This document shows positions 1 to 64,000 of a stretch of DNA of 64,000 nt, piece by piece. The notes under the pieces are model-generated. The model searched no databases, had not been told where the DNA came from, and worked only from the letters and a program-made list of their open reading frames with translations. Location of the stretch: contig JAEUHN010000051.1 in the NCBI GenBank assembly GCA_016795365.1, positions 62,001-126,000 of the forward strand. The letters are read 5' to 3'. Every line of letters starts with the position of its first letter. Positions within the stretch are counted from its first letter, which is position 1. The DNA is from Verrucomicrobiaceae bacterium (GTDB taxonomy: Bacteria > Verrucomicrobiota > Verrucomicrobiia > Verrucomicrobiales > Verrucomicrobiaceae). Both the position numbers and the translations under genes were made by a program.

Positions 1-221
1 GTGACGTAGTTGCCATTCGCGTCGAACGGATAGTCCTCACGCGACATGTTGTGCGAAGGCGTCCGCGCCGAGCCATACAATCCAATGCTGGGCAAATCGC
101 TGGGCAATCCATCGATCTTTGGACTGGTCGATTTGCACGAGCTGAGAACGAGCGCAAGAACGGCCGCAGCCAGGAGGTCAAAACGGACCAGGGAGGTGAA
201 GCGGGAAAGAGTGGGCTGCAT
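1..221 (-). CDS. Putative lipoprotein, N-terminal fragment (runs off window start)
   Basis: The frame starts at ATG 221 and is open to base 1. Its first 29 residues form a lipoprotein signal: a basic start, a hydrophobic run (LLAAAVLALVL) and a lipobox LSSC with the lipidated cysteine at residue 29. The mature part begins KSTSPKIDGLPSD and continues to a segment reading SREDYPFDANGNYV before it is cut. No domain can be named from the roughly 73 residues present. It lies downstream of a small membrane protein on the same strand with a gap of about 40 bp, so co-transcription is possible. Confidence 0.6.
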   Translation of the reverse strand, partial: MQPTLSRFTSLVRFDLLAAAVLALVLSSCKSTSPKIDGLPSDLPSIGLYGSARTPSHNMSREDYPFDANGNYV

Positions 222-261
222 GGGAGTCAGGCCAGGATGGTGGGAAAGCTGCGGTCGTGAA

Positions 262-648
262 TCACTTTGATTCGGGCGTGTGGAAGCGGCAGATCACCTG
301 CGTGACCTTGCCTCCCTCCATCATAATCGCACGCTCGTGGAAAAACTTCGCGCCGCTCATGGGCTGGGAGTAAACCCACTTCGTGTCATTGTCATGCCGC
401 TCTAGGGGAACGCCAAGGAGTTCGAAGACGTCGCGTCCCGTCATGCCGGGCTCGATCTTGCGGAAGTTGCTCTCCGTGAACTTCAAGGCCTGGAACTTGG
501 TGCTCTCCTGGCCGAAGGCTTTGAAGCAGGCAATCGATTCATCGAGGTTGTAGCCATAGCTGACCGAGATGAAGAGAATCATGATCACCGGCAAGGCCAG
601 CAAGCCGACGGGGATGACGTAATACCAGTTCTTTTTCAGGAAGTTCAT
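262..648 (-). CDS. Small membrane-anchored protein with possible BamE/SmpA-like domain
   Basis: The protein has 128 residues from ATG 648 (MNFLKKNW); a TTG 12 codons upstream is a weaker alternative. One hydrophobic segment at about residues 9-30 suggests an N-terminal membrane anchor. The C-terminal half reads FRKIEPGMTGRDVFELLGVP followed by a WVYSQP strand and a GGKVTQV turn. That order, with a GMT-then-LLG helix start and later beta strands, resembles the SmpA/OmlA (BamE-like) fold. The resemblance is pattern-based only. It lies in a same-strand run downstream of the terpenoid synthase. Confidence 0.6.
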   Translation of the reverse strand: MNFLKKNWYYVIPVGLLALPVIMILFISVSYGYNLDESIACFKAFGQESTKFQALKFTESNFRKIEPGMTGRDVFELLGVPLERHDNDTKWVYSQPMSGAKFFHERAIMMEGGKVTQVICRFHTPESK

Positions 649-707
649 GCGCGGCGACGCTGGCAGGCTCCGGCGTTTTTTCAAACGGCAATCGAGGGAG
701 TGTTCCG

Positions 708-1601
708 CTAGCGCCCGAGCAAGCCACGCACCCAGTAAGTGCCCAGAATCATCGCCTTCCTGACCGAACTCAGCCGCTCGCGTCGCTCAAACACGCGATA
801 GCCGCCAAGCCGAAGCTTCTCCAAGATCTCGCGATAGATCTGCCCCATCATCCGGGCCGCCACCATGCTCCGGCGATCCGAAGCAGGCAACACCTCCGCC
901 GCCTCCTGGTAGTAGCGCTTGGCCCGTGCATACTGCTCTTCCATCAGATTGAGAAAGCCGGGGCTGAATCGTCCCGCGAGAACATCTTCCTCGCTGACCC
1001 CATGCTTGCGCATCTCATCCTGGGGCAAATAGATGCGCCCGGACTCACGAGCATCTTCACCCACATCGCGCATGATGTTGGTCAACTGCAAGGCGTAGCC
1101 CAGAGCCACCGCATACTCATCAGATCGAGCGTCCTGAGCCCCGAAGATTCGCGCGCTCACAATGCCCACCACACATGCCACCTTGTAACAGTAGGCCAGC
1201 AGTTCATCGATCGTCGCGTAGCGCACCTTGTCTTGATCACTGGCGACTCCGTCGATGATCTCAGCCAGCAGCTGTGGGCTGAACTGATACTTCGCAGGCA
1301 AAGGCAAAATCTCGCTCAAGATACAATCACTCAAGCCTTCGCCATCGTGCAGCACCGCGAAACGCCAGCGCGCGAGTTGCTCGCGCTTCTGGTCCACGGG
1401 CACTTCAGTGTCGTCCGCGATATCATCCACGATTCGGCAGAAGGCATAGAACGAAATCATGTCACGCCTGCGCTCGGCTGGCAGACAGGCGAGAGCGATG
1501 GCGAGGTTCGATTTGCTCTTCTTCGCGATCTGGGCGCTGGAGGCCGAGTGCGGGACGCCGGGTTCGGCCTTCGCTCGCGAGTCCTCAGGGGCGGCATTCA
1601 T
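708..1601 (-). CDS. Squalene/phytoene synthase family protein (HpnD-like)
   Basis: This 297-residue protein belongs to the trans-isoprenyl diphosphate synthase, head-to-head class, which condenses two C15 or C20 prenyl diphosphates. The first Asp-rich motif appears as FCRIVDDIADD (about residues 54-64). The second lies in QLTNIMRDVGEDARESGRIYLP (about 173-194), where the aspartates bind the Mg-diphosphate. The length fits bacterial HpnD/CrtB enzymes of about 280-300 residues. No hpnC, hpnE or carotenoid desaturase is adjacent, so a presqualene-diphosphate role and a phytoene role cannot be separated here. It follows lepB by 33 bp on the same strand. Confidence 0.88.
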   Translation of the reverse strand: MNAAPEDSRAKAEPGVPHSASSAQIAKKSKSNLAIALACLPAERRRDMISFYAFCRIVDDIADDTEVPVDQKREQLARWRFAVLHDGEGLSDCILSEILPLPAKYQFSPQLLAEIIDGVASDQDKVRYATIDELLAYCYKVACVVGIVSARIFGAQDARSDEYAVALGYALQLTNIMRDVGEDARESGRIYLPQDEMRKHGVSEEDVLAGRFSPGFLNLMEEQYARAKRYYQEAAEVLPASDRRSMVAARMMGQIYREILEKLRLGGYRVFERRERLSSVRKAMILGTYWVRGLLGR

Positions 1602-1634
1602 CCAGCATCAAGTATCTAGCATCCCATCGCCAGG

Positions 1635-2864
1635 CTACCGAATCACACCCCAGTGCGAGGTGAACGGCAGGTAACAGAACAACGCCGGCCCCACGACATT
1701 TCGCTGCGGCACAGACCCCCAGTAGCGGCTGTCAGAGCTGTTGTAGCTGTTGTCCCCCATCGCCCAGTATTCGTCGTCACCGAGATGCACTTCGCGACCT
1801 GAATCGAGGAACCCAATGTTGCCGTAGCCCTTGTAGGGTGCCTCCATCGACGCCACGCGCTTCATGCCAAACTCGGCGGCAACGCTGCCATTCACCCACA
1901 ACTCAGGCGACTTCACCTGAAGCCGGTCCCCTGGCACACCGACGAGGCGCTTGATGTAGTGCTGGGAGCCCTGCTCTTTCGGCACATTCATGTAGGGGCT
2001 GTTGATATTGCGTGTCGTGAAGACGAACACTTCACCTCGCTCGGGACGACGGAAGTGATAGGCGAACTTGTTCACCAAAATGTGATCACCCGCGTGGAGG
2101 ATACCGCGCGCTAGCAACTGCCCTTCCTTCACATAGACCTGCCCTGGACGCGCCTCTTTCTGAATCTGTGCGTCAGGCGTGAGAATCTCCTTCCCGTCAG
2201 GTCCGATGGACGGAACCAGCGGCGCGTTCACGTAGTCGTAGAGCCCCAGGCCGATCTCTTCGTCCTTCACACCGCTGCGAGGCCCCACCAACTGACGACG
2301 GGGGCACCAGACGCGGATCTTGTGACCATCGGCAAAGTTGATGCTCGACCAGGTGAACAAGATGAAGGTGTGCTCCGTCACGGGCGCACGCGGATCGAGA
2401 TAGCCGCTGTGGTTGGAGATGACGTTGTAGAAGCTGTAGCCGTCCTTCTTGTGCCAGAGGCGCATCAGAATATTGGGCGTCGGGTCCTGTTCGGTCGGTT
2501 CCGCACGGTAACCATTCAGCGTGGGCTGCATCGAAGCCGTGGGAATCTGGAACGGCTGGGCAATGTAGGAGCGAATTCCCAGGGCCACGACGATCGCCAC
2601 AAAGAACACCTCCACATTGTCCGCCAGCTCACTGCTGCGCGCCTCGGGGAGCGCTCTGTTGCATGCATCGTTGATCTGGTCATGCAGCTTGTCGATCAAG
2701 GCGGCATCGCGCGCCTTGATCGCATGCTTCAGCTGGTCACGCAGCCCGTTGATCTCCTCAAGCTTCGCCGCCGGCAGGATGTCGCGCTTGTAATTGATGA
2801 AGCGCGTGACGCCTTTGTGCAGGAGCTTCGCGTGCTTGAGATAGCGAGGAGTGAATATCCACAT
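1635..2864 (-). CDS. lepB: Signal peptidase I
   Basis: This membrane serine protease (409 residues) cleaves Sec/Tat signal peptides. The ATG at 2864 (MWIFTPRYLK) is chosen over a TTG at 2906 that would abut lepA. A hydrophobic helix (VFFVAIVVALGI) precedes the catalytic Ser in IPTASMQPTL (Ser111). The general-base Lys is in YIKRLVGVPGD (Lys305), and the C-terminal box is GDNSYNSSDSRYWG. About 190 residues separate the Ser and Lys, against about 55 in E. coli LepB, so a large insertion sits between the catalytic boxes. The N-terminal 80 residues are charged and helical. Gene order lepA-lepB matches the classical lep operon. Confidence 0.95.
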   Translation of the reverse strand: MWIFTPRYLKHAKLLHKGVTRFINYKRDILPAAKLEEINGLRDQLKHAIKARDAALIDKLHDQINDACNRALPEARSSELADNVEVFFVAIVVALGIRSYIAQPFQIPTASMQPTLNGYRAEPTEQDPTPNILMRLWHKKDGYSFYNVISNHSGYLDPRAPVTEHTFILFTWSSINFADGHKIRVWCPRRQLVGPRSGVKDEEIGLGLYDYVNAPLVPSIGPDGKEILTPDAQIQKEARPGQVYVKEGQLLARGILHAGDHILVNKFAYHFRRPERGEVFVFTTRNINSPYMNVPKEQGSQHYIKRLVGVPGDRLQVKSPELWVNGSVAAEFGMKRVASMEAPYKGYGNIGFLDSGREVHLGDDEYWAMGDNSYNSSDSRYWGSVPQRNVVGPALFCYLPFTSHWGVIR

Positions 2865-2906
2865 GGCGTCGAGGGGGCGGTGGTTTGAGAATCCCGTGCG
2901 GGTCAA

Positions 2907-4706
2907 TCAATTGTTCGTTTTGAGCACTTCGATGAACGCCTCCTGGGGGATGTTCACCTTGCCGATGGCCTTCATCTTCTTCTTACCTTCCTTCTGCTTT
3001 TCGAGCAGCTTGCGCTTACGGGTGATGTCACCGCCGTAGCACTTGGCCGTCACATTCTTGCGCAGCGCACTGATCGATTCGCGAGCGATGATCTTGCCCC
3101 CGATGGCCGCCTGGATGGCCACGACGAACAACTGCTGGGGAATGACTTCCTTGAGCTTCTCGCAGAGCTGGCGTCCACGGCTCTCGGCCTTGGTTCGATG
3201 AACGATGCAGGAAAAGGCATCCACGGGATCACCAGCGATCAGCATATCCATCTTCACCAGCTCGTCGGCACGATAACCGGCGTGCTCGTAGTCCATGCTG
3301 CCGTAGCCGCGCGTGACGGACTTGAGCTTGTCATTGAAGTCCACCAGGATCTCGTTCAGTGGCAGCACGCAGTGCAGCATCACTCGCCTGTCATCAATCG
3401 TTTCGGTGTGATCTAGCATCCCGCGCTTGTCCATGACGATGTTCATGATGTCGCCGATGTTCTCGTTGGGGATCATGATGAAAATCTTCACGATCGGCTC
3501 CCGGATCTCTTCGATCTCGCCCGCAGGCGGGAGGAAGCTCGGATTGTCCACCACGAGTTCAGTGCCGTCCGTTTTCTTCACTTCATAGACCACGCTCGGA
3601 TACGTCGAGATGATGTCCATGTTGAACTCGCGGCGCAGGCGCTCGACGACGATCTCCATGTGCAACAGGCCGAGGAATCCGCAGCGGAAGCCAAAGCCCA
3701 GGGCCACGGAGGACTCCGCCATGTAAGTAAAGGCACTGTCATTGATCTGGAGCTTGCCCATCGCGGCCTTGAGCGATTCAAAATCATCCGTCGTGACCGG
3801 ATAGATGCCGCTGAAAACCATCGGATGGATTTCCTTGAAGCCGGGCAGCGGTTCCTTCGCTGGATTGCGGGTCTCGGTGATGGTGTCGCCGATCTTCACA
3901 TCGGCTGTGGACTTCACATTGGCGATGACATAGCCCACGTCACCGGATTCGAGCTTGTCGCAGGCGACCATCTTCGGTTTGAAGACGCCCACGTCCTTCA
4001 CTTCATAGTTCTGACCGGTGGACATCATCTGGATCTTCATGCCGCGCTGAATGCTGCCGGAGAAGATGCGCACGTAGCTGACCACGCCGCGGTAGTTGTC
4101 GAAGACCGAATCAAACACCGAGGCACGCAGGACGCCGTCGCCTGGGTCCGTCGGCGGCGGAATGAGGCGCACGATGGCCTCCAGGATGTCTTCGATCCCG
4201 ATGCCCATCTTGGCACTGGCCGAGACGGCTTCGTCGGCGGGCAGTTGCAGAATCTCTTCCAGCTGACGCTTCACCTTGTCCACGTCGGCGGCAGGAAGGT
4301 CGATCTTGTTGATGACGGGGATGACGTGCAGGTTCTGACCGAGAGCGAGGTTCAGGTTGGCGACCGTCTGAGCTTCGACGCCCTGTGAGGCGTCCACCAG
4401 CAGCAGCGCGCCTTCACATCCCGCCAGACTGCGCGACACTTCATAACTGAAATCCACGTGCCCAGGCGTATCCAGGAGGTTGAGCTTGTAAGTCTTGCCG
4501 TCCTTCGCCTTGTAGAACATGCACACCGGATGCGCCTTGATCGTGATGCCACGCTCGCGCTCCAGGTCCATGGCGTCCAGATGCTGATCCTGCGCCTCGC
4601 GGGTCGTGATGGTGTTGGTGAACCCGAGCAAACGGTCCGAGAGCGTGGTCTTCCCGTGGTCGATGTGGGCGATGATGGAGAAGTTGCGGGTAAGTTCGAT
4701 GGACAT
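2907..4706 (-). CDS. lepA: Elongation factor 4 (LepA), ribosome back-translocating GTPase
   Basis: This protein has 599 residues, the standard EF4 length. The GTPase motifs are clear: G1 [14 protein letters not shown]3 DTPGHVDF and G4 NKIDLP. EF-G-like domains II, III and V follow, then the LepA-specific C-terminal domain ([24 protein letters not shown]). It acts on stalled or mistranslocated ribosomes. It is first in a run with lepB 42 bp downstream, the usual lepA-lepB pairing. The start ATG 4706 gives the conserved beginning [19 protein letters not shown]. Confidence 0.97.
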
Positions 4707-4872
4707 CAGTGGAAAAGGGCCGGGTTATTAGCGTCTGCGTGGGCCGGGCTCAAGGGGAGAAGTGCCAGCCCGTCCCCCACCCCGCCGGATGCTTCGAATC
4801 TTGCCGGATTTCGTGCCTGAATGGGCCAGCGCTTGCACATTGCGAGGAACTGACGAACTGACTCGCCCTGCC

Positions 4873-6657
4873 ATGCCCGTCATCACGAACATCTCCTGCT
4901 ACCTCTTTGCACCGCTCAGCAATCTGAAGGAACTGCGCGAGCGCATCCTGGCGGAGTGCAAGGCACGCGGCATCAAGGGCACGATCCTGCTCAGCACCGA
5001 GGGCATCAATGTCTTCCTGGCCGCCGCGCGTGAGGACATCGACGCGATGGTGGACTTCCTGCGTTCGATCCCAGGACTGGAGAAGCTGACGCCGAAGATC
5101 AGCGAGAGCACCGAGCAGCCGTTCCGGCGGATGTTGGTGCGCATCAAGAAAGAGATCATCGCCTTCGGTGTCGAGGGCATTGATCCTGCGCGTTACACCT
5201 CGCCGCGCATCGACGCGAAGACGCTGAAGCAGTGGTATGACGAGGGTAAACCCTTCGTGATCTACGACACGCGCAACGACTACGAGATCAAGCTCGGCAC
5301 GTTCAAGAACGCGATCCCCGCGCGCATCGACAACTTCCGTCAGTTCCCCGAGGCGGTGCGTCGCCTGCCGCCGGAACTCAAGGACCAGCCCGTGGTCACC
5401 TTCTGCACCGGCGGCATTCGTTGTGAGAAGGCCGCGCCTTTTATGGAGCGCGAGGGCTTCAAGCAGATTTACCAGCTCGAGGGCGGCATCCTCAAATACT
5501 TCGAGGAAGTCGGCGGCGCGCACTACGATGGCGAGTGCTTCGTCTTCGATCAGCGCGTCGGCCTTGATCCCAGTCTGCACGAAACCGAATCCACGCAGTG
5601 CTACGTCTGCCAGTCGCCGCTCAATGACAAGGAACAGAACGATCCGCGCTTTGTGCAGGGCGAGTCGTGCCCGTATTGTTTCAAGACGACCGAGGAGCAG
5701 CAGCGGCTCAACATGGAAGCCCGTCATGCAGCCATCCGTGCGATCACGACACCGCTGCCCGGCAGTGCGCCGTATGAGAATCATCGCCCGCTCAACGTCG
5801 GTGCGAGCTTTGATGGCTTCACGATGATCGACTTCCTCTGCGGCATCTTCGGCCACATCCCGCGCGAGGAATGGCTGGCGTTGTGCGAGCAAGGCCGTTT
5901 TATCGACGAAGCGCGCACGCCTGTGAACGCCACGCACATCGTTCATGCCAGTGAACGCTACTACCGTGTGATCCCGCAGACCGTGGAGCCTGAGGTGAAT
6001 GCGGACCTCCGCATCGTGCATGAAGACGAGGCCATCATCGTGCTCAACAAACCCGCGCCGCTGCCCATGCATCCGTGCGGACGCTTCAATCGCAACACGC
6101 TGCAATACATCCTTCACGAAGTGTATGCCCCGCAGAAACCGCGTCCCGCGCATCGCCTGGATGCGAACACGACGGGGCTCGTCGTGCTCTCGCGCACAAG
6201 GCACTTCGCGAGTCAGCTTCAGCCGCAGTTCACACGTGGCGAGGTCGACAAAGTGTATCTCGTGCGCGTGCAGGGCTCGCCATCGTGGGACGACTACACC
6301 TGCGAGCTGTCGATCAGCGATGCGCCGGGTGAACTCGGCTCGCGCGAAGCCGATGAAGAAAACGGCCTCGTCGCCCGCACCGATTTCAAAGTGCTGCAAC
6401 GCAACGCCGATGGCACCACCTTGCTCGACGCCCGACCGCTCACCGGTCGCACCAATCAGATCCGCGTTCACCTCTGGGAACTCGGCTTCCCGGTCTGCGG
6501 CGACAGCGCGTATCTGCCGGACAAGCAGAAAGGCGACATGCAGACGCTGACGGTGCAAGACCAGCCGCTGTGCCTGCACGCCTGGCGATTGAGCTTCACG
6601 CATCCGCTGACGAAGCAACGCGTGAGCTTCGAGACCGAGCGCCCGACGTGGGCCTAA
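4873..6657 (+). CDS. tRNA uridine(34) hydroxylase TrhO fused to an RluA-type pseudouridine synthase
   Basis: This 594-residue protein has two RNA-modification modules in one unbroken frame. Residues 1-240 match the TrhO/UPF0176 family: an N-terminal ferredoxin-like part (YLFAPL, STEGIN) and a rhodanese domain with the active loop VVTFCTGGIRCEK (Cys178). A Cys-rich ribbon follows (CYVC...CPYC, about residues 240-275). Residues about 300-365 look like a linker or degenerate S4 domain. Residues 375-594 form the pseudouridine synthase with motif AHRLDANTTG, Asp430 being the nucleophile, and the GRTNQIRVH motif. ATG 4873 gives the conserved TrhO start; the frame is open further upstream without supporting homology. 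Both activities are predicted from intact motifs; the RNA target of the second module is unknown. The gene converges on tcdA with a 4-bp overlap. Confidence 0.92.
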   Translation: MPVITNISCYLFAPLSNLKELRERILAECKARGIKGTILLSTEGINVFLAAAREDIDAMVDFLRSIPGLEKLTPKISESTEQPFRRMLVRIKKEIIAFGVEGIDPARYTSPRIDAKTLKQWYDEGKPFVIYDTRNDYEIKLGTFKNAIPARIDNFRQFPEAVRRLPPELKDQPVVTFCTGGIRCEKAAPFMEREGFKQIYQLEGGILKYFEEVGGAHYDGECFVFDQRVGLDPSLHETESTQCYVCQSPLNDKEQNDPRFVQGESCPYCFKTTEEQQRLNMEARHAAIRAITTPLPGSAPYENHRPLNVGASFDGFTMIDFLCGIFGHIPREEWLALCEQGRFIDEARTPVNATHIVHASERYYRVIPQTVEPEVNADLRIVHEDEAIIVLNKPAPLPMHPCGRFNRNTLQYILHEVYAPQKPRPAHRLDANTTGLVVLSRTRHFASQLQPQFTRGEVDKVYLVRVQGSPSWDDYTCELSISDAPGELGSREADEENGLVARTDFKVLQRNADGTTLLDARPLTGRTNQIRVHLWELGFPVCGDSAYLPDKQKGDMQTLTVQDQPLCLHAWRLSFTHPLTKQRVSFETERPTWA

Positions 6658-7448
6658 GACCCGCCAGTCAGGCGTTTCAAGACTTCGCCAACCGCTGCAA
6701 ATGCGAACGATCCGGTGACGTGTGTGGCGGCTCCGAAACCTGCCGAGCAGTCGAGCCGCAAGCCTGACTCAGTGCCCGGCTCCTGCTCCAGCGAGCACGT
6801 TCCATCGGCTCTGGGGAACACGGGTTTCTCGGTTGAGAACACACAAGGCACATTCATGACGACCGGCTTGCCATCCTCGCTTTTGGCGAAGCCGTAGTCC
6901 TGCCGCAGCTTGCGCCGCACCTGCTGCAAGAGCAAGTCGCTGCCGGACAGCCCGAGATCGACCACCTTGATCTTCGCGGGATCGCGTCGTCCCCCTGCGG
7001 AGCCCAGCGTGATCACCGACTTCGAAGCTCGCACGCAGGTGCCGATGATCGCCGCCTTGATCGACATGCGATCCACAGCGTCCACGACAAAATCAAAGTC
7101 GCCATCGAGCAGTCGCCCCACATTGGCTTCGCTGACGAACTCGAGCACTTGCGTCACGCGGCACGCAGGGTTGATGAGCGCCACGCGCTGGGCAAGCACC
7201 TGCACCTTCGAAAGCCCCACAGTGCCATCCATGGCAGGGAGCTGACGGTTGACGTTGGTGATGCACACGTCGTCGAGGTCAATCAAGGTCAGTGCTCCGA
7301 GCCCTGAACGCGCCAGCGCCTCGACCACCCAGGAGCCCACGCCGCCCACGCCAATGACGCACACATGCGCCCCATGCAACCGCCGCAGTCCCTCGCTGCC
7401 GTAAAGGCGTGCGATGCCGCTGAAGCGCTGGAGGTAATCGTCTGTCAT
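6654..7448 (-). CDS. tcdA: tRNA threonylcarbamoyladenosine dehydratase (TcdA/CsdL)
   Basis: This 264-residue E1-like (ThiF/MoeB-type) enzyme cyclises t6A37 to ct6A in tRNA in an ATP-dependent reaction. The nucleotide-binding loop is VCVIGVGGVGSWVVEALARSG, followed by LTLIDLDDVCITNVNRQ, the classic E1 Rossmann region. The family marks DAVDRMSIKAAII and TLGSAGGRRDP are present. ATG 7448 gives the expected start MTDDYLQRFSGIARLYG; the frame remains open upstream across the dinB start, but that part has no family similarity. Its start codon lies inside a perfect inverted repeat shared with the divergent dinB gene. Confidence 0.94.
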   Translation of the reverse strand: MTDDYLQRFSGIARLYGSEGLRRLHGAHVCVIGVGGVGSWVVEALARSGLGALTLIDLDDVCITNVNRQLPAMDGTVGLSKVQVLAQRVALINPACRVTQVLEFVSEANVGRLLDGDFDFVVDAVDRMSIKAAIIGTCVRASKSVITLGSAGGRRDPAKIKVVDLGLSGSDLLLQQVRRKLRQDYGFAKSEDGKPVVMNVPCVFSTEKPVFPRADGTCSLEQEPGTESGLRLDCSAGFGAATHVTGSFAFAAVGEVLKRLTGGS

Positions 7449-7496
7449 GAGCTTTTGGTAGAACTGGAATCGAGATCGTTCTACCAAAAGCTCATG
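7446..7496. repeat. Perfect 19-bp inverted repeat containing the start codons of tcdA and dinB
   Basis: The left arm (7446-7464) reads CATGAGCTTTTGGTAGAAC and the right arm (7478-7496) is its exact reverse complement, with a 13-bp spacer. The outer end of each arm is the ATG of a gene: tcdA leftward (7448) and dinB rightward (7494). Both mRNAs therefore carry the same 16 bases immediately before the initiation codon, and a transcript across either arm could fold on itself. It may be an operator or a duplicated leader; no known regulator motif is recognised. Confidence 0.9.
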
Positions 7497-8597
7497 CACG
7501 CACCGCGCGTCATCTTCCACATGGACATGGATGCCTTCTACGCATCGGTGGAGCAACGCGACCGCCCTGAGTGGCAGGGCAAGCCGGTGATCGTAGGGGC
7601 ACCTCCTGACCGTCGTGGGGTGGTGTGTGCGGCCAGCTACGAGGCACGAAAGTTTGGCGTGCGCTCCGCCATGCCGAGCGTCACCGCTGGACGCCTGTGC
7701 CCGGATGGGATCTTCGTGCGCCCTCGCATGGATGCCTATCGCGACGAGAGCCGGGCCATCATGAGCCTGGTCAAAACCTTCGCCGGGGAACTCGTGCAGC
7801 AGGTGTCGGTGGACGAAGCCTACCTGGAGGTCACGGATCGCGTTCCGCCCGGCGAGCCCGATGCCATGCTGGAGGCCGCCCTGCCCATCGCCCGCGAGAT
7901 CAAGGCAACGATCAAGGCGCAACGTCAGCTGACCGCGACCATCGGTATCGCGCCGAACAAACTGCTGGCGAAAATCGCGTCATCCAATTTCAAGCCCGAT
8001 GGCCTCACCTTGATCAAAGACAGCGAGAAGACCGCCTTCCTTCGCCCTCTGCCGGTCGGAGCAATCCACGGCGTGGGCAAGGTGACGGAGCAAGGCCTAC
8101 TGAAGCTTGGCCTGAAAACCGTGGCCGACCTCCAAGACTATCCTGGCGATCTGAGATCTGCCGTGGGTTCGTGGGGCAATGAGTTGAGGCGCATGGCCTT
8201 CGGCGATGACGACCGTCCGCTCGACCTTGGTGACGACATCAAGAGTGTGAGCGCGGAGAACACCTTCCTCAAGGACACCGCGCACCGCCCTACCCTGCGC
8301 TCCTGCTTGCACGAGCAGGCTGAAGACATCGCCACACGGTTGCGCAAACGTCGACTGGCTGCACGCACCATCCAGGTGAAGGTGCGCTACAGCGATTTCA
8401 CCACGCTCACACGACAAGTCTCAGTGGATGATCCGATTGACGATGAACGCCTCATTTATCGCTTCGCGTGCTGGTTGCTCGCTCGGCACGAACTGGTGAA
8501 ACGTCCGTTGCGCCTGATCGGCGTGGGCGTGTCAGGTCTGGCTGAAGTGACGGTGCGACAGATGGAACTGCCCTTCGAGGTCAAGGCGCGGAGTTGA
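7494..8597 (+). CDS. dinB: DNA polymerase IV (Y-family translesion polymerase)
   Basis: This 367-residue error-prone polymerase copies past damaged template bases. Catalytic carboxylates are in FHMDMDAFYASVEQ near the N-terminus and in VSVDEAYLEVTD (about residues 104-115). The palm/finger motifs AASYEARKFGVRSAMP and TIGIAPNKLLAKIAS are present. The helix-hairpin-helix segment (LPVGAIHGVGKVTEQGLLKLG) and little-finger domain follow. The C-terminus QMELPFEV resembles a beta-clamp-binding QxxLF/QLPLF motif. ATG 7494 is chosen because the family begins just before FHMDMDAF. It overlaps the convergent protease gene by 17 bp at the 3' ends. Confidence 0.95.
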   Translation: MHAPRVIFHMDMDAFYASVEQRDRPEWQGKPVIVGAPPDRRGVVCAASYEARKFGVRSAMPSVTAGRLCPDGIFVRPRMDAYRDESRAIMSLVKTFAGELVQQVSVDEAYLEVTDRVPPGEPDAMLEAALPIAREIKATIKAQRQLTATIGIAPNKLLAKIASSNFKPDGLTLIKDSEKTAFLRPLPVGAIHGVGKVTEQGLLKLGLKTVADLQDYPGDLRSAVGSWGNELRRMAFGDDDRPLDLGDDIKSVSAENTFLKDTAHRPTLRSCLHEQAEDIATRLRKRRLAARTIQVKVRYSDFTTLTRQVSVDDPIDDERLIYRFACWLLARHELVKRPLRLIGVGVSGLAEVTVRQMELPFEVKARS

Positions 8598-11500
8598 AAT
8601 CCACGGCACCCGTCTGGATGGTCGTGGATGACAATTGCGGCAACGAGAACCAGCCGCGTCCGCGCTGGAGCCCCGTCGCAATGACGCCGTAGTAGCCTAC
8701 GATGCGCGTCACCAAAGGCGTGCCATCTTTGAGCGTGAGAGTTCCTGTGAACTCGCCGGTGGTAGCATTCACCTTGCAAGTCACAGTCGCAAGGTTGGGC
8801 AAGGGCATGGTCACCAGATGAGCTGTCGAAATGATGAAGGACTTGTTCGTGTTCGAGGCAGCGAGGAGGTAGTAGGCCGAGTCCTCGATGCCAGCCCCCG
8901 CGAAGGCCAGCTTGGCATTCACCTGCGGCAGCACCACCTCTGGCAGGCCCCAGAGAATCGCTGGCGAGACGGGCTTGCGATACTCACCACCGAGCGCGTT
9001 GAGATGGTTCACATTCGTCACCCCGAAGTCAAAACCAGCGGCATAGACACGATCCGAGGAGCTGACGGGCCGCGTCTTGTTCCAGGTCAACGAACCGCCC
9101 ACGGTGTCGAAGGCTGGGTTCGCAACGTTGGTCACCAAAAGACTGCCATGGACTGAACCTTTGCCGCCATACAGCATCGAAAAGACCGGCACTTCACCAC
9201 CCGCTCCACGACTGGTGCTTCTGCTGACGGCAGTCCCATCAGCCATTCGCAGCGTTGCCACCACAGCCCCATTGGCCGAGATCGCAAGATTTCCGGCGCT
9301 CGCTCCGCCGGGCTCGGTGGCCGAGATGGGCGCGTTGACGGAGTCCAACCAGAAGTTCTGACGCGCGGCGATGGCTGAACTGGCCGTGCGACGGAAGGCT
9401 TCCACACCGCATGTCCATACTCCCCCCACTTCGCTCAGGCTGCCCGTGAGATGGCCGTCGCTGCGATCAATGCTGAACGTGAGCGTCATGCCAGCAAGGG
9501 GGGCCGTGCGAGCAATCGCCACCGTCGCTGTCGGATTGGCAGTCGTGCTCGCACTGAGGCGACCGTTAATGACATATCCGGCACTGCCCTGGATCAATCG
9601 TCCGGTGAAAGAGCCGTTGCTTCCGATCACCAGATTCGAAATGGCCCCACCATAATTCGCATTGGCGGCGAGGGCCGGATCACGATCGATGAGCCCATCA
9701 AAAGTTCCAATCGTCTCCGGATCGGATGGAGCAATCGTGAGGTTGAACGTCTTCTGCACATAACCAGCAGCGTTGTAAGCAATTACCTTGATGGGCACAT
9801 TCGTCACCGCCACGTCAGGCGTGCCGCTGATCACACCAGTCAAGGCATTGTAGCTCAATCCAGATGGGAGCCCCGTGATCAACACCTTGGTCACGCCATT
9901 GGCGATGTTCAAGTTGATGGGAGTGATTGGCCCCCCACTGACGATCAAATCGGAAGGCAAGGATGGGAGCTGAATATCGGGCTTGTAGCGAAGGCTGACC
10001 GCTGAAGCTCCTGACTCAGCAGAGACGGCCCCCATCGTCACCGTGCATTCGTAGTTCGCCTGATCGCTGCTTTCCGCTCTCAAGATGGTGAGGGTAGGCG
10101 AGTTCGTGCCGCTGATTCGACTCGACACCTGACCGACTGGATCGTCGTGCAAGGCCACCCCTCCTTTCTTCCATTGATAAGATGCGACCACACCGGGCGG
10201 CAGGGCAACGGGCACCGTGAGCGAGATGGCGCTATCGGCATTGAAGATCGCCGTGGCCGGCGGCGGTGTCACAACGCCCAAACGGAAGGTGGCGGTGTCC
10301 GTTCCCGTGAGATTGGCACCTGAAAGCGTGTAAGTGCCGGCCGCTGCAGGGACCACACTTGAAATGGCATAGACCGGACTGGCGGCACCGCTGATGGTCG
10401 TGGTGTTTTGCTTCCACGTGTAAACGATCGGCGCAAAGCCCGTGGCCGTTGCTTCCATCGTAGTCGAGTCGCCGACAAACACGAGCTGCTCTACCGCAGT
10501 AGCAGGTGTGAGATCTGGAGGTGGAGCATTAACTCCGTGGAGGCGCACCGTGACATCGGTCACCCGCCCAACATCGCGTGTCTTCAGGTCTTTGAACACC
10601 ACCTTCCAGGTTCCTTTGGAGCTTTCGCCCCAGTGGCGCATCGATGAAAACGTCCAACCAAAGTATCCACGCTGGCTGGCTGGCAGTGGATTATCCAGGC
10701 TGTAGTCTTCTTCCCCTCCGTCATCGACGGAAAAGAGAGCGAGCTGACTGACCACGCCCGAGGGCGACACCAGATAGATGTTTACGTCACCACGATACGG
10801 GTGCGGCATAGTCACAGTCACTTCCACCTGCTCGACTCGCAAAGGGGCATCGCTGCCGAAATCGAGACTGACCGTCGTGCCGGTAGTGTTCTTGTCGGGG
10901 ATGGCCTGACTCCCCGAAAAACTGTGCGCCACGGAAGTCATCGGACCCAATGGAGTCCAGTTCAATGCCAGAGCCACCGCCGCGCCAGCATCGACCATCC
11001 CACCACCGTAGCGATGGTTGTGCTTGATCACCGGCAGTGCGGGTTGGCCTCCGGTGCGAGTCACCCAGTCCGTGTCGGTAGCTGCGACCTTCTTGCCTGA
11101 ACGGAGAAGTATCTCTTTTACATCCCGCCATCCGAGCTGTGGGTTCGCCTGCAGCATCAAGGCGATGACCCCCGAAGCAAGCGGCGTGGCTGATGAAGTC
11201 CCCCCGAACTCGTCCGTGTAGTCACGCTGTGAGATCGGGCTTACATCTTCATGCGAGTTATACCCATCGGTGCCCACAAGATCCGTCGTGTAGATTCCGG
11301 CCCCTCCATTGGAAGGGGCACAGGTGATCAGATTCGCCCCGGACTCGCTGTAATACGATTGGGCTCCATTGCTAGCGACCGCACCGATGGCGAAGGTGTA
11401 GATGCTATTAGCATAGCCATCCTTGTTACTTTGGTCATCGAAACTGCGGCCATTGCCCGCCGCGACCGTGATGATGGTGCCGAGCCCGCCACGTCCCGAA

Positions 11501-12846
11501 GTCGTCGCATCCTGATAGGCTGCGCGAACAACCGATGGGAGAATGCCCAAGACCCAGGGATAGCCATCGGGTGGTCCCCAGCTGTTGTTCTTGATCTGAA
11601 TCAGTTGGTTCTCCCAGCCCTCCGCATCCGCTTCGTCAGAAGGAAAAGTTTCACCCGACGTTAACCGAAGACCCGCGAGCTTCGCCTGAGGCGCTGCCCC
11701 AGAAACCCCAATTGCATTGCCAGCGACCGCTGCTGCCACGCCCGCGACGGAGGTGCCATGGTAGTCCCCATCTGCATCGTCAAAAAACGTGTCGGGATCG
11801 TCGGGAATGATCAACGGCGACGGATCGTTATCCACGTCGTAGAAATCGTAACTCACATTTGCCTCGTAGTTCGGAGCGAGGTCGGGATGGGTGAACTGCA
11901 AACCATCGTCCACGATCCCGATCGTGATGCCAGCCCCCTTGTAAGTGTCCCACACCGTGCTCACATGAGCGTCAATTCCCGGCGTGCTGGCGAATTGCCC
12001 GGTATTCCTGAGATGCCACTGACTGGCGAACAACGGATCATTGGGGATGAATTTGTTCTGCATTCTCATGCCGAGCTGCACCGTGGCATCGATCACACCA
12101 TTGGACCTGGAGACGTCGGCAAGCGTGAGCAATGCAGCCCCCGGGAGGGAGTCATTCTTTACCAGCACAAAACCAGGCGCTGAAGCCATGGGCTTGACGT
12201 TGGCCTCGCCGGCCACCGCAGCGAGAGCCTTCACCCCTGAAGCATCAGACACCTCGGCCAGCACCTGATCCGAAAGAATGCGTCGCGTCACCTCCGAGCG
12301 CGGCGCTCCAGGAGGGTAAAGCACCAGCCACACCTTGCGGCCCGTTTTAGCGGTGACGGCTTCGGCTTCACGCAGCAAGCTGTCCACATCGGGACATTCG
12401 GGAATCGAGCGCAGACGAACCTTCTCGCCATGCACGTAGAGTTCATTCTTCGCCACTTCGAACACAGAGGTGCGTCCACGTTCTTGAAGACCGAAGGGCC
12501 TCGACAAAAGCTGCACCAAGCGCTGGCGCATCGTCATCGCAGACCAACCACTGATCTCTTCCCAAGGTCGGCCGGTCAACCCACCAGGGATGGTTTCGCG
12601 ACTTTGCCGCCTGGCCTTGGCCAGGAAAGCCTGCTTTCGAGCAGAGCCTTTTCCTGGTTCATCCGCAGGTGCCGATGGCGTTGGAGGCATCGCAACAGCT
12701 TGAGAATCCTGAGATGTTCCGGCGCTCGTATCCGAACCAGCGGAGATGGGAGCGGGATTTCTATCCGACCTCAAAACGAAGAAGACCAGCAAACCGATGA
12801 TCCCCAGGAGCACGGGCACGAACATTTTTTTCGGGTGCTGAAGCAT
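8581..12846 (-). CDS. Large secreted or membrane-anchored subtilisin-like (S8) protease with P-domain and Ig-like domains
   Basis: The protein has 1421 residues. A hydrophobic segment near the N-terminus (about residues 8-25) serves as signal anchor. A low-complexity stretch and propeptide-like region follow. The S8 catalytic triad is intact: Asp in GIVDDGLQFTHPDL (about residue 311), His in GDYHGTSVAGVAA (about 362) and Ser in GGTSSATPLASG (about 550). A proprotein-convertase P-domain follows (about 640-760, ending KDLKTRDVGRVTDVTVRLHG). Ig-like/putative-Ig domains occupy about 765-1050. The final 370 residues are beta-rich repeats of the IGTFDGLID/NLVIGSNGSFTG type seen in verrucomicrobial surface proteins. 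Kexin-like catalytic plus P-domain order suggests processing of other exported proteins; that is inference. Confidence 0.9.
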   Translation of the reverse strand: MLQHPKKMFVPVLLGIIGLLVFFVLRSDRNPAPISAGSDTSAGTSQDSQAVAMPPTPSAPADEPGKGSARKQAFLAKARRQSRETIPGGLTGRPWEEISGWSAMTMRQRLVQLLSRPFGLQERGRTSVFEVAKNELYVHGEKVRLRSIPECPDVDSLLREAEAVTAKTGRKVWLVLYPPGAPRSEVTRRILSDQVLAEVSDASGVKALAAVAGEANVKPMASAPGFVLVKNDSLPGAALLTLADVSRSNGVIDATVQLGMRMQNKFIPNDPLFASQWHLRNTGQFASTPGIDAHVSTVWDTYKGAGITIGIVDDGLQFTHPDLAPNYEANVSYDFYDVDNDPSPLIIPDDPDTFFDDADGDYHGTSVAGVAAAVAGNAIGVSGAAPQAKLAGLRLTSGETFPSDEADAEGWENQLIQIKNNSWGPPDGYPWVLGILPSVVRAAYQDATTSGRGGLGTIITVAAGNGRSFDDQSNKDGYANSIYTFAIGAVASNGAQSYYSESGANLITCAPSNGGAGIYTTDLVGTDGYNSHEDVSPISQRDYTDEFGGTSSATPLASGVIALMLQANPQLGWRDVKEILLRSGKKVAATDTDWVTRTGGQPALPVIKHNHRYGGGMVDAGAAVALALNWTPLGPMTSVAHSFSGSQAIPDKNTTGTTVSLDFGSDAPLRVEQVEVTVTMPHPYRGDVNIYLVSPSGVVSQLALFSVDDGGEEDYSLDNPLPASQRGYFGWTFSSMRHWGESSKGTWKVVFKDLKTRDVGRVTDVTVRLHGVNAPPPDLTPATAVEQLVFVGDSTTMEATATGFAPIVYTWKQNTTTISGAASPVYAISSVVPAAAGTYTLSGANLTGTDTATFRLGVVTPPPATAIFNADSAISLTVPVALPPGVVASYQWKKGGVALHDDPVGQVSSRISGTNSPTLTILRAESSDQANYECTVTMGAVSAESGASAVSLRYKPDIQLPSLPSDLIVSGGPITPINLNIANGVTKVLITGLPSGLSYNALTGVISGTPDVAVTNVPIKVIAYNAAGYVQKTFNLTIAPSDPETIGTFDGLIDRDPALAANANYGGAISNLVIGSNGSFTGRLIQGSAGYVINGRLSASTTANPTATVAIARTAPLAGMTLTFSIDRSDGHLTGSLSEVGGVWTCGVEAFRRTASSAIAARQNFWLDSVNAPISATEPGGASAGNLAISANGAVVATLRMADGTAVSRSTSRGAGGEVPVFSMLYGGKGSVHGSLLVTNVANPAFDTVGGSLTWNKTRPVSSSDRVYAAGFDFGVTNVNHLNALGGEYRKPVSPAILWGLPEVVLPQVNAKLAFAGAGIEDSAYYLLAASNTNKSFIISTAHLVTMPLPNLATVTCKVNATTGEFTGTLTLKDGTPLVTRIVGYYGVIATGLQRGRGWFSLPQLSSTTIQTGAVDFNSAP

Positions 12847-12907
12847 ACGCGAGTGTCTTCCAAAGACTGCTCATAGACAAGATCGTTCAATCACGAATTC
12901 ACACCCG

Positions 12908-13597
12908 CTAAATGCTTACAGCAGAAGCGGAAACCGATCCTCCGAAGCAGGCCTCGACGTCCGAGCCTGCGTCTTGCGGACGCTCGGCGTAGCGCGACGT
13001 GTATTGCAGATGCTCGCCCTCGCGGTGAAAATCCACGTTCAATGGCGAACGCGCAGGCTGAGTCCGCCGAACCTCGGGCAGGTCGAAATCACCCGGAGGA
13101 AGGTGCGGATAATTCGTGTTCCAAAAGTGGTCCAGCGGCAACGTCTGGGCGAGCAGGCGCTTCATCATCTGTGATGTCCAGCGCGCGATGCGGGGCCAGT
13201 CGAAGTCGATGCCAGACACGATGTAGTGCGAGAACGCCATCGCCTTCACACCATGATAGGTCGCCTCGCGCACGGCCGCCACGGTGCCAGAGATGTAGAG
13301 GTCCTGTCCCATGTTGCCGCCATGATTGATGCCGGAGAGCACCCAGTCGGGCTTGAGGTTGAGACCAAACAAAGCCACCCGCACACAGTCCGCAGGCGTG
13401 CCATGCACCGCCCAGCGATCCGTCCCGCGCTCCTCTACCTTGAGCGGCGTGTGCGTGGTCACGCGATGCCCGCACATCGACTGCTCCACCGCCGGTGCCA
13501 CCACGATCACGCGCGAGCCGAGGCTTTGTGCTGCGGTCTGAAGCGCTGCGAGTCCTGCGGCTTCGATGCCGTCGTCATTGGTGAGAAGGAAAGTCAT
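12908..13597 (-). CDS. surE: 5'/3'-nucleotidase SurE
   Basis: This 229-residue metal-dependent nucleotidase dephosphorylates nucleoside monophosphates. The signature FLLTNDDGIEAAGL at the N-terminus supplies the metal-binding Asp8-Asp9 pair. Further family motifs are VVAPAVEQSMCGH, VHGTPADCVRVAL and PDWVLSGINHGGNMG, the last carrying the metal-binding Asn. Length is slightly below the 250-residue norm, but the C-terminal part (RYAERPQDAGSDVEA) still matches the family. It is divergent from rluD, with a heptamer repeat tract just upstream of its start. Confidence 0.94.
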   Translation of the reverse strand: MTFLLTNDDGIEAAGLAALQTAAQSLGSRVIVVAPAVEQSMCGHRVTTHTPLKVEERGTDRWAVHGTPADCVRVALFGLNLKPDWVLSGINHGGNMGQDLYISGTVAAVREATYHGVKAMAFSHYIVSGIDFDWPRIARWTSQMMKRLLAQTLPLDHFWNTNYPHLPPGDFDLPEVRRTQPARSPLNVDFHREGEHLQYTSRYAERPQDAGSDVEACFGGSVSASAVSI

Positions 13598-13600
13598 AGA

Positions 13601-13635
13601 GGTTCGGGGTTCTCGGTTCGCAGTTCAGGGTTGTC
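13601..13635. repeat. Degenerate heptamer tandem repeat, five units
   Basis: Read in sevens from 13601 the sequence is GGTTCGG, GGTTCTC, GGTTCGC, AGTTCAG, GGTTGTC. It lies between the divergent surE and rluD genes, immediately upstream of surE. The consensus GGTTCNN is close to a rotation of the CTCGGTG unit (GGTGCTC) that forms the larger array about 2.9 kb away. Confidence 0.6.
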
Positions 13636-13721
13636 GAGCGCGAATCGCGAGCCAAGGGCGTCCGCTTCGAAAAATGGCGGCACGCTTGCTTCCCGCCCAG
13701 GGCTCACCACCATGCGCGCTC

Positions 13722-14639
13722 ATGAATTTCGAAGTCAGCGCCACAGACACCGGCATGGACCGCCTGGATCGTTACCTCCAGCTCCAGCTGCCGGAGATGT
13801 CGCGCTCGCGTTTGCAGGACCTCATCAAGGAAGGCCTCGTGCTGGTGAATGACAAGAAAATCAAGCCCAGTGCCGAACTGCGTGCCGGGGACAAAATCTC
13901 CCTCACGATTCCCGAGCCAGTGAGCACTGAGGTCGTCGCGCAGGACATTCCCATCGACGTGCTCTACGAAGACGCCGACCTCATCGTGATCAACAAAGCG
14001 AGCGGCATCGTCGTGCATCCGGCAGCAGGCAACCCCGATGGCACGCTGGTCAATGCCTTGCTCCATCACTGCGACGATCTCAGCGGCATCGGCGGCGAAG
14101 TGCGGCCCGGCATTGTGCATCGCCTCGACAAGGACACGAGCGGCTGCATGGTCGTAGCGAAGCATGATCGCTCGCACGCCTTGCTCGCCGAGCAGTTCGC
14201 TCATCGTCGTATCAGCAAGCTCTACCTCGCGGCCGTGAACGGCATCCCCAAGGAGCGCAGCGGTCGCATTGAAAACATGATCGGACGTCATCCGGTGGAT
14301 CGGAAACGCATGGCCGTGCTCTTCGACGGCACGGGCAAGAATGCCGTCACCGAGTGGAAGATGCTGTGCGAGGCCCAGGGTTGCGCCTTGATCCTCAACA
14401 CACTCCTCACCGGCCGCACCCATCAGATCCGCGTCCACATGCGCGACGTGCTCCAGTGCCCCATCCTCGGTGACAGCCTCTACGGCCACCCGCCGAAGCA
14501 GAAGGTGAAAGTCGCACGCCTGATGCTGCACGCGTGGCGGCTCGCCTTCGATCATCCGATCACGCTGAAGCGGATGGAGTTCAAGGCGGCGATCCCCGAC
14601 GACTTCCGTCCCTGGCTGGCTCAGACATCGCTGGAGTAG
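13722..14639 (+). CDS. rluD: 23S rRNA pseudouridine synthase RluD-type
   Basis: This 305-residue enzyme isomerises uridines in RNA. An N-terminal S4 RNA-binding domain (RLDRYLQLQLPEMSRSRLQDLIKEG) precedes the catalytic domain. The nucleophile is Asp136 in VHRLDKDTSGCMVVAK, and the C-terminal motif is LTGRTHQIRVHM. S4 domain plus length fit RluD, which in E. coli modifies 23S helix 69; the exact target is inferred. ATG 13722 (MNFEVSATDTG) is preferred over an open upstream extension. It is the second RluA-superfamily enzyme in the window. Confidence 0.9.
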   Translation: MNFEVSATDTGMDRLDRYLQLQLPEMSRSRLQDLIKEGLVLVNDKKIKPSAELRAGDKISLTIPEPVSTEVVAQDIPIDVLYEDADLIVINKASGIVVHPAAGNPDGTLVNALLHHCDDLSGIGGEVRPGIVHRLDKDTSGCMVVAKHDRSHALLAEQFAHRRISKLYLAAVNGIPKERSGRIENMIGRHPVDRKRMAVLFDGTGKNAVTEWKMLCEAQGCALILNTLLTGRTHQIRVHMRDVLQCPILGDSLYGHPPKQKVKVARLMLHAWRLAFDHPITLKRMEFKAAIPDDFRPWLAQTSLE

Positions 14640-14789
14640 CGCACTTTTTTCTGGGGCCGCTATTCTCGAGTAAGAGTCGGAGGACGAGTAGGACTGAAGC
14701 TCTCGAAGCGCCTGGACACGCTCGATCATGGAGACGCCTCTGGGATTGACGCCCCTTGCCTCCCCTGCCACTCTCGCTGCTCGATTTTC

Positions 14790-15815
14790 ATGAAGCGCGC
14801 ACTCATTACAGGCATCACCGGACAGGATGGCTCCTACCTCGCCGAGTTTCTCCTCAGCAAAGGCTACGAAGTCCACGGCATCATCCGCCGCGCTTCCACA
14901 TTCAACACCAGCCGCATCGACCACCTCTACCAGGACCCTCACGTCAACGGCAAGCGGCTCTTCCTTCACTACGGAGACCTCACCGATTCTGTCGCGCTGG
15001 TGAAACTGCTCTACGACCTACAGCCCGACGAGATCTACAATCTCGCAGCTCAGAGTCACGTCCGCGTCTCCTTCGACATTCCCGAAAGCACAGGCGACAT
15101 CGTGGGCCTCGGCACCCAGCGAATCCTTGAGGCTGTCCGCGAGACCAAGCTCGTCAACAAGGTCCGCTTCTACCAGGCCTCGTCCTCCGAGATGTTCGGC
15201 AAGGTGCAAGAAGTGCCCCAGACCGAAAAGACCCCTTTCTGGCCGCGCTCCCCGTATGCCTGCGCCAAGGTCTATGGCCACTGGCTCACCGTGAACTACC
15301 GCGAGAGCTACGGCCTGCACGCCAGCAGCGGCATCCTCTTCAATCACGAGTCCCCACGCCGTGGCGAAACCTTCGTCACCCGCAAGATCACGCGCGCCGC
15401 CACCCGCATCAAACTCGGCCTGCAGGAAGCGCTCTACCTTGGCAATATGGATGCCCGTCGCGACTGGGGCTACGCCAAGGAGTATGTGGAAATGATGTGG
15501 CTCATGCTCCAGCAGGACCAGCCCGATGATTATGTGGTGGCCACCAACGAGACCCACAGCGTGAAGGAGTTCGTCCAGGAGACCTTCGCCCACCTCGACC
15601 TCGACTGGGAAAAGTATGTCAAGTATGACGCCCGCTACGAGCGCCCGGCAGAAGTGGAGATGCTCATCGGCAACCCCGAGAAAGCTCGCCGACAGCTCGG
15701 CTGGGAGCCCAAGGTGCGCTTCAAGGAGCTGGTCCAGATCATGACCGATCACGACCTGCAACTCGCGAAGCGCGAACTCAAAGCCCGCGAAATCGAAGCC
15801 GCCTGTCGCGCGTAG
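14790..15815 (+). CDS. gmd: GDP-mannose 4,6-dehydratase
   Basis: This 341-residue extended SDR converts GDP-mannose to GDP-4-keto-6-deoxymannose, the first step to GDP-fucose and related sugars. The NADP loop is [19 protein letters not shown]. The family stretch [22 protein letters not shown], the QASSSEMFG segment and the catalytic [12 protein letters not shown] (Tyr-x3-Lys) are all present. The substrate-binding [20 protein letters not shown] is intact. The enzyme acts in the cytoplasm in cell-surface glycan supply. No fcl (GDP-fucose synthase) is adjacent; lutC follows by 9 bp. Confidence 0.96.
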
Positions 15816-15824
15816 TTTGTCGTC

Positions 15825-16436
15825 ATGACAACCATCACCGACGACCGCAGCACCGTCTTCACCGCGATCCGCGAAGTGCTCGCCGGTCGTGCCGAGAAGG
15901 CGGCATTGCCCGACTGGGATGCATCGCTCGTGATCTGCAATCCGCCCCAGGCCTTCGACTCGCTGGCGGATCACTTCCGCTTCAAATTCGAAGCAGCTGG
16001 CGGTTACGTGCTCGTGGGATGGGAGGCATTGAAAAGCTTCCTCGCCGAGAAACAACTGAAGCTCGGCTACTGCGATCCCGCCTTCGAAGCGCAAGTCGCC
16101 AGCACCGCAAGCACGCTCAGCACCTCGCTTGATCGCTCGTGCATCGACGACTACGAGTTCGGCATCACACGCGCCACCGCTGCAATCGCAGAGACAGGCT
16201 CTTTGATCCTCACCGAAAGCGGATCGTCATCACGACTCGGAGCCCTCGCCCCCTGGTATCACATCGCCATCCTGCCCGTCGCAGACATCGTGCCCGACAT
16301 GCCCACCGCGATCGCCCACTTCGGCACCGAGCGCTCTTCCCTCTTCGTCACCGGCCCCTCAAAGACCGCCGACGTGGAAGGCATCCTCATCAAAGGCGTC
16401 CACGGCCCCGGCATCCAAGTGTGCTGCCTCGTGTAA
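15825..16436 (+). CDS. lutC: LUD-domain protein, LutC/YkgG family
   Basis: This 203-residue protein has the LUD fold typical of the third component of the LutABC lactate oxidation system. Recognisable are the alternating segment GITRATAAIAETGSLILTESGSSSRLGALAPWYHIAILPVADIV and the terminal VEGILIKGVHGPGIQVCCLV, the usual conserved end of LutC. The partners lutA and lutB are not in the window, so lactate use is not established. It starts 9 bp after gmd on the same strand, so the two may share a transcript even though their functions look unrelated. Confidence 0.82.
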   Translation: MTTITDDRSTVFTAIREVLAGRAEKAALPDWDASLVICNPPQAFDSLADHFRFKFEAAGGYVLVGWEALKSFLAEKQLKLGYCDPAFEAQVASTASTLSTSLDRSCIDDYEFGITRATAAIAETGSLILTESGSSSRLGALAPWYHIAILPVADIVPDMPTAIAHFGTERSSLFVTGPSKTADVEGILIKGVHGPGIQVCCLV

Positions 16437-16486
16437 GCGAGGGCTTGGGTCACAGGCCTCGGAGGATAGATCCGGTCGCTTGGTGC

Positions 16487-16647
16487 TTCGAAGCTCGAAG
16501 CCCGAAGCCCGAAGCCCGAAGCCCGAAGCCCGAAGCTCGGTGCTCGGTGCTCGGTGCTCGGTGCTCGGTGCTCGGTGCTCGGTGCTCGGTGCTCGGTGCT
16601 CGGTGCTCGGTGCTCGGTGCTCGGTGCTCGGTGCTCGGTGCTCGGTG
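16487..16647. repeat. Heptamer tandem repeat array, 23 units (VNTR)
   Basis: In a 7-base register from 16487 the units are TTCGAAG, CTCGAAG, five copies of CCCGAAG, then sixteen copies of CTCGGTG ending at 16647. The sixteen are identical. It occupies the 428-bp gene-free stretch between lutC and the SDR gene, with no convincing gene inside. Seven is not a multiple of three, so all frames read through similar peptides; these open frames are artefacts. Perfect identity suggests recent slippage expansion. Confidence 0.97.
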
Positions 16648-16664
16648 CTCGGACCTTGGAGCCA

Positions 16665-16749
16665 GCCGCAGAGCGGCGACCGTTGCGTAGCCCGGCCTTT
16701 CAAGGCCGGGAGGTGAACGACGCCGACATCATGCGTCGCAGAGCGACGC
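16665..16749. repeat. Cluster of three G+C-rich palindromes (REP-like)
   Basis: Three stem-loops follow the heptamer array. GCCGC-AGA-GCGGC lies at 16665-16677. A 9-bp stem, CCCGGCCTT/AAGGCCGGG with a TC loop, lies at 16691-16710. GCGTCGC-AGA-GCGACGC lies at 16733-16749. The outer two share the same AGA loop and alternating stem style. This arrangement resembles bacterial REP/BIME elements. No transposase (RAYT) is adjacent. The remaining bases to 16864 hold nothing recognisable. Confidence 0.7.
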
Positions 16750-16864
16750 GCGAGAACTTTCGCAACCACCCCCGAGTTTCCCACTCCGTCCCTGAAAGCT
16801 CCGCACTCGGACGGTTGTTTGACTCTTTGCTCTTAGCTCTCCGCCCTTTGCTTCCCCTTACCTC

Positions 16865-17617
16865 ATGAACAAGATCGACCTCGCCAACAAGAAAGCCATC
16901 GTCACCGGAGCCGCGCGCGGCATTGGATACGCCATCGCCGAACGCCTGCTCCAATCCGGTGCCTCCGTGAGCATTTGGGATGTCGATGTGGACGCGATGG
17001 CGGAGGCCGCGCTCGAACTGTCCAAGATCGGCCCCGTGCATGTCGCGCAGGTCGATGTCACCAGCGAAACCTCTACCGAGGCCGCCGCCGCGAGCACGCT
17101 GGAAGCCTTTGGCCAGATCGACATCCTCGTGAACAACGCCGGCATCGCAGGCTCCACCGCGAAACTGTGGGAACTGCCCGTCGCCGAGTGGCGCAAGGTG
17201 TTCGAGATCGACCTGATCGGACCCTACCTCTGCTGCCGAGCCATCGTCCCGCACATGCTCAAGAGCGGCTACGGACGCATCGTCAACATCGCCAGCGTGG
17301 CCGGCAAGGAAGGCAATCCCAACGCCTCGCACTACAGCGCCGCCAAGGCCGGCGTGATCGCGTTGACCAAGTCACTCGGCAAGGAACTCGCGCAGTCGAA
17401 CATCCTCGTGAACTGCATCACGCCGGCCGTGATCGAGACGGACATCCTCAAGCAGGTCGGCCAGAAGCACATCGACTACATGCTCTCGAAGATCCCGATG
17501 AACCGCTTCGGTCAGAAGCACGAAGCCGCCGCCATGGCCGCCTGGCTAGCCTCTGAAGACTGCTCCTTCACCACCGCCGCGACGTTCGACCTCACGGGTG
17601 GACGGGCGACGTATTGA
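16865..17617 (+). CDS. Short-chain dehydrogenase/reductase (FabG-like)
   Basis: This 250-residue classical SDR has the NAD(P) motif AIVTGAARGIGYAIAERL at the N-terminus and ILVNNAGIAGS in the middle. The catalytic tetrad is represented by NIASVAGKEGNPNASHYSAAKAGVIALT (Ser, Tyr-x3-Lys). The end LTGGRATY fits the family. An Asp after the second strand (SIWDVDVDA) suggests a preference for NAD over NADP. The substrate is not determinable: 3-oxoacyl-ACP reductases and sugar-acid dehydrogenases look alike at this level. A bidirectional terminator lies 15 bp downstream. Confidence 0.88.
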   Translation: MNKIDLANKKAIVTGAARGIGYAIAERLLQSGASVSIWDVDVDAMAEAALELSKIGPVHVAQVDVTSETSTEAAAASTLEAFGQIDILVNNAGIAGSTAKLWELPVAEWRKVFEIDLIGPYLCCRAIVPHMLKSGYGRIVNIASVAGKEGNPNASHYSAAKAGVIALTKSLGKELAQSNILVNCITPAVIETDILKQVGQKHIDYMLSKIPMNRFGQKHEAAAMAAWLASEDCSFTTAATFDLTGGRATY

Positions 17618-17632
17618 GCACAGACAACAAAA

Positions 17633-17655
17633 AAGGCGGGAGTCCATCCCGCCTT
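17633..17655. terminator. Rho-independent terminator, likely bidirectional
   Basis: A 9-bp stem AAGGCGGGA/TCCCGCCTT with loop GTCCA lies between the convergent SDR and korB-like genes. The plus-strand side continues CTTCTTCG. On the minus strand the stem is followed by TTTTTTGTTG, a proper U-tract, so it best terminates the leftward oxidoreductase gene. Confidence 0.85.
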
Positions 17656-17682
17656 CTTCGTGAATCTTGAATCGCCTGCGGC

Positions 17683-18591
17683 TTAGCGCATTACTTCGAA
17701 GCGCTTGCGAAGGAGATCCTTCTGCGAAGCGCCGCCGAGCTTGGCTTGAGTCTCAGCGATGAAGTTGAGTTCCTTCTCGTTCTTCGTTGGGCGGTTGACC
17801 TGGTAGAAGACGCCGAATTTGCCGGGAGCGGGAGCGTCGGCCAGCTTGAAGGCGGCGACGTCGTCCTTCACATCGTGAGCGGTTTCGTCGATCACGTCGA
17901 AAACACCGCCCTTGCGTGGCAGGCCATCATCGAAGGCGCCGGGGTAGAACATCACGCACTCGCTGAGGCATTCGACGACGCTGAAACCGTCGTGCTGGAT
18001 CGCGCGCTCGAAGGTTTGCATCATGTGCGCAACCTGAGCGGCGTGCGTGCGAGCGATGAAGGTCGCACCGCTGGCAAGGAGCTGCTTCATAGGGTTGATC
18101 GGACGATCAAAGCTGCCCTGCGGGTCGGTCTTTGACTTGCGACCGGTGGGCGAAGTCGGGCTGGTCTGGTTCTTGGTTAGACCATACACGAAGTTGTCCA
18201 TGATCACATAGGTCAGGCGGACGTTCTTACGCGCGGCGTGATTGAGGTGATTGCCACCGATCGAGAAGCCGTCGCCGTCACCACCGAACACAAACACATG
18301 CACATCCGGGCGGCTGAGCGAGAGGCCGGTGGCCAGAGGCAGTGCGCGACCATGGATGAAGTGAATGCCGTGGCTGTTCACGAAATACGGGAAGCGTGAG
18401 GAGCAGCCGATGCCAGCCACGCAGACGATCTTCTCGTGAGGATACTGGAGCTTTTCCAGGACCTTGTAGAAAGCTGCGAGAACAGCGAAGTCGCCGCAGC
18501 CAGGGCACCATGTCGGGTGGTCGGCGGTCAGGACTTTCTTGGTAAGCTTCTCAGCAGGAGGGGCGGCGGGCGCTTCAGTGGCGGCGGACAT
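17683..18591 (-). CDS. korB: 2-oxoacid:ferredoxin oxidoreductase beta subunit
   Basis: This 302-residue TPP-binding subunit belongs to the enzyme that oxidatively decarboxylates 2-oxoglutarate or pyruvate to acyl-CoA with ferredoxin. The features are HPTWCPGCGDFAVLAAF, GIGCSSRFPYF and the TPP motif FVFGGDGDGFSIGGNHLNHAARKN, followed by IMDNFVYGLTKNQTSPTSP. The motif set and length match KorB rather than the longer PFOR proteins. ATG 18591 (MSAATEAP) is preferred; a TTG 17 codons upstream also keeps the frame. The alpha subunit, usually adjacent, is absent: the upstream gene encodes DUF1080. The terminator at 17633-17655 serves this gene. Confidence 0.87.
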   Translation of the reverse strand: MSAATEAPAAPPAEKLTKKVLTADHPTWCPGCGDFAVLAAFYKVLEKLQYPHEKIVCVAGIGCSSRFPYFVNSHGIHFIHGRALPLATGLSLSRPDVHVFVFGGDGDGFSIGGNHLNHAARKNVRLTYVIMDNFVYGLTKNQTSPTSPTGRKSKTDPQGSFDRPINPMKQLLASGATFIARTHAAQVAHMMQTFERAIQHDGFSVVECLSECVMFYPGAFDDGLPRKGGVFDVIDETAHDVKDDVAAFKLADAPAPGKFGVFYQVNRPTKNEKELNFIAETQAKLGGASQKDLLRKRFEVMR

Positions 18592-18658
18592 GGGTGGGGT
18601 AGGATGGGGTGCCGAGTTTACGAGTTCGTTTCGAACGGTCAAATGGCGTTTCAGCGAG

Positions 18659-19450
18659 TTACAACGGGCGGACCCAGATGTTTCTCAGGCGGTTCGGTAT
18701 GCTGTTTTTGTGGTCCTGGAAGCGGAAAGGTGCCTTCTCGGGGAAGCTGCCTTCGTAGCTGGTGGCCTGCTTGTGCTTCGTTGGGCCGAGGATGGTGGTG
18801 TTGTTCTGCACTACGATGCCGTTGATGATGGTCGTGATGCGGGCGGGCTCCACCACCTTGTCCCCGTTCAGCTTCGGAGCGGTGAAAATGATGTCGTAAG
18901 TCTGCCACTCGCCAGCGGGGCGGACGGCGTTCACGAGCGGCGGCGTCTGGCCGTAAATGCAGCCAGCCATGCCATCGGCGTAGGTTGGATTGTTGTGGCA
19001 GTCGAGGATCTGAGTCTCGTAACGGTCCATGAAGAACACGCCCGCATTGCCCTTCTTCTGGGAGTTACCGATCGTTTTGGGATCGCTCTTCCATTCGATG
19101 TGGAACTGGCAGCTCGCGAAGCTGTCCTTGGTCCAGATGTCGCCTCCAGCGACGATGAGTTCGCCGTTCTCGATCTTCCACGGACAAGGGGCACCGTCCT
19201 TGCCCACGAACTTGCTCACGTCCTTGCCATCGAAGAGCACAATGGCGTCGGCAGGCGCATCGCCGGGCTTGTCACCTGGCTTCACAGCCTCAGGACGAGG
19301 ACGGTCGATGTCATGCACTTTCCACTTCGAATCGGGCGAGATCAGAGGAGTGTCCGAGTAGCCGATGGGCCATGGCTTGCCGTCTTTTTCATCAGCAAAG
19401 GTAGAACCGGTGGCGAGGAGGGCGAGCGCGGTGAGGCGTAGTGCTTTCAT
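18659..19450 (-). CDS. Secreted DUF1080 (3-keto-disaccharide hydrolase-like) protein
   Basis: This 263-residue protein has a signal peptide (MKALRLTALALLATGSTFA). The DUF1080 concanavalin-like fold spans about residues 80-262. Typical stretches are IVLFDGKDVSKFVG, WKIENGELIVAGGDIWTKDSFASCQFHIEWK, GNAGVFFMDRYETQILD and the terminal NSIPNRLRNIWVRPL. The family is very frequent in Verrucomicrobiota and Planctomycetota and acts on extracytoplasmic glycans. The precise substrate is unknown. It lies upstream of korB on the same strand with a 67-bp gap. Confidence 0.9.
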   Translation of the reverse strand: MKALRLTALALLATGSTFADEKDGKPWPIGYSDTPLISPDSKWKVHDIDRPRPEAVKPGDKPGDAPADAIVLFDGKDVSKFVGKDGAPCPWKIENGELIVAGGDIWTKDSFASCQFHIEWKSDPKTIGNSQKKGNAGVFFMDRYETQILDCHNNPTYADGMAGCIYGQTPPLVNAVRPAGEWQTYDIIFTAPKLNGDKVVEPARITTIINGIVVQNNTTILGPTKHKQATSYEGSFPEKAPFRFQDHKNSIPNRLRNIWVRPL

Positions 19451-19527
19451 GGGTGGAGAATGGAGGCGGGAAGGAACGCGAATGCCAGCCGCATGTTGCA
19501 GCTGGACCGCAGGATAAGGGATGTCCG

Positions 19528-20019
19528 CTAGGGCGTAGTGGCAGCCTTTCCGACGGCGGGCTTTTCAATGAACGACGACACGAAGAGCAGGATCGCGGCG
19601 CAAACGACGCACGAATCGGCGACGTTAAAGCTGGGCCAGATCATGACCTTGAGATCGAACTTGAGGAAATCGACGACATACCCATGCAAGAGGCGGTCGG
19701 TGAAATTGCCTGCGATGCCTGCATACAAAAGCACGGCAGCGAGACGGCTGAAGGGACCAGGGAACGCCCCTTTGCGCCAGAGCACAGCGATCAAAATGGC
19801 AGCCGAGAGCGACACGGCACCGAACACGTAGTTCGCCCACCACTCGCCATTGCCCATGCCAAAGGCCACGCCGGTATTGGCCGTGTGATGAATCCAGAAG
19901 AAGTTCTCGATCACGGTCTGATCGCCCCCATTCAACTCGAAGTGCTTCACGACGTAGAGCTTCGTGATTTGATCGAGGATGTAGAGCGGCAGCGAGACCA
20001 GCAGGAGCAGACGAGGCAT
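19528..20019 (-). CDS. lspA: Lipoprotein signal peptidase (signal peptidase II)
   Basis: This 163-residue aspartyl protease with four membrane segments removes prolipoprotein signal peptides. Conserved features are LDQITKLYV near the N-terminus and NTGVAFGMG. The two catalytic aspartates are in AGNFTDRLLHGYVVDFL and PSFNVADSCV. ATG 20019 (MPRLLLLVSL) is the conservative start. A GTG at 20040 would begin 4 bp after the stop of the upstream hydrolase gene and allow translational coupling. The window also encodes signal peptidase I and several lipoprotein-like proteins. Confidence 0.95.
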   Translation of the reverse strand: MPRLLLLVSLPLYILDQITKLYVVKHFELNGGDQTVIENFFWIHHTANTGVAFGMGNGEWWANYVFGAVSLSAAILIAVLWRKGAFPGPFSRLAAVLLYAGIAGNFTDRLLHGYVVDFLKFDLKVMIWPSFNVADSCVVCAAILLFVSSFIEKPAVGKAATTP

Positions 20020-20044
20020 GGCAGCCTGTAGAACGCCCACTGGA

Positions 20045-21097
20045 CTACTTCAAGGCGCTTTCGATCACCCGATAGGCCTCGAAGCGCACGTCGTCGGAGA
20101 AGTCGTGCTCGGTGTCGGGATGGCGGACGGTGAGCGTGCCGCCGAGGAGTTGGCGCACGGGCTCGGAAGCGGCGGCGATGCGGTCCACGCTGTCGTGCTT
20201 GAAGTTGGCATCGCGCAGCGGCGCATTGACGAAGACGGTGCGATCCGCCAGCGCGGCGATGACTTCATAGAAGTCGAAGGGCACGTCCTGCGGATGGCCG
20301 AGGTAGTTCTTCATGCGCGGCATGTAGCGGTCCTGCGTCCAGCCGGTGATGTTGCCGCCGTAGTAGTCGGTGAAGGAATCGAAGCCGCAGCTCGACACGG
20401 CGACTTTGATACGCTGGTCGAACACGGACGTGTAGAGCGTGTTGTGTCCGCCGAGCGAGTGACCGATGGCCGCATAGCCCTTCGCCTTGTTCACGAAAGG
20501 CAGAGAGTCGAGCAGATCGAGCCCACGGATGTTGTCCCAGATCGCCTTCATCGTGCCGCTGTCGTAGCCGAGTGACTTCCAGTCCGGCTGGTAGTCGGCG
20601 AGCTGCACGTAGCTGGGCGACAACGTGACGAAGCCGCGCTCGGCCAGCTCCTGCGCATACTGCCGGTGCTCCTTGCCACCGAGTCCGACCACCACCTTGA
20701 AGCCGATCTTGTTCTCTGTCGGATGCAGGCAAAGGACGGCGGGGGCGGGTTTGTTAGCGGTGGCATTTTTCGGGACGCACAGATACGCAGGCACACGACC
20801 ACCGGGCTCGGCGGCGTAGCTGATGAGCTTGCGCACGTAGCTACCGCAGTCGGTTTCTTCTTCGATCTTCAAGTCGAGCGCGCATCGCTTCGCGTCGGTG
20901 GGTTTGGTGCCCATGACTTCCTGCATGCCGCGCAGGATCTCGTTCCAGCGCATGGACCACTCGGTCGTGTTTTTGGCTTCGGCGATCGAACCGTCGGACG
21001 TGTGATACTTGAGCAGTTCGTTGCGAGGCAGGCGATCAGCCAGGGCAACCAGGGGAAGACAAAGCAACGTAATGAGGAGCGGGCGCATGGCCTTCAT
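20045..21097 (-). CDS. Secreted alpha/beta hydrolase (acetyl-xylan-esterase/dienelactone-hydrolase type)
   Basis: This 350-residue protein has a signal peptide (MKAMRPLLITLLCLPLVALA). The alpha/beta-hydrolase core includes PAVLCLHPTE, an RGFVTLSPSYV strand and the nucleophile elbow AIGHSLGGHN. A likely acid/His pair lies in the C-terminal part (FVNAPLRDANF and DTEHDFSDDV). Internal ATG 21097 is chosen because it begins the signal peptide; the frame is open to 21169. The insertion LLDSLPFVNKAKGYA fits plant-polysaccharide esterase relatives. The substrate is unknown. It lies directly upstream of lspA on the same strand and is divergent from topB. Confidence 0.8.
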   Translation of the reverse strand: MKAMRPLLITLLCLPLVALADRLPRNELLKYHTSDGSIAEAKNTTEWSMRWNEILRGMQEVMGTKPTDAKRCALDLKIEEETDCGSYVRKLISYAAEPGGRVPAYLCVPKNATANKPAPAVLCLHPTENKIGFKVVVGLGGKEHRQYAQELAERGFVTLSPSYVQLADYQPDWKSLGYDSGTMKAIWDNIRGLDLLDSLPFVNKAKGYAAIGHSLGGHNTLYTSVFDQRIKVAVSSCGFDSFTDYYGGNITGWTQDRYMPRMKNYLGHPQDVPFDFYEVIAALADRTVFVNAPLRDANFKHDSVDRIAAASEPVRQLLGGTLTVRHPDTEHDFSDDVRFEAYRVIESALK

Positions 21098-21183
21098 ACG
21101 GGGGAACCCGCAGGGAATTCTCGAATTTGCAAACGCCTTGACACTCCTTCCTTCATCGGCTCCGCTCACGTCCCCCTTATTAT

Positions 21184-23733
21184 ATGGCCAAAACTCTCAT
21201 CATTGCTGAAAAGCCCAGTGTCGCGACCGACCTGGCGCGAGCGCTTGCCAAGGCACCGGGCATGAAGCCGTTCAGCAAAGAGAAGGACTACTTCGAGAAC
21301 GAGACGCACATCATCAGTTCGGCCATCGGTCATCTGGTCGAACTCAAGATGCCCGAAGTGAACGGCAAGAAGATCGGCTGGGGCTTCACCGCGCTGCCGA
21401 TCGTGCCGCAGGTGTTTGAATTGCAGCCTGTGGAGAAGACCGAGGATCGCTACAAGCTCCTGGTCCGCCTGATGAAGCGCAAGGACGTCGATACGCTCGT
21501 CAATGCGTGCGATGCTGGCCGCGAAGGGGAACTCATTTTCCGTTACATCGTGGAACTCGCGGGTGTGCAGAAGCCAATCCAGCGCATGTGGTTCCAGTCG
21601 ATGACCCAGGGCGCGATTTTGGATTCATTCAAGAAACTGCGCAGCGATGAAGAGATGCGTCCGCTGGCCGATGCCGCGAAGTGCCGCAGCGAGAGCGACT
21701 GGATCGTGGGCATCAATGGCACGCGCGCGCTGACCGCGATGAACTCGCGTCACGGCGGCTTCCGCCTCACACCTGTGGGTCGCGTGCAGACCCCGACGCT
21801 CGCCATTCTGGCGGAGCGCGAGAAGAACATCGCTGCCTTCGTGTCGCGCCCTTACTTCGAGGTGCATGGTTTGTTCGGCATCGAGAGCGGTCGCTACAGC
21901 GGTCGCTGGATCGACGAGTCCTTCCAGAAAGACGAGAAGGACGAGCACAAGAAGGCCGAGCGTATCTGGGACAAGGCGCAGGCCGAGGCCATCGTTGCAC
22001 GCTGCATTGGCAAGCCGGGCATTATCACCGAGCAATCGAAGGCCACGCGTGAGATCGCGCCGCTGCTTTACGACCTGACCAGCCTGCAACGTGAGGCGAG
22101 CAATCGCTTTGGCTTCAGCGCTCGTCGCACGCTGCAACTCGCGCAGGCACTCTATGAAAAGCACAAGGTGCTGACCTATCCGCGAACCGATTCCCGTCAC
22201 CTGCCCGAGGATTACCTGGGCAACGTGATCGGCACGATGAAGACGATCGCGAGCAGCAACATGGGCGACACCGCTGGCTTCGCCGCGAAGGCGCTGAACG
22301 CGAATTGGGTGCGGCCGAACAAGCGCACGTTCGATAACTCCAAGGTCAGTGATCACTTCGCCATCATTCCGACCGGCGTCATTCCTGCGAAGCTCGATGA
22401 ATTCGAGTCGAAGCTTTTCGACATGGTGCTGCGTCGCTTCATCGCGGTATTCTTCCCGCCTGCGGAGTGGGACATCACCACGCGCTTCACTCGTGTGGGT
22501 GAGGATTGTTTCAAGTCCGACGGCAAGGTGCTGCGCGAGCCCGGCTGGCGCGCGGTGTATGGTCGCAAGGGTGCCGAGGAATCATCTGACGACGACAAGA
22601 GCACAGGCAAAGTTTTGACGCCCTACAACGGCAGCGAGCACGCCAACACGCTCGACGTTGAACTGCACGAGGAATCCACCCGTCCGCCGCCGCGCTTCAA
22701 TGAAGCGACGTTGCTCGGCATCATGGAAGGCGCGGGCAAGCTGGTGGAAGACGAAGAACTCGCCGAGGCGATGAGCGAGCGAGGCCTGGGCACACCGGCC
22801 ACACGCGCGGCGATTATTGAAGGCCTGATCTCCGATGAATACATCATGCGTGAGGGCCGCGACCTTGTGGTCACGGCGAAGGGCCTGGGCTTGATCGATC
22901 AACTTTCCGAGATCGGTGTGGAGGCGCTCACCTCGCCTGAGATGACGGGTCAGTGGGAATACAAGCTGCGCCAGATGGAGCATCACAAGCTCGATCGCCC
23001 CACCTTCATGAAGGAGATCAAGGCGATGGCCGCGAGCGTGGTCGATAAGACCAAGGGCTTCGTCGCGGCGTCCAAGGCTCGCGTGTTCCCTGAACTCGAT
23101 GCGACGTGCTCCTTCTGCGGCACGCGTGGATTCAATCAGACGGACGAATTCTTCGGCTGCAAGGGCTGCAAGCTCCGCGTGCGCAAGATGATCGCGCGCC
23201 GTCAGATGAGTGAACCCGAAGTGCGCACGCTGATCGAGAAGCGCTTCCTCGGACCGCTCGATGGCTTCCTCAAAACGAATGGCGAGGAGTTCAGCGCGTC
23301 GCTGGAGATTGGCGACGATCTCAAGACCACCTTCTACACGCCGAAGATCGACATCTCCACGCTGCATGCCATCGCGCCGTGCCCCGTGTGCGCGCACAAG
23401 AATCGAAAGCAGCCCGGCCAGATTTACGACACGCCGAATGGCTACATCTGCAGCGTGGCTCTGAACGATCAGAAGGCCTGCAACGCCCGCCTGCCGAAGG
23501 TGCTGTGCCAGAAGGAGATCAGCGTCGAGAACGCGATCAAGTTCTTCACCGAGGGCAAGACCGGCCTCATCGAGAACATGATCTCGAAGCGCAACCGTCC
23601 CTTCAGCGCCTACCTCAACTGCAAGCCGGAAGGCAAGCGCCTGCTCGAGTGGGAGTTCCCGCCTCGGGAAGCCAAACCCAAGGCTGCGAAGAAAGGAGCC
23701 AAGCGCGCAACCGCTGACCAAGGCGAGGACTAG
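21184..23733 (+). CDS. topB: DNA topoisomerase III (type IA)
   Basis: This 849-residue type IA topoisomerase relaxes and decatenates DNA through a 5'-phosphotyrosine link. The TOPRIM domain carries Glu in [14 protein letters not shown] and the metal cluster in [16 protein letters not shown]. The catalytic tyrosine is Tyr332 in [14 protein letters not shown]. Gate motifs [15 protein letters not shown] and [19 protein letters not shown] are present. The C-terminus has two zinc-ribbon-like regions (CSFCGTRGF...CKGCKLR and [10 protein letters not shown]), an extended DNA-binding tail and a basic end. It is longer than E. coli TopB (about 650 residues), as is common in this phylum. Confidence 0.96.
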
Positions 23734-23783
23734 GCACACGCTTCAAGAAACCACGATCCTGGTCGCGGCTTCTCAGCGTGCGG

Positions 23784-25571
23784 TCACGCGCTGAATTGAA
23801 GCTTCGCCAGGGTTCCGTAGAGCCCCCCCGGACGGGCGGCGAGTTCCTCGTGGGTGCCTCGTTCGATGATGGCTCCACCGCTCATGACGAGAATCTGGTC
23901 CGCCTGACGCACCGTGCTCAGACGATGAGCGATGATGATGCTGGTGCGGTTCGCCATCAGCTTATCCAAGGCATCCTGCACAAGCCGCTCGCTCTCGGCG
24001 TCGAGGCTGCTGGTGGCTTCATCGAGGATCAGAATCGCAGGATCAGCAAGGATGGCCCGGGCGATGGCGATGCGTTGCCGCTGGCCGCCTGACAGCTGAG
24101 TGCCTCGTTCGCCCACGATGGTTTCGTAGCCCTCAGGCAATTGACTGATGAACTGCGCCGCATTCGCCTTCGCAGCGGCGGCTTCGATCTCGGCCTCGGT
24201 GGCACCGGGCTTGCCGTAGGCGATGTTTTCTTTGATGGTGCCGCCGAAGAGCAGCACCTCCTGCGGGACAAGCGCGAGATTGCGGCGCAGACCCTGCAGC
24301 GGCAGATCGCGAATGGGCTGACCATCAATGAGGATCTCGCCCTTCACCGGATCATAGAACCTGAAGAGCAATGAAACCGTCGTCGATTTGCCCGAGCCAC
24401 TGGGACCGACCAAGGCAATCCGTTGCCCCGCTTTGGCGGTGAACGAGAAGTCGCTAAGCACCGTGACATCGGGCCGCGTGGGATAAGCAAACCCAACTCC
24501 GCGCATCTCAATCTCTCCCTGGAAGCGAGGAGTGGCAGAAGTGTCTTCGACTTCGATCGCTTCCTGGAGGATCTCGCGCACGCGGTCCGTGGCACCGAGG
24601 GTGCGCTGAAGCTGAGCGATCAGCTCGGGGAACTGCATAAACGACGCTCCCACCATGCCACTGAAGAGGCTGAACTGGAGAAGCTTGGCCATCTCCATCT
24701 CTCCCGAACTGACCATGCGGAGCGCGAACCAAACCACCAGAGTGATGGCGGAACTGAACGAGAAGATAATGAAGGCAATGAAGCTCGCGCGCGGCATGGC
24801 AGCCCCCACGGCTGCGTTCAAGAAGGTGGTCAGCGTTCGATTGTAGCGGGAGATTTCGTGCTGCTCATTGGCGAAGGCTTTGACGCTGATAATGCTTTGC
24901 AGGCTCTCATCTACGATCACTTGCGAGGCGGCAAGATTGTCCTGTGCCTTCTTGGTCAGCTTGCGGATGCGGGTTCCAAAGATGGCGATGAGCGTGATGA
25001 CGACGGGAATCGTGCCGATCATGAACAGCGCGAGTTTCGGCGACATCCAGAAGACGATCACGATGCTGCCGGTGAGCATCACGGTGTGACGAATGAGCAT
25101 GGGCAAGGTGACGACCAGGGTGTCGCGCATGGACTCCACATCATTCGCCAGACGGGAGGCGAGTTCACCCGAGCGCCGCACGTTGAGCGTGGCCGTCGGC
25201 AGCCGGACGATCTGGCTGAAGGTGTCCATGCGCAGCGAGGAAAGGGCTCGTTCAGACGCCTTGGCAAACAGGAGGATGCGCCAGAAGGCGATGAAGGCCA
25301 TCGCCCCAGCGAGGCCCACCAGCATGGTGGCATTTTGAGTGGCATGCTCCATGAGAGCCGCTCCCGACTTGCCCGCCATCGCCGGTGCGACGAGCGCTCC
25401 GAGGTAACGCATGAAGAGCAGCGTGAGCCCTGCGGAAACGGCGAGGGCAATCAGCGCGGGAATGAACACGTTGTAGTGCGGACGCAGATACTTCAGGAAG
25501 AAGGCGGCGTCCTTCCATGCACTGGAGTCCCAGAGTTTGCGCCCTGCGCGGTCGTCGATCTTGCTAGCCAT
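23784..25571 (-). CDS. ABC exporter, fused permease and ATPase (MsbA/LmrA type)
   Basis: This 595-residue half-transporter should work as a homodimer in the inner membrane. Residues about 25-330 contain six predicted membrane spans. The nucleotide-binding domain has Walker A VGPSGSGKSTTVSLLF, Q-loop LVPQEVLLFGGTI, signature LSGGQRQRIAIARAIL, Walker B ILILDEATSSLD and an H-loop His in IAHRLSTV. The MsbA-type family exports lipids or amphipathic compounds. The substrate is not determinable. It begins 9 bp after the stop of the secreted SGNH-like gene, so the two are probably one operon. Confidence 0.94.
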   Translation of the reverse strand: MASKIDDRAGRKLWDSSAWKDAAFFLKYLRPHYNVFIPALIALAVSAGLTLLFMRYLGALVAPAMAGKSGAALMEHATQNATMLVGLAGAMAFIAFWRILLFAKASERALSSLRMDTFSQIVRLPTATLNVRRSGELASRLANDVESMRDTLVVTLPMLIRHTVMLTGSIVIVFWMSPKLALFMIGTIPVVITLIAIFGTRIRKLTKKAQDNLAASQVIVDESLQSIISVKAFANEQHEISRYNRTLTTFLNAAVGAAMPRASFIAFIIFSFSSAITLVVWFALRMVSSGEMEMAKLLQFSLFSGMVGASFMQFPELIAQLQRTLGATDRVREILQEAIEVEDTSATPRFQGEIEMRGVGFAYPTRPDVTVLSDFSFTAKAGQRIALVGPSGSGKSTTVSLLFRFYDPVKGEILIDGQPIRDLPLQGLRRNLALVPQEVLLFGGTIKENIAYGKPGATEAEIEAAAAKANAAQFISQLPEGYETIVGERGTQLSGGQRQRIAIARAILADPAILILDEATSSLDAESERLVQDALDKLMANRTSIIIAHRLSTVRQADQILVMSGGAIIERGTHEELAARPGGLYGTLAKLQFSA

Positions 25572-25580
25572 GATGTCGGA

Positions 25581-27788
25581 TCACCACACGACGACGGTCC
25601 AGCGCGTCGTGGGTTTGTCAGTGAGTTCGAGAACGGCCAAGCCTTCAGCGTCGTCGCCGTGCTTGCCATTCAAAGTGAGAGACCAGGTGTTGTCGGGCGT
25701 GAAGCTGCCCTCCTTGGAAGCGAAGGCGAGGCGGGTGTTGATGCCGAACTGGCTGTTGCCATTGCCGACTGCCCATTCGTGCCGGTAGAGGTAACTGCGA
25801 GGCAGGCTGACCACCAGCTGACGATGCGAACCTTGAGTCTCGAGCGTCGCGGACACCCCTTCGTTATCAAACTTCATGCCATAGCCCGTGCCGAAGGCCC
25901 AGGGTGCAATACGACCGACCATCGCGGGTCCATCGACGGCTGGCGCAGTGATCGTGATGCGCTCCGTGCTGCCAAGTGTGAGGCGGCTGCCATACGAGCG
26001 GGCATCCAAATTCAAGTCGGCGCGCACGGCGTTGCCTGAGGCATCAGCTTGCAGATCGATGCCTGCGAACCCCATCACAAGCTTCAAGGCGTCTTTCTCA
26101 GCCTTCGCCTCCATGGTCACCGTCCCCTTCCCTTTTGCCACAGGCTGCAGGGCAATCTCTTCGTTGATCCCAAAATTCTGCGAGGCCTCCATCGCACGTT
26201 CCCAGCGAAGGGTGCCGCCGTTGACCGTCATCTCCAGCGTCAATGGTGAAGCCACCCGCCGTGGCGACGGCGTCTTCGGCAAATCGAAACTGATGCCCAG
26301 GGTGGTATTGGCACCAGGGGCGAACTGCGCGGTGCCTTGTTTCTTTTGCCCGTTCCATTCGGCGGTCCAGCGAACGTCCTTCAGCTCGGCCGTGGTGGTG
26401 TTGATGACTACGTTGTCGATCGTCACCGAGCCCTCTTGATTGAACAGCGTATCCAGCTTCCACAGCACGGCGAGCGGCTGCACTTCAGCACTGGCTTCCT
26501 CGACGCGAGCGGTGCCGGCACCCGTGATGAGCAAGGGCAGGCGCAGCACTGCTTCATGCCCTGCGAACGTGGGAAAACGCAGGTCCGGTGCGTCGTTGGC
26601 GCGTTGCCAGACCAGCTTGATCTCCTTCTTCTCCCGGGCCTTGAGTTCGATCCGGGTCGCCGAATCCTGCGGCTTCCAGCGTGGCAGTTGCAGCGGAGTC
26701 ACATCGAGCTTCATCTTTGCGCGTGAAGTGTTCTCGATCACGACGGTGGCCATGCATCGCTCGGCGTCCGCCCGCACAATCGAAGTCGTTGTGATCTGCC
26801 ACGGCACCGACGGAGCCAGACCTGCGAGCACGCGATACGCCATCTGCCCGGCCTTCTGATGCATCGCCGCCTTGGGAATCAAAGGATCAAACACATCCCC
26901 CCAAAGAAAGAAGTCATTGCACTGGTGGGCGATCGCACCCAGCGCCTTTTCGGCCGAGGCAGGTTCGTCCGGCCCGAACTGAACGAAGGCCCCCAGATTG
27001 CTCAGGTCTGCAAATGCAACACCCGCCTCCACCGCTGTGTCATTGGCCATGCCTGCGTAGGCACGGCTGGCACCGAGGCTCAAGCTGACCGGCTGTCTCA
27101 GGTTCGGCATCGGCCCGGTGAGAAGCATGTCCACCTCCCTCGGCTTCATGATGTCGATCACTTGATGGAGACTCTTCGCGTAGGACATGAGGTCCGCTCC
27201 CGACAGCTCATCAAACAAACCAAAGCCCACGATCAGAAGGTCAGGCGGAGCCTCGGCTCCATAAGTCGATAGCAGCGCCATGGCCTTCTGCATCGTGCCG
27301 CCTTTCACCGAGAAGACACGCATGGTGATCTCCGCGCCCCGGGTATCAAACAACTTTTCAGGCCGCCCCTTCTCAGGCTGAATCAAACGCACCCCACCGG
27401 GATAAAAGAACTCGCGCGCCAGCTCGTTCACAAACTGACCCGGCCAGGCGAGCAAGGCATTGCCATCCGTGGCATCGCGCGCGGTCATGCGAACTAGGTC
27501 ATCTCCGATCACGACCACATGCACCGGTTTGCGTTGGGTGAGCTTCTCCACCGTGTGAGGCAGCACCTTGGCCAAGTGCAGGATGGTGGTGTCTGGCGTC
27601 TTATAAAGCGGCACCTCGGGCACCGGAGTCTTGGCAGGCTTGGCTGGCGCTTTCGGAACAGCCTTGGCTTTGCCAGGGGGGGCTTTTGATCCACCTTTCT
27701 CGGCAGCAGGACAAGAAAGGACACCGAGCGCAGCCATCAGGGCAGCACAGCTCAGCAAAGGACGAAAAACGCGGAAACCAGAAAACAT
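25581..27788 (-). CDS. Secreted multi-domain protein with N-terminal SGNH/GDSL-like domain
   Basis: This 735-residue protein has an N-terminal signal (SCAALMAALGVLSCPAAE), possibly lipoprotein-type at the Cys in VLSC, then a Lys/Pro/Ala-rich linker. Residues about 80-330 resemble an SGNH hydrolase: block-I-like VHVVVIGDDLVRM, PPDLLIVGFGLFDEL, and VDMLLTGPMPNLR. The usual GDSx serine is replaced by GDDL, so catalysis is doubtful. The rest (about 340-735) is predicted beta-sandwich repeats. I do not recognise a named family for it. It is the first gene of a likely two-gene operon with the ABC exporter. Confidence 0.65.
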   Translation of the reverse strand: MFSGFRVFRPLLSCAALMAALGVLSCPAAEKGGSKAPPGKAKAVPKAPAKPAKTPVPEVPLYKTPDTTILHLAKVLPHTVEKLTQRKPVHVVVIGDDLVRMTARDATDGNALLAWPGQFVNELAREFFYPGGVRLIQPEKGRPEKLFDTRGAEITMRVFSVKGGTMQKAMALLSTYGAEAPPDLLIVGFGLFDELSGADLMSYAKSLHQVIDIMKPREVDMLLTGPMPNLRQPVSLSLGASRAYAGMANDTAVEAGVAFADLSNLGAFVQFGPDEPASAEKALGAIAHQCNDFFLWGDVFDPLIPKAAMHQKAGQMAYRVLAGLAPSVPWQITTTSIVRADAERCMATVVIENTSRAKMKLDVTPLQLPRWKPQDSATRIELKAREKKEIKLVWQRANDAPDLRFPTFAGHEAVLRLPLLITGAGTARVEEASAEVQPLAVLWKLDTLFNQEGSVTIDNVVINTTTAELKDVRWTAEWNGQKKQGTAQFAPGANTTLGISFDLPKTPSPRRVASPLTLEMTVNGGTLRWERAMEASQNFGINEEIALQPVAKGKGTVTMEAKAEKDALKLVMGFAGIDLQADASGNAVRADLNLDARSYGSRLTLGSTERITITAPAVDGPAMVGRIAPWAFGTGYGMKFDNEGVSATLETQGSHRQLVVSLPRSYLYRHEWAVGNGNSQFGINTRLAFASKEGSFTPDNTWSLTLNGKHGDDAEGLAVLELTDKPTTRWTVVVW

Positions 27789-27880
27789 GCTCAGGGCCTA
27801 CATGGCCGAGGCATTGAGGCATTTCCAGCAGGGATTTACCACGATCAACGTCGAGGAAATCCCCCAAATCCGTCAGGCAC

Positions 27881-28543
27881 TCAGTCCGCCCTTCCCAAAC
27901 GCTGCACCGCGTGATCACGAGTGCTGTCGATCAAATCTGGATCGGCGATGTCCACGCGCAGATCGTTCACCAAACCGTTGTTCAGGCTGTAGATCCATCC
28001 GTGAATCGTCACCTCCTGGCCCCGCGCCCAGGCAGATTCCACGACGGTGGTCTGCGCCACATTCACCACCTGTTCGATGACATTCAGTTCGCAGAGACGA
28101 TCCACCCGTGCTGCGCCTTCCGGCTCGGCAGCGAGAGATGGAGCATACTTGTTGCTCACGTCCTGCACGTGACGGAGCCAGTTGTTGATCAGGCCCAGCT
28201 TTTGATTCGTGAGCGCTGCTTGCACACCGCCGCAACCATAATGACCGACCACAATGACGTGCTTCACCTTGAGCACATCGACGGCGTATTGGAGCACCGA
28301 GAGACAGTTCAAGTCCGTGTGAACCACCACATTCGCCACGTTGCGATGGACGAAAAGTTCCCCCGGATCGAGTGCCACGATCTCATTGGCAGGCACACGA
28401 CTGTCAGCACAGCCGATCCAAAGATATTCAGGCGCCTGCTGCCGCGTCAGCCTCTGGAAGAAGCCCGGGTCAGCTTCTTGTCTGGCCAGCGACCAGCGGC
28501 GGTTGTTATCAATGAGGTTATCGAGAGGATGAGTCTGAGGCAT
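27881..28543 (-). CDS. Beta-class carbonic anhydrase
   Basis: This 220-residue zinc enzyme interconverts CO2 and bicarbonate in the cytoplasm. Zinc ligands are Cys45, His101 and Cys104 (IGCADSRVPANE and VVGHYGCGGV), with the Asp47-Arg49 dyad intact. The stretch FVHRNVANVV and later GWIYSLNNGLV are typical of the Can/CynT type. ATG 28543 (MPQTHPLDNL) is chosen; the frame is open to 28585 but the family begins near LDNL. Confidence 0.95.
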   Translation of the reverse strand: MPQTHPLDNLIDNNRRWSLARQEADPGFFQRLTRQQAPEYLWIGCADSRVPANEIVALDPGELFVHRNVANVVVHTDLNCLSVLQYAVDVLKVKHVIVVGHYGCGGVQAALTNQKLGLINNWLRHVQDVSNKYAPSLAAEPEGAARVDRLCELNVIEQVVNVAQTTVVESAWARGQEVTIHGWIYSLNNGLVNDLRVDIADPDLIDSTRDHAVQRLGRAD

Positions 28544-28652
28544 GGGGCGTAGTGAGAGGGTTCTCCAAATGTCTGTGTCCCTCATTGACGGCAGGTGCCA
28601 GCGATTTTTGGGCCAGCACCTGCCACCATCTCAACTACGAACCAAATTCAAC

Positions 28653-29012
28653 TCAAGAGCACAATGCCCGTCTCGGCTCCGTCCTCTTGCGCGAGGCTGC
28701 GCGCTTCGCGTCCCGCTCACGGATCCGGTTCATCACCGTGGTGCAGACCTTCTGCCAGGCCTCCTGCAGCGTGGCACCACGATGCTCGGCCTTCAGATCG
28801 GGCCCGGGCACCTGGAGGTGAACCGAGGCCGTGTAGCCAGGGCTCGCATCACTGCTGTGCTGAAGTTTCACATCGGCGTGCTCGACGCGCGCCTGGCCTT
28901 TCATACCCTGCAAAAATGACTGCACGAGCGACAGCCATTTCTTTGATGAGGGCAAACCCGAGAAACGCACTTTGGTGCGACTGTTGTCCGGGGGAGTCGT
29001 ATCGTTGTTCAT
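28653..29012 (-). CDS. HPF/RaiA-like small protein (possible ribosome-hibernation factor)
   Basis: This 119-residue protein begins at ATG 29012 (MNNDTTPPDNS). The central part (HADVKLQHSSDASPGYTASVHLQVPGPDLKAEHRG, then ATLQEAWQKVCTTVMNRI) follows the beta-strand then amphipathic-helix pattern of the sigma-54-modulation/S30AE family. The tail is basic (ERDAKRAASRKRTEPRR). Overall similarity is modest, so the function is inferred. It is divergent from the LysR gene, sharing a 124-bp intergenic region with dyad symmetry, so the regulator may control it. Confidence 0.6.
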   Translation of the reverse strand: MNNDTTPPDNSRTKVRFSGLPSSKKWLSLVQSFLQGMKGQARVEHADVKLQHSSDASPGYTASVHLQVPGPDLKAEHRGATLQEAWQKVCTTVMNRIRERDAKRAASRKRTEPRRALCS

Positions 29013-29038
29013 GATGTTTGTTAGTGTTCTTGTTCGAT

Positions 29039-29057
29039 CGTGCTCTCGCTGAGCACG
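29039..29057. promoter_or_regulatory. 7-bp inverted repeat in the HPF-like/LysR intergenic region
   Basis: CGTGCTC and GAGCACG are separated by TCGCT. The element lies 27 bp upstream of the HPF-like start codon, where it could form a hairpin or operator. There is no T-tract. Confidence 0.35.
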
Positions 29058-29091
29058 GCGCTACACTGCCCGGCATCTATTCTTCGCCCAT

Positions 29092-29118
29092 TACGATGAT
29101 CCCAATTCATCATTCGTA
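29092..29118. promoter_or_regulatory. Imperfect dyad upstream of the LysR-type gene (candidate operator)
   Basis: TACGATGAT at 29092-29100 faces ATCATTCGTA at 29109-29118, a near-perfect inverted repeat with one base missing in the left arm. It lies about 20-45 bp before the LysR-family start, the usual place for an autoregulatory T-N11-A type site. Confidence 0.35.
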
Positions 29119-29136
29119 TTTCCCGAACTCTTCGTC

Positions 29137-30069
29137 ATGAACGCCAATCTCCTCAATTACCATCATCTGCGCTACTTCTGGGAAGTCGCACGGTCCGGCA
29201 GTCTGCGTGCAGCCTCCGAGAAGCTGCACATCTCGCAGCCCACTCTCAGCGGCCAGATCAAGGTGCTGGAGGACACCATCGAACGAAAGCTCTTCGAGCG
29301 CTCGGGCCGCGGGCTGAGACTGACCAATGCCGGCCACCTGGTGATGAATCATGCCAGCGACATCTTCGCCGCCGGTAACCGGCTCGTCGAAGCCCTCGAA
29401 GGTCGCGACGCTGACGTGCCTCTGAAGCTCAACATCGGCATCGCAGACTCGCTGCCCAAGCTCGTCGCCTGGAACCTCATCCGTCCAGCGGTGCTCGCGT
29501 ATCCACGTCTGCAACTCTCGTGCGTGGAAGCTTCAAGCAACGACCTGCTCGGCCAGCTGGCCAGCTTGCGCCTTGACCTCGTGCTGGCTGATGAACCGGC
29601 CCCGACGTCGATGCCAATCAAGTCCTACAGCCACCTGCTTGGCGAAGCCTCCGTGGTCTTTTGCGCGGAGAAGAAGCTGGCGACCAAGCTCAAGCGCAAC
29701 TTCCCCAAGTCCCTCGATGGAGCGCCCGCTCTCCTGCCCGCAAGCCGCACCGCGTGGCGTCATCAACTCGACCGCTGGTTCGCCGCCCAGCATCTCCGCC
29801 CTCGCCTGGTCGCAGAGTTTGATGACGCAGCCTTGATGAAGACCGCCGCCGCCGACGGGCTTGGCTTTGCACCCGTTGCACAACCGGTCCTCGACGATGC
29901 CCGCAATCGCTACGACCTCCACCCGATCGGCAAGCCCACGGGCTGCGGTTTCGCGTGCTACATGATCACGCTCGAACGCACCGTGCGACACCCGGCCGTG
30001 TTGAAGATCTCCCAGCACGCACGCGACATCATGCGTGACTCATCACCCAAACGAAAGACGAAGACCTGA
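29137..30069 (+). CDS. LysR-family transcriptional regulator, NhaR type
   Basis: This 310-residue protein has an N-terminal winged helix (MNANLLNYHHLRYFWEVARSGSLRAASEKLHISQPTLSGQ is covered by residues 1-40). The pattern LNYHHLRYFW and QPTLSGQIKVLE is characteristic of NhaR relatives, which in E. coli activate the Na+/H+ antiporter gene nhaA in response to sodium. The effector-binding domain occupies about residues 95-300. No antiporter gene is nearby. The adjacent divergent HPF-like gene is the likely target, by position only. Confidence 0.88.
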   Translation: MNANLLNYHHLRYFWEVARSGSLRAASEKLHISQPTLSGQIKVLEDTIERKLFERSGRGLRLTNAGHLVMNHASDIFAAGNRLVEALEGRDADVPLKLNIGIADSLPKLVAWNLIRPAVLAYPRLQLSCVEASSNDLLGQLASLRLDLVLADEPAPTSMPIKSYSHLLGEASVVFCAEKKLATKLKRNFPKSLDGAPALLPASRTAWRHQLDRWFAAQHLRPRLVAEFDDAALMKTAAADGLGFAPVAQPVLDDARNRYDLHPIGKPTGCGFACYMITLERTVRHPAVLKISQHARDIMRDSSPKRKTKT

Positions 30070-30107
30070 GCGAAGACAGCACCTCACTCCGTATGCAGGG
30101 CTCCACC

Positions 30108-33100
30108 ATGCGCCTTGCATTCCCCTTTCTGCTGCTCACCTCGCTCCCCCTTCTCGCCCAGGACCTCCCGCGACTCCAAGAGCCCTGGCAATCGGGCTAC
30201 ACCAAAGAAGACTCCACCGGCGCTCACGTGCTCGGCCACTGGACTTTCGATGGCGAGTCCGCGCTGAAGGACGCCTCCGGCAAAGGCAATGACCTGACTC
30301 TTCAAGGCGCTGTGCTCGTTGAGAAAGGCAAGTCCGGTGGAGGCCTCGAATCCTTCCCGGGCTTCCCGGTCGAGGACAAGCCGCACGGGGCACGAACCGC
30401 AGCCAAGCCCAAGCTCACGCCCAGAGGTGCCTTTACCATCGAGATGTGGATCAAGCTCAAGCTGGACACCGATCCTCGCCTCCGGCCTTACCTGCTGGAC
30501 AAGAAGTATGTCGATCACACCGACTACCAATGGCAGCTCACGGAGCCGAGCAAAACGGGGCAGCGGCGCATGTCCGTGAATCTCGGCTTTGGCAATGAGT
30601 CGCGGCTCTTCCACTCTGATCCGCTCACGATCAAACCCGGCACCTGGCATCACGTGGCCTTCACTTATGATGCGGCAGGTCAGGTGCGGTTCTTCCTGGA
30701 TGGCTCTACGGCGGGAGGCTTGAAGCAGAATGGTCTTGGCCCCATCACGCCTGGAGTGAAAGCCCTCAGCATTGGCGATCGTCTCGGTAGCAATCATGGA
30801 GGCTTTCCCGGCTTCATCGATGAGGTCCGCATCTGTGATGGCATCATGAACTTCGAACCTGTGGTGATGCAGATCAAAGCCAGCCGTCACGTCTGGCGAC
30901 GCATGGAGACGGCCCGCCCCATCGAGGTGAAGGTGACCAATCTCCAGCGCTCCACGATGGAAGGCGCGAAGCTCCGTCTCTCGCTCGCCAATCAGGAACA
31001 AGCCTTCGATGTGCCTGCACTTAAATCGGGCAAGAGCTTCACCGCCACGGCCACGCTGAACCCCTCGCTCAAACCCGATCACTACCCTTTGCGGGCTCGC
31101 CTCGAACTCAACGGCACGACCACCACGCAGACCGAAGATTTCCAGATCGTGCCCCGTCCCCTGCCCTCCACCATGCCCGTGATCATGTGGGGCTCGAGTC
31201 CTGACGACACGGCGCAACTCAAGGACATCGGCTTCACCCATTGCCTGGGTCTCCGCGTTGATGTGGGTTCGGTCTGGGAGGCCAGGAAACCCGTGCCTCC
31301 AGGCAAGCCGGAACTCATCGAGAGCAATCGCCGGATGCTGGATCAAGCACTGGCCGATGGGATCAACGTGGTCGCCAGTCTGTCGCCCGCGAACATGTTC
31401 GAGCACGACGACAAGATGGCCCGCGTCGATCGCAACGGCAAGCCTTACACTCGTCGCGACATCTGCGCCTCTCTGCCCGAGCTGCCTCCGTTCTTTGAGA
31501 ACGTGGGACGCTCCGTCGCACAAACTTACGGCGACATGCCCGCTCTCAGCGCAGCCTTAATCGACACCGAAGTGCGCGATGCCTCCCAGCCTTCGTTCAA
31601 TGCCGTCGATGTGGAGAACTATCGCAAGTTCGCCAACGCCGACATCCCTGCGGAGGTCGTCACGCGCGGTGGAGTGGACTACACGAAGCTCAAGGACTTC
31701 CCCCAGGATCGTGTGATCGCGGATGATCATCCGATCCTCAACTACTACCGCTGGTTCTGGACCACAGGCGATGGATGGAACGCCCTGCACTCAGCGCTCA
31801 GCCGTGGTGTGAAAGGCGGCAGCAACCGGCTGTGGACGTGGTTTGATCCTGCCGTTCGTCAGCCCTCGATCAGCGGCGCCGGCGGCAGCGTGGATGTGCT
31901 CTCGCACTGGACCTACACCTACCCCGATCCACAGCGCATCGGCCTCTGCGCGGATCAGCTCTTTGCCATGAGCGCTGCCAGCGGTCGCAATCAAAAGGTG
32001 ATGAAGATGACTCAGCTCATCTGGTATCGCTCGCAGACGGCCCCCATCGGGCAGAAGGCCCCTGGTGACGTAGTCGCCTGGCAGGATCACGATCCTGATG
32101 CAGCCTACATCACCATCGCGCCCATGCATCTGCGCGAGGCCCTGTGGACCAAGATTGCACGCCCCATCCAGGGCATCATGTATCATGGCTGGCAGTCGCT
32201 CGTCGATGATCCCAACAGCACCAGCAGCTACAGGTTTACCAATCCCAACACCGCGCCTGTGCTCAAGCAATTGATCCACGAGGTCATCCAGCCCCTGGGA
32301 CCCACCTTGGTGCAGATCCCCGATGAACGGAGTGAAGTCGCGTTCTTCGAGAGCTTCACCTCGCAGATGTTCGCACGTCGTGGTGGCTACGGCAGCAACA
32401 TGAGTTGGGCCACCGATGTCTGGCTAGCGTTGCAACATGCGCATGTGCAGTGCGATGTGCTCTTCGAGGAAACATTGCTCAAGTCCGGGCTCAACGGACG
32501 TCGCTTTCTCGTGATGCCGGAGTGCGATGTGCTCACCAAGAGCGTCGTCGAAAAGATTGCAGCCTGGCAGAAGAAGGGCGGCAAGATCATCGCCGATGAG
32601 TTCCTCTGCCTAGGTCTCAAGGCGGACCTCGTGCTGCCCAGCTTCAAGCGAGTTAAGAAAGCCGATGCCGACAAGGCCAAAGTGATCGAACTCGCGCAGT
32701 CGATGAGCCCTCAGCTCACCACGATCGGACTGACGCCAAAGATCGTATGCGACAATCCCGAGATCATCGTGCGCACGCGACGCTACGGCGATGCGATCTA
32801 CGTCTTCGCCATCAATGACAAGCGCGAGTATGGCAACTACGTCGGCCAGCATGGGCTCGTGATGGAGAACGGCGCACCGGCCAGTGGCACGATCACACTC
32901 ACCACGGACGCCGCGAACATCTATGATCTCAATCGCTCGTCCCTGGTGCTGCCCACGCTCGGGGAAGGCAAGGCCAGTTGGAAGGTGGACCTCGGACCCT
33001 GCGATGGTCGCCTCTTCATGGTGGTTCCCCGTCCCGTGATGCAACTCAAGGCCGATGTGCCTGAGATCGCGAAGTGCGGCAACGCAATCACCGTTGCGCT

Positions 33101-33335
33101 CGAAGTGACTGACACCAAGTCAGCTTCCGTCAGCGCCGTCATCCCGATGCAGTTGCAGGTGCGCGATGCGAATGGCAAGACCGCCGAGGGCTCGGGCTAC
33201 TATGGAGCCAAAGATGGCAAGCTGACCGTGAAGCTCGACATCGCCACCAACGATGACCCCGGCACCTGGCAGATCGACATCCGCGAACTCGCGTCACGGA
33301 TGGAGGTGACGAAGTTCGTTCGTGTGGAAAAGTAG
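30108..33335 (+). CDS. Large secreted LamG-domain protein with TIM-barrel-like glycosidase region
   Basis: The protein has 1075 residues from ATG 30108 (signal peptide MRLAFPFLLLTSLPLLAQ); an ATG five codons upstream is also possible. Residues about 40-260 form a LamG/concanavalin-like module (GHWTFDGESALKDASGKGNDL, GAFTIEMWIKL, TWHHVAFTYD, GFIDEVRICDG). Residues about 265-350 look like an Ig-type sandwich. Residues about 355-860 have the alternating beta/alpha pattern of a TIM barrel plus a Rossmann-like part (FLVMPECDVLTKSVVEKIAAWQKKGGKII), reminiscent of GH42-type beta-galactosidases. The last 150 residues are beta-sandwich. Catalytic residues cannot be assigned. The next gene starts 4 bp downstream. 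Confidence 0.75.
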   Translation: MRLAFPFLLLTSLPLLAQDLPRLQEPWQSGYTKEDSTGAHVLGHWTFDGESALKDASGKGNDLTLQGAVLVEKGKSGGGLESFPGFPVEDKPHGARTAAKPKLTPRGAFTIEMWIKLKLDTDPRLRPYLLDKKYVDHTDYQWQLTEPSKTGQRRMSVNLGFGNESRLFHSDPLTIKPGTWHHVAFTYDAAGQVRFFLDGSTAGGLKQNGLGPITPGVKALSIGDRLGSNHGGFPGFIDEVRICDGIMNFEPVVMQIKASRHVWRRMETARPIEVKVTNLQRSTMEGAKLRLSLANQEQAFDVPALKSGKSFTATATLNPSLKPDHYPLRARLELNGTTTTQTEDFQIVPRPLPSTMPVIMWGSSPDDTAQLKDIGFTHCLGLRVDVGSVWEARKPVPPGKPELIESNRRMLDQALADGINVVASLSPANMFEHDDKMARVDRNGKPYTRRDICASLPELPPFFENVGRSVAQTYGDMPALSAALIDTEVRDASQPSFNAVDVENYRKFANADIPAEVVTRGGVDYTKLKDFPQDRVIADDHPILNYYRWFWTTGDGWNALHSALSRGVKGGSNRLWTWFDPAVRQPSISGAGGSVDVLSHWTYTYPDPQRIGLCADQLFAMSAASGRNQKVMKMTQLIWYRSQTAPIGQKAPGDVVAWQDHDPDAAYITIAPMHLREALWTKIARPIQGIMYHGWQSLVDDPNSTSSYRFTNPNTAPVLKQLIHEVIQPLGPTLVQIPDERSEVAFFESFTSQMFARRGGYGSNMSWATDVWLALQHAHVQCDVLFEETLLKSGLNGRRFLVMPECDVLTKSVVEKIAAWQKKGGKIIADEFLCLGLKADLVLPSFKRVKKADADKAKVIELAQSMSPQLTTIGLTPKIVCDNPEIIVRTRRYGDAIYVFAINDKREYGNYVGQHGLVMENGAPASGTITLTTDAANIYDLNRSSLVLPTLGEGKASWKVDLGPCDGRLFMVVPRPVMQLKADVPEIAKCGNAITVALEVTDTKSASVSAVIPMQLQVRDANGKTAEGSGYYGAKDGKLTVKLDIATNDDPGTWQIDIRELASRMEVTKFVRVEK

Positions 33336-33339
33336 CGCC

Positions 33340-34101
33340 ATGAAGCTCTACGCCGTCCAGCACGACATCCTATGGGAAGACAAGCCCGCCAACTTCGAAA
33401 GAGTGGCGTCCATGCTTGCGAAGGCGAGCCCCACGCCTGGATCGTTGATCGTGCTGGAAGAGATGTTTGCCACCGGCTTCACGAAGAACCTTGGCGCCAC
33501 ACGCGAAGCTGCGGCTGGTGAAACCGAAGCCTTTCTCCGCGACCTCGCACTTCGTTACCAATGCTGCGTCATCGGTGGGCTCGTCGGCTGTGGAGCCAGT
33601 GACAAGGGCCGCAATGAATCCCTCGCCATTGCACCCGATGGCACGGAGCTGGGACGTTACGTCAAGATGCAGCCCTTCTCGGCAGGCGAAGAACACCTGG
33701 TGCATGAAGCAGGCAACCAAGTCGTCACCTTTGAGTTCGGAGGCTTCAAGATTGCACCGTTCGTGTGCTATGATCTTCGCTTCCCCGAGCTCGCCCGCGA
33801 CTCGGTGAAGCAAGGAGCCGATCTCATCATCTACATCGCCAGCTGGCCGATCAAACGCGCCCAGCACTGGGTCACCCTGCTCCAGGCCCGCGCGATCGAG
33901 AACCTCGCCTGGGTGGTGGGAGTCAACCGCTGCGGCACCGATCCCAGCTTCACGTATCCCGGTCGCACGATGGTCGTTGATCCCCACGGGAACATCATCG
34001 CTGATGCGGCTGATCGCGAAGGCGTGCTTGAGGCCGCGCTCGATCCCGCCATCGCAAGCCAATGGCGCGCGGACTTCCCGGCTCTGCGGGACATGCGATA
34101 G
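33340..34101 (+). CDS. Carbon-nitrogen hydrolase, omega-amidase (YafV/Nit2) type
   Basis: This 253-residue nitrilase-superfamily enzyme has the Glu-Lys-Cys triad: Glu in LIVLEEMFATGF, Lys in GRYVKMQPFSAGEEH and Cys in APFVCYDLRFPELAR. This KMQPF/CYDLRFP pattern is that of omega-amidases, which hydrolyse alpha-ketoglutaramate or alpha-ketosuccinamate. ATG 33340 (MKLYAVQHDI) is the family start and follows the stop of the upstream secreted protein by 4 bp. It converges on the amidohydrolase-aminotransferase fusion gene with 7 bp between stops. Omega-amidases often partner transaminases, which makes this neighbour suggestive. Confidence 0.9.
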   Translation: MKLYAVQHDILWEDKPANFERVASMLAKASPTPGSLIVLEEMFATGFTKNLGATREAAAGETEAFLRDLALRYQCCVIGGLVGCGASDKGRNESLAIAPDGTELGRYVKMQPFSAGEEHLVHEAGNQVVTFEFGGFKIAPFVCYDLRFPELARDSVKQGADLIIYIASWPIKRAQHWVTLLQARAIENLAWVVGVNRCGTDPSFTYPGRTMVVDPHGNIIADAADREGVLEAALDPAIASQWRADFPALRDMR

Positions 34102-34108
34102 CCCACGA

Positions 34109-36430
34109 TCACACGAGGCGTGCGAATCCCTGCTGGACATCGCCCACGCCCGACTCCGCCTTCAGCGCTCCGCGCTCCTGCGTCTTCACCACTTCAGCGA
34201 GTGAATCATCCAAGGCCTCAAGCATGTGACCGATGATCGCCTCACGATGCGGCCAGGTCACGTAGAGCTGGCTGGACATGAGGAATCCACGCTGAAGCAT
34301 GTGCCGGATCATGAGCGCCTTGGCGGCTGCGGTTTCATCACCAAGACCGAAGGCCAAGGACGGTGCGCATGGCATGGAGCCGATCTTGAGTTGCAGCGAA
34401 GGATGCCGTGCCGCCACCTCGCGAAGCCCCGCCTGGAGCTTCTCACCGAGCGACCACACGTGCTGCTGCACTCCCTCACGCTTCATCTTGTTGATGCATG
34501 CCAGCGAAGCCGCCGTGCCCACACCATCGGTCCAGTAGCTGCTCGAAATGAAGCTGTCGTTCGCCGCATCCATGATCGCAGCTTTGCCAACGATCGCACC
34601 ACTCGGATAGCCATTGGACATCGCCTTGGCATACACCACCACATCGGGCTCGATGCCGAGCTCCGGAGCCGCACCTGGGAAGCCGAAGCGCCAGCCGCTT
34701 GTCACTTCATCGAGCACAAACACCGCGCCAGCAGCGCGGCAAGCCTCGATGACTTGCTGCATGAATCCATCGCGCGGGAACTCGCTGCGCATGGGCTCCA
34801 TCACCACGGCAGCCAGCTTGCCATCAAGCTTCTGCAATGCGGCACGGAAGGACTCGATGTCATTGTAACGAAACGGCACCGCCGTGCCTGCGAGTTCGCG
34901 CGGCACACCGAGAGGTTGCAGGCCCGGCAGCAAATGACCATCAAGCGCCGCGTCGTTGCTGAGGTTCGCCGCGAGATACCAATCACTCCATCCATGGTAA
35001 CCGCAGAAGGCGACGCCGCTCCTACCCGTGGCAGCACGCGCAATGCGCACAGCCAGCCCCAGCGCCTCACCACCGCCGCGCGCGTAGCGGACCTTGCCCG
35101 CCCATGGATGCAGATCGAGCAAGGTGTCCGCCAAGTTCACTTCATCCGGCGAGGCCAGCGTTGCATAACTGCCAAGGTTCACCCGCCGCTTCACCGCCGC
35201 GTTTACTTCGTCATCTGCATGACCCAGAAAAATCGCACCCACGCCTCCGGTGAAGTCGGTGTATCGACGATCACCGAGATCCCAAATGTCACACCCTTTG
35301 GCCCGTGAGAAATACGAAGGCCACGACTGCGGATCAAACAAGTGTGCACGCTTCGATAGCAGCCCCGTGCCACACGAGATCTTCGTCTTCGCCTCGGACC
35401 ACAGCTCGGGACCTCGTGCGCCTTTGGTCGCGGCTCCCAGATGCGGAGCCAGCAGACGCAGCGCGTTATCGCAGAAGATGTCCTTCAAATCCGACTCGTT
35501 CATCCCTGTGTCCTCACATGCCTCGCGCAGGCACATCAGCGACTCGATCCCCACGAGCGTGTAGTCGCCGAAGATGGTGAGTTTATCCCCGGTGATCTCG
35601 GGATGAATCCACGTGAAGCCATCGCCTTGCGTGATGCAGGAGCCGCGCAGTTCACTGACCATGTAGTCGCTGCCCCACAGCACACGACGCGGCCCAAGGA
35701 TCTCAATCGCCGCACGAAACGCCCCGGCTTGCGTCACCGCCGAGGTGTCCACCACCACGTTGTCGAGATCGACGAGATGATGCAGTCCCTCGCGTGCATG
35801 ACGGTAGTTGAACGACCGCGCCACATGCGCCAGCACCAGACGGCAGCGAGGATACTTCCTGCACAGCCGTCGCAGTGCCTCCACATTGCGCGGGTCCGTC
35901 ATGCCATCGGCCAGCATGATGTGCAGCACCATGATGCCATCATGCTCGTGACAAACCTCCCACATCCACTCTGGAGCAAAGGACTCGATCTCCGCCTCCT
36001 TGGTGTCCGGCACATTGGCGTAGAGTCGATACGGTTTGATGCCGACAAACACACCCGTGCTGATCAATCGGCGCACCTCCGCCGGATCATCGGTCGGAGC
36101 CGCCAGCACCAGCGCACGTGAGTGGGTGCTCATGTCGATCTGCGACTGCACCCACGCGTTCTCACCCGCGCGATCATTGCCTGCGCTCGGGTAGCCAAAG
36201 AACAAGCCCTCAACCTTCCGTCCTGGCATCCATCGGCTCATCGCTTCATCAAAGTCACGCCGTCCGTAACCACGATCCGCATCGAGAAACACCGGGCGCT
36301 TGCCTTCGGCAAAGTGCTTCGTGTGATACAAGTGCGTATGAGCATCGAAGATTCGCTCCGGCACGAAGCCGTCGATGCAGCGATGAAGCAGGGCGCGATC
36401 CTTGTCGGTGAGTTCGGTGACGAGTTTCAT
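34109..36430 (-). CDS. Bifunctional fusion: amidohydrolase-2 domain plus class-III PLP aminotransferase/aminomutase domain
   Basis: This 773-residue protein has no stop or frameshift between its modules. Residues about 1-325 are an amidohydrolase TIM barrel: metal motif FDAHTHLYHT (His31, His33), LVLAHVARSFNYRH, and terminal WGSDYMV with a likely metal Asp. Residues about 360-755 match class-III aminotransferases of the glutamate-1-semialdehyde aminomutase type: KGCDIWDLGDRRYTDFTGGVGAIFLGHADDEV, FCGYHGWSDWY, FVLDEVTSGWRFG and the PLP lysine Lys602 in YAKAMSNGYPSGAIVG. Both active sites look intact. The combination suggests an amidohydrolase and transamination reaction acting in sequence on one compound; the substrate is unknown. 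It is not the haem-pathway HemL itself. Confidence 0.88.
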   Translation of the reverse strand: MKLVTELTDKDRALLHRCIDGFVPERIFDAHTHLYHTKHFAEGKRPVFLDADRGYGRRDFDEAMSRWMPGRKVEGLFFGYPSAGNDRAGENAWVQSQIDMSTHSRALVLAAPTDDPAEVRRLISTGVFVGIKPYRLYANVPDTKEAEIESFAPEWMWEVCHEHDGIMVLHIMLADGMTDPRNVEALRRLCRKYPRCRLVLAHVARSFNYRHAREGLHHLVDLDNVVVDTSAVTQAGAFRAAIEILGPRRVLWGSDYMVSELRGSCITQGDGFTWIHPEITGDKLTIFGDYTLVGIESLMCLREACEDTGMNESDLKDIFCDNALRLLAPHLGAATKGARGPELWSEAKTKISCGTGLLSKRAHLFDPQSWPSYFSRAKGCDIWDLGDRRYTDFTGGVGAIFLGHADDEVNAAVKRRVNLGSYATLASPDEVNLADTLLDLHPWAGKVRYARGGGEALGLAVRIARAATGRSGVAFCGYHGWSDWYLAANLSNDAALDGHLLPGLQPLGVPRELAGTAVPFRYNDIESFRAALQKLDGKLAAVVMEPMRSEFPRDGFMQQVIEACRAAGAVFVLDEVTSGWRFGFPGAAPELGIEPDVVVYAKAMSNGYPSGAIVGKAAIMDAANDSFISSSYWTDGVGTAASLACINKMKREGVQQHVWSLGEKLQAGLREVAARHPSLQLKIGSMPCAPSLAFGLGDETAAAKALMIRHMLQRGFLMSSQLYVTWPHREAIIGHMLEALDDSLAEVVKTQERGALKAESGVGDVQQGFARLV

Positions 36431-36504
36431 GTGGTTGATCCGAGATTGGCAGAGCGTCCATCCTTGGAAAAGATGATTCCGCTGGTTCGTTCAGCAGTCC
36501 TGTC

Positions 36505-37392
36505 ATGAGCATCCATCGCCACCTGCTTCTTCTGGCCTTTGTCACCTGCACCTCCGCTGCGGATCCCGGACACGTCTTGATCGTCGTCGGTCCCAGCAAT
36601 CATCCGCCGGGCTCTCATGAGGTTGCAGCCGGAGGTCGCGTGATGAAGCATCTGGTCGAGCACATGGCTAACTTGCCTGGCATCAAGGCGGACCTCTTGA
36701 ACGAGTGGCCACAGGACAAGGCATTGCGCGATACCGCCTCCACTGTGGTCTTCATTGGTGACACCTTTCCTCCGAACCGCCTACCGAATGCCACACAGAA
36801 CCTCGCCGACCTCGATGTTATGATGACGCGTGGCTGCGGCATCGTGTGCGTCCACTACGCCACGGGTTTGCTTGGTCAGGATGTCACAGCCGAAGGCGAT
36901 CATCCGCTCCTGCGTTGGATGGGCGGCTACTTCGCCAACAGGTCGTGCAAGCATCACGAATCCTTCGCGAAGATCTTCGATGCCGCGACCATCACGCCCG
37001 CAGCGCCGCAGCATCCGATCAATCGCGGGTGGAAGGAGTTCACGCTCAAGGACGAGCCCTACACCAACAATTACTTCGGCCCCGACCAGAAGCTTGCTGC
37101 CAACGTCACCGCGCTCGCGACCTCCATGCTGCCACCTGGTGCACCGAAGCAGGAGACCGTGGCATGGTGCGTGGAGCGCCCGGACAGCGGACGAGGCTTT
37201 GGCATTGTCATGCCGCACTTCTACAAGAACTGGCGTAACGATGACCTGCGTCGCTTCATCATGAACGGCATCGTGTGGACCGCGAAGCTTGAGGTGCCAG
37301 CCGAGGGAGTGCAAACCGCAGCGCCAGACCTGGCATCATTCAATCCCGCATCCATCGAGCCTCTGCCTCCGAAGCCCAAACCCTCGAAATGA
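36505..37392 (+). CDS. Secreted ThuA-domain protein
   Basis: This 295-residue protein has a signal peptide (MSIHRHLLLLAFVTCTSA). The ThuA/class-I glutamine-amidotransferase-like fold is indicated by HVLIVVGPSNHPPGSHEV, VVFIGDTFP, DLDVMMTRGCGIVCVHYATG, DHPLLRWMGGYF and a late PHFYKNWRNDDLRRFIMNGIVW. ThuA proteins are linked to trehalose and other keto-sugar use in rhizobia and are frequent in PVC-group glycan loci. The end overlaps the following gene by ATGA at 37389-37392, implying translational coupling. Confidence 0.87.
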   Translation: MSIHRHLLLLAFVTCTSAADPGHVLIVVGPSNHPPGSHEVAAGGRVMKHLVEHMANLPGIKADLLNEWPQDKALRDTASTVVFIGDTFPPNRLPNATQNLADLDVMMTRGCGIVCVHYATGLLGQDVTAEGDHPLLRWMGGYFANRSCKHHESFAKIFDAATITPAAPQHPINRGWKEFTLKDEPYTNNYFGPDQKLAANVTALATSMLPPGAPKQETVAWCVERPDSGRGFGIVMPHFYKNWRNDDLRRFIMNGIVWTAKLEVPAEGVQTAAPDLASFNPASIEPLPPKPKPSK

Positions 37393-38792
37393 AAACTCTC
37401 GCACTCCTCACCACCGTCTCGTCCCTCGCTTTCGCTGGCTCCAACTGGCCACAGTTCCGAGGCGATGGCGGACTCGGCATCGGCACCGGCAAGCCGCCCA
37501 TCGAGTTTGGTGCGGACAAACATCTTCAATGGAAGGCCGCAGCTCCGAAAGGTCATTCATCGCCGTGCATCTTCGGTGACAAGATCGCCCTCACGGGCGT
37601 CGATGCCGGCAAGCTCATCACCTTCTGCCTCAGCCGCACCGATGGCAAAGAGTTGTGGCGAATGGCCGCGCCGACCGACAAACTGGAGCCCGCGCATCGC
37701 ATTGGCAGTCCAGCGACACCGACCTGCTGCACGGATGGTGAGCGACTCATTGCCTACTTTGGTTCGTTCGGTTTGATCGCGTATGACTGGAGCGGCAAGG
37801 AGCTGTGGAAGAAGCCGCTACCAGCCCCGGTGGTCGAGTTTGGCACCAGCTCGTCGCCCATCATCGCGGATGGCAAAGTGATCCTTGTGGTCGATCAGGA
37901 TGTGGGCAGTCACATGCTCGCGTTCGATGTGAAGACGGGAGCCGAAGTCTGGCGCGTGGATCGCAGCGAGTTCCGCCGCAGTTTCTCTACCCCGTTCATC
38001 TGGAAGCACGATGGCATCGAAGAGCTGATCGTCTGTGGCTCGCTATGGACACGCAGCTACGATCTGAAGGATGGCAAACTACGCTGGTCCGTCGGCGGCA
38101 TGGCGCGCGTGTCCAATACGAGCCCTATCGCCACCGAAGACATGCTGCTCATCTGCGGTTGGAACGTCGGCGGCGATGAGGATGATCGTGTGGAGATGGA
38201 GCCGCACGATGCCTTCCTCGCTGCCCACGATGCCAATAAAGACGGGCAGCTCATCGAGACCGAGTTCCCCGAAGGCCCGGTGCGCAGCCGTTTCAGCATC
38301 ATCGATGCGGACAAGAACAACAAGGTCTCCAAAGACGAGTATGAGGTGATGCGCAGCATGTTCGCGAATGCGGTCAACCAGCTCTGCGCGATCAAACCAG
38401 GCGGCAGCGGCGACATCACCAAGACGCACGTCGTCTGGCAACAGATCAAACACTTGCCCTATGTCTTCACGCCCGTGATCGCCAATGGTCGCGTCTTCAC
38501 CGTCAAAGGCGGCGGCCTCGCCTCCGCCTACGACGTGAAGAGCGGGAGCCCGCTGTTCCAAGGCGAGCGCCTTGAGGCCTCCGGTGAATACTATGCCTCC
38601 GCCGTGACCGCTGATGATCGAGTCTATGTCACTTCACAACGCGGCACCATCTCCGTGCTCGATGCCAAGAGCGACACTCTCAAAGTCCTCGCCCGCAACG
38701 ATCTGAAAGCCCCCGTCTTCGCCACCCCCGCCATCGTCGATGGCGTCATCTACGTGCGCACGGACAAGGAGTTGATGGCGTTTGGTGAGTGA
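37389..38792 (+). CDS. Secreted PQQ-like beta-propeller protein with an inserted EF-hand pair
   Basis: This 467-residue protein has a short signal peptide (MKTLALLTTVSSLAFAGS). The propeller repeats begin NWPQFRGDGGLGIG and continue with blades such as FCLSRTDGKELWRM, YDWSGKELWKKP and FDVKTGAEVWRV. Two calcium-type EF-hand loops interrupt the propeller: D-A-N-K-D-G from residue 281 and D-A-D-K-N-N from residue 306, each with Glu at position 12. The start codon overlaps the thuA-like stop (ATGA), so the two are co-translated. Such proteins are typically periplasmic; no PQQ-dehydrogenase catalytic motif was seen. Confidence 0.87.
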   Translation: MKTLALLTTVSSLAFAGSNWPQFRGDGGLGIGTGKPPIEFGADKHLQWKAAAPKGHSSPCIFGDKIALTGVDAGKLITFCLSRTDGKELWRMAAPTDKLEPAHRIGSPATPTCCTDGERLIAYFGSFGLIAYDWSGKELWKKPLPAPVVEFGTSSSPIIADGKVILVVDQDVGSHMLAFDVKTGAEVWRVDRSEFRRSFSTPFIWKHDGIEELIVCGSLWTRSYDLKDGKLRWSVGGMARVSNTSPIATEDMLLICGWNVGGDEDDRVEMEPHDAFLAAHDANKDGQLIETEFPEGPVRSRFSIIDADKNNKVSKDEYEVMRSMFANAVNQLCAIKPGGSGDITKTHVVWQQIKHLPYVFTPVIANGRVFTVKGGGLASAYDVKSGSPLFQGERLEASGEYYASAVTADDRVYVTSQRGTISVLDAKSDTLKVLARNDLKAPVFATPAIVDGVIYVRTDKELMAFGE

Positions 38793-38925
38793 TCACCTCA
38801 CATACACTGTCGCCATACTCTTCGCGGGATAGCTCACGCGCAGGGCCGATGCGTTGGTTTTTTGGGCAGCAGCTTGGGTTAGGTGATGGCTTGATGAAAG
38901 CCGGAGCGCGCCGTGGATGCCATCT

Positions 38926-39597
38926 TCACCCCTCCACCCGCCTCCTCACTCGGCGCATCACCCACCCGGCCATGCCGAACATTAACAGCACCGCACGCGA
39001 GGGCTCTGGCGTGCCCAGGATCGTGAGTCCCCAGCTGACCAGCGTGCTCTCGTCACCGGCGGAGTTATCCGCCACGAACAGCGTCCATGTCCCATTGGCA
39101 CTGAGTCCTTGGAAGCTGCTCAGGTAGGCGGTGCGTGGATCGGTATCCACCACGAGATCGGGATCGATTTCGCGAGCATCCGGCTGCCAGTAGCCGGTCA
39201 CGAGTCCGCTGCCAGGGATCAACGTATGGATGTCATCAAAGGCATCATCGCTGAAGGTGACATTGAATCCCGAACTCGATGAACCCACGGTGCTCAGGCT
39301 CGTTTTCCCCGGACGATTGAGCAGCACGCTGAAGCCTGAGCTGTGGCTGAGATGCGCATATAGGTCACCATTCCAGCCGCCGCTCACGATCAGCCTCACT
39401 TCCACACTGGTGATGGAGGCCACAGGGCTGCTGATGATCACCCTGTTGTCCGCGTAGCCGGTGGGGTTGTTGTCAGGGATGGTGCCGTTGACCGTGTAGT
39501 CCACGATCGTGGTGGCAGCCTGACTGGCGGAGGTTGCCAGCAAGATGAATCCGACAAGGAGGGATACCGAGGCAGATCTAAGTGACAGAGAGTTCAT
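38926..39597 (-). CDS. PEP-CTERM surface protein with proprotein-convertase P-domain
   Basis: This 223-residue protein has an N-terminal signal (about residues 1-28, SLLVGFILLATSASQA). The middle part is a P/Homo-B domain (SITSVEVRLIVSGGWNGDLYAHLSHSSG and LSANGTWTLFVADNSAGDESTLVSWGLTILG), as found after kexin-type catalytic domains, but no protease domain is present. The C-terminus is a PEP-CTERM sorting tail: TPEPSRAVLLM, a hydrophobic segment and RRVRRR, for exosortase-dependent anchoring. It follows the giant secreted protein gene by 36 bp on the same strand. Confidence 0.87.
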   Translation of the reverse strand: MNSLSLRSASVSLLVGFILLATSASQAATTIVDYTVNGTIPDNNPTGYADNRVIISSPVASITSVEVRLIVSGGWNGDLYAHLSHSSGFSVLLNRPGKTSLSTVGSSSSGFNVTFSDDAFDDIHTLIPGSGLVTGYWQPDAREIDPDLVVDTDPRTAYLSSFQGLSANGTWTLFVADNSAGDESTLVSWGLTILGTPEPSRAVLLMFGMAGWVMRRVRRRVEG

Positions 39598-39633
39598 AGG
39601 CGAGACGTGGGGCTGGAGCAGGCTGCGCGATGC

Positions 39634-42600
39634 TTAGAGTTTAAGGCGGTAGAAGACGGTGGGCAGTGGAGCCGCGTTATCGACGAAGTTGATGACCCCT
39701 TGTCGAGTAGCCAAGGCGGTGCCGATATCATCCCACTTCGCAAGGTTGGTGGAGCGCTGGATCGTGTAGGTTCTGTTGGGCAGACCTGAGAAGGTCAGGC
39801 TGATCTTGGCGGTCGTTCCCGTGACGGATTCGATAGTCAACTGAGGGGGGTTCTTCGGATTCAGCGCGGGGTCCTGGGTCACTGTCACGGTGATCGTGCC
39901 GAGGGTAACAGCGACGCCATCCGTGATTTCGACTTGGAACGTATCGACACCGATCAAATCCACCGGTGGACTGTAGAGTATGTTCGCCTTGTCGGTCATC
40001 GTCAGCGTAGCCCCCGAGACGCTCGTGGCTGAGGGCAGCTTGCCGACGCTCAGAGCATCGCCGTTGGCATCACTCGCATTGGCCAGAATCTTGGCGAAAG
40101 CGATCTCGGCTGGCACGCCCTGAACGGTGGCAATGGTGAGTCCGCTGAAGCTCGGAGGAGAGTTCGCGACCACCGTGCCGGTGACAGGGAAGGTGAAGAG
40201 ACTCTGAACGGGATCGTTGGTGGTAATGGTCACCGGTCCGCTGAAGGTGCCCAGCGTATCCGCCTTGAGCTTGATGGTGAGTGTGGCGGACGCGCCGGCT
40301 GCCACCGAACTCGGGTTGGAGACGATTTGGTAACCGGTGGGCACGGTGACGTTGCTGATGGTCAGCGGACCGTTGCCCAGATTGTTGATGAGGTAACTCT
40401 TGCTCACCCCCGAGGTGCCCACTCGCGGCGTGCCGTAGCTAATGGCCGTCGCCTGGCCATTGATCAGCACGGGTGAGGTGGCGGTGCTGCCGTTGCGCAC
40501 TACGATGGAAGGCTCATGCGTGACGGAGCCGATGAGCTTCACCACGACGAAGTCGTAGTTGTTGATGCCCGTGGTGAATGCATAGCCGCCGATGTAGATA
40601 TCACCTTCGGCATCAATCAATACCTTCTGAGCGCTGGCGGCACCACCGAGCGGAAGGATCACTTTGCCTTGCGTTCCGAAGCTCAAATCCACCTCTCCTG
40701 TTGGAGTGTAACGCAGGACAACCCACTCGCCTCCAGCCTGACCGGCCACTACCAGTTTGCCATCCGCCTGCACCGCCACACTGAAGGCTTGTTCGCTATT
40801 GGTTGTCGGAGAGACATCTTCAATTGTGCTGCCCGTCCCATTGAACGTAGTGTCCTTCGCTCCCGAGGATAGAGCACGCCCGACGATGAACCCGTGGCCA
40901 ATCGATGGAACCAAGAGACTGCCACGCCGCGCTGAGAACACAGGCTTGCCGTCGGCTTGCAATGCCAGAGCGGTTGCGACCTCGCTCTTTCCACCGCCAA
41001 CATCAGTGGGATAACCGCCGGGTGCCGCGTATGGTTGGATCTGAACAGAATGTGATGTGCCTGCATCATTAACCTTCCAGAGTCCGATGTGGTTGATGGT
41101 TGAGGTGTCACTGCCTGCCGAGTAAATGTCCCCGGCTGCATTGGTGACTATGGCGCCTCCATAACCGCTGACACTAAGTGGCTGGGTTCCACCAATGCCA
41201 AAGCTGACATCAACCTCTCCGTTCGAACCGAAACGTCGAACGTAACCTCTGCGAAAACCTGAACTGGTGAGTTGCGTGCCCGCCAACAGGAGCTTGTTGC
41301 TCGGGTTCACGACGATGTGCCCTGTGCTGTCACCCAATGTCAAATCACCATCAATCACACGACCCTTGACACCGAAGATGGGGTCCAGCCCGCCGTCGGG
41401 AAGATATCGGATCAAGGCAAAACCCGGCAGACTCACCTGATCGAGACCACCGCTGTTTCGACGAGTGCCAGCAGCTACGATGTTATGCCCTTGCAAACAG
41501 ATGCCGGTTATACGGGCAGCGCCCAGTTCTGGCACGTCAGTGAGCACTTTCCCTCCGTTCCCAAAGCTGGCATCCAGTGCGCCATCACTCTTCAAGCAGG
41601 CCAGCGCAAAACGTCCGGTGCCCGCGTCGGAGTCAAAGTTCTCGCCAGCCAGCACGATCCTCCCGTCATCCAACCTCAGCATGTCGAAAGCGAAGTCACT
41701 GTTACCAAAGTCCACCCTCACCACGCCATTGGTGCCAAAGCGCGGATCGAAGCTGCCAACCGGGATCGACAACACCTCTCCCGTCACGGGGAACTCAAAC
41801 ACGGGATTGGCGCTGTCGTTGGTGGTGATCGTCACATTGCCGCTATTCGTTCCCAGCGTCAGGGCATCCAACTGCACGCTGAAGGTAGCTGTGCCCTGGG
41901 CCGGGATCGGCTCGGTCGGAGCGCCCAACACCTCGTAGCCGTCCGGGACGTCGATGTTGCTCACCGTCAGCGGCAGGGCGCGGACGTTGTTGATCGTGAA
42001 GCTATGCGTCACGGAGATGCCCAGCGGCGTCGGACCGTAGTCCACCGCCTGCGCTTGATTGTCCGCCAGTCGCTCATAACCCGTCTCACCGCCTTCGTGA
42101 GCAATGATCACCTGTGGCGACGTGACCTCGAAGATATAGGCGGCTCCGGAGTTTTGGGTGGCAGTATTGTCGCCTCCATTGCCGTTGATGCCCCTAGCGG
42201 CGCTGTCTTCATTGGAAGCACCGGCGACCACTAAATTGTCTCCGATAGCTACTGACAAGCCAAAGAAGTCCCCTTGGCCCGTGTTCGATGCCTTCAAATA
42301 GGCCTGCTGAGACCACGCTCCGCCGCTGCGCTGGAAGACATAGGCAGCGCCAGAGTTTACGCCCACAGCGTTACCGATCCCATCGCCGTTGATTCCTACT
42401 TCTGGACTAGATTCCCCAACTGCGCCGACAACAAGCGATTCATTGGAGATCGAGACCGCGTAGCCAAATTGCGATGTTCCTGCCAAACCTGTGTTCGATG
42501 CTTTCAGGTAGGCCTGCTGAGACCACACAACCCCGCTACGCTGATAAACATAGGCGGCACCAGTATTTCCGCCGCGATTGTTGTTGGCGTCGCCATTGAC

Positions 42601-45600
42601 GCCCATCGCGGCGCTATCTTCAGCGAAGGCACCCACGACGATGGTGTCGCCCGAAATCGCGACGGAGATGCCGAAGATGTCGCCCCCGTTCGTATTCGAT
42701 GCCTTGAGGTAGGCCTGCTGAGTCCACGCTCCGCCGCTGCGCTGGAAGACATAGGCAGCGCCGGCATACTCAAAGCCGGGTGTGTTGCTGCCATCGCCAT
42801 TGACGCCAATGGCACCGCTCTGCTCACCAAAGGAACCGACAACGATGGTGTCACCAGAAATACCCACTGAGTAGCCGAACAAGTCTATTCCGTCCGTGTT
42901 TGATGCCTTAAGGTAGGCTTGCTGAGTCCAAACGCCTGCAGTGCGTTGGAAAACATAGGCGGCACCGGCACTTTCAATGCCGGGTGAGTTGCCACCGTCT
43001 CCGTTCACGCCCGTGGCAGCACTATCGTCTCCGAATGCACCCACGACGATCGTGTCACCAGCTATTGCAACCGCATTGCCGAAGAAGTCACTAGCGTCTG
43101 TGTTTGAGGCTTTGAGATAGGCTTGCTGAGCCCAAACGCCTCCGCTGCGTTGGAAAACATAGGCGGCTCCGGCGCTTTCAAAGCCAGGGGAGTTGCCACC
43201 ATCTCCGTTAACCCCTGTAGCAGCGCTGTCTTCACCCGACGCACCCACGACCATTGAATCGCCCGAAATGGCAACCGAAACACCAAATCCATCACCGGGC
43301 CCCGTGTTCAAGCCCTTGAGCGGGGCACCTTCTTGAGTCCAGACACCGGTGAGAGCGTCTCGCACAAAAACATAAACAGCACCTCCCCCAGGTGCATTCG
43401 CGGCACCCACGACTACCGTATTGCCGCTGACAGCCACAGCACGGCCAAAGATGCTTGAGGCAGATGTGTCACTCGCCTTCGCATACGCCGTCTGGGCGAT
43501 CATCAGCGGGGTGACGCCTTCGCCCGTCAGCGGGATGTCGAAGGGATTCTCGTCGGCATCGGTGCTGGTGATGCGGAGGGTGGCGCTGTAGGTGCGCAAC
43601 GCATCGGGGCGAAACGTCACGCTCAAGCTGTTGCTCGCACCTGCGGGAAGCGTTGTCGTTAGTCCCTGTGTAACAAGCACGAAGGCGGCCGCATCCGGGC
43701 CGGTGATGGTCGCGGCGACGGAGCCGAGGCTGGTGACCGAGCCCACGTTCGTCACGATGAAGGTGCGTGCTGGGAAATTGACCCCAAGAGGCTGCCTGCC
43801 GAAGTCCAGCGTGGCTCCATCCACCAGCTCCGTGCCCAGCGGGTGCTGCACGGAAATCTCCGCGCCGATGCCGCGGCCGGTCGCGGTGCACACGCTGTTG
43901 GCGTTGTCACTCGTGAAGCCAAGAAGCGTATTTCGCAAGCCGAGTCCCTGAGGGGTGAAAGTGATGGTGACCTCCGCAGACTCACCTGGCGCGAGATCAT
44001 CATTCGCTACGAGCGCTGGGCTGGTGATCACATAGTCAGGCAGGCCCGGAGTGATTGTGCGGATGTTGAACACATGACCGGGACCGGAGTTGGTCAGGTT
44101 CACGGTTCGCGTCGATGTGGCTCCTGAACCGAAGACCACATCGCCGAATGGAAGGGTGCCACCAGACTCAAGAGGCGTGATGGAGAGCGAGGCAGCATTC
44201 GCATTGACGGTGATGGTCACATCCTTTTCAAAGCTCTCGCCGATGTGCTGCGCGCTCAGGCGCACAGCGATGCTCGGCGTGACCGAGCGACGGATCGGGC
44301 GGGCGGTGATGAGCTGCGAGCCGCTGATCGTCACCGCATCATTCGGTGTGGCGCTGACGATGGAGAAGGCGGGCGTGGCGGCTGGATCGGCAGGACTGAG
44401 GATCGCAGCGAGATTGGCAATCACGGTGCCGGCGGGCAGGTTCTCCAGCACGGTGGTGCTGCTGAGGGTGATGTCGGTGATGGACACGTCTGCGACGTTG
44501 ACGGTGAGGTCCTGCGCGAAAGTCTCGCCATTGGCATCCGTGGCCTTCACGCGCACGGTGCGGGTGGCGGCGGTCTCGAAGTCGAGCGCGGTGGCGCCGG
44601 TCTTGAGCGTGGTGCCGTCCAGGGTGAAGAGCGCATTGTCTGCCGCGCCTGCCACGAGTTCCCAGGTGCTGATGGCTGTGCCCGCAGGGATGATGGTGGC
44701 GGCGGAAAGAGCGCCCACGGTGATGTTGGCTTTGCCCTCGAGCACGGTGGAGGGTGACAGCGCGAGGGCAGTGGGGCCTTGGTCGGTCAGGGTGATGGCG
44801 AGGGTTTCTTCAAAGAACTCATTCGCGCCGTTGGTCACTCGCACCCGGATGTTGAAGGGGCCGCGGTCCTCAGGGGCGACGGCCTCCTTGTCAAAACTCT
44901 GGCTGCTGCGCAGGCTGCTGCCGCTGATGTTGAAGCGCACATTGTCCGGGAAGTTTGCTGCATCGACGAGGGTGAAGGTAAAGACGGCCCCGGGATCAGG
45001 ATCGATGGCACTGAGCACGCCGATGACCGTGTTGACAGGCTGGTTCTCGGCGATGCTGCTGGCGCTGAGGGCGATGTCCGTGGGCGCAGCCACATCCGTC
45101 ACGGTAACGACCAGAGCCTTTTCAAAGACCTCGCCGTTGGCATCCGTGGCCTTCACCCGGATGCTGCGTGTGGCAGCGGCCTCAAAGTCGAGCACCGCAG
45201 CCGTCTCGAGGGTGCTGCCATTCACCGCGAATAAAGCGTTGTCCGTGGAGCCTGCACCCGACACGAGAGCATAGGTCACGGCCGTGCCCAGCGGTGTGAC
45301 GGTGGAAGACAGGGTGCCCACACTGGTGTCGGCAGGCCGGTTCTCCTGCACGGAACCTGGACTGAGGGCGAAATCGGTCACGCCTTCGTTCGTCACCGTG
45401 ACCGTGAACGCTTGCTGAGCAGATTCACCGCCCTGGTTGGTGGCTTGCACCACCACGTTGAAAGAGTTGGGTGCCGTCTCGAAGTCGAAGGCACGGTTGG
45501 TGACGAGGTTGCCGCTGCTGACAGCGAAGGCCAGCGGCGCGGTCGTGCTGCCGTTCACGGACACGACGCTGAAGGTGGCCGGATCACCGCCGCCGGGCGG

Positions 45601-48450
45601 ATTCGTGGCACTGAGCGCGCCGATGATATGGCCCACCGCCTGGTTTTCCGGGAAGGAGTTCGCACTCAGCGCCAGCGCCGTGGGGCTCGGCACATCCTGC
45701 ACCTGAATGGTGAAGGCTTGCTCGAAGAACCCACCGCTGTTGTTGGTAACGCGGAGGCGGATGCTGTAGGAGGTCTTGGCTTCAAAGTCCAAGACGGTGC
45801 TGGACTTCGCCTGAAGCTGATTGCCGGAGATCTGGAAGAGCGCGTTGTCCGTGCTGCCCGTGCCGCTGACGAGGGTGAAGGTAAACGTCGCCGCCGGGTT
45901 CGGGTCCGTGGCCCCGAGCAGGCCGACGTTCTTGGGATCAGGCGCATTTTCCACGATCTGGCCCGTGCTCGAATTGCCACCTACCATGATGCCGGTGGGC
46001 GTGGTCTGAAAGTTGGAGAGGAAGACAATGTCCGACGTGTAGTTCACCTGGAAGGTGCCCTTGCCATCCGTGGTGCCAATGCGGCCGCCATTGACGATCG
46101 TCGTGCCATCGGCGCGTTTAAGAGTGCTTGAGGCCAGATTCTGATTCGAGTCCACCAAGATGAAGGTGTTGGCAGGTGTCGGGATAAAGGTGCCCAGCAG
46201 AGTGACCTCCAGCGTTGATCCCGCCAGATTCAGAGCTGTGGTGCCGCCCTCGATTATTTGGTCATGCTGCGTCCCTGCCGTGGTGCCGCCGATGTCAAAG
46301 CTCAGCTTGGAGCCGGAGGTCAGCGTGAGATCGCCGGTGATGGTCAGGGTGCCTGGGGTGGTGCCGATGCCTGGCTCGATGTGGATGTTGCCGCCGGAGG
46401 CGGTCACGCCACCTGTAACCGTGCCGCCACCTTGCAGCTTGCCGCCTTGGACGGTGAAAGTATTGGAGCTGCTGCCCCGGCTCACGTTGCCACCATTCAA
46501 GACCAGGGCTCCGGCGGTCTGGGTGTAGGTTCCGTTGAACAAAAGCGTGCCGTTGTTGACGTTGATGATGCCGCTGTTGTTCATGGCGGCACCGAAGGTG
46601 GTGGTGAGTGTCCCGTTTTGATTGAAAGTGCCTTCATTATTGAAAGTGCCTCCATTCGGCGCGCTGATGCTGTTGTTGGCCGTGGCGTTGATGACCGAGT
46701 CACTCCGGTTGTTGATGGTGGAGGGGTTCCTCATGAAAATGTCGCCGACTGACCAGGTGGTCGTGCTGCCCGCATCCGGGCCTGCGCCGTCGCCGAGCGT
46801 CAGGGTGGAGCTGTTGATCTCTCGTGTGCTGGCGTTGATCACCACATCGCCCAGAGCAGTGATTTTTGCCCCTTCCATGAATCCAGCTAGGTTTAGATTG
46901 CCATTCACCGTGACTAGCCCTGGGCCGGAGAGCTTGCCGAATTGACCGAGATTCAGATTTGGGTCCACCGTGACGGCCACATTGGCAGTGACCACGTTGG
47001 TAAGGTTGTCGGGTCCGTTGAAGTTCACGGTGCCCGACCCGGTAAAGGATGATCCCGCGTTGAGAGTATAATTATTCGAAATGGTCAATGTCGCTCCGCT
47101 AGCGACCGCAAAGGTCCCCGTGTTGGTGCCCGTCGGGACACTAATATTCAGAGTCCCTGAGTTCACCTGGACCAAGCCGCTGTTCTGAAACACAAACGCG
47201 TTGGTGTTGCCTCCGATCGTCGTGGTGCCGGTGCCATTCTGGTTAAACGTGCCCTCATTGTTGAAGGTCACGGACGTGCCATTAAAGGTGCTGGACATGG
47301 AGTTGTTTGCGGTCGCATTGATGACCGAGTCGCTGCGGTTGTTGATCGTCCCACCTTGTTCCAGGGCGATGCCACCGCTCGGCCAAGTGGTGGTGCTGCC
47401 TGTATCGGGACCTGCTCCGTCACCGAGATTCAATACCGCCCCATTTTTGATGCGACTGCCATTCCCCATCGTCATGGTCACATCCCCGAGGGCTGTGACG
47501 TTAGCGCCGCTCAGGGATCCCGCACCACCCTGCAGGGCAAAGGTTCCGTTGACGGTCACAGGGCTGGAGCCAGTGAGTTCGCCTTCGATCGCAAGGTTGG
47601 AGTTCACCGTCGTGGCAGCGCTGGCTGTGACGGTTCCAACGAATTTGGCGGTTCCAGCACCCGTGAAAAGGCTGTTGGTAGAGAGGGTATGATTGCTACC
47701 AAGCTCGAGCGTGGCACCACTGGCAATCTGGAAAGTGCCTGTGTTAGTGTGGGTGCTGGAGCCGGTGCCAGCCCCGATGATCAACTTGCCTGCACCGACA
47801 TCGACGGTGCCACTGTTGTTGAAGTTGAAGTTGTAGGCACCGCTGGCGACGGTTGCGGTGCCAGCTCCGTCATTCTTTGTGAAAGTGCCCTGGTTATTGA
47901 AGGTGGCCGTTCCGCCTCGAATGTTGGCCAATTGTTTTCCAGCCACCGCCACGTTGAAGTTGGAGTCGATTCGGTTGTTGATAATCGCTCCATTGGCCAG
48001 AGTCACATCGGCAGTGATCCAGTTCGTGGTTTGAACAGGTCCTGCGCCGTCACCATAGTTCAGCGTTCTGCCATGGATTTCCAAGGTTCCGATGGACCCT
48101 CCGCCCAGGGCATAGATGGCTCCCGAGCCATCCATCTTGAACCCGGTAAGTGTTAGGGCGTCGTTGGTGGTGAGAGCGAATCCCGCCCCCGTGTTCGTCG
48201 CGGTGCCACTGAAGGTGAACTTCTGAATCGTGATATCCTGGTTCACGGTGAGCACACCGGCGTTTTGGACGGCATCGTAGGTGGATGTGCCATTGTTCGG
48301 GAAGATGCCCGTCGCCCCTGGAGTGGTCCAGTTGCCACCCACGCTCCAATTCGTGTTGATGGAACCGTTCCATGTGGAGGTGAAGTCTGCGGCGGAAGCA
48401 GCGACGGGCAGCAGCAGGACGAGAAAACGGAGCAGGCGGATGGAGTTCAT
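39634..48450 (-). CDS. Giant secreted repeat protein (beta-helix, cadherin-like, FG-GAP, delta-60 domains)
   Basis: The protein has 2938 residues. ATG 48450 gives a clean signal peptide (MNSIRLLRFLVLLLPVAASAA) preceded by an AAGAAGAG-type ribosome site; the frame is open to 48621 without homology. In order: autotransporter-type beta repeats rich in N, G and T (about 25-800); cadherin-like repeats of the ADFALSP/TDIALSASSIAENQP type (830-1400); choice-of-anchor-D segments (1420-1650); FG-GAP_2 repeats, about six (1650-2120); another anchor-D segment; delta-60 repeats with FGTNGVV/SFGNGGKV marks (2230-2620); final Ig-like and FN3-like modules (2620-2938). No PEP-CTERM or autotransporter barrel ends it. 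It is probably cell-surface or secreted and adhesive; that is inference. Confidence 0.9.
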   Translation of the reverse strand: MNSIRLLRFLVLLLPVAASAADFTSTWNGSINTNWSVGGNWTTPGATGIFPNNGTSTYDAVQNAGVLTVNQDITIQKFTFSGTATNTGAGFALTTNDALTLTGFKMDGSGAIYALGGGSIGTLEIHGRTLNYGDGAGPVQTTNWITADVTLANGAIINNRIDSNFNVAVAGKQLANIRGGTATFNNQGTFTKNDGAGTATVASGAYNFNFNNSGTVDVGAGKLIIGAGTGSSTHTNTGTFQIASGATLELGSNHTLSTNSLFTGAGTAKFVGTVTASAATTVNSNLAIEGELTGSSPVTVNGTFALQGGAGSLSGANVTALGDVTMTMGNGSRIKNGAVLNLGDGAGPDTGSTTTWPSGGIALEQGGTINNRSDSVINATANNSMSSTFNGTSVTFNNEGTFNQNGTGTTTIGGNTNAFVFQNSGLVQVNSGTLNISVPTGTNTGTFAVASGATLTISNNYTLNAGSSFTGSGTVNFNGPDNLTNVVTANVAVTVDPNLNLGQFGKLSGPGLVTVNGNLNLAGFMEGAKITALGDVVINASTREINSSTLTLGDGAGPDAGSTTTWSVGDIFMRNPSTINNRSDSVINATANNSISAPNGGTFNNEGTFNQNGTLTTTFGAAMNNSGIINVNNGTLLFNGTYTQTAGALVLNGGNVSRGSSSNTFTVQGGKLQGGGTVTGGVTASGGNIHIEPGIGTTPGTLTITGDLTLTSGSKLSFDIGGTTAGTQHDQIIEGGTTALNLAGSTLEVTLLGTFIPTPANTFILVDSNQNLASSTLKRADGTTIVNGGRIGTTDGKGTFQVNYTSDIVFLSNFQTTPTGIMVGGNSSTGQIVENAPDPKNVGLLGATDPNPAATFTFTLVSGTGSTDNALFQISGNQLQAKSSTVLDFEAKTSYSIRLRVTNNSGGFFEQAFTIQVQDVPSPTALALSANSFPENQAVGHIIGALSATNPPGGGDPATFSVVSVNGSTTAPLAFAVSSGNLVTNRAFDFETAPNSFNVVVQATNQGGESAQQAFTVTVTNEGVTDFALSPGSVQENRPADTSVGTLSSTVTPLGTAVTYALVSGAGSTDNALFAVNGSTLETAAVLDFEAAATRSIRVKATDANGEVFEKALVVTVTDVAAPTDIALSASSIAENQPVNTVIGVLSAIDPDPGAVFTFTLVDAANFPDNVRFNISGSSLRSSQSFDKEAVAPEDRGPFNIRVRVTNGANEFFEETLAITLTDQGPTALALSPSTVLEGKANITVGALSAATIIPAGTAISTWELVAGAADNALFTLDGTTLKTGATALDFETAATRTVRVKATDANGETFAQDLTVNVADVSITDITLSSTTVLENLPAGTVIANLAAILSPADPAATPAFSIVSATPNDAVTISGSQLITARPIRRSVTPSIAVRLSAQHIGESFEKDVTITVNANAASLSITPLESGGTLPFGDVVFGSGATSTRTVNLTNSGPGHVFNIRTITPGLPDYVITSPALVANDDLAPGESAEVTITFTPQGLGLRNTLLGFTSDNANSVCTATGRGIGAEISVQHPLGTELVDGATLDFGRQPLGVNFPARTFIVTNVGSVTSLGSVAATITGPDAAAFVLVTQGLTTTLPAGASNSLSVTFRPDALRTYSATLRITSTDADENPFDIPLTGEGVTPLMIAQTAYAKASDTSASSIFGRAVAVSGNTVVVGAANAPGGGAVYVFVRDALTGVWTQEGAPLKGLNTGPGDGFGVSVAISGDSMVVGASGEDSAATGVNGDGGNSPGFESAGAAYVFQRSGGVWAQQAYLKASNTDASDFFGNAVAIAGDTIVVGAFGDDSAATGVNGDGGNSPGIESAGAAYVFQRTAGVWTQQAYLKASNTDGIDLFGYSVGISGDTIVVGSFGEQSGAIGVNGDGSNTPGFEYAGAAYVFQRSGGAWTQQAYLKASNTNGGDIFGISVAISGDTIVVGAFAEDSAAMGVNGDANNNRGGNTGAAYVYQRSGVVWSQQAYLKASNTGLAGTSQFGYAVSISNESLVVGAVGESSPEVGINGDGIGNAVGVNSGAAYVFQRSGGAWSQQAYLKASNTGQGDFFGLSVAIGDNLVVAGASNEDSAARGINGNGGDNTATQNSGAAYIFEVTSPQVIIAHEGGETGYERLADNQAQAVDYGPTPLGISVTHSFTINNVRALPLTVSNIDVPDGYEVLGAPTEPIPAQGTATFSVQLDALTLGTNSGNVTITTNDSANPVFEFPVTGEVLSIPVGSFDPRFGTNGVVRVDFGNSDFAFDMLRLDDGRIVLAGENFDSDAGTGRFALACLKSDGALDASFGNGGKVLTDVPELGAARITGICLQGHNIVAAGTRRNSGGLDQVSLPGFALIRYLPDGGLDPIFGVKGRVIDGDLTLGDSTGHIVVNPSNKLLLAGTQLTSSGFRRGYVRRFGSNGEVDVSFGIGGTQPLSVSGYGGAIVTNAAGDIYSAGSDTSTINHIGLWKVNDAGTSHSVQIQPYAAPGGYPTDVGGGKSEVATALALQADGKPVFSARRGSLLVPSIGHGFIVGRALSSGAKDTTFNGTGSTIEDVSPTTNSEQAFSVAVQADGKLVVAGQAGGEWVVLRYTPTGEVDLSFGTQGKVILPLGGAASAQKVLIDAEGDIYIGGYAFTTGINNYDFVVVKLIGSVTHEPSIVVRNGSTATSPVLINGQATAISYGTPRVGTSGVSKSYLINNLGNGPLTISNVTVPTGYQIVSNPSSVAAGASATLTIKLKADTLGTFSGPVTITTNDPVQSLFTFPVTGTVVANSPPSFSGLTIATVQGVPAEIAFAKILANASDANGDALSVGKLPSATSVSGATLTMTDKANILYSPPVDLIGVDTFQVEITDGVAVTLGTITVTVTQDPALNPKNPPQLTIESVTGTTAKISLTFSGLPNRTYTIQRSTNLAKWDDIGTALATRQGVINFVDNAAPLPTVFYRLKL
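42281..43340 (-). repeat. DNA-level tandem repeats encoding FG-GAP_2 units
   Basis: Six near-copies of the sequence around GTGTTCGATGCCTT begin at 42281, 42491, 42692, 42896, 43100 and, most diverged, 43303, so the period is 201-210 bp (67-70 codons). Each codes for a unit with YLKASNT, FGxxVAISGDTIVVGA and NGDGGN motifs. High nucleotide identity points to recent unequal crossover or gene conversion. Confidence 0.85.
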
Positions 48451-48766
48451 CAGTCTCTTCTTTCCCGCGGTCGAAAGTGTGTGGCAAAATTGGACCAAAT
48501 TTGTCGTGAAGGGCTCACACGTCACAGCGGCAACTGGTGACGGATGAACTGCGCCGAGCACCCGAAAACGGATGTTGCGAGGGAGTCGAAACACTAGCTG
48601 GAGCATGGTTCTTGTATTCATGGCGCATCAGGGGAGAGAGGGATCGTGGACAGCGGAGAAGTGGAAGGATGGCGGGACCCGAGTCGGGCGCTGAGGAGCC
48701 ATGAGCAGGCATGGCGCTGGGCGAAGGGAATGAGTCGGGGTGTGGTGAAAGGGACCTGGGACGACA
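48451..48766. other. 316-bp gene-free leader between the LuxR-type gene and the giant gene
   Basis: This is probably the promoter and leader of the giant gene. A purine-rich ribosome-site candidate (GAAAGAAGAG) lies just before its ATG. I see no convincing -35/-10 pair, no strong hairpin and no supported small gene. Confidence 0.5.
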
Positions 48767-49180
48767 TTATCGGGGCTGTGTCACACGAGGTATTACCCGT
48801 TCAGGTAGGGTGCCGGCATGGCGGGCGGCATTGCGGATGTGGGCCCGGTAGGCGTATCCAGTGGCAGCGGAGCGGCTGTGAATGCCAAGTCGCTTGAAGA
48901 TGTCCTTGATGTGCATCTTCACGGTATTGATCGAGCAGCCAAGGATGGTGCCGATCTCCTCATTGCTCTTGCCTTCGGCCACCCAGTGCAGCACCTGCGC
49001 CTGGCGCTGGGTGAGATTGAGTTCCTCCCTCAAGATGCGCGCGGCATCCATTTCATCCGGCGCGGGATCGTCGGTGGACAGTTCCATCCGTGCCCATAGA
49101 GTGCCCGCGAAGCGACTGCCATTACTCGAACGGGTGTGACGTGAGAGCGAAGTAGAGCCTGTGAGAGAACGCGATGACAT
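48767..49180 (-). CDS. LuxR-type helix-turn-helix transcriptional regulator
   Basis: The protein has 137 residues from ATG 49180; an internal ATG at 49087 would give 106. Residues about 50-112 are a GerE/LuxR HTH: LTQRQAQVLHWVAEGKSNEEIGTILGCSINTVKMHIKDIFKRLGIHSRSAAT is spread over this stretch. There is no receiver or autoinducer domain, so it is a DNA-binding module alone. It begins 59 bp after the kinase stop and lies just upstream of the giant gene, the obvious candidate target. How it is switched on is not visible; phosphorylation by the kinase is a hypothesis. Confidence 0.85.
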   Translation of the reverse strand: MSSRSLTGSTSLSRHTRSSNGSRFAGTLWARMELSTDDPAPDEMDAARILREELNLTQRQAQVLHWVAEGKSNEEIGTILGCSINTVKMHIKDIFKRLGIHSRSAATGYAYRAHIRNAARHAGTLPERVIPRVTQPR

Positions 49181-49239
49181 GGTTCACCGCGGCTCTTCGG
49201 AAGCCTGTGGGGCCGATTACAGGCTGCTTGAATTTTTTT

Positions 49240-52200
49240 TCAGGGCCGGGTGTGCGGCGTTTCTTTTTGCGATCCGTAAGCGGTGACGAGCACCACGCGC
49301 AGACCTTGATGCAGCAGCCGTTCCGCGTGTGGGACTCCGGCCCGTGCAAAACTGTGCGCACCGAGTCGGCTGCCGAGCGTCCACGAACCGCCGCGCACCA
49401 CTTTCTTGGTGTGGGTGTCATCGAAGCTGGTCAGCGTCCACTCCTGCACATTGCCCCCCATGTCGTGAAGTCCGATGGCATTCGGTGCAAAGGAACCGAC
49501 CGGCGCGGTATGCACAAACCCGTCACGATAGCCATGGATCACGTCTTTGAAGGCGCTGCCGGCGGCCTTTGTGAGTTCCGGCAGGCATTCTTCACCAGCG
49601 TAGTTGCCTGCACTCGGTGGAGGTGGCCAGGCAGAGCCCCAAGGGAAGGTGTCGAGATGCTCATTCACCTTCGAGGCAGCCGGGCGGCCGAGCGACTCCA
49701 AGCTGCCAACACCCGCCGCGCAGCTCCATTCGAGGTCGTCGGGCAGACGATAGGATTCCTCCGGCGAGAGCCTACCCCTCGCACGATCGCGAACCGTCAG
49801 CCACTCGGCAAAAGCCACGCCGTCGTCGTGGGTGATGTTGACCGCCGGATGATCCGGGCCTTGGGTAAAGTCAGGCTTGGGCCACTCACGTTTCGTTTCC
49901 TTAACGAAGACTTCATAGTCGCACACACGAGTCTCCCAAACGCTATAAAGGACGTATCGCCCCGCGACGGGCCCGATGGTGACTTCCACCGGCACGAATT
50001 TCATGCCGAGGCTGTTCGTGAAGGGAGCATCCTTCGTTGCTTTGGCGACTGGCGTGTTGAAACGGCTCACCGATGCCAGTTTGGGAGCTTGGGCTGGTGC
50101 AGGCGCTGGCTTCGCCGGAGGCTTGGCGCTCGGCGCAGCCTCCGCCAGCACCACGCGCAGCCCGAAACTTGGCGGGCGATGGCTCGGAAGCGAGTTGCCA
50201 CGCGTGATCAGTTTGGCTCCCTCGCCTGTGTTGTTGAGGAAGCTATGCCCGCGCAGCACCCGGTTCTGCTGTTTCTCATCGAACCAGTCCTCACACCATT
50301 CCCAGACATTGCCGCTCAGGTCGTAAAGACCCTGCTCGTTCGCCGGAAACGAGCCGACGGGGGCGGTCGTCACAAACGGATCGCGGTAGCCTTTGATGAT
50401 CCATGTGATGTTCGAAATGCCGGGTTCATTGAGAAGCGGGAGAGCCTCCTCTCCAGCCAAGTTCGCCACCCCTGGAGGCGGGGGCCACGCTTCACCCCAC
50501 AAGAACTGACCGCTCAACACATAGGCTTTGCTCGCCGGAAGCGCGGTGCTGTCTTCCAAATGACCGACGCCCGCCGCACAGCTCCATTCGTGGTCCAGAG
50601 GCAGGCGATAGCGCAGGCGTGTGGGGAGCTTGCCAGCTTGGTGCTCCTGTTCAGTGAGCCACTGGCAAAAGGCCTGTGCGTCCTCCCAGCTCAACTGTGC
50701 CGAAGGATGAGTGGGGCCTTGCTCAAAGCCGATCGGCGGACGCTCCTGCTGGGTTGCCTTCAGGAAAGCGTCAAAGTCCTGAACACGCGTCTCCCAAATG
50801 CTGAAAAGCACGCGCTGCTGGTCCGTGGGGCCACCCGTGATGGGGACGGGCACAAATTTCATGCCAAGCGTGTTCTCGAAGGCGAAATCACGGCTCGCCA
50901 GGTCCGGGTGTCTCACCGTTGTCGGCGGGCTGTCCTTGGGCACGCGCTGCATTTGCCAGAGATCTCGGTCACCTTCGCCATGCGGCCCCTTCCAAGAAAA
51001 CCAAAGCGTGCCTCCGTCGGCTGATAGACAGGGTTCTGAGACCATGCCCTGCACCGGCAGATCGACCGTTTGCACCTGATAGCCACCGCTGCCATCCGGC
51101 ACGACCACATGCAGCACGCTGGCTGAATGGTCGTCGAACATGCGGGTAAACAGCAGCGTGCGGTCATCTGCTGCGAGAAAGAGCTCACGGTCCTGGATGA
51201 ACGTATTGATCGCGGGACCCAGGTTCTCGATTTCACCAAAAGGGGCATCGGTCGTCCTTCGCGATGCACGCCACAAATCATGGCCTCCATAGCCACCGCC
51301 CCGCAGCGAACAAAAGTAGAGTGTTAGTCCATCTGAACTCAGGCAGGGCGACTGGTCGTGCGTAGTCGAGTTCACCGTTTTCAGGTTCGTTAGATTCCCC
51401 CAAGACGCGCCAGGATCGCTCCGCTGCATCATGTAAAGGTCCATGGCTCCACCGTTGTTGTCGGGCCCGGAGCCGCTGACATACAGAAGCGTGCGTCGGT
51501 CCCGCGTGATCCATGGTGCCCCGGCCCAGTTTGAGGTCATGCCAGCGACCTTTTGTGGAGCGCCAAAGGCTTCGCGCACACTGCTCCGGCGGCATTCATA
51601 AAAATGTCTGAAGCCGTCGCGAGGAGAAGCAAATGTCAGGATCAGCCCATCCGACGAGATATGCGGATCGCCATCGTCTGCCGCGCTATTCACCTCGGGC
51701 CCGAGATTCACCGGTGCGGTCCATTTGAAATCGGGCGATGTCAGACGGTGGGCGATGCTGCCCGGCTCGAGTTTGACCACAGAACGCGGAGCGGGAGCTG
51801 CCTCTGCGCCCAGCGAGGCGTATTCCAATCGCAAAACACGAGTCATGGGAGACTCCGGTTTGGGCCGCACGCGAAGAAAGAGACGACCACGAGTGAGAAC
51901 GGAGTCTTTGAAGGCCACCAGCTCGCGTCCGTCGAGCCAGAGGCGCATCGTGTCCCCCTGCGCAGCGAAGACCATCTCGTGCTCTTTGGATGGATCGTAG
52001 GATTTGCCGAGGGAAAACGTCACCGGCTTGATGTCCGGGTGCTCGACCACATTCGTGGTGCCGATGCCAATGACGGCATCGCCATTCGGCCGCACCTCGC
52101 CGACGTAATACTCGTCCAACGTGCCACGCAAACCGAGCGACACCGCGCCCGAATACGTCACGCGCATCGCCACATCGCCAAACTCACGACTTTCAGCGAG

Positions 52201-53415
52201 ATCGAGATGCGTGTCCTTGCGCATTTCCAGCCAGCGGTCCTTCACGCTGCCATATTGATAGAGCGCCGCTGTGGCCGCCAGCTCCGGAGTGGCATCCATC
52301 CATGCGTTTGGCTTCGGGTAGTTGCTATCACGCTTCTCACCGCCAAAGATCATCCACAAAACCGCTGTCAGCACGGCAAACGATGCCGCAAGCACGATGA
52401 ACGGCCTCTTGCGACGGCGAATGTGCTCGTCGGTCAATGGTGAGATGCGTGAGAGCATCGCCTGCATGGCCTCCGCAGCGCCCAGGCGGTCCTGCGGTAG
52501 CGGTTGCAGCGCCTGCGAGACGATCTTGTCCCATGCCGGATCGATTGCGACCGTCTGCGAGGGCGGTTTCCAATCTCCACGCGGCAGCTCGCCCGTGAGC
52601 ATCTGGTAAATCATCACGCCGAGCGCGTAGATGTCCGCGCGCTGATCCACGGCGGCATCCACGCGCATCTGTTCCGGCGCTGCATAGGCAGGTGTGCCTC
52701 CCACGTCATCCATATGACTCGGCTCGCCTTCCTGGGGCTCCAACTGCGTCGCCAGACCAAAATCCGCCAGTTTGATGCGCCCATCGCGCATCAGGATGAT
52801 GTTCGAGGGCTTGATGTCGCGATGCACGATGCCGTGCGTGTGGGCGAATTGCAGCGCCTCGCAAACCTGCTTCATGATCGTCAGCGCCCGCGCCTCCGAC
52901 ACTCCGCCACTGTGGATGACGTCCATCAAGTTCGCCCCATCGACGAACTCCATCACGATGAAGAGGAAGTCCGGTCCGGCTTCACCGCAGTCGATCACAT
53001 TCACCACGCCCGGATGATTCAATCGCGCCAGCGTCTGCGCCTCGCGCAAAAAGCGCAGCCGGAACTCCGCATCCAGCGCCTGGTCCTGGCGCATGATCTT
53101 GATCGCCACCGGCCGCTTCAGCACCGTCTGCGTGCCTTTGTAAACCGCGCCCATGCCGCCACGGCCGATAAAGGTCTCCACGCTGTAAAACCCGCGCGGC
53201 AGCATCGCCGCCACCTCCTCCGGCGATGGCGGCTCCCACTTCGGTGAGACTGGTGTCGGTGCAGGCGCTCCCACGGGCACCGTGTCGTCCAACAGTGACG
53301 GCTCCATGAGCGCCACCTTCCTCAGGCAAGCCGGGCACTTCCCGCCCAGCACCTCCGCCGAGATGGGCGTGCCGCAAGTCATGCAGGTGGTTGTCTCGCG
53401 AGGCAGGTCGTTCAT
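49240..53415 (-). CDS. Transmembrane Ser/Thr protein kinase with PD40 propeller and two SUMF1-like domains
   Basis: The protein has 1391 residues. A zinc-ribbon-like start (CMTCGTPI...CPACLRK) precedes a kinase at about residues 80-320: FIGRGGMGAVYKG, VAIKIM, HGIVHRDIKPSN (about residue 195), KLADFGLAT and AAPEQM, all intact. One membrane span (FIVLAASFAVLTAVLWMIF) lies at about 338-360. Outside the membrane come a LamG/DUF1080-like segment, PD40 propeller repeats (about 560-840, DPHISSDGLILTFAS type) and two SUMF1 domains (850-1090 and 1135-1381, NSLGMKFVPV and NVWEWCEDW marks). Neither SUMF1 copy has the paired active-site cysteines of formylglycine-generating enzyme. It overlaps the sigma gene by ATGA. 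Confidence 0.93.
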   Translation of the reverse strand: MNDLPRETTTCMTCGTPISAEVLGGKCPACLRKVALMEPSLLDDTVPVGAPAPTPVSPKWEPPSPEEVAAMLPRGFYSVETFIGRGGMGAVYKGTQTVLKRPVAIKIMRQDQALDAEFRLRFLREAQTLARLNHPGVVNVIDCGEAGPDFLFIVMEFVDGANLMDVIHSGGVSEARALTIMKQVCEALQFAHTHGIVHRDIKPSNIILMRDGRIKLADFGLATQLEPQEGEPSHMDDVGGTPAYAAPEQMRVDAAVDQRADIYALGVMIYQMLTGELPRGDWKPPSQTVAIDPAWDKIVSQALQPLPQDRLGAAEAMQAMLSRISPLTDEHIRRRKRPFIVLAASFAVLTAVLWMIFGGEKRDSNYPKPNAWMDATPELAATAALYQYGSVKDRWLEMRKDTHLDLAESREFGDVAMRVTYSGAVSLGLRGTLDEYYVGEVRPNGDAVIGIGTTNVVEHPDIKPVTFSLGKSYDPSKEHEMVFAAQGDTMRLWLDGRELVAFKDSVLTRGRLFLRVRPKPESPMTRVLRLEYASLGAEAAPAPRSVVKLEPGSIAHRLTSPDFKWTAPVNLGPEVNSAADDGDPHISSDGLILTFASPRDGFRHFYECRRSSVREAFGAPQKVAGMTSNWAGAPWITRDRRTLLYVSGSGPDNNGGAMDLYMMQRSDPGASWGNLTNLKTVNSTTHDQSPCLSSDGLTLYFCSLRGGGYGGHDLWRASRRTTDAPFGEIENLGPAINTFIQDRELFLAADDRTLLFTRMFDDHSASVLHVVVPDGSGGYQVQTVDLPVQGMVSEPCLSADGGTLWFSWKGPHGEGDRDLWQMQRVPKDSPPTTVRHPDLASRDFAFENTLGMKFVPVPITGGPTDQQRVLFSIWETRVQDFDAFLKATQQERPPIGFEQGPTHPSAQLSWEDAQAFCQWLTEQEHQAGKLPTRLRYRLPLDHEWSCAAGVGHLEDSTALPASKAYVLSGQFLWGEAWPPPPGVANLAGEEALPLLNEPGISNITWIIKGYRDPFVTTAPVGSFPANEQGLYDLSGNVWEWCEDWFDEKQQNRVLRGHSFLNNTGEGAKLITRGNSLPSHRPPSFGLRVVLAEAAPSAKPPAKPAPAPAQAPKLASVSRFNTPVAKATKDAPFTNSLGMKFVPVEVTIGPVAGRYVLYSVWETRVCDYEVFVKETKREWPKPDFTQGPDHPAVNITHDDGVAFAEWLTVRDRARGRLSPEESYRLPDDLEWSCAAGVGSLESLGRPAASKVNEHLDTFPWGSAWPPPPSAGNYAGEECLPELTKAAGSAFKDVIHGYRDGFVHTAPVGSFAPNAIGLHDMGGNVQEWTLTSFDDTHTKKVVRGGSWTLGSRLGAHSFARAGVPHAERLLHQGLRVVLVTAYGSQKETPHTRP

Positions 53416-54155
53416 ACGCCAAACAAATGCTTCATCTCCGCATCGACTTCGGATGGATCAGCCACGGTCATCTCCACTTGCGCACGCACACCATGACGAA
53501 ATCGCCTCCGCAAGCGATGCACCGCCACGGCGAAGGCCTGTGGCGTGAGACCGATCGGACCGCACACACTCGCGTAGCCATCCTCACCCGAATCCGCGGT
53601 TAAATACGGCTCCAAGGCCTTGAAGACGTCGCTGCGGCCCGATGCGGTGTATTCCTCGCGCAAGCTGGCCAGCGCGCGGTCCATAAGGATGAGCGCCCAG
53701 TTCTGATCGAAGGCTTCCCCTGGGCTCAACGAGGGTGAGGCAACCTCCCGGAACCAGGTCTCGCCCTCGTCGGTATTCAATGACAGCGGCATCTCGCCCG
53801 CGCCGCGCTTCTGGGCGTTGCGATCACGCCAATGGTCCGCGATCAGATGATCCAGCGCCGCGAGCAGGAAGGAGCGGAACCTTCCCCGCGATTGATCCGC
53901 ACGACCGAAAGACTGCCGCCGAAGCAGGCGCGCAAAGAAGTCCTGCGTGAGATCTTGGGCATCCGCCGATGAATAGCCACGCCTGCGCAGCTCGCCGTAA
54001 ACCGGCTTCCAGTAAGCACGGCAAAGGTCACCGATGGCCTGCTCCGCGCCTGCGTCATCTTTGGCCAGGGCAAGGAGCGACCATCGCGTGGCGGGAAACG
54101 CACCGGCACGGGAGGAAGAGTTTTCGGATCGCTCAATCCTGGGAGAGTCAGGCAT
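53412..54155 (-). CDS. ECF-type RNA polymerase sigma factor (planctomycete/verrucomicrobial class)
   Basis: The protein has 247 residues from ATG 54155 (MPDSPRIERSEN); an ATG at 54197 adds 14 residues. The PATRWSLL start and AYWKPVYGELRRRGYSSADAQDLTQDFFARLL (region 2) are typical of the PVC-group ECF family. The region-4 HTH is near the end (SVCGPIGLTPQAFAVAVHRLRRRFRHGVRAQV). Its stop overlaps the kinase start by ATGA, so the two are translationally coupled. No anti-sigma factor is adjacent; the kinase is the likely controller, as known for ECF-kinase pairs. Confidence 0.92.
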   Translation of the reverse strand: MPDSPRIERSENSSSRAGAFPATRWSLLALAKDDAGAEQAIGDLCRAYWKPVYGELRRRGYSSADAQDLTQDFFARLLRRQSFGRADQSRGRFRSFLLAALDHLIADHWRDRNAQKRGAGEMPLSLNTDEGETWFREVASPSLSPGEAFDQNWALILMDRALASLREEYTASGRSDVFKALEPYLTADSGEDGYASVCGPIGLTPQAFAVAVHRLRRRFRHGVRAQVEMTVADPSEVDAEMKHLFGV

Positions 54156-54222
54156 GTGCTTACGCTGGCGAGGTCTCTGCATTTTGACAAGGCTCATCCA
54201 TTGAGCCCCCTGACACCGAACC

Positions 54223-55731
54223 CTATCTCACATAGACCGCATAAAGCTTAGCCGCGCTCTTCGTTGCAAAGTTCACGCGCAGAACGATGCGCTTGTCTTG
54301 CGGCAACGGCTTCGACCACGCGATGGTTTGATGCAGGCCCCTTTGTGTCACGGTCGCGGTGTAGCCATCGAGAGGATGATCGAGGTGGTCGAGCAACTGC
54401 ACGTTCAGCGGTGAGGCGTCGCTTACGCCATCAACGTTGAGCGCGATCTCGCTGGCGATGAAGGGGCTGGTGACGACGTGCGCGTCGTTGTCCTCCACCT
54501 TGGGAGAGAGGTAGCCGAAGCCATCGCGGCGCAGCGTAGCGAGGCCGATGTCCATGTGCTCAAGCACGCCGCCGGTGTCCCAGTGCGAATACCAGATCAT
54601 GGTCTTGTCGCCTTCATTCACAAAGGCGTGGCCTTGCAGGATCGCCACGTCGTCCCACTCGCCGTCTTTGCCGCGCGGGATCATTTTGAAGCCGGGAACG
54701 GGTTCCCGGAAGTGCACGCCGTCGTTGCTGATCACGAGGCCGAGATCGACATGCACACCGTAGTTCCAGCTCTTGCCTTTCGGGGGCGGTTGCTCAGCAT
54801 CCTGCCACAGACCATTGAGGCCGACGAGCACATTGCCACGGTTCCAGATGCCCGCGCCCATGTGACCTTGCTGGCCTTTCACTGGCGGCTCGGCGAGCTG
54901 CCCAGTGCGGGCAAGCGAGAGTGCTTTGGCTTGCGACCAATTCACGAAGTCCGGCGAACGATACGCCAGCGTCACGCGACCCACATCACTGCCGTCCGCA
55001 CGCCAAGCCCAGGGCGAGAGCAACTGACCCGTGGTGTAGTAGAAGTCGCCAAAGCGATACAGGCCGCTGACCTCGAAGCGCTCGCCACCTGCGTTCGCGG
55101 GACGATCCCCAACGCACTTCCACGTCAGTCCATCCGCGCTGGTCGCGGTGATGGTTGCGCCCCATCGTTTTTCATTGGGACCGATCTTGCTACGCCCACC
55201 CTTCACGTCCTCGATGGGCATGTGGGCGATGAAGGCGCACTTGTAGCGTTTGGTCGCGTCGGGCTCGTTCGGTTCGTAGAGCACGGAGAGGAAGTCGTTC
55301 ACGCGCGTCATCGAGTGCACCTCGCTCTCGATGAGGCAGATGTTGTTCTTCTTGCTGCCATTGAACTCCATGAGGCCCAGCTCTGGCTTCGTCCAGTTCA
55401 CGCCGTCCTTGCTCTCGGCGTAGCACATCGGTCGCCACCAGCCCGGCGCCTGGCCTTTGACAATCTCTTTCTCCACCATGCCGAGATACCACATGCGGAA
55501 GGTGTCGCCGGTCTTCAGCACGGTGCCGTAAAGAATCGCGTGCCCCGCATCAGCAGAGCTCGGCGGACCGCTGCGCAGCACCGGATTGGCAGGATGCTTC
55601 GTGGCTGGCACGAGCGTGAGCTTGAGATTGTGCTGCCACGCGAGATTGACGTCGTCAAAAGCGAAGAAAGTCTGCTCCGCCGCATGGACATGCAGCGCAA
55701 AAAGGGCCATGAGGCAGAGACGAAGATTCAT
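54223..55731 (-). CDS. Secreted five-bladed propeller protein (GH43/GH32-like), paralogue A
   Basis: The protein has 502 residues from ATG 55731 (signal peptide MNLRLCLMALFALHVHA). Blade-like repeats are MWYLGMVEKEI, YAESKDGVNWTKPELGLMEFNGSKKNN, AYRSPDFVNWSQAK, NRGNVLVGLNGLW and LVISNDGVHFREP. The arrangement follows glycoside hydrolase clan GH-F/J-type propellers. A C-terminal beta-sandwich follows from about residue 400. Catalytic residues could not be assigned. It is a paralogue of the next gene upstream, sharing NRGNVL, DGEWD and LSNDG stretches. Confidence 0.8.
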   Translation of the reverse strand: MNLRLCLMALFALHVHAAEQTFFAFDDVNLAWQHNLKLTLVPATKHPANPVLRSGPPSSADAGHAILYGTVLKTGDTFRMWYLGMVEKEIVKGQAPGWWRPMCYAESKDGVNWTKPELGLMEFNGSKKNNICLIESEVHSMTRVNDFLSVLYEPNEPDATKRYKCAFIAHMPIEDVKGGRSKIGPNEKRWGATITATSADGLTWKCVGDRPANAGGERFEVSGLYRFGDFYYTTGQLLSPWAWRADGSDVGRVTLAYRSPDFVNWSQAKALSLARTGQLAEPPVKGQQGHMGAGIWNRGNVLVGLNGLWQDAEQPPPKGKSWNYGVHVDLGLVISNDGVHFREPVPGFKMIPRGKDGEWDDVAILQGHAFVNEGDKTMIWYSHWDTGGVLEHMDIGLATLRRDGFGYLSPKVEDNDAHVVTSPFIASEIALNVDGVSDASPLNVQLLDHLDHPLDGYTATVTQRGLHQTIAWSKPLPQDKRIVLRVNFATKSAAKLYAVYVR

Positions 55732-55776
55732 GACTCGATTGTGATCCCCTGGCACGTGGCTACCAGCGCAACATCT

Positions 55777-55795
55777 TGGTCCGTTAAGCGGACCA
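55777..55795. promoter_or_regulatory. 7-bp stem-loop between the two propeller genes
   Basis: TGGTCCG and CGGACCA flank TTAAG. It lies 46 bp upstream of the paralogue A start and about 50 bp after the paralogue B stop. It could be an operator or an RNA stabiliser; there is no T-tract for a classical terminator. Confidence 0.35.
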
Positions 55796-55844
55796 GAAAC
55801 TGAACTGGTGCGCGCCTATGCGAGCAGAGCCACCATCAAATCGG

Positions 55845-57392
55845 TCATTGCCCTTCGGCAATGTAGATCGCGCTGAGCCGAATGTCCGAGCGTTTCTCCC
55901 CATCAAAAACAAGTCGCAGCCGCACCTTGTCGGGCAGCTTCAGATGGGGGGCCATCTCGATCGGCACCTGAAAGCCGCTTTGACGAACAAGAGTCTCTGA
56001 CCCAGGAATCGGCTGTTCACGAGCATCAAGCAATTCGACCTGCAACTCGGCTTGTTCACCGAGCCCCACCGCATTGACAAAGAAGCGAGGTCTCGTGATC
56101 GGAATCGCGGCTGTGATCAGTTCCGCCGTGACGCGAGGCAATTGATAGTCTCCTGGACCTTCATTGGACAAGTCCACGCGGAGATCACCAAAGCGATCCC
56201 GTGGCAGCATCGCGATGCCCACGCCACCACGTTTCACCTCGGGGCCGCCTGTGGCTCTAGGATCCCACGCGCCATAATACACGAAGGTCTGCTCACCGAT
56301 GTTCTCGAAGCCCTGCCCTTGAATCACGCCGCCCTGATCCCATTCGCCGTCCTTGCCTCGCTCCAGGAAGGTCCACTCGTGGAGTGGCTCACGAAAGTTC
56401 TCACCATCGTTGCTGAGCACCAAACCGAGATCGACGGACACGTCTTTCCACTCAGCAGCTCCATGCCAGCGACCTGAAATGCCGAGCAGGACATTGCCGC
56501 GATTCCACACGGCGATCCCCTCGTGGTTCTGCTCACCCTCCCGACTTCGCCCCGCTCCAAGGTATTCAAACTGTGCAGTGCGAACAAACGCGAGAGTGCT
56601 CGTAGCAGACCAGTTCACAAAGTCCGCGCTGCGGTGGAGTCGCACCACGCGGCCCTGATAATGATAGGTCGAGGGCATGGCGTTCTGAGCCGTCAGGACA
56701 TACTGACCTCCCCACTGGTAGAGTCCACAGGCAGGCTCCAAGTGAAAGCCCGGCACCAACAGATCCTCTCGGCGCAGTTCACCTTTTAGCGGTTTCACTT
56801 CCTTGACCGGACGCCATCTCAACCCATCGACGCTCACGAAAGGCAGCAGCGTGCCCAGCCTCGTATGGTGACGAAAATAGACATGCGTGACCATCTTGTA
56901 TCGCCTTGAAGGATCGGGGTCAGCCTCGTCTTTGATCACCTTCAAGTTCACAAAGCCCCAGTCGCCGTCGACATCGACGAGGTTGTTTTCCTTGCTGCCT
57001 CGAAACTCCACCAAGCCCAGGCGAGGCTTCACCCAATGAACCCCGTCCGTGCTCTCCGCATAAGCCGCCCGCCAGCGCGTGGACGGAGCTTTGCTCCTCA
57101 CCTCGTCATCGAAGGCGACATACCACATGCGATACCTGGCCCCATCTTTGATGATCGAGCCGTAAAACTGGACACCATGCGCATCGGGTGATCCCGGTTC
57201 ACCACGCTGCAACACGGGATTCATCGGATGCCGCTCGGGCTGTCGCATCTCCAGCCGGAGGTTCTGCGTGTGAGGAATGGCAACGTTATCGAAGGCAAAC
57301 AAGGTCACCGCCTTGCTCTCATCGAATAGCTCGCCCGCTCTGAGGCTGGCCATGGCTATGACGATGGAGAGAGCGAGGTGGTAGCCGTTCAT
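55845..57392 (-). CDS. Secreted five-bladed propeller protein (GH43/GH32-like), paralogue B
   Basis: The protein has 515 residues from ATG 57392 (signal peptide MNGYHLALSIVIAMASLRA). The frame runs open to 57638, but the extra residues are not signal-like and are rejected. Shared blades with paralogue A include RMWYVAFDD, YAESTDGVHWVKPRLGLVEFRGSKENN, SADFVNWSA, NRGNVLLGISGRW and LSNDGENFREP. The C-terminus is a beta-sandwich. It is probably secreted and acts on glycans, by context only. An aldo/keto reductase lies upstream on the same strand. Confidence 0.82.
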   Translation of the reverse strand: MNGYHLALSIVIAMASLRAGELFDESKAVTLFAFDNVAIPHTQNLRLEMRQPERHPMNPVLQRGEPGSPDAHGVQFYGSIIKDGARYRMWYVAFDDEVRSKAPSTRWRAAYAESTDGVHWVKPRLGLVEFRGSKENNLVDVDGDWGFVNLKVIKDEADPDPSRRYKMVTHVYFRHHTRLGTLLPFVSVDGLRWRPVKEVKPLKGELRREDLLVPGFHLEPACGLYQWGGQYVLTAQNAMPSTYHYQGRVVRLHRSADFVNWSATSTLAFVRTAQFEYLGAGRSREGEQNHEGIAVWNRGNVLLGISGRWHGAAEWKDVSVDLGLVLSNDGENFREPLHEWTFLERGKDGEWDQGGVIQGQGFENIGEQTFVYYGAWDPRATGGPEVKRGGVGIAMLPRDRFGDLRVDLSNEGPGDYQLPRVTAELITAAIPITRPRFFVNAVGLGEQAELQVELLDAREQPIPGSETLVRQSGFQVPIEMAPHLKLPDKVRLRLVFDGEKRSDIRLSAIYIAEGQ

Positions 57393-57519
57393 AGGGGAGG
57401 ACAGTCTTTTCGATTCAATCCCGGACGATCGCAATTTGAATGAAAGCGATGACCGAAATGACCAGAACTTCACCCAAGACGACTCAGAGTTGAGCAGATC
57501 CGAACGCATCGAACAGGAC

Positions 57520-58353
57520 TTACCGAAACACCTCAAGCATCTCAGCCATAACCTCTTCATCACCGAACTCGCTCGCCGCAATAGCTTGATCCAGATGCGC
57601 AGGCGAACGTCCACCGACGAGCACTGTGTCAATGCCACGCTGGTGCAATGCCCATGCTAGCGCCAGGTGGGTCTGCGAATGTCCCGTGCGCATCGCGATG
57701 GCTTCGAGCTTGGCAAGACGTTGGTAGGCCGACTCGTGGAAATACACCTGCTGATGACCGGGAATGATCTCGAAGCGTGAGCCTGCTTGAACGCCGCTTT
57801 GATGCTTGCCGGTCAGAAACCCAGCGCCCAACGGACTATAGGTAACGATGGCGATGCTATTCGCAGCACAGTGACAGCGCAGTTCAGCACTCACATCGCT
57901 CACAGCGAGGTTGTGATTGTTTTGAACGACGCTGAAGCGAGAGCCCGCGGAGCGCAGTTGATCGAGTGAAACGTTGCTGACGCCCAGCTTCCTGACCAAG
58001 CCTTTGCTCACCAGAGCATCGAGCGTCGATCCGCAATGAAGAGCCGTCTCATGCCATTGATGCAGGTAGAGCAGATCGATTTGTTCAAGGCCCAGCCGGT
58101 CCAAATTGGGACGAATGTCGATGCGATCATACGGAGGCAGCACCTTGGTCGCGATGATGATGCTCTCGGGTCTTCGCGAGGCGAGCCATCGACCGAGGAT
58201 GGCTTCGGAAGCTCCGCCACCATAGGCTGCTGCGGTGTCGAAGTGCCGAACGCCTCGCTCATAGGCATGATCAAGCAGGGCGAAGGACGCAGCTTCATCA
58301 ATCTCTCGTCCGAAGGTGACACAACCGAGTCCGATCTGAGGTGAGTGGATCAT
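57520..58353 (-). CDS. Aldo/keto reductase
   Basis: This 277-residue TIM-barrel oxidoreductase is NADPH-dependent by family. The tetrad is visible: Asp and Tyr in RHFDTAAAYGGGASE, Lys in IATKVLPP and His in DLLYLHQWHE. The cofactor-binding end includes VLVGGRSPAHLDQAI. ATG 58353 (MIHSPQIGLGCVTFG) is chosen from a longer open frame because the family starts at LGLGT-like residues. It is divergent from the next propeller gene, sharing a 163-bp promoter region. Confidence 0.92.
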   Translation of the reverse strand: MIHSPQIGLGCVTFGREIDEAASFALLDHAYERGVRHFDTAAAYGGGASEAILGRWLASRRPESIIIATKVLPPYDRIDIRPNLDRLGLEQIDLLYLHQWHETALHCGSTLDALVSKGLVRKLGVSNVSLDQLRSAGSRFSVVQNNHNLAVSDVSAELRCHCAANSIAIVTYSPLGAGFLTGKHQSGVQAGSRFEIIPGHQQVYFHESAYQRLAKLEAIAMRTGHSQTHLALAWALHQRGIDTVLVGGRSPAHLDQAIAASEFGDEEVMAEMLEVFR

Positions 58354-58516
58354 GACGAGAGTGGGCTCATGGAAGCGTCGGCAGATTCTTACAACGCCAA
58401 AGGTCGCCCATGCTTGCCGACTTCGTCGGGTATCTCGGAGCAGGCCATGCACTCCATGAATAAGTCGGCAGGTTCGCTTCCGAAACAACGTAGAGGAGGG
58501 ACCGCCACCGCATCTC

Positions 58517-59989
58517 ATGAAACGCATCGCCCTCCTCCTCGCCCTTGGTTGCACGCTCCAGGCTGCTGACCCGATCAACATCGGCAGCCGCCGCGAGCTG
58601 TTCGTGGATCGATTTCTCATCGATACCCTCAGCCGCACAGAACTGCGACTTCAGACTCCCCGTGACGAAGGTGTGGCGTTCAATTTCGACAAGCCATGGG
58701 AAGGTCTCTTCAGCGGCTATGCAACGATCATGACGCTCGAAGATGGAAGCCTGCGCGCCTACTATCGTGGCAAGGCCGTGGCGAACAAAGATGGCAGCGA
58801 GGAAGAACTCACTTGCTGTGCGGAGTCCACGGATGGCCGCACCTGGACCAAGCCAGAGCTGGGCATCTATGAAGTGATGGGCACCAAACAAAACAATGTG
58901 GTGCTAATGAAGGCGAACCAAGCCACGCACAACCTCAGCCCCTTCCGCGATCTGCATCCGGGAGTGCCTGCGGACGGACGCTTCAAAGCGCTCGGCGGCA
59001 CGATGCAGGGAGGTGGTTTGTTCGCCTGGAAATCGCCCGACGGCTATCGCTGGCAGAAGATGACGGAAGCGGCGGTGATCACACAGGCGATGGTTCCGTT
59101 CAAATACATGTTCGACTCGCAGAACGTGCCGTTTTGGTCCGAGGCGGAGGGCAAGTATGTGGCCTACTATCGCGTGTTCGAGGGCGGCATTCGTCGCATT
59201 GTGCGCAGTGAGAGCACGGACTTCCTGAAGTGGTCGGCACCGGTGCTGATGGAGTATCGCAATCCCGAGATGGAAGCTCCGATCGAGCATCTCTACACCA
59301 ATCAAACCCACGCCTACTTCCGCGCTCCGCATCTCTATGTGTCCATCGCGGCGCGCTTCATGCCGAAACGTCAGGTGCTCACCGAAGCGCAGGCGAAGGC
59401 GATCAATGTCAATCCCGGCTACTTCAAGGACACCTCGGACGCCATCTTCATGACCACGCGTCCGATTGAGGGCAAGGAGCATCTCGGCCATTACGACCGC
59501 ACCTTTTTGGAAGGCTTCATCAAGGGCGGCATCGGCGCGCAGAACTGGGTCTCGCGCACCAACTACCCAGCGCTCAACGTGGTGCCGACAGGTCCCAACG
59601 AGATGTCCGTCTTCGTGAATCAAGACTACGCCCAGCCCACCGCCCACCTGCGTCGCTACTCACTGCGCACCGATGGCTTCGCGTCCTTGCACTGTCCGTA
59701 TGCAGGCGGTCATGCCATCACGAAGCCGTTCATCTTCGAAGGTCGTGAGCTGTCGCTCAACTTCTCCACGTCCGCTGCTGGTGGTGTGAAGATCGGCTTT
59801 GAAGATGCCGAAGGCAAAGCGATCCCCGGCTTCTCCATCGACGATGCGGTGACGCAAATCGGCAATGAGATTGATCGTCGTGTGAGCTGGAAATCCGGCA
59901 CCGATGTCAGCTCGCTCGCTGGCAAACCCGTCCGCCTGCGGATCTCAATGAAGGACGCCGACATCTTCTCCTTCCAGTTCACAAAGTAG
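58517..59989 (+). CDS. Secreted propeller protein (GH43/GH32-like), third copy
   Basis: The protein has 490 residues with a signal peptide (MKRIALLLALGCTLQAA). It follows the same scheme as the two minus-strand paralogues: INIGSRRELFVDRFLID, ATIMTLEDGSLRAYYRG, CAESTDGRTWTKPELGIYEV, SESTDFLKWSAP and a terminal beta-sandwich (VSWKSGTDVSSLAGKPVRLRISMKDADIFSFQF). Identity to the others is low. Its substrate is unknown. The SGNH esterase gene starts 3 bp after its stop, so they form an operon. Confidence 0.82.
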   Translation: MKRIALLLALGCTLQAADPINIGSRRELFVDRFLIDTLSRTELRLQTPRDEGVAFNFDKPWEGLFSGYATIMTLEDGSLRAYYRGKAVANKDGSEEELTCCAESTDGRTWTKPELGIYEVMGTKQNNVVLMKANQATHNLSPFRDLHPGVPADGRFKALGGTMQGGGLFAWKSPDGYRWQKMTEAAVITQAMVPFKYMFDSQNVPFWSEAEGKYVAYYRVFEGGIRRIVRSESTDFLKWSAPVLMEYRNPEMEAPIEHLYTNQTHAYFRAPHLYVSIAARFMPKRQVLTEAQAKAINVNPGYFKDTSDAIFMTTRPIEGKEHLGHYDRTFLEGFIKGGIGAQNWVSRTNYPALNVVPTGPNEMSVFVNQDYAQPTAHLRRYSLRTDGFASLHCPYAGGHAITKPFIFEGRELSLNFSTSAAGGVKIGFEDAEGKAIPGFSIDDAVTQIGNEIDRRVSWKSGTDVSSLAGKPVRLRISMKDADIFSFQFTK

Positions 59990-59992
59990 TCC

Positions 59993-61660
59993 ATGAAGCC
60001 TCTCCTGTGTCTCGCGGGCATCAGCCTTGCGGCCTTCATTCACGCAGCCGAAACGCAACCCATCGTCGGCATCTGGCTGATGGGGCAGTCGCTCTGCGAT
60101 GGCTCGGAGTCGCTACCGCTGGTGACGCCTAAAGACACGGGGTTTGGCAACTACGCGTTCAAACGTGGAGTGCGGACCTGGTTGCCCAAGGACAACTCAT
60201 TGACGCCAGAGAAGCGACCCGAGGAGCAGTCCGCGTTGGTGCCGCTGACAGCGCAAGCCAATGGCGGTCTCGGTGAGACCGTCGCGAATGGTTTGGCAGA
60301 TCATCTGTCGTCTGCACTGCGGTCTGACAACAAGCCGGTGCCGCATCATCTCGTTGCCTGCGCCGGGCAAGGTGGTCGCCAGATTCAGGAACTCTCCCGT
60401 GCGGATCTCTCCAACGATCCACGCACGCCCGACAGCCGGAAGCATGGTGGCGGCTACTTCCTCACGAGTCTGGACGATGCACGACGTGCCATGCAGCAGG
60501 CGAAGTCGCTCGGCACCACGTTCCGCATCGGTGCGCTGTATTGGATGCAAGGCGAAGGCAACGGTGGCCCCACGGGCGGCATCATGCCCACGCGATGGGA
60601 TGCGGAGTTGCCGCGTAGGGAGGGACTCGCGTGGTATCGTGATCAACTCATCGCCTATCGCAAGCAGTGGTCGGCTGATCTTTGCTCGATCACAGGTCAG
60701 ACCGGTGAGTTGCCCATGTTCGTCTATCAAACCCTCGGCCCCGCGGGCGATGCCCAACTCATGGCCGCAGATGCTGATCCGCACATTCACATGGTGGGGC
60801 CGCACTATGCCGTGCCGAGTGCGATCAACAGCTTGTATCCGCCTGCTCGTCACGGTGATCCCATTCACCTGTCCGCCGATGGCGAACGCTGGTGGGGCGA
60901 GCAGGTCGGCAAGGTGATGCACCGTGTGCTGCATCGCGGTGAACGGTGGCAACCATTGCGTCCGAAGAGCGCGAAGCTCGATGCGACTCGCGACAGCGTG
61001 CTCATCGAGTTCACCGTGCCGCGTCCGCCACTTTTCGTGGACACCACGTTTCTTGCCCAACAAGAGATTGCCACCAACGGAGGCTTCTCATCACTCGCAG
61101 GTTTTCAGGTGCGCGACAAATCGGGCCAGGCCCTCACACTGGTCAGTGTCGAGGTGGCAGACTCAACGACCTTGCGTCTTCGCCTCGCGAAACCCGTAGC
61201 ATCCGGTCAGACCTGCAAGATCAGCTATGGTCATCCTTACACCACCGCCCTCGGCAGCATCGCCGCCTTGCGCCCAGGTCCCGAAACCAAGGGCCAGGCC
61301 ACGGAAGAGATGGTGCTCACGAAGAGTGCTGCCAAGGCCTTGAAGCCGTTGGTGGACGAAGGTGCCTTCCTGGTCACCAACACCACCGGCACCAATACTC
61401 GTGCTCCCGTGCGTTGGATCAGCGAAGAGAAGGGCGTGACCGTGCTGCGTTACGAAACTCGGGAGTTGCGCAACAAGGTCCCCTTTGCCATCGGCCAGAC
61501 CGTGGTCGCCCAGCGCTCCTTCAGCTACGGCAACATCCGCGACTCCGATCCCGAGCCCTCTACGCATACCTTTGCCGATGCCGGCTATGGCACTCGTGTG
61601 GGCAAGCCGTATCCGCTATGGAACTGGTGCGTGCTGTTCTCGGATCTTCCTGCCAACTGA
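59993..61660 (+). CDS. Secreted SGNH hydrolase of the SASA/sialate O-acetylesterase type
   Basis: The protein has 555 residues with a signal peptide (MKPLLCLAGISLAAFIHAA). SGNH motifs are IWLMGQSLCDG (Ser in block I), GALYWMQGEGNG (block III-like) and GDPIHLSADGERWW (the Asp/His block). These match sialate O-acetylesterase-like carbohydrate esterases. The C-terminal 200 residues form beta-sandwich modules (SLAGFQVRDKSGQALTLVSVEVAD). With the propeller gene just before it, it probably deacylates a glycan. Confidence 0.85.
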   Translation: MKPLLCLAGISLAAFIHAAETQPIVGIWLMGQSLCDGSESLPLVTPKDTGFGNYAFKRGVRTWLPKDNSLTPEKRPEEQSALVPLTAQANGGLGETVANGLADHLSSALRSDNKPVPHHLVACAGQGGRQIQELSRADLSNDPRTPDSRKHGGGYFLTSLDDARRAMQQAKSLGTTFRIGALYWMQGEGNGGPTGGIMPTRWDAELPRREGLAWYRDQLIAYRKQWSADLCSITGQTGELPMFVYQTLGPAGDAQLMAADADPHIHMVGPHYAVPSAINSLYPPARHGDPIHLSADGERWWGEQVGKVMHRVLHRGERWQPLRPKSAKLDATRDSVLIEFTVPRPPLFVDTTFLAQQEIATNGGFSSLAGFQVRDKSGQALTLVSVEVADSTTLRLRLAKPVASGQTCKISYGHPYTTALGSIAALRPGPETKGQATEEMVLTKSAAKALKPLVDEGAFLVTNTTGTNTRAPVRWISEEKGVTVLRYETRELRNKVPFAIGQTVVAQRSFSYGNIRDSDPEPSTHTFADAGYGTRVGKPYPLWNWCVLFSDLPAN

Positions 61661-61904
61661 ATAACAAACAGACGCCCACGGCTCCCACCTGAACGTTGTG
61701 ATCACGGTTGTGCTGCAGACGTGACCCCTGGTCAACAGCATCTAAGGCTTCGTGAGGCGATCATCGGCTCTGCCATGGAACGACGACCGAATGACGAGCA
61801 GGCTCCACAATGGGCTAGCGTGGTCGGAGAAGGCATCAATGGGACGAATTTGCATGATCACACCAACTACCGCGACCACCCACGCTCACGATCTCTGCGG
61901 TTGC

Positions 61905-63032
61905 CTACTTTGCCCTGTAGTCGTTCCAGAGCCACTCCAGGGCCTGGGGCAGAATCTGGGCCCTGGCTGGCCCGAGACCGTGGCCAGCATTTAGACAATA
62001 GACATACTGGTAGTGGTAGCCCTTGGCTTTGAGCACCTTGGCCATGCGATGATTTGCTTCTACCCAATCGTGCATACCATCACGCATCACGTTTGGATTG
62101 TAGTTGTCGCGGTCACCCACGGCCAGCCAGATACGAATCGGCTTCACGGGGCTCTCAGGGATGATCTTGTTGTGAAAGCCCCACGCTCCATCTGGTGTCT
62201 CGGGATTGAAAGGCCATTGCTGATTCACAAACGTGCCAGACGTGGCGAGCACGCGATGATACAAATCTGTGCGATACCATGCCATCGCCAGCGCAGCTGA
62301 ACCTCCAGAACTGCTGCCCATCGTAGCACGGCCTTCGGGATCTCTGGTGAGTTTGACACCTGCGTTCTTCTCCACAAGCGGCAGCACTTCGTTCTCGATG
62401 AACTCCGCATACAGGCCGGACATCGTGTCATACTCACGACCACGCTCATGCCCCTGCGCATCACCACCGCCGCTGGAGATCTGGATCAGGACCTGCACCG
62501 GCACGCGTTTCTGCGCGATGAGGTTGTTCAGGATGTTTGGCATCATCATGTCCGGTTTTCCGCGAGGTCCGTCATGGCCCACGAGGAAGGGAGCCTCCGT
62601 CCCGGGCATGTATTGCGCAGGCACATAGACCGTCACGAAGCGCTGGTAGTCGATGGGATGCGTCTCCACGATCAGCGTCTTCGGGTTGTTTGGATCTACA
62701 GTGCCGAACACATCACGCGCGATGCCGGGATTGAAGAGCTTGCAGTCCTTCGACTCCATCACGAACTGCGTCACCTTTCCCTGCGGCACGCCTTCAACTA
62801 CCTTCGTCTCTGGCGCGGCGATGTAGTCAGGCCCTATGACGAAATCGCCATCCACATCCGCCGGTGCATTGACACCCGGTTTGCCATCCAGTCGCGTGAA
62901 CTTCGGCGCTCCAGGGGCGTCGAAGGGTCGCGTAGGTGGCTGCGGACGATCGGCCTTTTTCTCTTTCGCCTGCTGGGCCAAGGCCGGAAGAGCGAGTGCG
63001 GTGAGAACGAGGAGGAGATGAAGGGAACGCAT
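61905..63032 (-). CDS. Secreted esterase, enterochelin-esterase/esterase-D type
   Basis: The protein has 375 residues from ATG 63032 (signal peptide MRSLHLLLVLTALALPALA); a start at 63053 is also open. The alpha/beta-hydrolase core shows RATMGSSSGGSAALAMAW (nucleophile Ser in GSSSGG) and a C-terminal CLNAGHGLGPARAQILPQALEWLW with the catalytic His. Such Fes-like esterases are frequent in polysaccharide loci as feruloyl or acetyl esterases. The 244 bp between this gene and the SGNH esterase hold nothing recognisable. Confidence 0.87.
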   Translation of the reverse strand: MRSLHLLLVLTALALPALAQQAKEKKADRPQPPTRPFDAPGAPKFTRLDGKPGVNAPADVDGDFVIGPDYIAAPETKVVEGVPQGKVTQFVMESKDCKLFNPGIARDVFGTVDPNNPKTLIVETHPIDYQRFVTVYVPAQYMPGTEAPFLVGHDGPRGKPDMMMPNILNNLIAQKRVPVQVLIQISSGGGDAQGHERGREYDTMSGLYAEFIENEVLPLVEKNAGVKLTRDPEGRATMGSSSGGSAALAMAWYRTDLYHRVLATSGTFVNQQWPFNPETPDGAWGFHNKIIPESPVKPIRIWLAVGDRDNYNPNVMRDGMHDWVEANHRMAKVLKAKGYHYQYVYCLNAGHGLGPARAQILPQALEWLWNDYRAK

Positions 63033-63068
63033 GGGATGAAACTGGTGGATCATTGAGAAAGCGGAAAC

Positions 63069-63701
63069 TCACTTCACCTCGGTGACATCGACCACGTCGA
63101 GCTGGATGAACTGCCCATTGAAGGGCTTTGGCGCGGGAGCAATACCGGGCACGACGAGCTTGGCGAAGTTCGTGATCATGTGCCCGTTCTGGCCGTCGCC
63201 ATGGAGCGTGAGCGTGGCACCACCGTCGATTCCGATAGTAGCGGTGTAGTCGATGGTGAAAATGCGGTGGCCGACCTTGTCATCGCGATTGAAAAAGAAA
63301 TGCTGTGCCGGCGAGGAGACGCTGAGCTGGTAGATGTTGTAGGTTTTGTTGTTCGGCACGCCGCCAATGTAAAAGCGCTCGCCGACCTGCTGGCCGTCCT
63401 TATACATCATCGGCTCCACCACGCCACGCACCCGCAGGGTGACCTTGTAACGTTTACCAGGATCGCCGCCGAAGGTCTTCACATCGGTGAACTTGTCATT
63501 GGTCTTCGGGTCATCTGTCATCCGGGCGGAGATGCCGTCAGCGCCAGGCTTGGGATTCTCTGGCATGGGATCTCGACATGGAAACTCAAAACGATAGCCA
63601 TCCAAGGCAGTTGCGACTTTCTTCAATTCTTCCGCACCGTGGCACAACGGAGCTACCAACGACATAACAAGAGCACAGGAAAGGAAGTTCATGCGGTTCA
63701 T
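63069..63701 (-). CDS. Secreted protein of unknown function
   Basis: The protein has 210 residues from ATG 63701 (signal peptide MNRMNFLSCALVMSLVAPLCHG). The remainder is predicted beta-rich (KRYKVTLRVRGVVEPMMY, YQLSVSSPAQHFFFNRD, GGATLTLHGDGQNGH), a carbohydrate-binding-like pattern, but no family is recognised. It is followed by the esterase gene after 36 bp, on the same strand, and so is probably co-transcribed. Confidence 0.7.
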   Translation of the reverse strand: MNRMNFLSCALVMSLVAPLCHGAEELKKVATALDGYRFEFPCRDPMPENPKPGADGISARMTDDPKTNDKFTDVKTFGGDPGKRYKVTLRVRGVVEPMMYKDGQQVGERFYIGGVPNNKTYNIYQLSVSSPAQHFFFNRDDKVGHRIFTIDYTATIGIDGGATLTLHGDGQNGHMITNFAKLVVPGIAPAPKPFNGQFIQLDVVDVTEVK

Positions 63702-63899
63702 GAATGGTGTGAAAAGTGAGACCATGATGAACGCCAAGGACAACGGAAGCTTGCTGGTATCGCAGAGAACTTTGGGGTGTTGTTGAATTGGCGCAGTCAT
63801 TAGGCCAACCAGATACCACGGCTATCAGTCGCCTCATCCGCTTCTTACGCATCAGGATGCAAGCGCCCCATCACACGAGCAGAACTGCAACAAAGCGAA

Positions 63900-64000
63900 T
63901 TACTTCACGACGAGCCTCGTCAACGGAGGCTGATCCGATGTTAGTTCCAGGTGCGGACCGCGCCATGGCAGGCCGAGCTTCTTCATCTCGACCTCCAGGT
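63900..64000 (-). CDS. C-terminal fragment of an unidentified protein (runs off window end)
   Basis: The last 32 codons of a minus-strand frame end with TAA at 63900-63902. The reading is LEVEMKKLGLPWRGPHLEL then TSDQPPLTRLVVK. It is too short to assign a family; the coding sense is inferred from the frame and codon use. It lies upstream of the unknown secreted protein with a 198-bp gap. Confidence 0.4.
   Translation of the reverse strand, partial: LEVEMKKLGLPWRGPHLELTSDQPPLTRLVVK

Follow-up and report, generated by a model that had tools for sequence, protein, structure and literature searches.

A conserved fusion of an Amidohydro_2 hydrolase with a class III aminotransferase, and its proposed role in the breakdown of an amino nonulosonic sugar

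Introduction

Sialic-acid-like sugars, such as pseudaminic acid, legionaminic acid and their 8-amino forms, coat many microbes, and the catabolism of sialic acid itself involves aldol cleavage of a nine-carbon 2-keto-3-deoxy sugar acid. A hydrolase that acts ahead of a class III transaminase is known from fumonisin degradation, where FumD, a carboxylesterase on a separate protein, is followed by the deaminating transaminase FumI, an aminopentol aminotransferase; the substrate there is a long-chain aminopentol. In PigE a class III aminotransferase domain likewise lies C-terminally in a longer protein, but its N-terminal half is not known to be Amidohydro_2 and its pathway is prodigiosin synthesis. 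Sialic acid catabolism (NanA, NanE and NanK) is the subject of PMC2693436, and EpaA (CTP_transf_3/SpsF-like plus AKR) and EpaB (SDR) of Acinetobacter prophages are reported to turn pseudaminic acid (Pse) into 8-epi-Pse (PMC12053666). Also reported are an SpsF-AKR fusion within a Pse cluster of Vibrionaceae/Moritella (PMC7371886) and 8-amino-3,5,7,8,9-pentadeoxynonulosonic acid in the O-polysaccharide of Flexibacter maritimus (PMC3210612). Our searches of open-access literature turned up no catabolic route for pseudaminic-type sugars.

Here we analyse a gene from a 64,000-nucleotide stretch of a Verrucomicrobiaceae genome (the window) that joins a metal-dependent hydrolase to a PLP enzyme. FumI is the nearest fold of its aminotransferase half, which shares its subfamily with aminotransferases from Pse operons; the latter, however, are free-standing or fused to an SpsF-like part and lie in biosynthetic operons (PseB/C/G/I) with an AKR alongside, whereas the window protein is joined to a hydrolase and the loci of the fusion hold an aldolase and a symporter. 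The AKR and SDR families of EpaA and EpaB are also found beside the aminotransferases studied here, although EpaA and EpaB work with no aminotransferase and their outcome is 8-epimerisation. Compared with the NanA route, the usual aldolase family is HpaI and a transaminase step is added. We propose, with chances that we judge to be about even, that the fusion combines two enzymatic functions in the catabolism of a nonulosonic sugar with an extra acylated amine, likeliest at C-8. If this is true, the 'unknown compound' of the preliminary description becomes a named, testable one, the fusion would be a searchable genomic marker of organisms feeding on such coats, a role would be available for a large 'GSA aminomutase-like' subfamily otherwise annotated as class III enzymes only, and candidate enzymes to remove or remodel these sugars would be at hand.

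Results and Discussion

The fusion gene and its distribution

The gene (34109..36430, - strand) starts with ATG and runs for 773 codons with no internal stops. Residues 29-327 of the product match Pfam Amidohydro_2 (PF04909; 71.7 bits, gathering cut-off 26.4) and residues 373-676 match the class III aminotransferase family Aminotran_3 (PF00202; 139 bits against 30.5); the joining of a hydrolase to a PLP enzyme, as the preliminary description had it, is thus real, with one ORF carrying both domains above cut-off. The 773-residue protein divides into an N-terminal metal-hydrolase half (residues 1-332; 35435..36430, -), with an HxH at 31/33, K132, H170, H202 and D255, and a C-terminal PLP-enzyme half (residues 333-773; 34109..35434, -), in which K602, D574, E545 and Y478 are invariant. 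His31, His33 and Lys602 had been correctly named, the two histidines lying within DAHTH and the lysine within YAKAMSNG. The predicted structure of the full fusion protein had a pLDDT of 83.7 and a pTM of 0.76. The gene is single-copy in its own genome (self match E = 0), and the remaining matches there are ordinary class III aminotransferases of 26-31% identity.

H31, H33 and K602 were each present in 88 of 89 alignment rows, the remaining row having a gap; the window gene counts twice in this alignment, as WIN and as L001, and the contigs of L007 and L052 are equally long. We also assembled a diverse set of 34 of the 37 fusions with less than 80% identity, or nearly so, leaving out L072, L074 and L115. 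D29, H31, H33, K132, H170, H202, D255 and K602 are invariant throughout this set and both Pfam domains were recognised in all 34 members, which agrees with the earlier statement that both active sites are intact. In a sample of 387 genomes of the phylum, 9 hold the full fusion and 30 more carry the aminotransferase alone, a count from which two genomes with weaker matches (G134 and G139) were excluded. From named genomes we retained 80 further relatives, nearly all full length. Many are from Verrucomicrobiota (e.g. Prosthecobacter and Brevifollis gellanilyticus) and many from Planctomycetota (e.g. Gimesia and Candidatus Laterigemmans); Lentisphaerota contributed one record and Arenibacter two species. 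The domain-architecture survey that had been called for therefore finds a family architecture across several phyla, and this spread, together with the invariant catalytic residues, disproves both a chance fusion in a single strain and a decayed active site. The fusion is a new, conserved architecture built from known domains.

An aminotransferase subfamily shared with Pse operons

In a tree of the aminotransferases, which used the same 34 fusions (L072, L074 and L115 omitted), 60 of the 62 rows lie on one side of a branch marked 100* and two outgroup rows on the other, placing the window enzyme within the subfamily. The aminotransferases of Pse operons are 36-46% identical to the window half. 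Eighty-five positions are near-invariant and identical in the 34 fusion and 21 Pse aminotransferases, and 39 of these differ in the outgroup, whereas a single position separates the two groups, W580 in the fusions against F in the Pse enzymes. R361 is arginine in 33 of the 34 fusions and in 21 of 21 biosynthetic aminotransferases. The 85 shared positions and the single separating one are as expected for two groups whose substrates are identical or closely alike, and a common substrate class is well supported.

The fusions form several separate clades beside the Pse rows and no single clade of their own; the fused and stand-alone states need 5-6 label changes, as estimated by a quick method on a tree with many open forks. 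The Arenibacter fusion groups with the Verrucomicrobiota fusions and apart from the stand-alone aminotransferases of the family to which Arenibacter belongs, which suggests transfer. One locus (L123) has a breakdown-type context, yet its aminotransferase lies inside the Pse clade, and this mismatch suggests that the chemistry is exchangeable. Eight other stand-alone rows of the tree come from neither a biosynthesis nor a breakdown setting.

The biosynthetic context is seen in the Pseudosulfitobacter plasmid pSMR1-1, where the aminotransferase (WP_089422657) lies in the order pseB-pseC-AKR-GNAT-AT-pseG-pseI, and on a Halorussus plasmid, where it is near NeuB, DegT, GNAT and an SpsF-like gene that bears a glycosyltransferase annotation. 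In the family of Arenibacter the subfamily is present in 11 of 397 genomes: as the fusion in one, and as a stand-alone enzyme in ten, with NeuB in the operon in all ten and PseB, PseC and an AKR in nine. PseB, PseC, PseG and PseI all score above their NCBIfam cut-offs in one such operon. The ten Pse operons also hold an FMT (5/10) or a second type of GNAT (6/10), and at least two acyl- or formyl-transferase matches were found in 8/10, one of them (L262) weak. The extra transferases would fit acylation of a third amine, although they may instead serve formylation at N-7. A second architecture of these aminotransferases, 675-689 residues long with an N-terminal SpsF-like (CTP_transf_3) part, was seen in Pse operons (L157:8269-10302, L124:8677-10704 and L255:8036, the SpsF part of the last being deduced from length).

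Gene neighbourhoods of the fusion

The subfamily also occurs in a second context, taken to be one of breakdown. Five loci (L144-L148) hold the hydrolase and the aminotransferase as split genes, and in one of them (L144) hydrolase, aminotransferase, MocA, SDR, HpaI, SDR and AKR follow in a row; the aminotransferase frame of L145 was missed by the ORF caller and comes from the genome scan. The free hydrolases of these loci are 28-30% identical to the window N-terminal half over its length. Genomes with a strong hydrolase match carry the aminotransferase in 22 of 24 cases, against 17 of 363 others, and when the fusion genomes are set aside the halves still co-occur, with the aminotransferase in 13 of 15 hydrolase genomes (Fisher p ~3e-14, uncorrected for relatedness). 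The hydrolase stands without the aminotransferase in G061 and G139, and in the latter (L132) it lies, by eye, beside an AKR, an SDR and a DHDPS/NanA-like gene.

We compared the fusion loci of at least 10 kb (68 of 88, with L052 and L143, whose contigs are equally long, probably the same region) to 40 control stretches placed by position in four Verrucomicrobiota genomes; related species were unthinned and the profiles were built from the same fusion neighbourhoods. The fusion loci resemble the split-gene context: an SDR was found near the fusion in 30/68 loci, a sodium:solute symporter (SSS) in 28/68, an HpaI-type aldolase in 21/68 and a NanM-like protein in 12/68, each against 0/40 controls, and PhyH in 11/68 against 1/40. 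The prop5 proteins, of about 500 residues, secreted-looking and with no Pfam match, are also enriched (28/68 against 0/40); they occur in the window (54223-59989) and in 31 loci, and we regard them as a candidate new family of glycosidases. MocA13 was found in just 8/68 loci, and there was no enrichment of AKR (4/68 against 1/40) or of BNR (5/68 against 2/40), so the latter was left out as evidence. The 12 'Pse' loci in this comparison were picked by their NeuB/SpsF/PseC context, and their counts of these genes reflect that selection. In a PDB sequence search the HpaI neighbour hit aldolases of the HpcH/HpaI kind. For Arenibacter, the BNR protein near the fusion (L079:4011-5264) is closely related to the solved but uncharacterised 5hx0 (580 bits), and its sialidase matches are weak. 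The Pseudosulfitobacter AKR is just 26-32% identical to the AKRs of breakdown-type loci.

A proposed route

A link of the fusion to nonulosonic-acid chemistry is well supported by these contexts, and from the neighbourhoods we infer a catabolic role. Since EpaA and EpaB invert C-8, AKR and SDR enzymes in such clusters can act at this carbon, and an aminotransferase added to that chemistry would give an 8-amino sugar, of which that of Flexibacter maritimus is a known case. C-8 as the carbon acted on is moderately supported by this analogy, and the most likely candidate sugar is 8-amino-3,5,7,8,9-pentadeoxynonulosonic acid, of the 8-amino pseudaminic type. A search of phage records for EpaA-like AKR and SDR returned distant, generic matches only, and a literature search found no Tenacibaculum maritimum O-antigen cluster with an aminotransferase.

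The biosynthetic order would be to oxidise C-8, aminate, acylate and link, which, reversed, becomes deacylate, deaminate, reduce and cleave. On this reading, which is inferred as to substrate, carbon, the chemistry of each half and the direction and sequence of the steps, the route would run as follows. Secreted glycosidase- and esterase-like proteins would release the sugar and the sodium:solute symporter would import it; the N-terminal metal hydrolase would take off an N-acyl or N-formyl group; the fused class III aminotransferase would transfer the released amine to a keto acid, so that an 8-ketone results; this ketone would be reduced by SDR, AKR or Gfo/Idh/MocA enzymes; and the HpaI-type aldolase would, by family analogy, cleave the 2-keto-3-deoxy acid to give pyruvate and a fragment of six carbons. 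As the fusion would hold the first two intracellular steps, the freed amine could pass straight to the PLP site. No dehydratase gene was noticed by eye in the operon maps, in keeping with a substrate that has the 2-keto-3-deoxy form from the start. Against the scheme count the uneven enrichment of HpaI, MocA13, AKR and BNR, the placement of the MocA pair and the best HpaI on other contigs of this genome, the two genomes that have the hydrolase but no aminotransferase, the low identity of the Pseudosulfitobacter AKR to those of breakdown-type loci, and the mixed character of L123. It is conceivable, though we hold it tentatively and with more doubt than belief, that these loci represent a widespread, undescribed breakdown of 8-amino (pseudaminic-type) nonulosonic acids from bacterial surfaces, marked by a fused deacylase-transaminase, with HpaI replacing NanA and prop5 proteins as candidate glycosidases. 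Amino-acid derivatives, lactams and ureido compounds had been put forward as substrates for assay; the gene context points instead to a nonulosonic sugar.

The hydrolase half

Modelled alone, the hydrolase half gave a pLDDT of 93.9 and a pTM of 0.93 and forms a TIM-barrel of the Amidohydro_2 kind. H31, H33, K132, H170, H202 and D255 do not vary across 40 aligned rows, six of them stand-alone homologues, and from what is known of the amidohydrolase superfamily we take them to be metal ligands. Three solved folds are tied as nearest, the COG3618 amidohydrolases 4do7 (Z 21.9, rmsd 3.2 over 251 aligned residues) and 4dlf (21.5) and LigI (4d8l, 21.2), a 2-pyrone-4,6-dicarboxylate lactonase; they are followed at Z 18.4-20.8 by decarboxylases (IDCase, gamma-resorcylate and ACMSD), the hydratase LigJ and LigY. 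A profile search of PDB sequences with this half found faint relatives only (best E 1.9e-5), and a plasmid search with it returned no match. The term 'amidohydrolase' of the preliminary description is not to be taken literally, as these neighbours are lactonases, decarboxylases, hydratases and a C-C hydrolase; with such varied reactions the name says little about the bond that is cut. We know of no amide hydrolase among the nearest Amidohydro_2 folds, which makes the deacylase step the weakest part of the scheme. The hydrolase half is probably a deacylase that frees the acylated amine, though this reaction is weakly supported.

The main rival to a deacylase is a lactonase, in which the same nonulosonate route is followed and the N-terminal half opens a lactone, or acts on an aldonolactone made by SDR or MocA enzymes after aldol cleavage. 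The best folds are those of COG3618 and LigI (Z 21-22) and dehydrogenases are frequent neighbours of the fusion, but identity to the solved lactonases is 13-16%, and fused enzymes usually catalyse neighbouring steps, so a freed amine links the two halves more directly. Moreover, a second Amidohydro_2 protein (AH9), near the fusion in 16/68 loci against 0/40 controls, could fill the lactonase role; a PDB sequence search with AH9 gave no useful relative. We consider a lactonase unlikely, if still a serious candidate. The decarboxylases, the hydratase and the C-C hydrolase are known to act on aromatic or unsaturated acids, and although their closeness in fold would allow the N-terminal half to be any of the three, with the keto compound made by the aminotransferase as its substrate, the neighbourhoods bear no signs of aromatic or unsaturated acids and we regard this as improbable.

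The reaction of the PLP half

For the aminotransferase half the nearest fold is FumI (6hbv; Z 41.1, rmsd 2.3, 400 aligned residues), which also came first in Foldseek. The preliminary description left room for an aminomutase, in which the amine would be moved instead of removed as in GSA aminomutase. Among named NCBIfam models the best matches are indeed GSA aminomutases, as are many of the close folds, and R361 lies, by eye, at what we take to be the substrate-arginine place of GSAM; however, all GSAM equivalog scores are far under their cut-offs (185.5 bits against 527.3 for the HemL model TIGR00713 and 219 against 486 in NCBIfam), so the half does not belong to the GSA aminomutase equivalog, the top fold is an aminotransferase, and the Pse-context relatives accompany an AKR, which fits amination of a ketone. 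An aminomutase is therefore very improbable. From the earlier suggestion that an amide is opened and its amine moved or removed, we keep amide hydrolysis followed by removal of the amine as the preferred reading, and the moving of the amine is disfavoured.

That the fusion serves the biosynthesis or modification of a surface sugar, as its subfamily, seen here chiefly in Pse biosynthesis operons, might imply, is just as doubtful, as NeuB and SpsF were found in 0/68 fusion loci, which are thus not Pse biosynthetic operons and contain the symporter, the HpaI aldolase and secreted proteins instead.

Neighbours in the window and in the same genome

A nitrilase-family gene (CN_hydrolase; 33322..34101, +) is, as had been described, convergent to the fusion, with 7 bases between the stops. 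Its proposed link to the fusion as an omega-amidase is not supported: of 153 loci searched, only L036 holds a match to the nitrilase, and the fusion there is 96% identical; the best NCBIfam score of the nitrilase, 170.5 bits, lies under the cut-off of 249. We rejected it as a pathway partner and judge it a local neighbour outside the system. Upstream of it in the window lies a secreted-looking LamG protein of 1080 residues (30093..33335, +) with homologues near the fusion in 8/153 loci, for which a PDB sequence search gave no useful relative.

The 54-62 kb part of the window encodes proteins whose close orthologues in sister species are secreted proteins flanking the fusion. The prop5/c3 protein (54223..55755, -; 510 residues, secreted-looking) has no Pfam match, and its orthologues, with ~75-79% identity, adjoin the fusion in other Verrucomicrobiaceae. 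A second protein of the prop5/c3 type (55845..57638, -) and one of the prop5/c5 type (58517..59989, +) also have no Pfam match; the latter has matches in 22/153 loci, several above 80% identity, and no useful relative in a PDB sequence search. Next to it a SASA-like protein (59993..61660, +) resembles the sialic-acid-specific acetylesterase family below threshold (E 0.038) and has homologues in 11/153 loci, mostly near the fusion. The window AKR (57520-58638) was ruled out as the pathway AKR, with matches in 0/153 loci at 1e-15.

Elsewhere in the same genome, the MocA pair is represented by adjacent orthologues (74% and 61%) on contig 3 and the best HpaI (66%) is on contig 22; with its genes on several contigs, the route looks present but scattered. 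An HpaI aldolase paralogue and a PhyH dioxygenase lie side by side (L197:7607-9166) on the contig of the window, ~6-7 kb past its right end. Between the fusion and the prop5 genes, inspection by eye revealed a secreted-looking protein of 2995 residues with many repeats (39634-48621, -) and a serine/threonine-kinase-like protein of 1391 residues (49240-53415, -) with what seem to be two C-terminal repeats of the formylglycine-generating-enzyme type, and a sigma-factor-like gene (53412-54197) adjoins the latter.

Follow-up and report, generated by a model that had tools for sequence, protein, structure and literature searches.

A run of five genes on the minus strand of a Verrucomicrobiaceae genome (38926-54197 of the window, the 64,000-nt stretch of DNA that was analysed) raises the question of whether a sigma factor, a membrane kinase and a short HTH protein are encoded beside a giant surface protein by chance, or form a unit that controls its production. 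The original prediction described five same-strand genes, with an ATGA overlap of the sigma stop codon with the kinase start codon and a 59-bp gap between the kinase stop codon and the start of the HTH gene, and the ORF calls agree with this layout (Table 1). The sigma ORF starts at 54197; 54155, where the original prediction placed the start, is an internal ATG. For the giant gene, the most likely start is 48450, with a signal peptide (MNSIRLLRFLVLLLPVAASAADFT), which gives the 2938-aa protein listed.

Table 1. Features of the array and its candidate regulatory sites (window coordinates).
Feature	Coordinates	Strand	Description
Sigma gene	53412..54197	-	ECF-type sigma factor, 261 aa; possible internal start 54155
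Kinase gene	49240..53415	-	Hanks Ser/Thr kinase with transmembrane helix and outer domains
Candidate ECF promoter CCTGTAATC-N15-CGAAGA	49194..49223	-	Ends 13 nt before HTH ATG; A-tract just upstream
HTH gene	48767..49180	-	Short LuxR/NarL-type (GerE) HTH protein, 137 aa
Palindromic site 1, CACCCGTTCGAGTAATG	49120..49136	-	Inside HTH gene, about codons 16-21
Palindromic site 2, TACCTGAACGGGTAATA	48791..48807	-	Near HTH stop codon, upstream of giant gene
Giant gene	39634..48450	-	Secreted surface protein, 2938 aa; ORF from 48621 gives 2995 aa
Small P-domain gene	38926..39597	-	223 aa; signal peptide and PEP-CTERM sorting tail

The array is flanked by related sequence. Just downstream, an 85-bp decayed copy (38818-38902) matches 54257-54339 with 71% identity (E 0.001); its source is the 3' end of a gene upstream of the array (54223-55755), and it is possible that the array was inserted next to members of that gene family or duplicated together with them. 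Two adjacent genes at 54223-57638, encoding proteins of 510 and 597 aa that are mutually similar by eye, look like secreted glycoside-hydrolase-type propellers, and searches of Pfam and NCBIfam returned no match for either.

The protein first described as a sensor kinase is indeed a kinase, of the Hanks Ser/Thr type rather than a histidine kinase, with intact VAIK, HRDIKPSN and DFG motifs. Its domain order is an N-terminal Cys4 knuckle, the kinase domain, one hydrophobic transmembrane helix (approximately aa 338-359), a LamG-like region, PD40 and two FGE-like domains. Pfam matches cover Pkinase (6e-53), FGE-sulfatase (3e-51, in two stretches) and PD40 (2e-12); the LamG-like region is our own reading, without a Pfam match. 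Among the kinases examined from related loci described below, HRD and DFG are intact in all, and VAIK in all but one. The FGE-like domains have a C-type-lectin fold. In formylglycine-generating enzyme, the active-site cysteine follows an RGGSW motif. Neither FGE-like domain of the kinase has a cysteine at this position, and both are therefore likely, to judge from their sequences, to bind rather than to catalyse.

The sigma factor matches Sigma70_r2 in Pfam (E 1.6e-8) and TIGR02937 (38.5 bits), and the best structural matches of its predicted fold are ECF sigmas, at weak scores (E 0.04 and up). Region 4 has no Pfam match; C-terminal helices are predicted. Region 2.2 contains SADAQDLTQDFF with two acidic residues, and the Thr that follows its DAQD motif occurs in the window sigma and in most of its clade without being invariant. 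Approximately 27 paralogues of this sigma are encoded in the 6.74-Mb host genome, most of them adjoining a Ser/Thr kinase, so a sigma-kinase pair by itself is no discovery. At one host locus (L034, contig C25:127000-145700), three sigma-kinase pairs lie in tandem at 3323-17016, which suggests local duplication of the pair.

The original prediction treated the array as a unit and named a lack of conserved synteny as part of what would refute it; a comparison of synteny bears the unit out. A profile built from five HTH proteins picked up 16 strong places among 68 genomes of the family, with a gap in E from 4e-34 to 2e-24 dividing the HTH family from ordinary LuxR proteins; a 387-genome sample covering the phylum gave no further members. 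A scan of genome contigs gave three informative loci, the remainder being mostly ordinary LuxR genes. Seven colinear cassettes with the order sigma-kinase(-kinase)-HTH-surface protein occur in five genomes (one each in the window, G010 and G078, two each in G058 and G062), and this order is kept across three genera despite diverged sequences. In G010, several smaller genes separate the HTH gene from a fragment resembling the N-terminus of the giant protein. Four more HTH genes (G062, G068 and two in G061) belong to a divergent type. In G062, G068 and one G061 contig the sigma-kinase pair lies on one side and the HTH gene on the other, with a surface gene visible in G062; the second G061 contig opens with the HTH gene and continues into a surface gene of 3106 aa. 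In three further genomes (G028, G075, G057) the HTH gene occupies one orthologous locus with no surface gene adjoining. The linkage of the cassette genes is well supported as conserved, and the full five-gene array is not accidental.

Phylogeny separates the same groups. In a tree of 37 sigmas, those of the seven colinear cassettes form one clade (100/100) separate from the other paralogues, and four divergent-type sigmas, including one whose locus has no surface gene, form another. In the HTH tree, the proteins of the seven colinear cassettes group weakly (79/80). A search across the bacterial family for the window sigma type found nine places, seven of them the colinear cassettes; the other two are a G061 locus that runs sigma-kinase-kinase-motif-HTH start before the contig ends, and a G068 locus where the contig ends right after the sigma gene. 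Kinase, motif and HTH start are present in all eight of the nine places with readable downstream DNA. In one G062 region, the second sigma falls together with a host sigma from a sigma-kinase-PEP-CTERM surface protein locus, an order of genes that is a third recurring arrangement, found in the G062 region and in the host genome.

Some loci have additional features around the HTH gene. Two G061 contigs, L239 (G061:C194, 1-10247) and L226 (G061:C265), end in nearly identical HTH sequence, which follows a 3333-aa surface gene in L239 and two kinases in L226; the assembly thus breaks at a repeated HTH gene, a hint that HTH-giant units may lie in tandem. A protein of 286-396 aa, absent from the window, is encoded between the HTH and surface genes in L200 (11304-12494), L199 (6784-7884) and L056 (4173-5033). 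The three copies have a common C-terminus (KAIFRVGDQRVGQWSDE and variants), and a Pfam search with the L200 copy gave no match. In L056, from G010, the interval that separates the HTH gene from the following gene also contains a TTCGGATCATCCGTCGG-like unit repeated many times in tandem (approximately 5050-5290).

The suggestion that the sigma-kinase pair controls nearby genes gained support from an invariant ECF-type element before the HTH gene. CCTGTAATC and the 15-nt spacing are identical in all eight colinear-type loci, with a spacer of varying sequence; the second block is CGAAGA throughout, except in one G061 copy (CGAAAA), and an A-tract lies upstream of the element in most of these loci. 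To judge by its sequence, the element has the layout of an ECF promoter, and the position of the window HTH start codon means that an mRNA made from it would be nearly leaderless. The host genome contains a single match at up to one mismatch. Across 17 other genomes there are seven zero-mismatch matches, all directly before HTH genes and all in cassette genomes, and one of them exposed another HTH start, after the 3333-aa surface gene in G061. No zero-mismatch element was found in the 11 genomes without a colinear cassette. The one-mismatch matches, one in a genome without a colinear cassette and one at a second G058 place, are of the kind expected by chance. The element and its restriction to cassettes are well supported, and their co-occurrence with the window sigma type suggests that this sigma reads the promoter.

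Other promoter candidates fared poorly. A sigma-70 promoter scan across the array returned no more than chance, and a promoter shared by every sigma paralogue (TGTAA-N15..17-CG before genes) was rejected, as one weak match was all that the regions around the paralogues gave. With no shared paralogue promoter, the element before the HTH gene seems specific to the colinear sigma clade. A second CCTGTAATC upstream of a G058 payload lacks the spacing and was put down to chance. Four divergent-type loci have GTAACG ahead of the HTH gene, with no second element fixed by eye.

Every colinear HTH gene also contains a pair of inverted repeats that follow the pattern YACCC-NNNN-GGGTAAT or a variant of it; the first lies close to the start (mostly around codon 16-22) and the second 33 nt before the end. 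The window palindrome is similar to NarL operators, which are inverted repeats with a short spacer. Site 1 is present in 15 of the 16 HTH-family members, and all seven colinear cassettes have site 2 at the same position; the two are the sole zero-mismatch matches in the host genome, and one-mismatch matches occur at control level. Within the family, the palindrome arms covary at two positions beyond a nearly invariant CCC/GGG, and nucleotide identity is 0.64 in the sites versus 0.24 in the rest of the N-terminal half, on small numbers. This is modest evidence for constraint at the DNA level. Since the palindromes are located inside coding sequence, they could partly reflect protein constraint, and they might also act as RNA hairpins. 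Both are candidate operators, with site 1 read as putatively autoregulatory and site 2 as the putative connection with the giant gene. Divergent-type HTH genes have a palindrome in their recognition-helix codons, which was ascribed to codon use.

These features can be combined into a self-contained cassette leading from signal to surface protein. The membrane kinase would sample the periplasm or the outside through its LamG-like, PD40 and FGE-like domains, and would activate its partner ECF sigma, presumably through phosphorylation by analogy with known pairs. The sigma would drive the dedicated promoter that lies immediately before the HTH gene, and the HTH protein would bind the palindromes within its own gene. 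At site 1, just past the promoter, it would limit its own expression; at site 2 it would switch on the giant surface protein and its PEP-CTERM partner. The HTH genes that lack an adjoining surface gene (three genomes) or a visible sigma-kinase pair (two others) speak against this scheme. No promoter of the giant gene was identified, and the gene may have one of its own. As a whole, this chain of events strikes us as an even call.

The sign of the last step could be reversed. If the HTH protein repressed the giant gene, a sigma-driven rise in its level would turn surface-protein production off. GerE proteins can repress, site 1 lies within the transcribed region just past the promoter, and no evidence fixes the sign. 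However, in several cassettes the payload starts approximately 110-350 bp downstream of site 2, a usual distance for activation, and we consider repression unlikely.

A different route would bypass the sigma factor, with the kinase phosphorylating the short HTH protein directly and the sigma just transcribing the control genes or acting on other targets. The HTH protein matches HTH-type families alone (GerE, 2.8e-19 in Pfam) and lacks a receiver domain, and Ser/Thr residues are plentiful in its variable N-terminus, which carries a conserved [RH][TS]G motif; moreover, in G011 and G001 an HTH gene stands before a giant gene with no sigma-kinase pair in view. While these observations are compatible with direct phosphorylation, the ECF-type element before the HTH gene argues for the sigma acting on that gene, and the N-terminal motif coincides with palindromic site 1, so its conservation may serve the DNA site. 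Direct phosphorylation of the HTH protein seems quite improbable.

The proposed output is a set of large and varied surface proteins. The giant protein comprises an N-terminal repeat region, cadherin, choice-of-anchor D, seven FG-GAP repeats, delta-60 and a cadherin-like end, and may function as an adhesin. Its small neighbour has a P-domain (E 6e-7) and a PEP-CTERM match (TIGR02595, 20.1 bits against a cut-off of 16). Payloads range from 829 to 3380 aa among cassettes, with differing domain sets; parts of the giant protein are common to other payloads, some of which share just the N-terminal repeat region. The sigma and the kinase domain are retained between cassettes, but the outer sensor parts are diverse, with FGE pairs in some, a LamG-like part only in others, or other repeats. 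The control part of the cassette is constant, and sensor and output vary. It is possible, and we suggest it tentatively, that the cassette is an insulated, exchangeable unit in which private sigma-promoter and HTH-operator pairs connect a swappable sensor to a swappable giant protein, so that a genome would hold a repertoire of separately triggered surface states.

The association with surface proteins was also assessed in the host genome, starting from 22 surface-protein loci defined by delta-60 or choice-of-anchor D in a domain search independent of the sigma. Six of these giant or repeat surface genes adjoin a sigma-kinase block or, on contig 16, a sigma gene, which is followed there by a 2500-aa giant gene and a PEP-CTERM gene, with no HTH gene. 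Gene counts predict 0.2-0.5 such cases (binomial P 3e-8 to 6e-6), and random placement predicts 1.0 (P 4.5e-4). With some 27 sigma paralogues and about 22 repeat surface genes in one genome, occasional adjacency is likely, but a co-inherited neighbourhood of chance neighbours with no regulatory coupling is very unlikely given this enrichment, the conserved order in three genera and a promoter element specific to cassettes.

Several parts of the cassette have known counterparts. Like NarL/FixJ-type regulators, the window HTH protein has a GerE DNA-binding domain; it differs in its lack of a receiver domain, its length of 137 aa and its apparent dedication to one locus. Similarly, the PEP-CTERM/exosortase system of surface proteins is represented by the sorting tail that the small protein and several payloads carry, and by two exosortases (PF09721 genes) in the host genome, whereas the giant window payload has no such tail.

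The closest comparison is with kinase-linked ECF sigmas. Kinase-linked activation is known for ECF43, in EcfP/PknT of Vibrio parahaemolyticus and EcfK/PknS of Xanthomonas citri, where the latter pair controls the T6SS (PMC8999054, PMC13147305). As far as the accessible parts of these sources go, ECF43 pairs resemble the array in that the gene of an ECF sigma adjoins that of a membrane Hanks kinase with an outer part, and in that they control nearby genes; neither an HTH relay nor a giant surface payload is described for them there. ECF43 sigmas lack the acidic DAED motif and have uncharged residues instead (PMC8999054), whereas the window sigma retains acidic residues in region 2.2. Membership in ECF43 was rejected on this ground, and the charge-restoring mechanism of EcfP is not simply transferable to a sigma that keeps DAQD. 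A further mark of ECF43 is a conserved Thr that the kinase phosphorylates; the Thr next to DAQD is not invariant in the window sigma's clade. Other kinase-linked groups (ECF59, ECF61, ECF62 and ECF217, with planctomycete examples) retain the acidic motif and resemble the array in having a kinase beside the sigma and no anti-sigma; their targets are not given in the accessible part of the source (PMC8999054).

Kinase-linked ECF sigmas are abundant in the host Verrucomicrobia genome, and the accessible literature names targets for ECF43 pairs only. Here a concrete target promoter is predicted at single-base resolution, and several natural replicates and internal negatives exist, which makes the kinase targets directly testable, and the cassette suggests how such genomes might choose which giant surface proteins to produce. 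The array was initially put forward as a candidate for an undescribed system. This holds insofar as no description of a sigma-kinase-HTH-surface protein cassette was found in the open-licence literature, but not insofar as kinase-linked ECF sigmas are an established class. The cassette is best called a variant of that class, to which it adds an HTH relay, surface proteins as the output and a promoter that the host genome contains only once.
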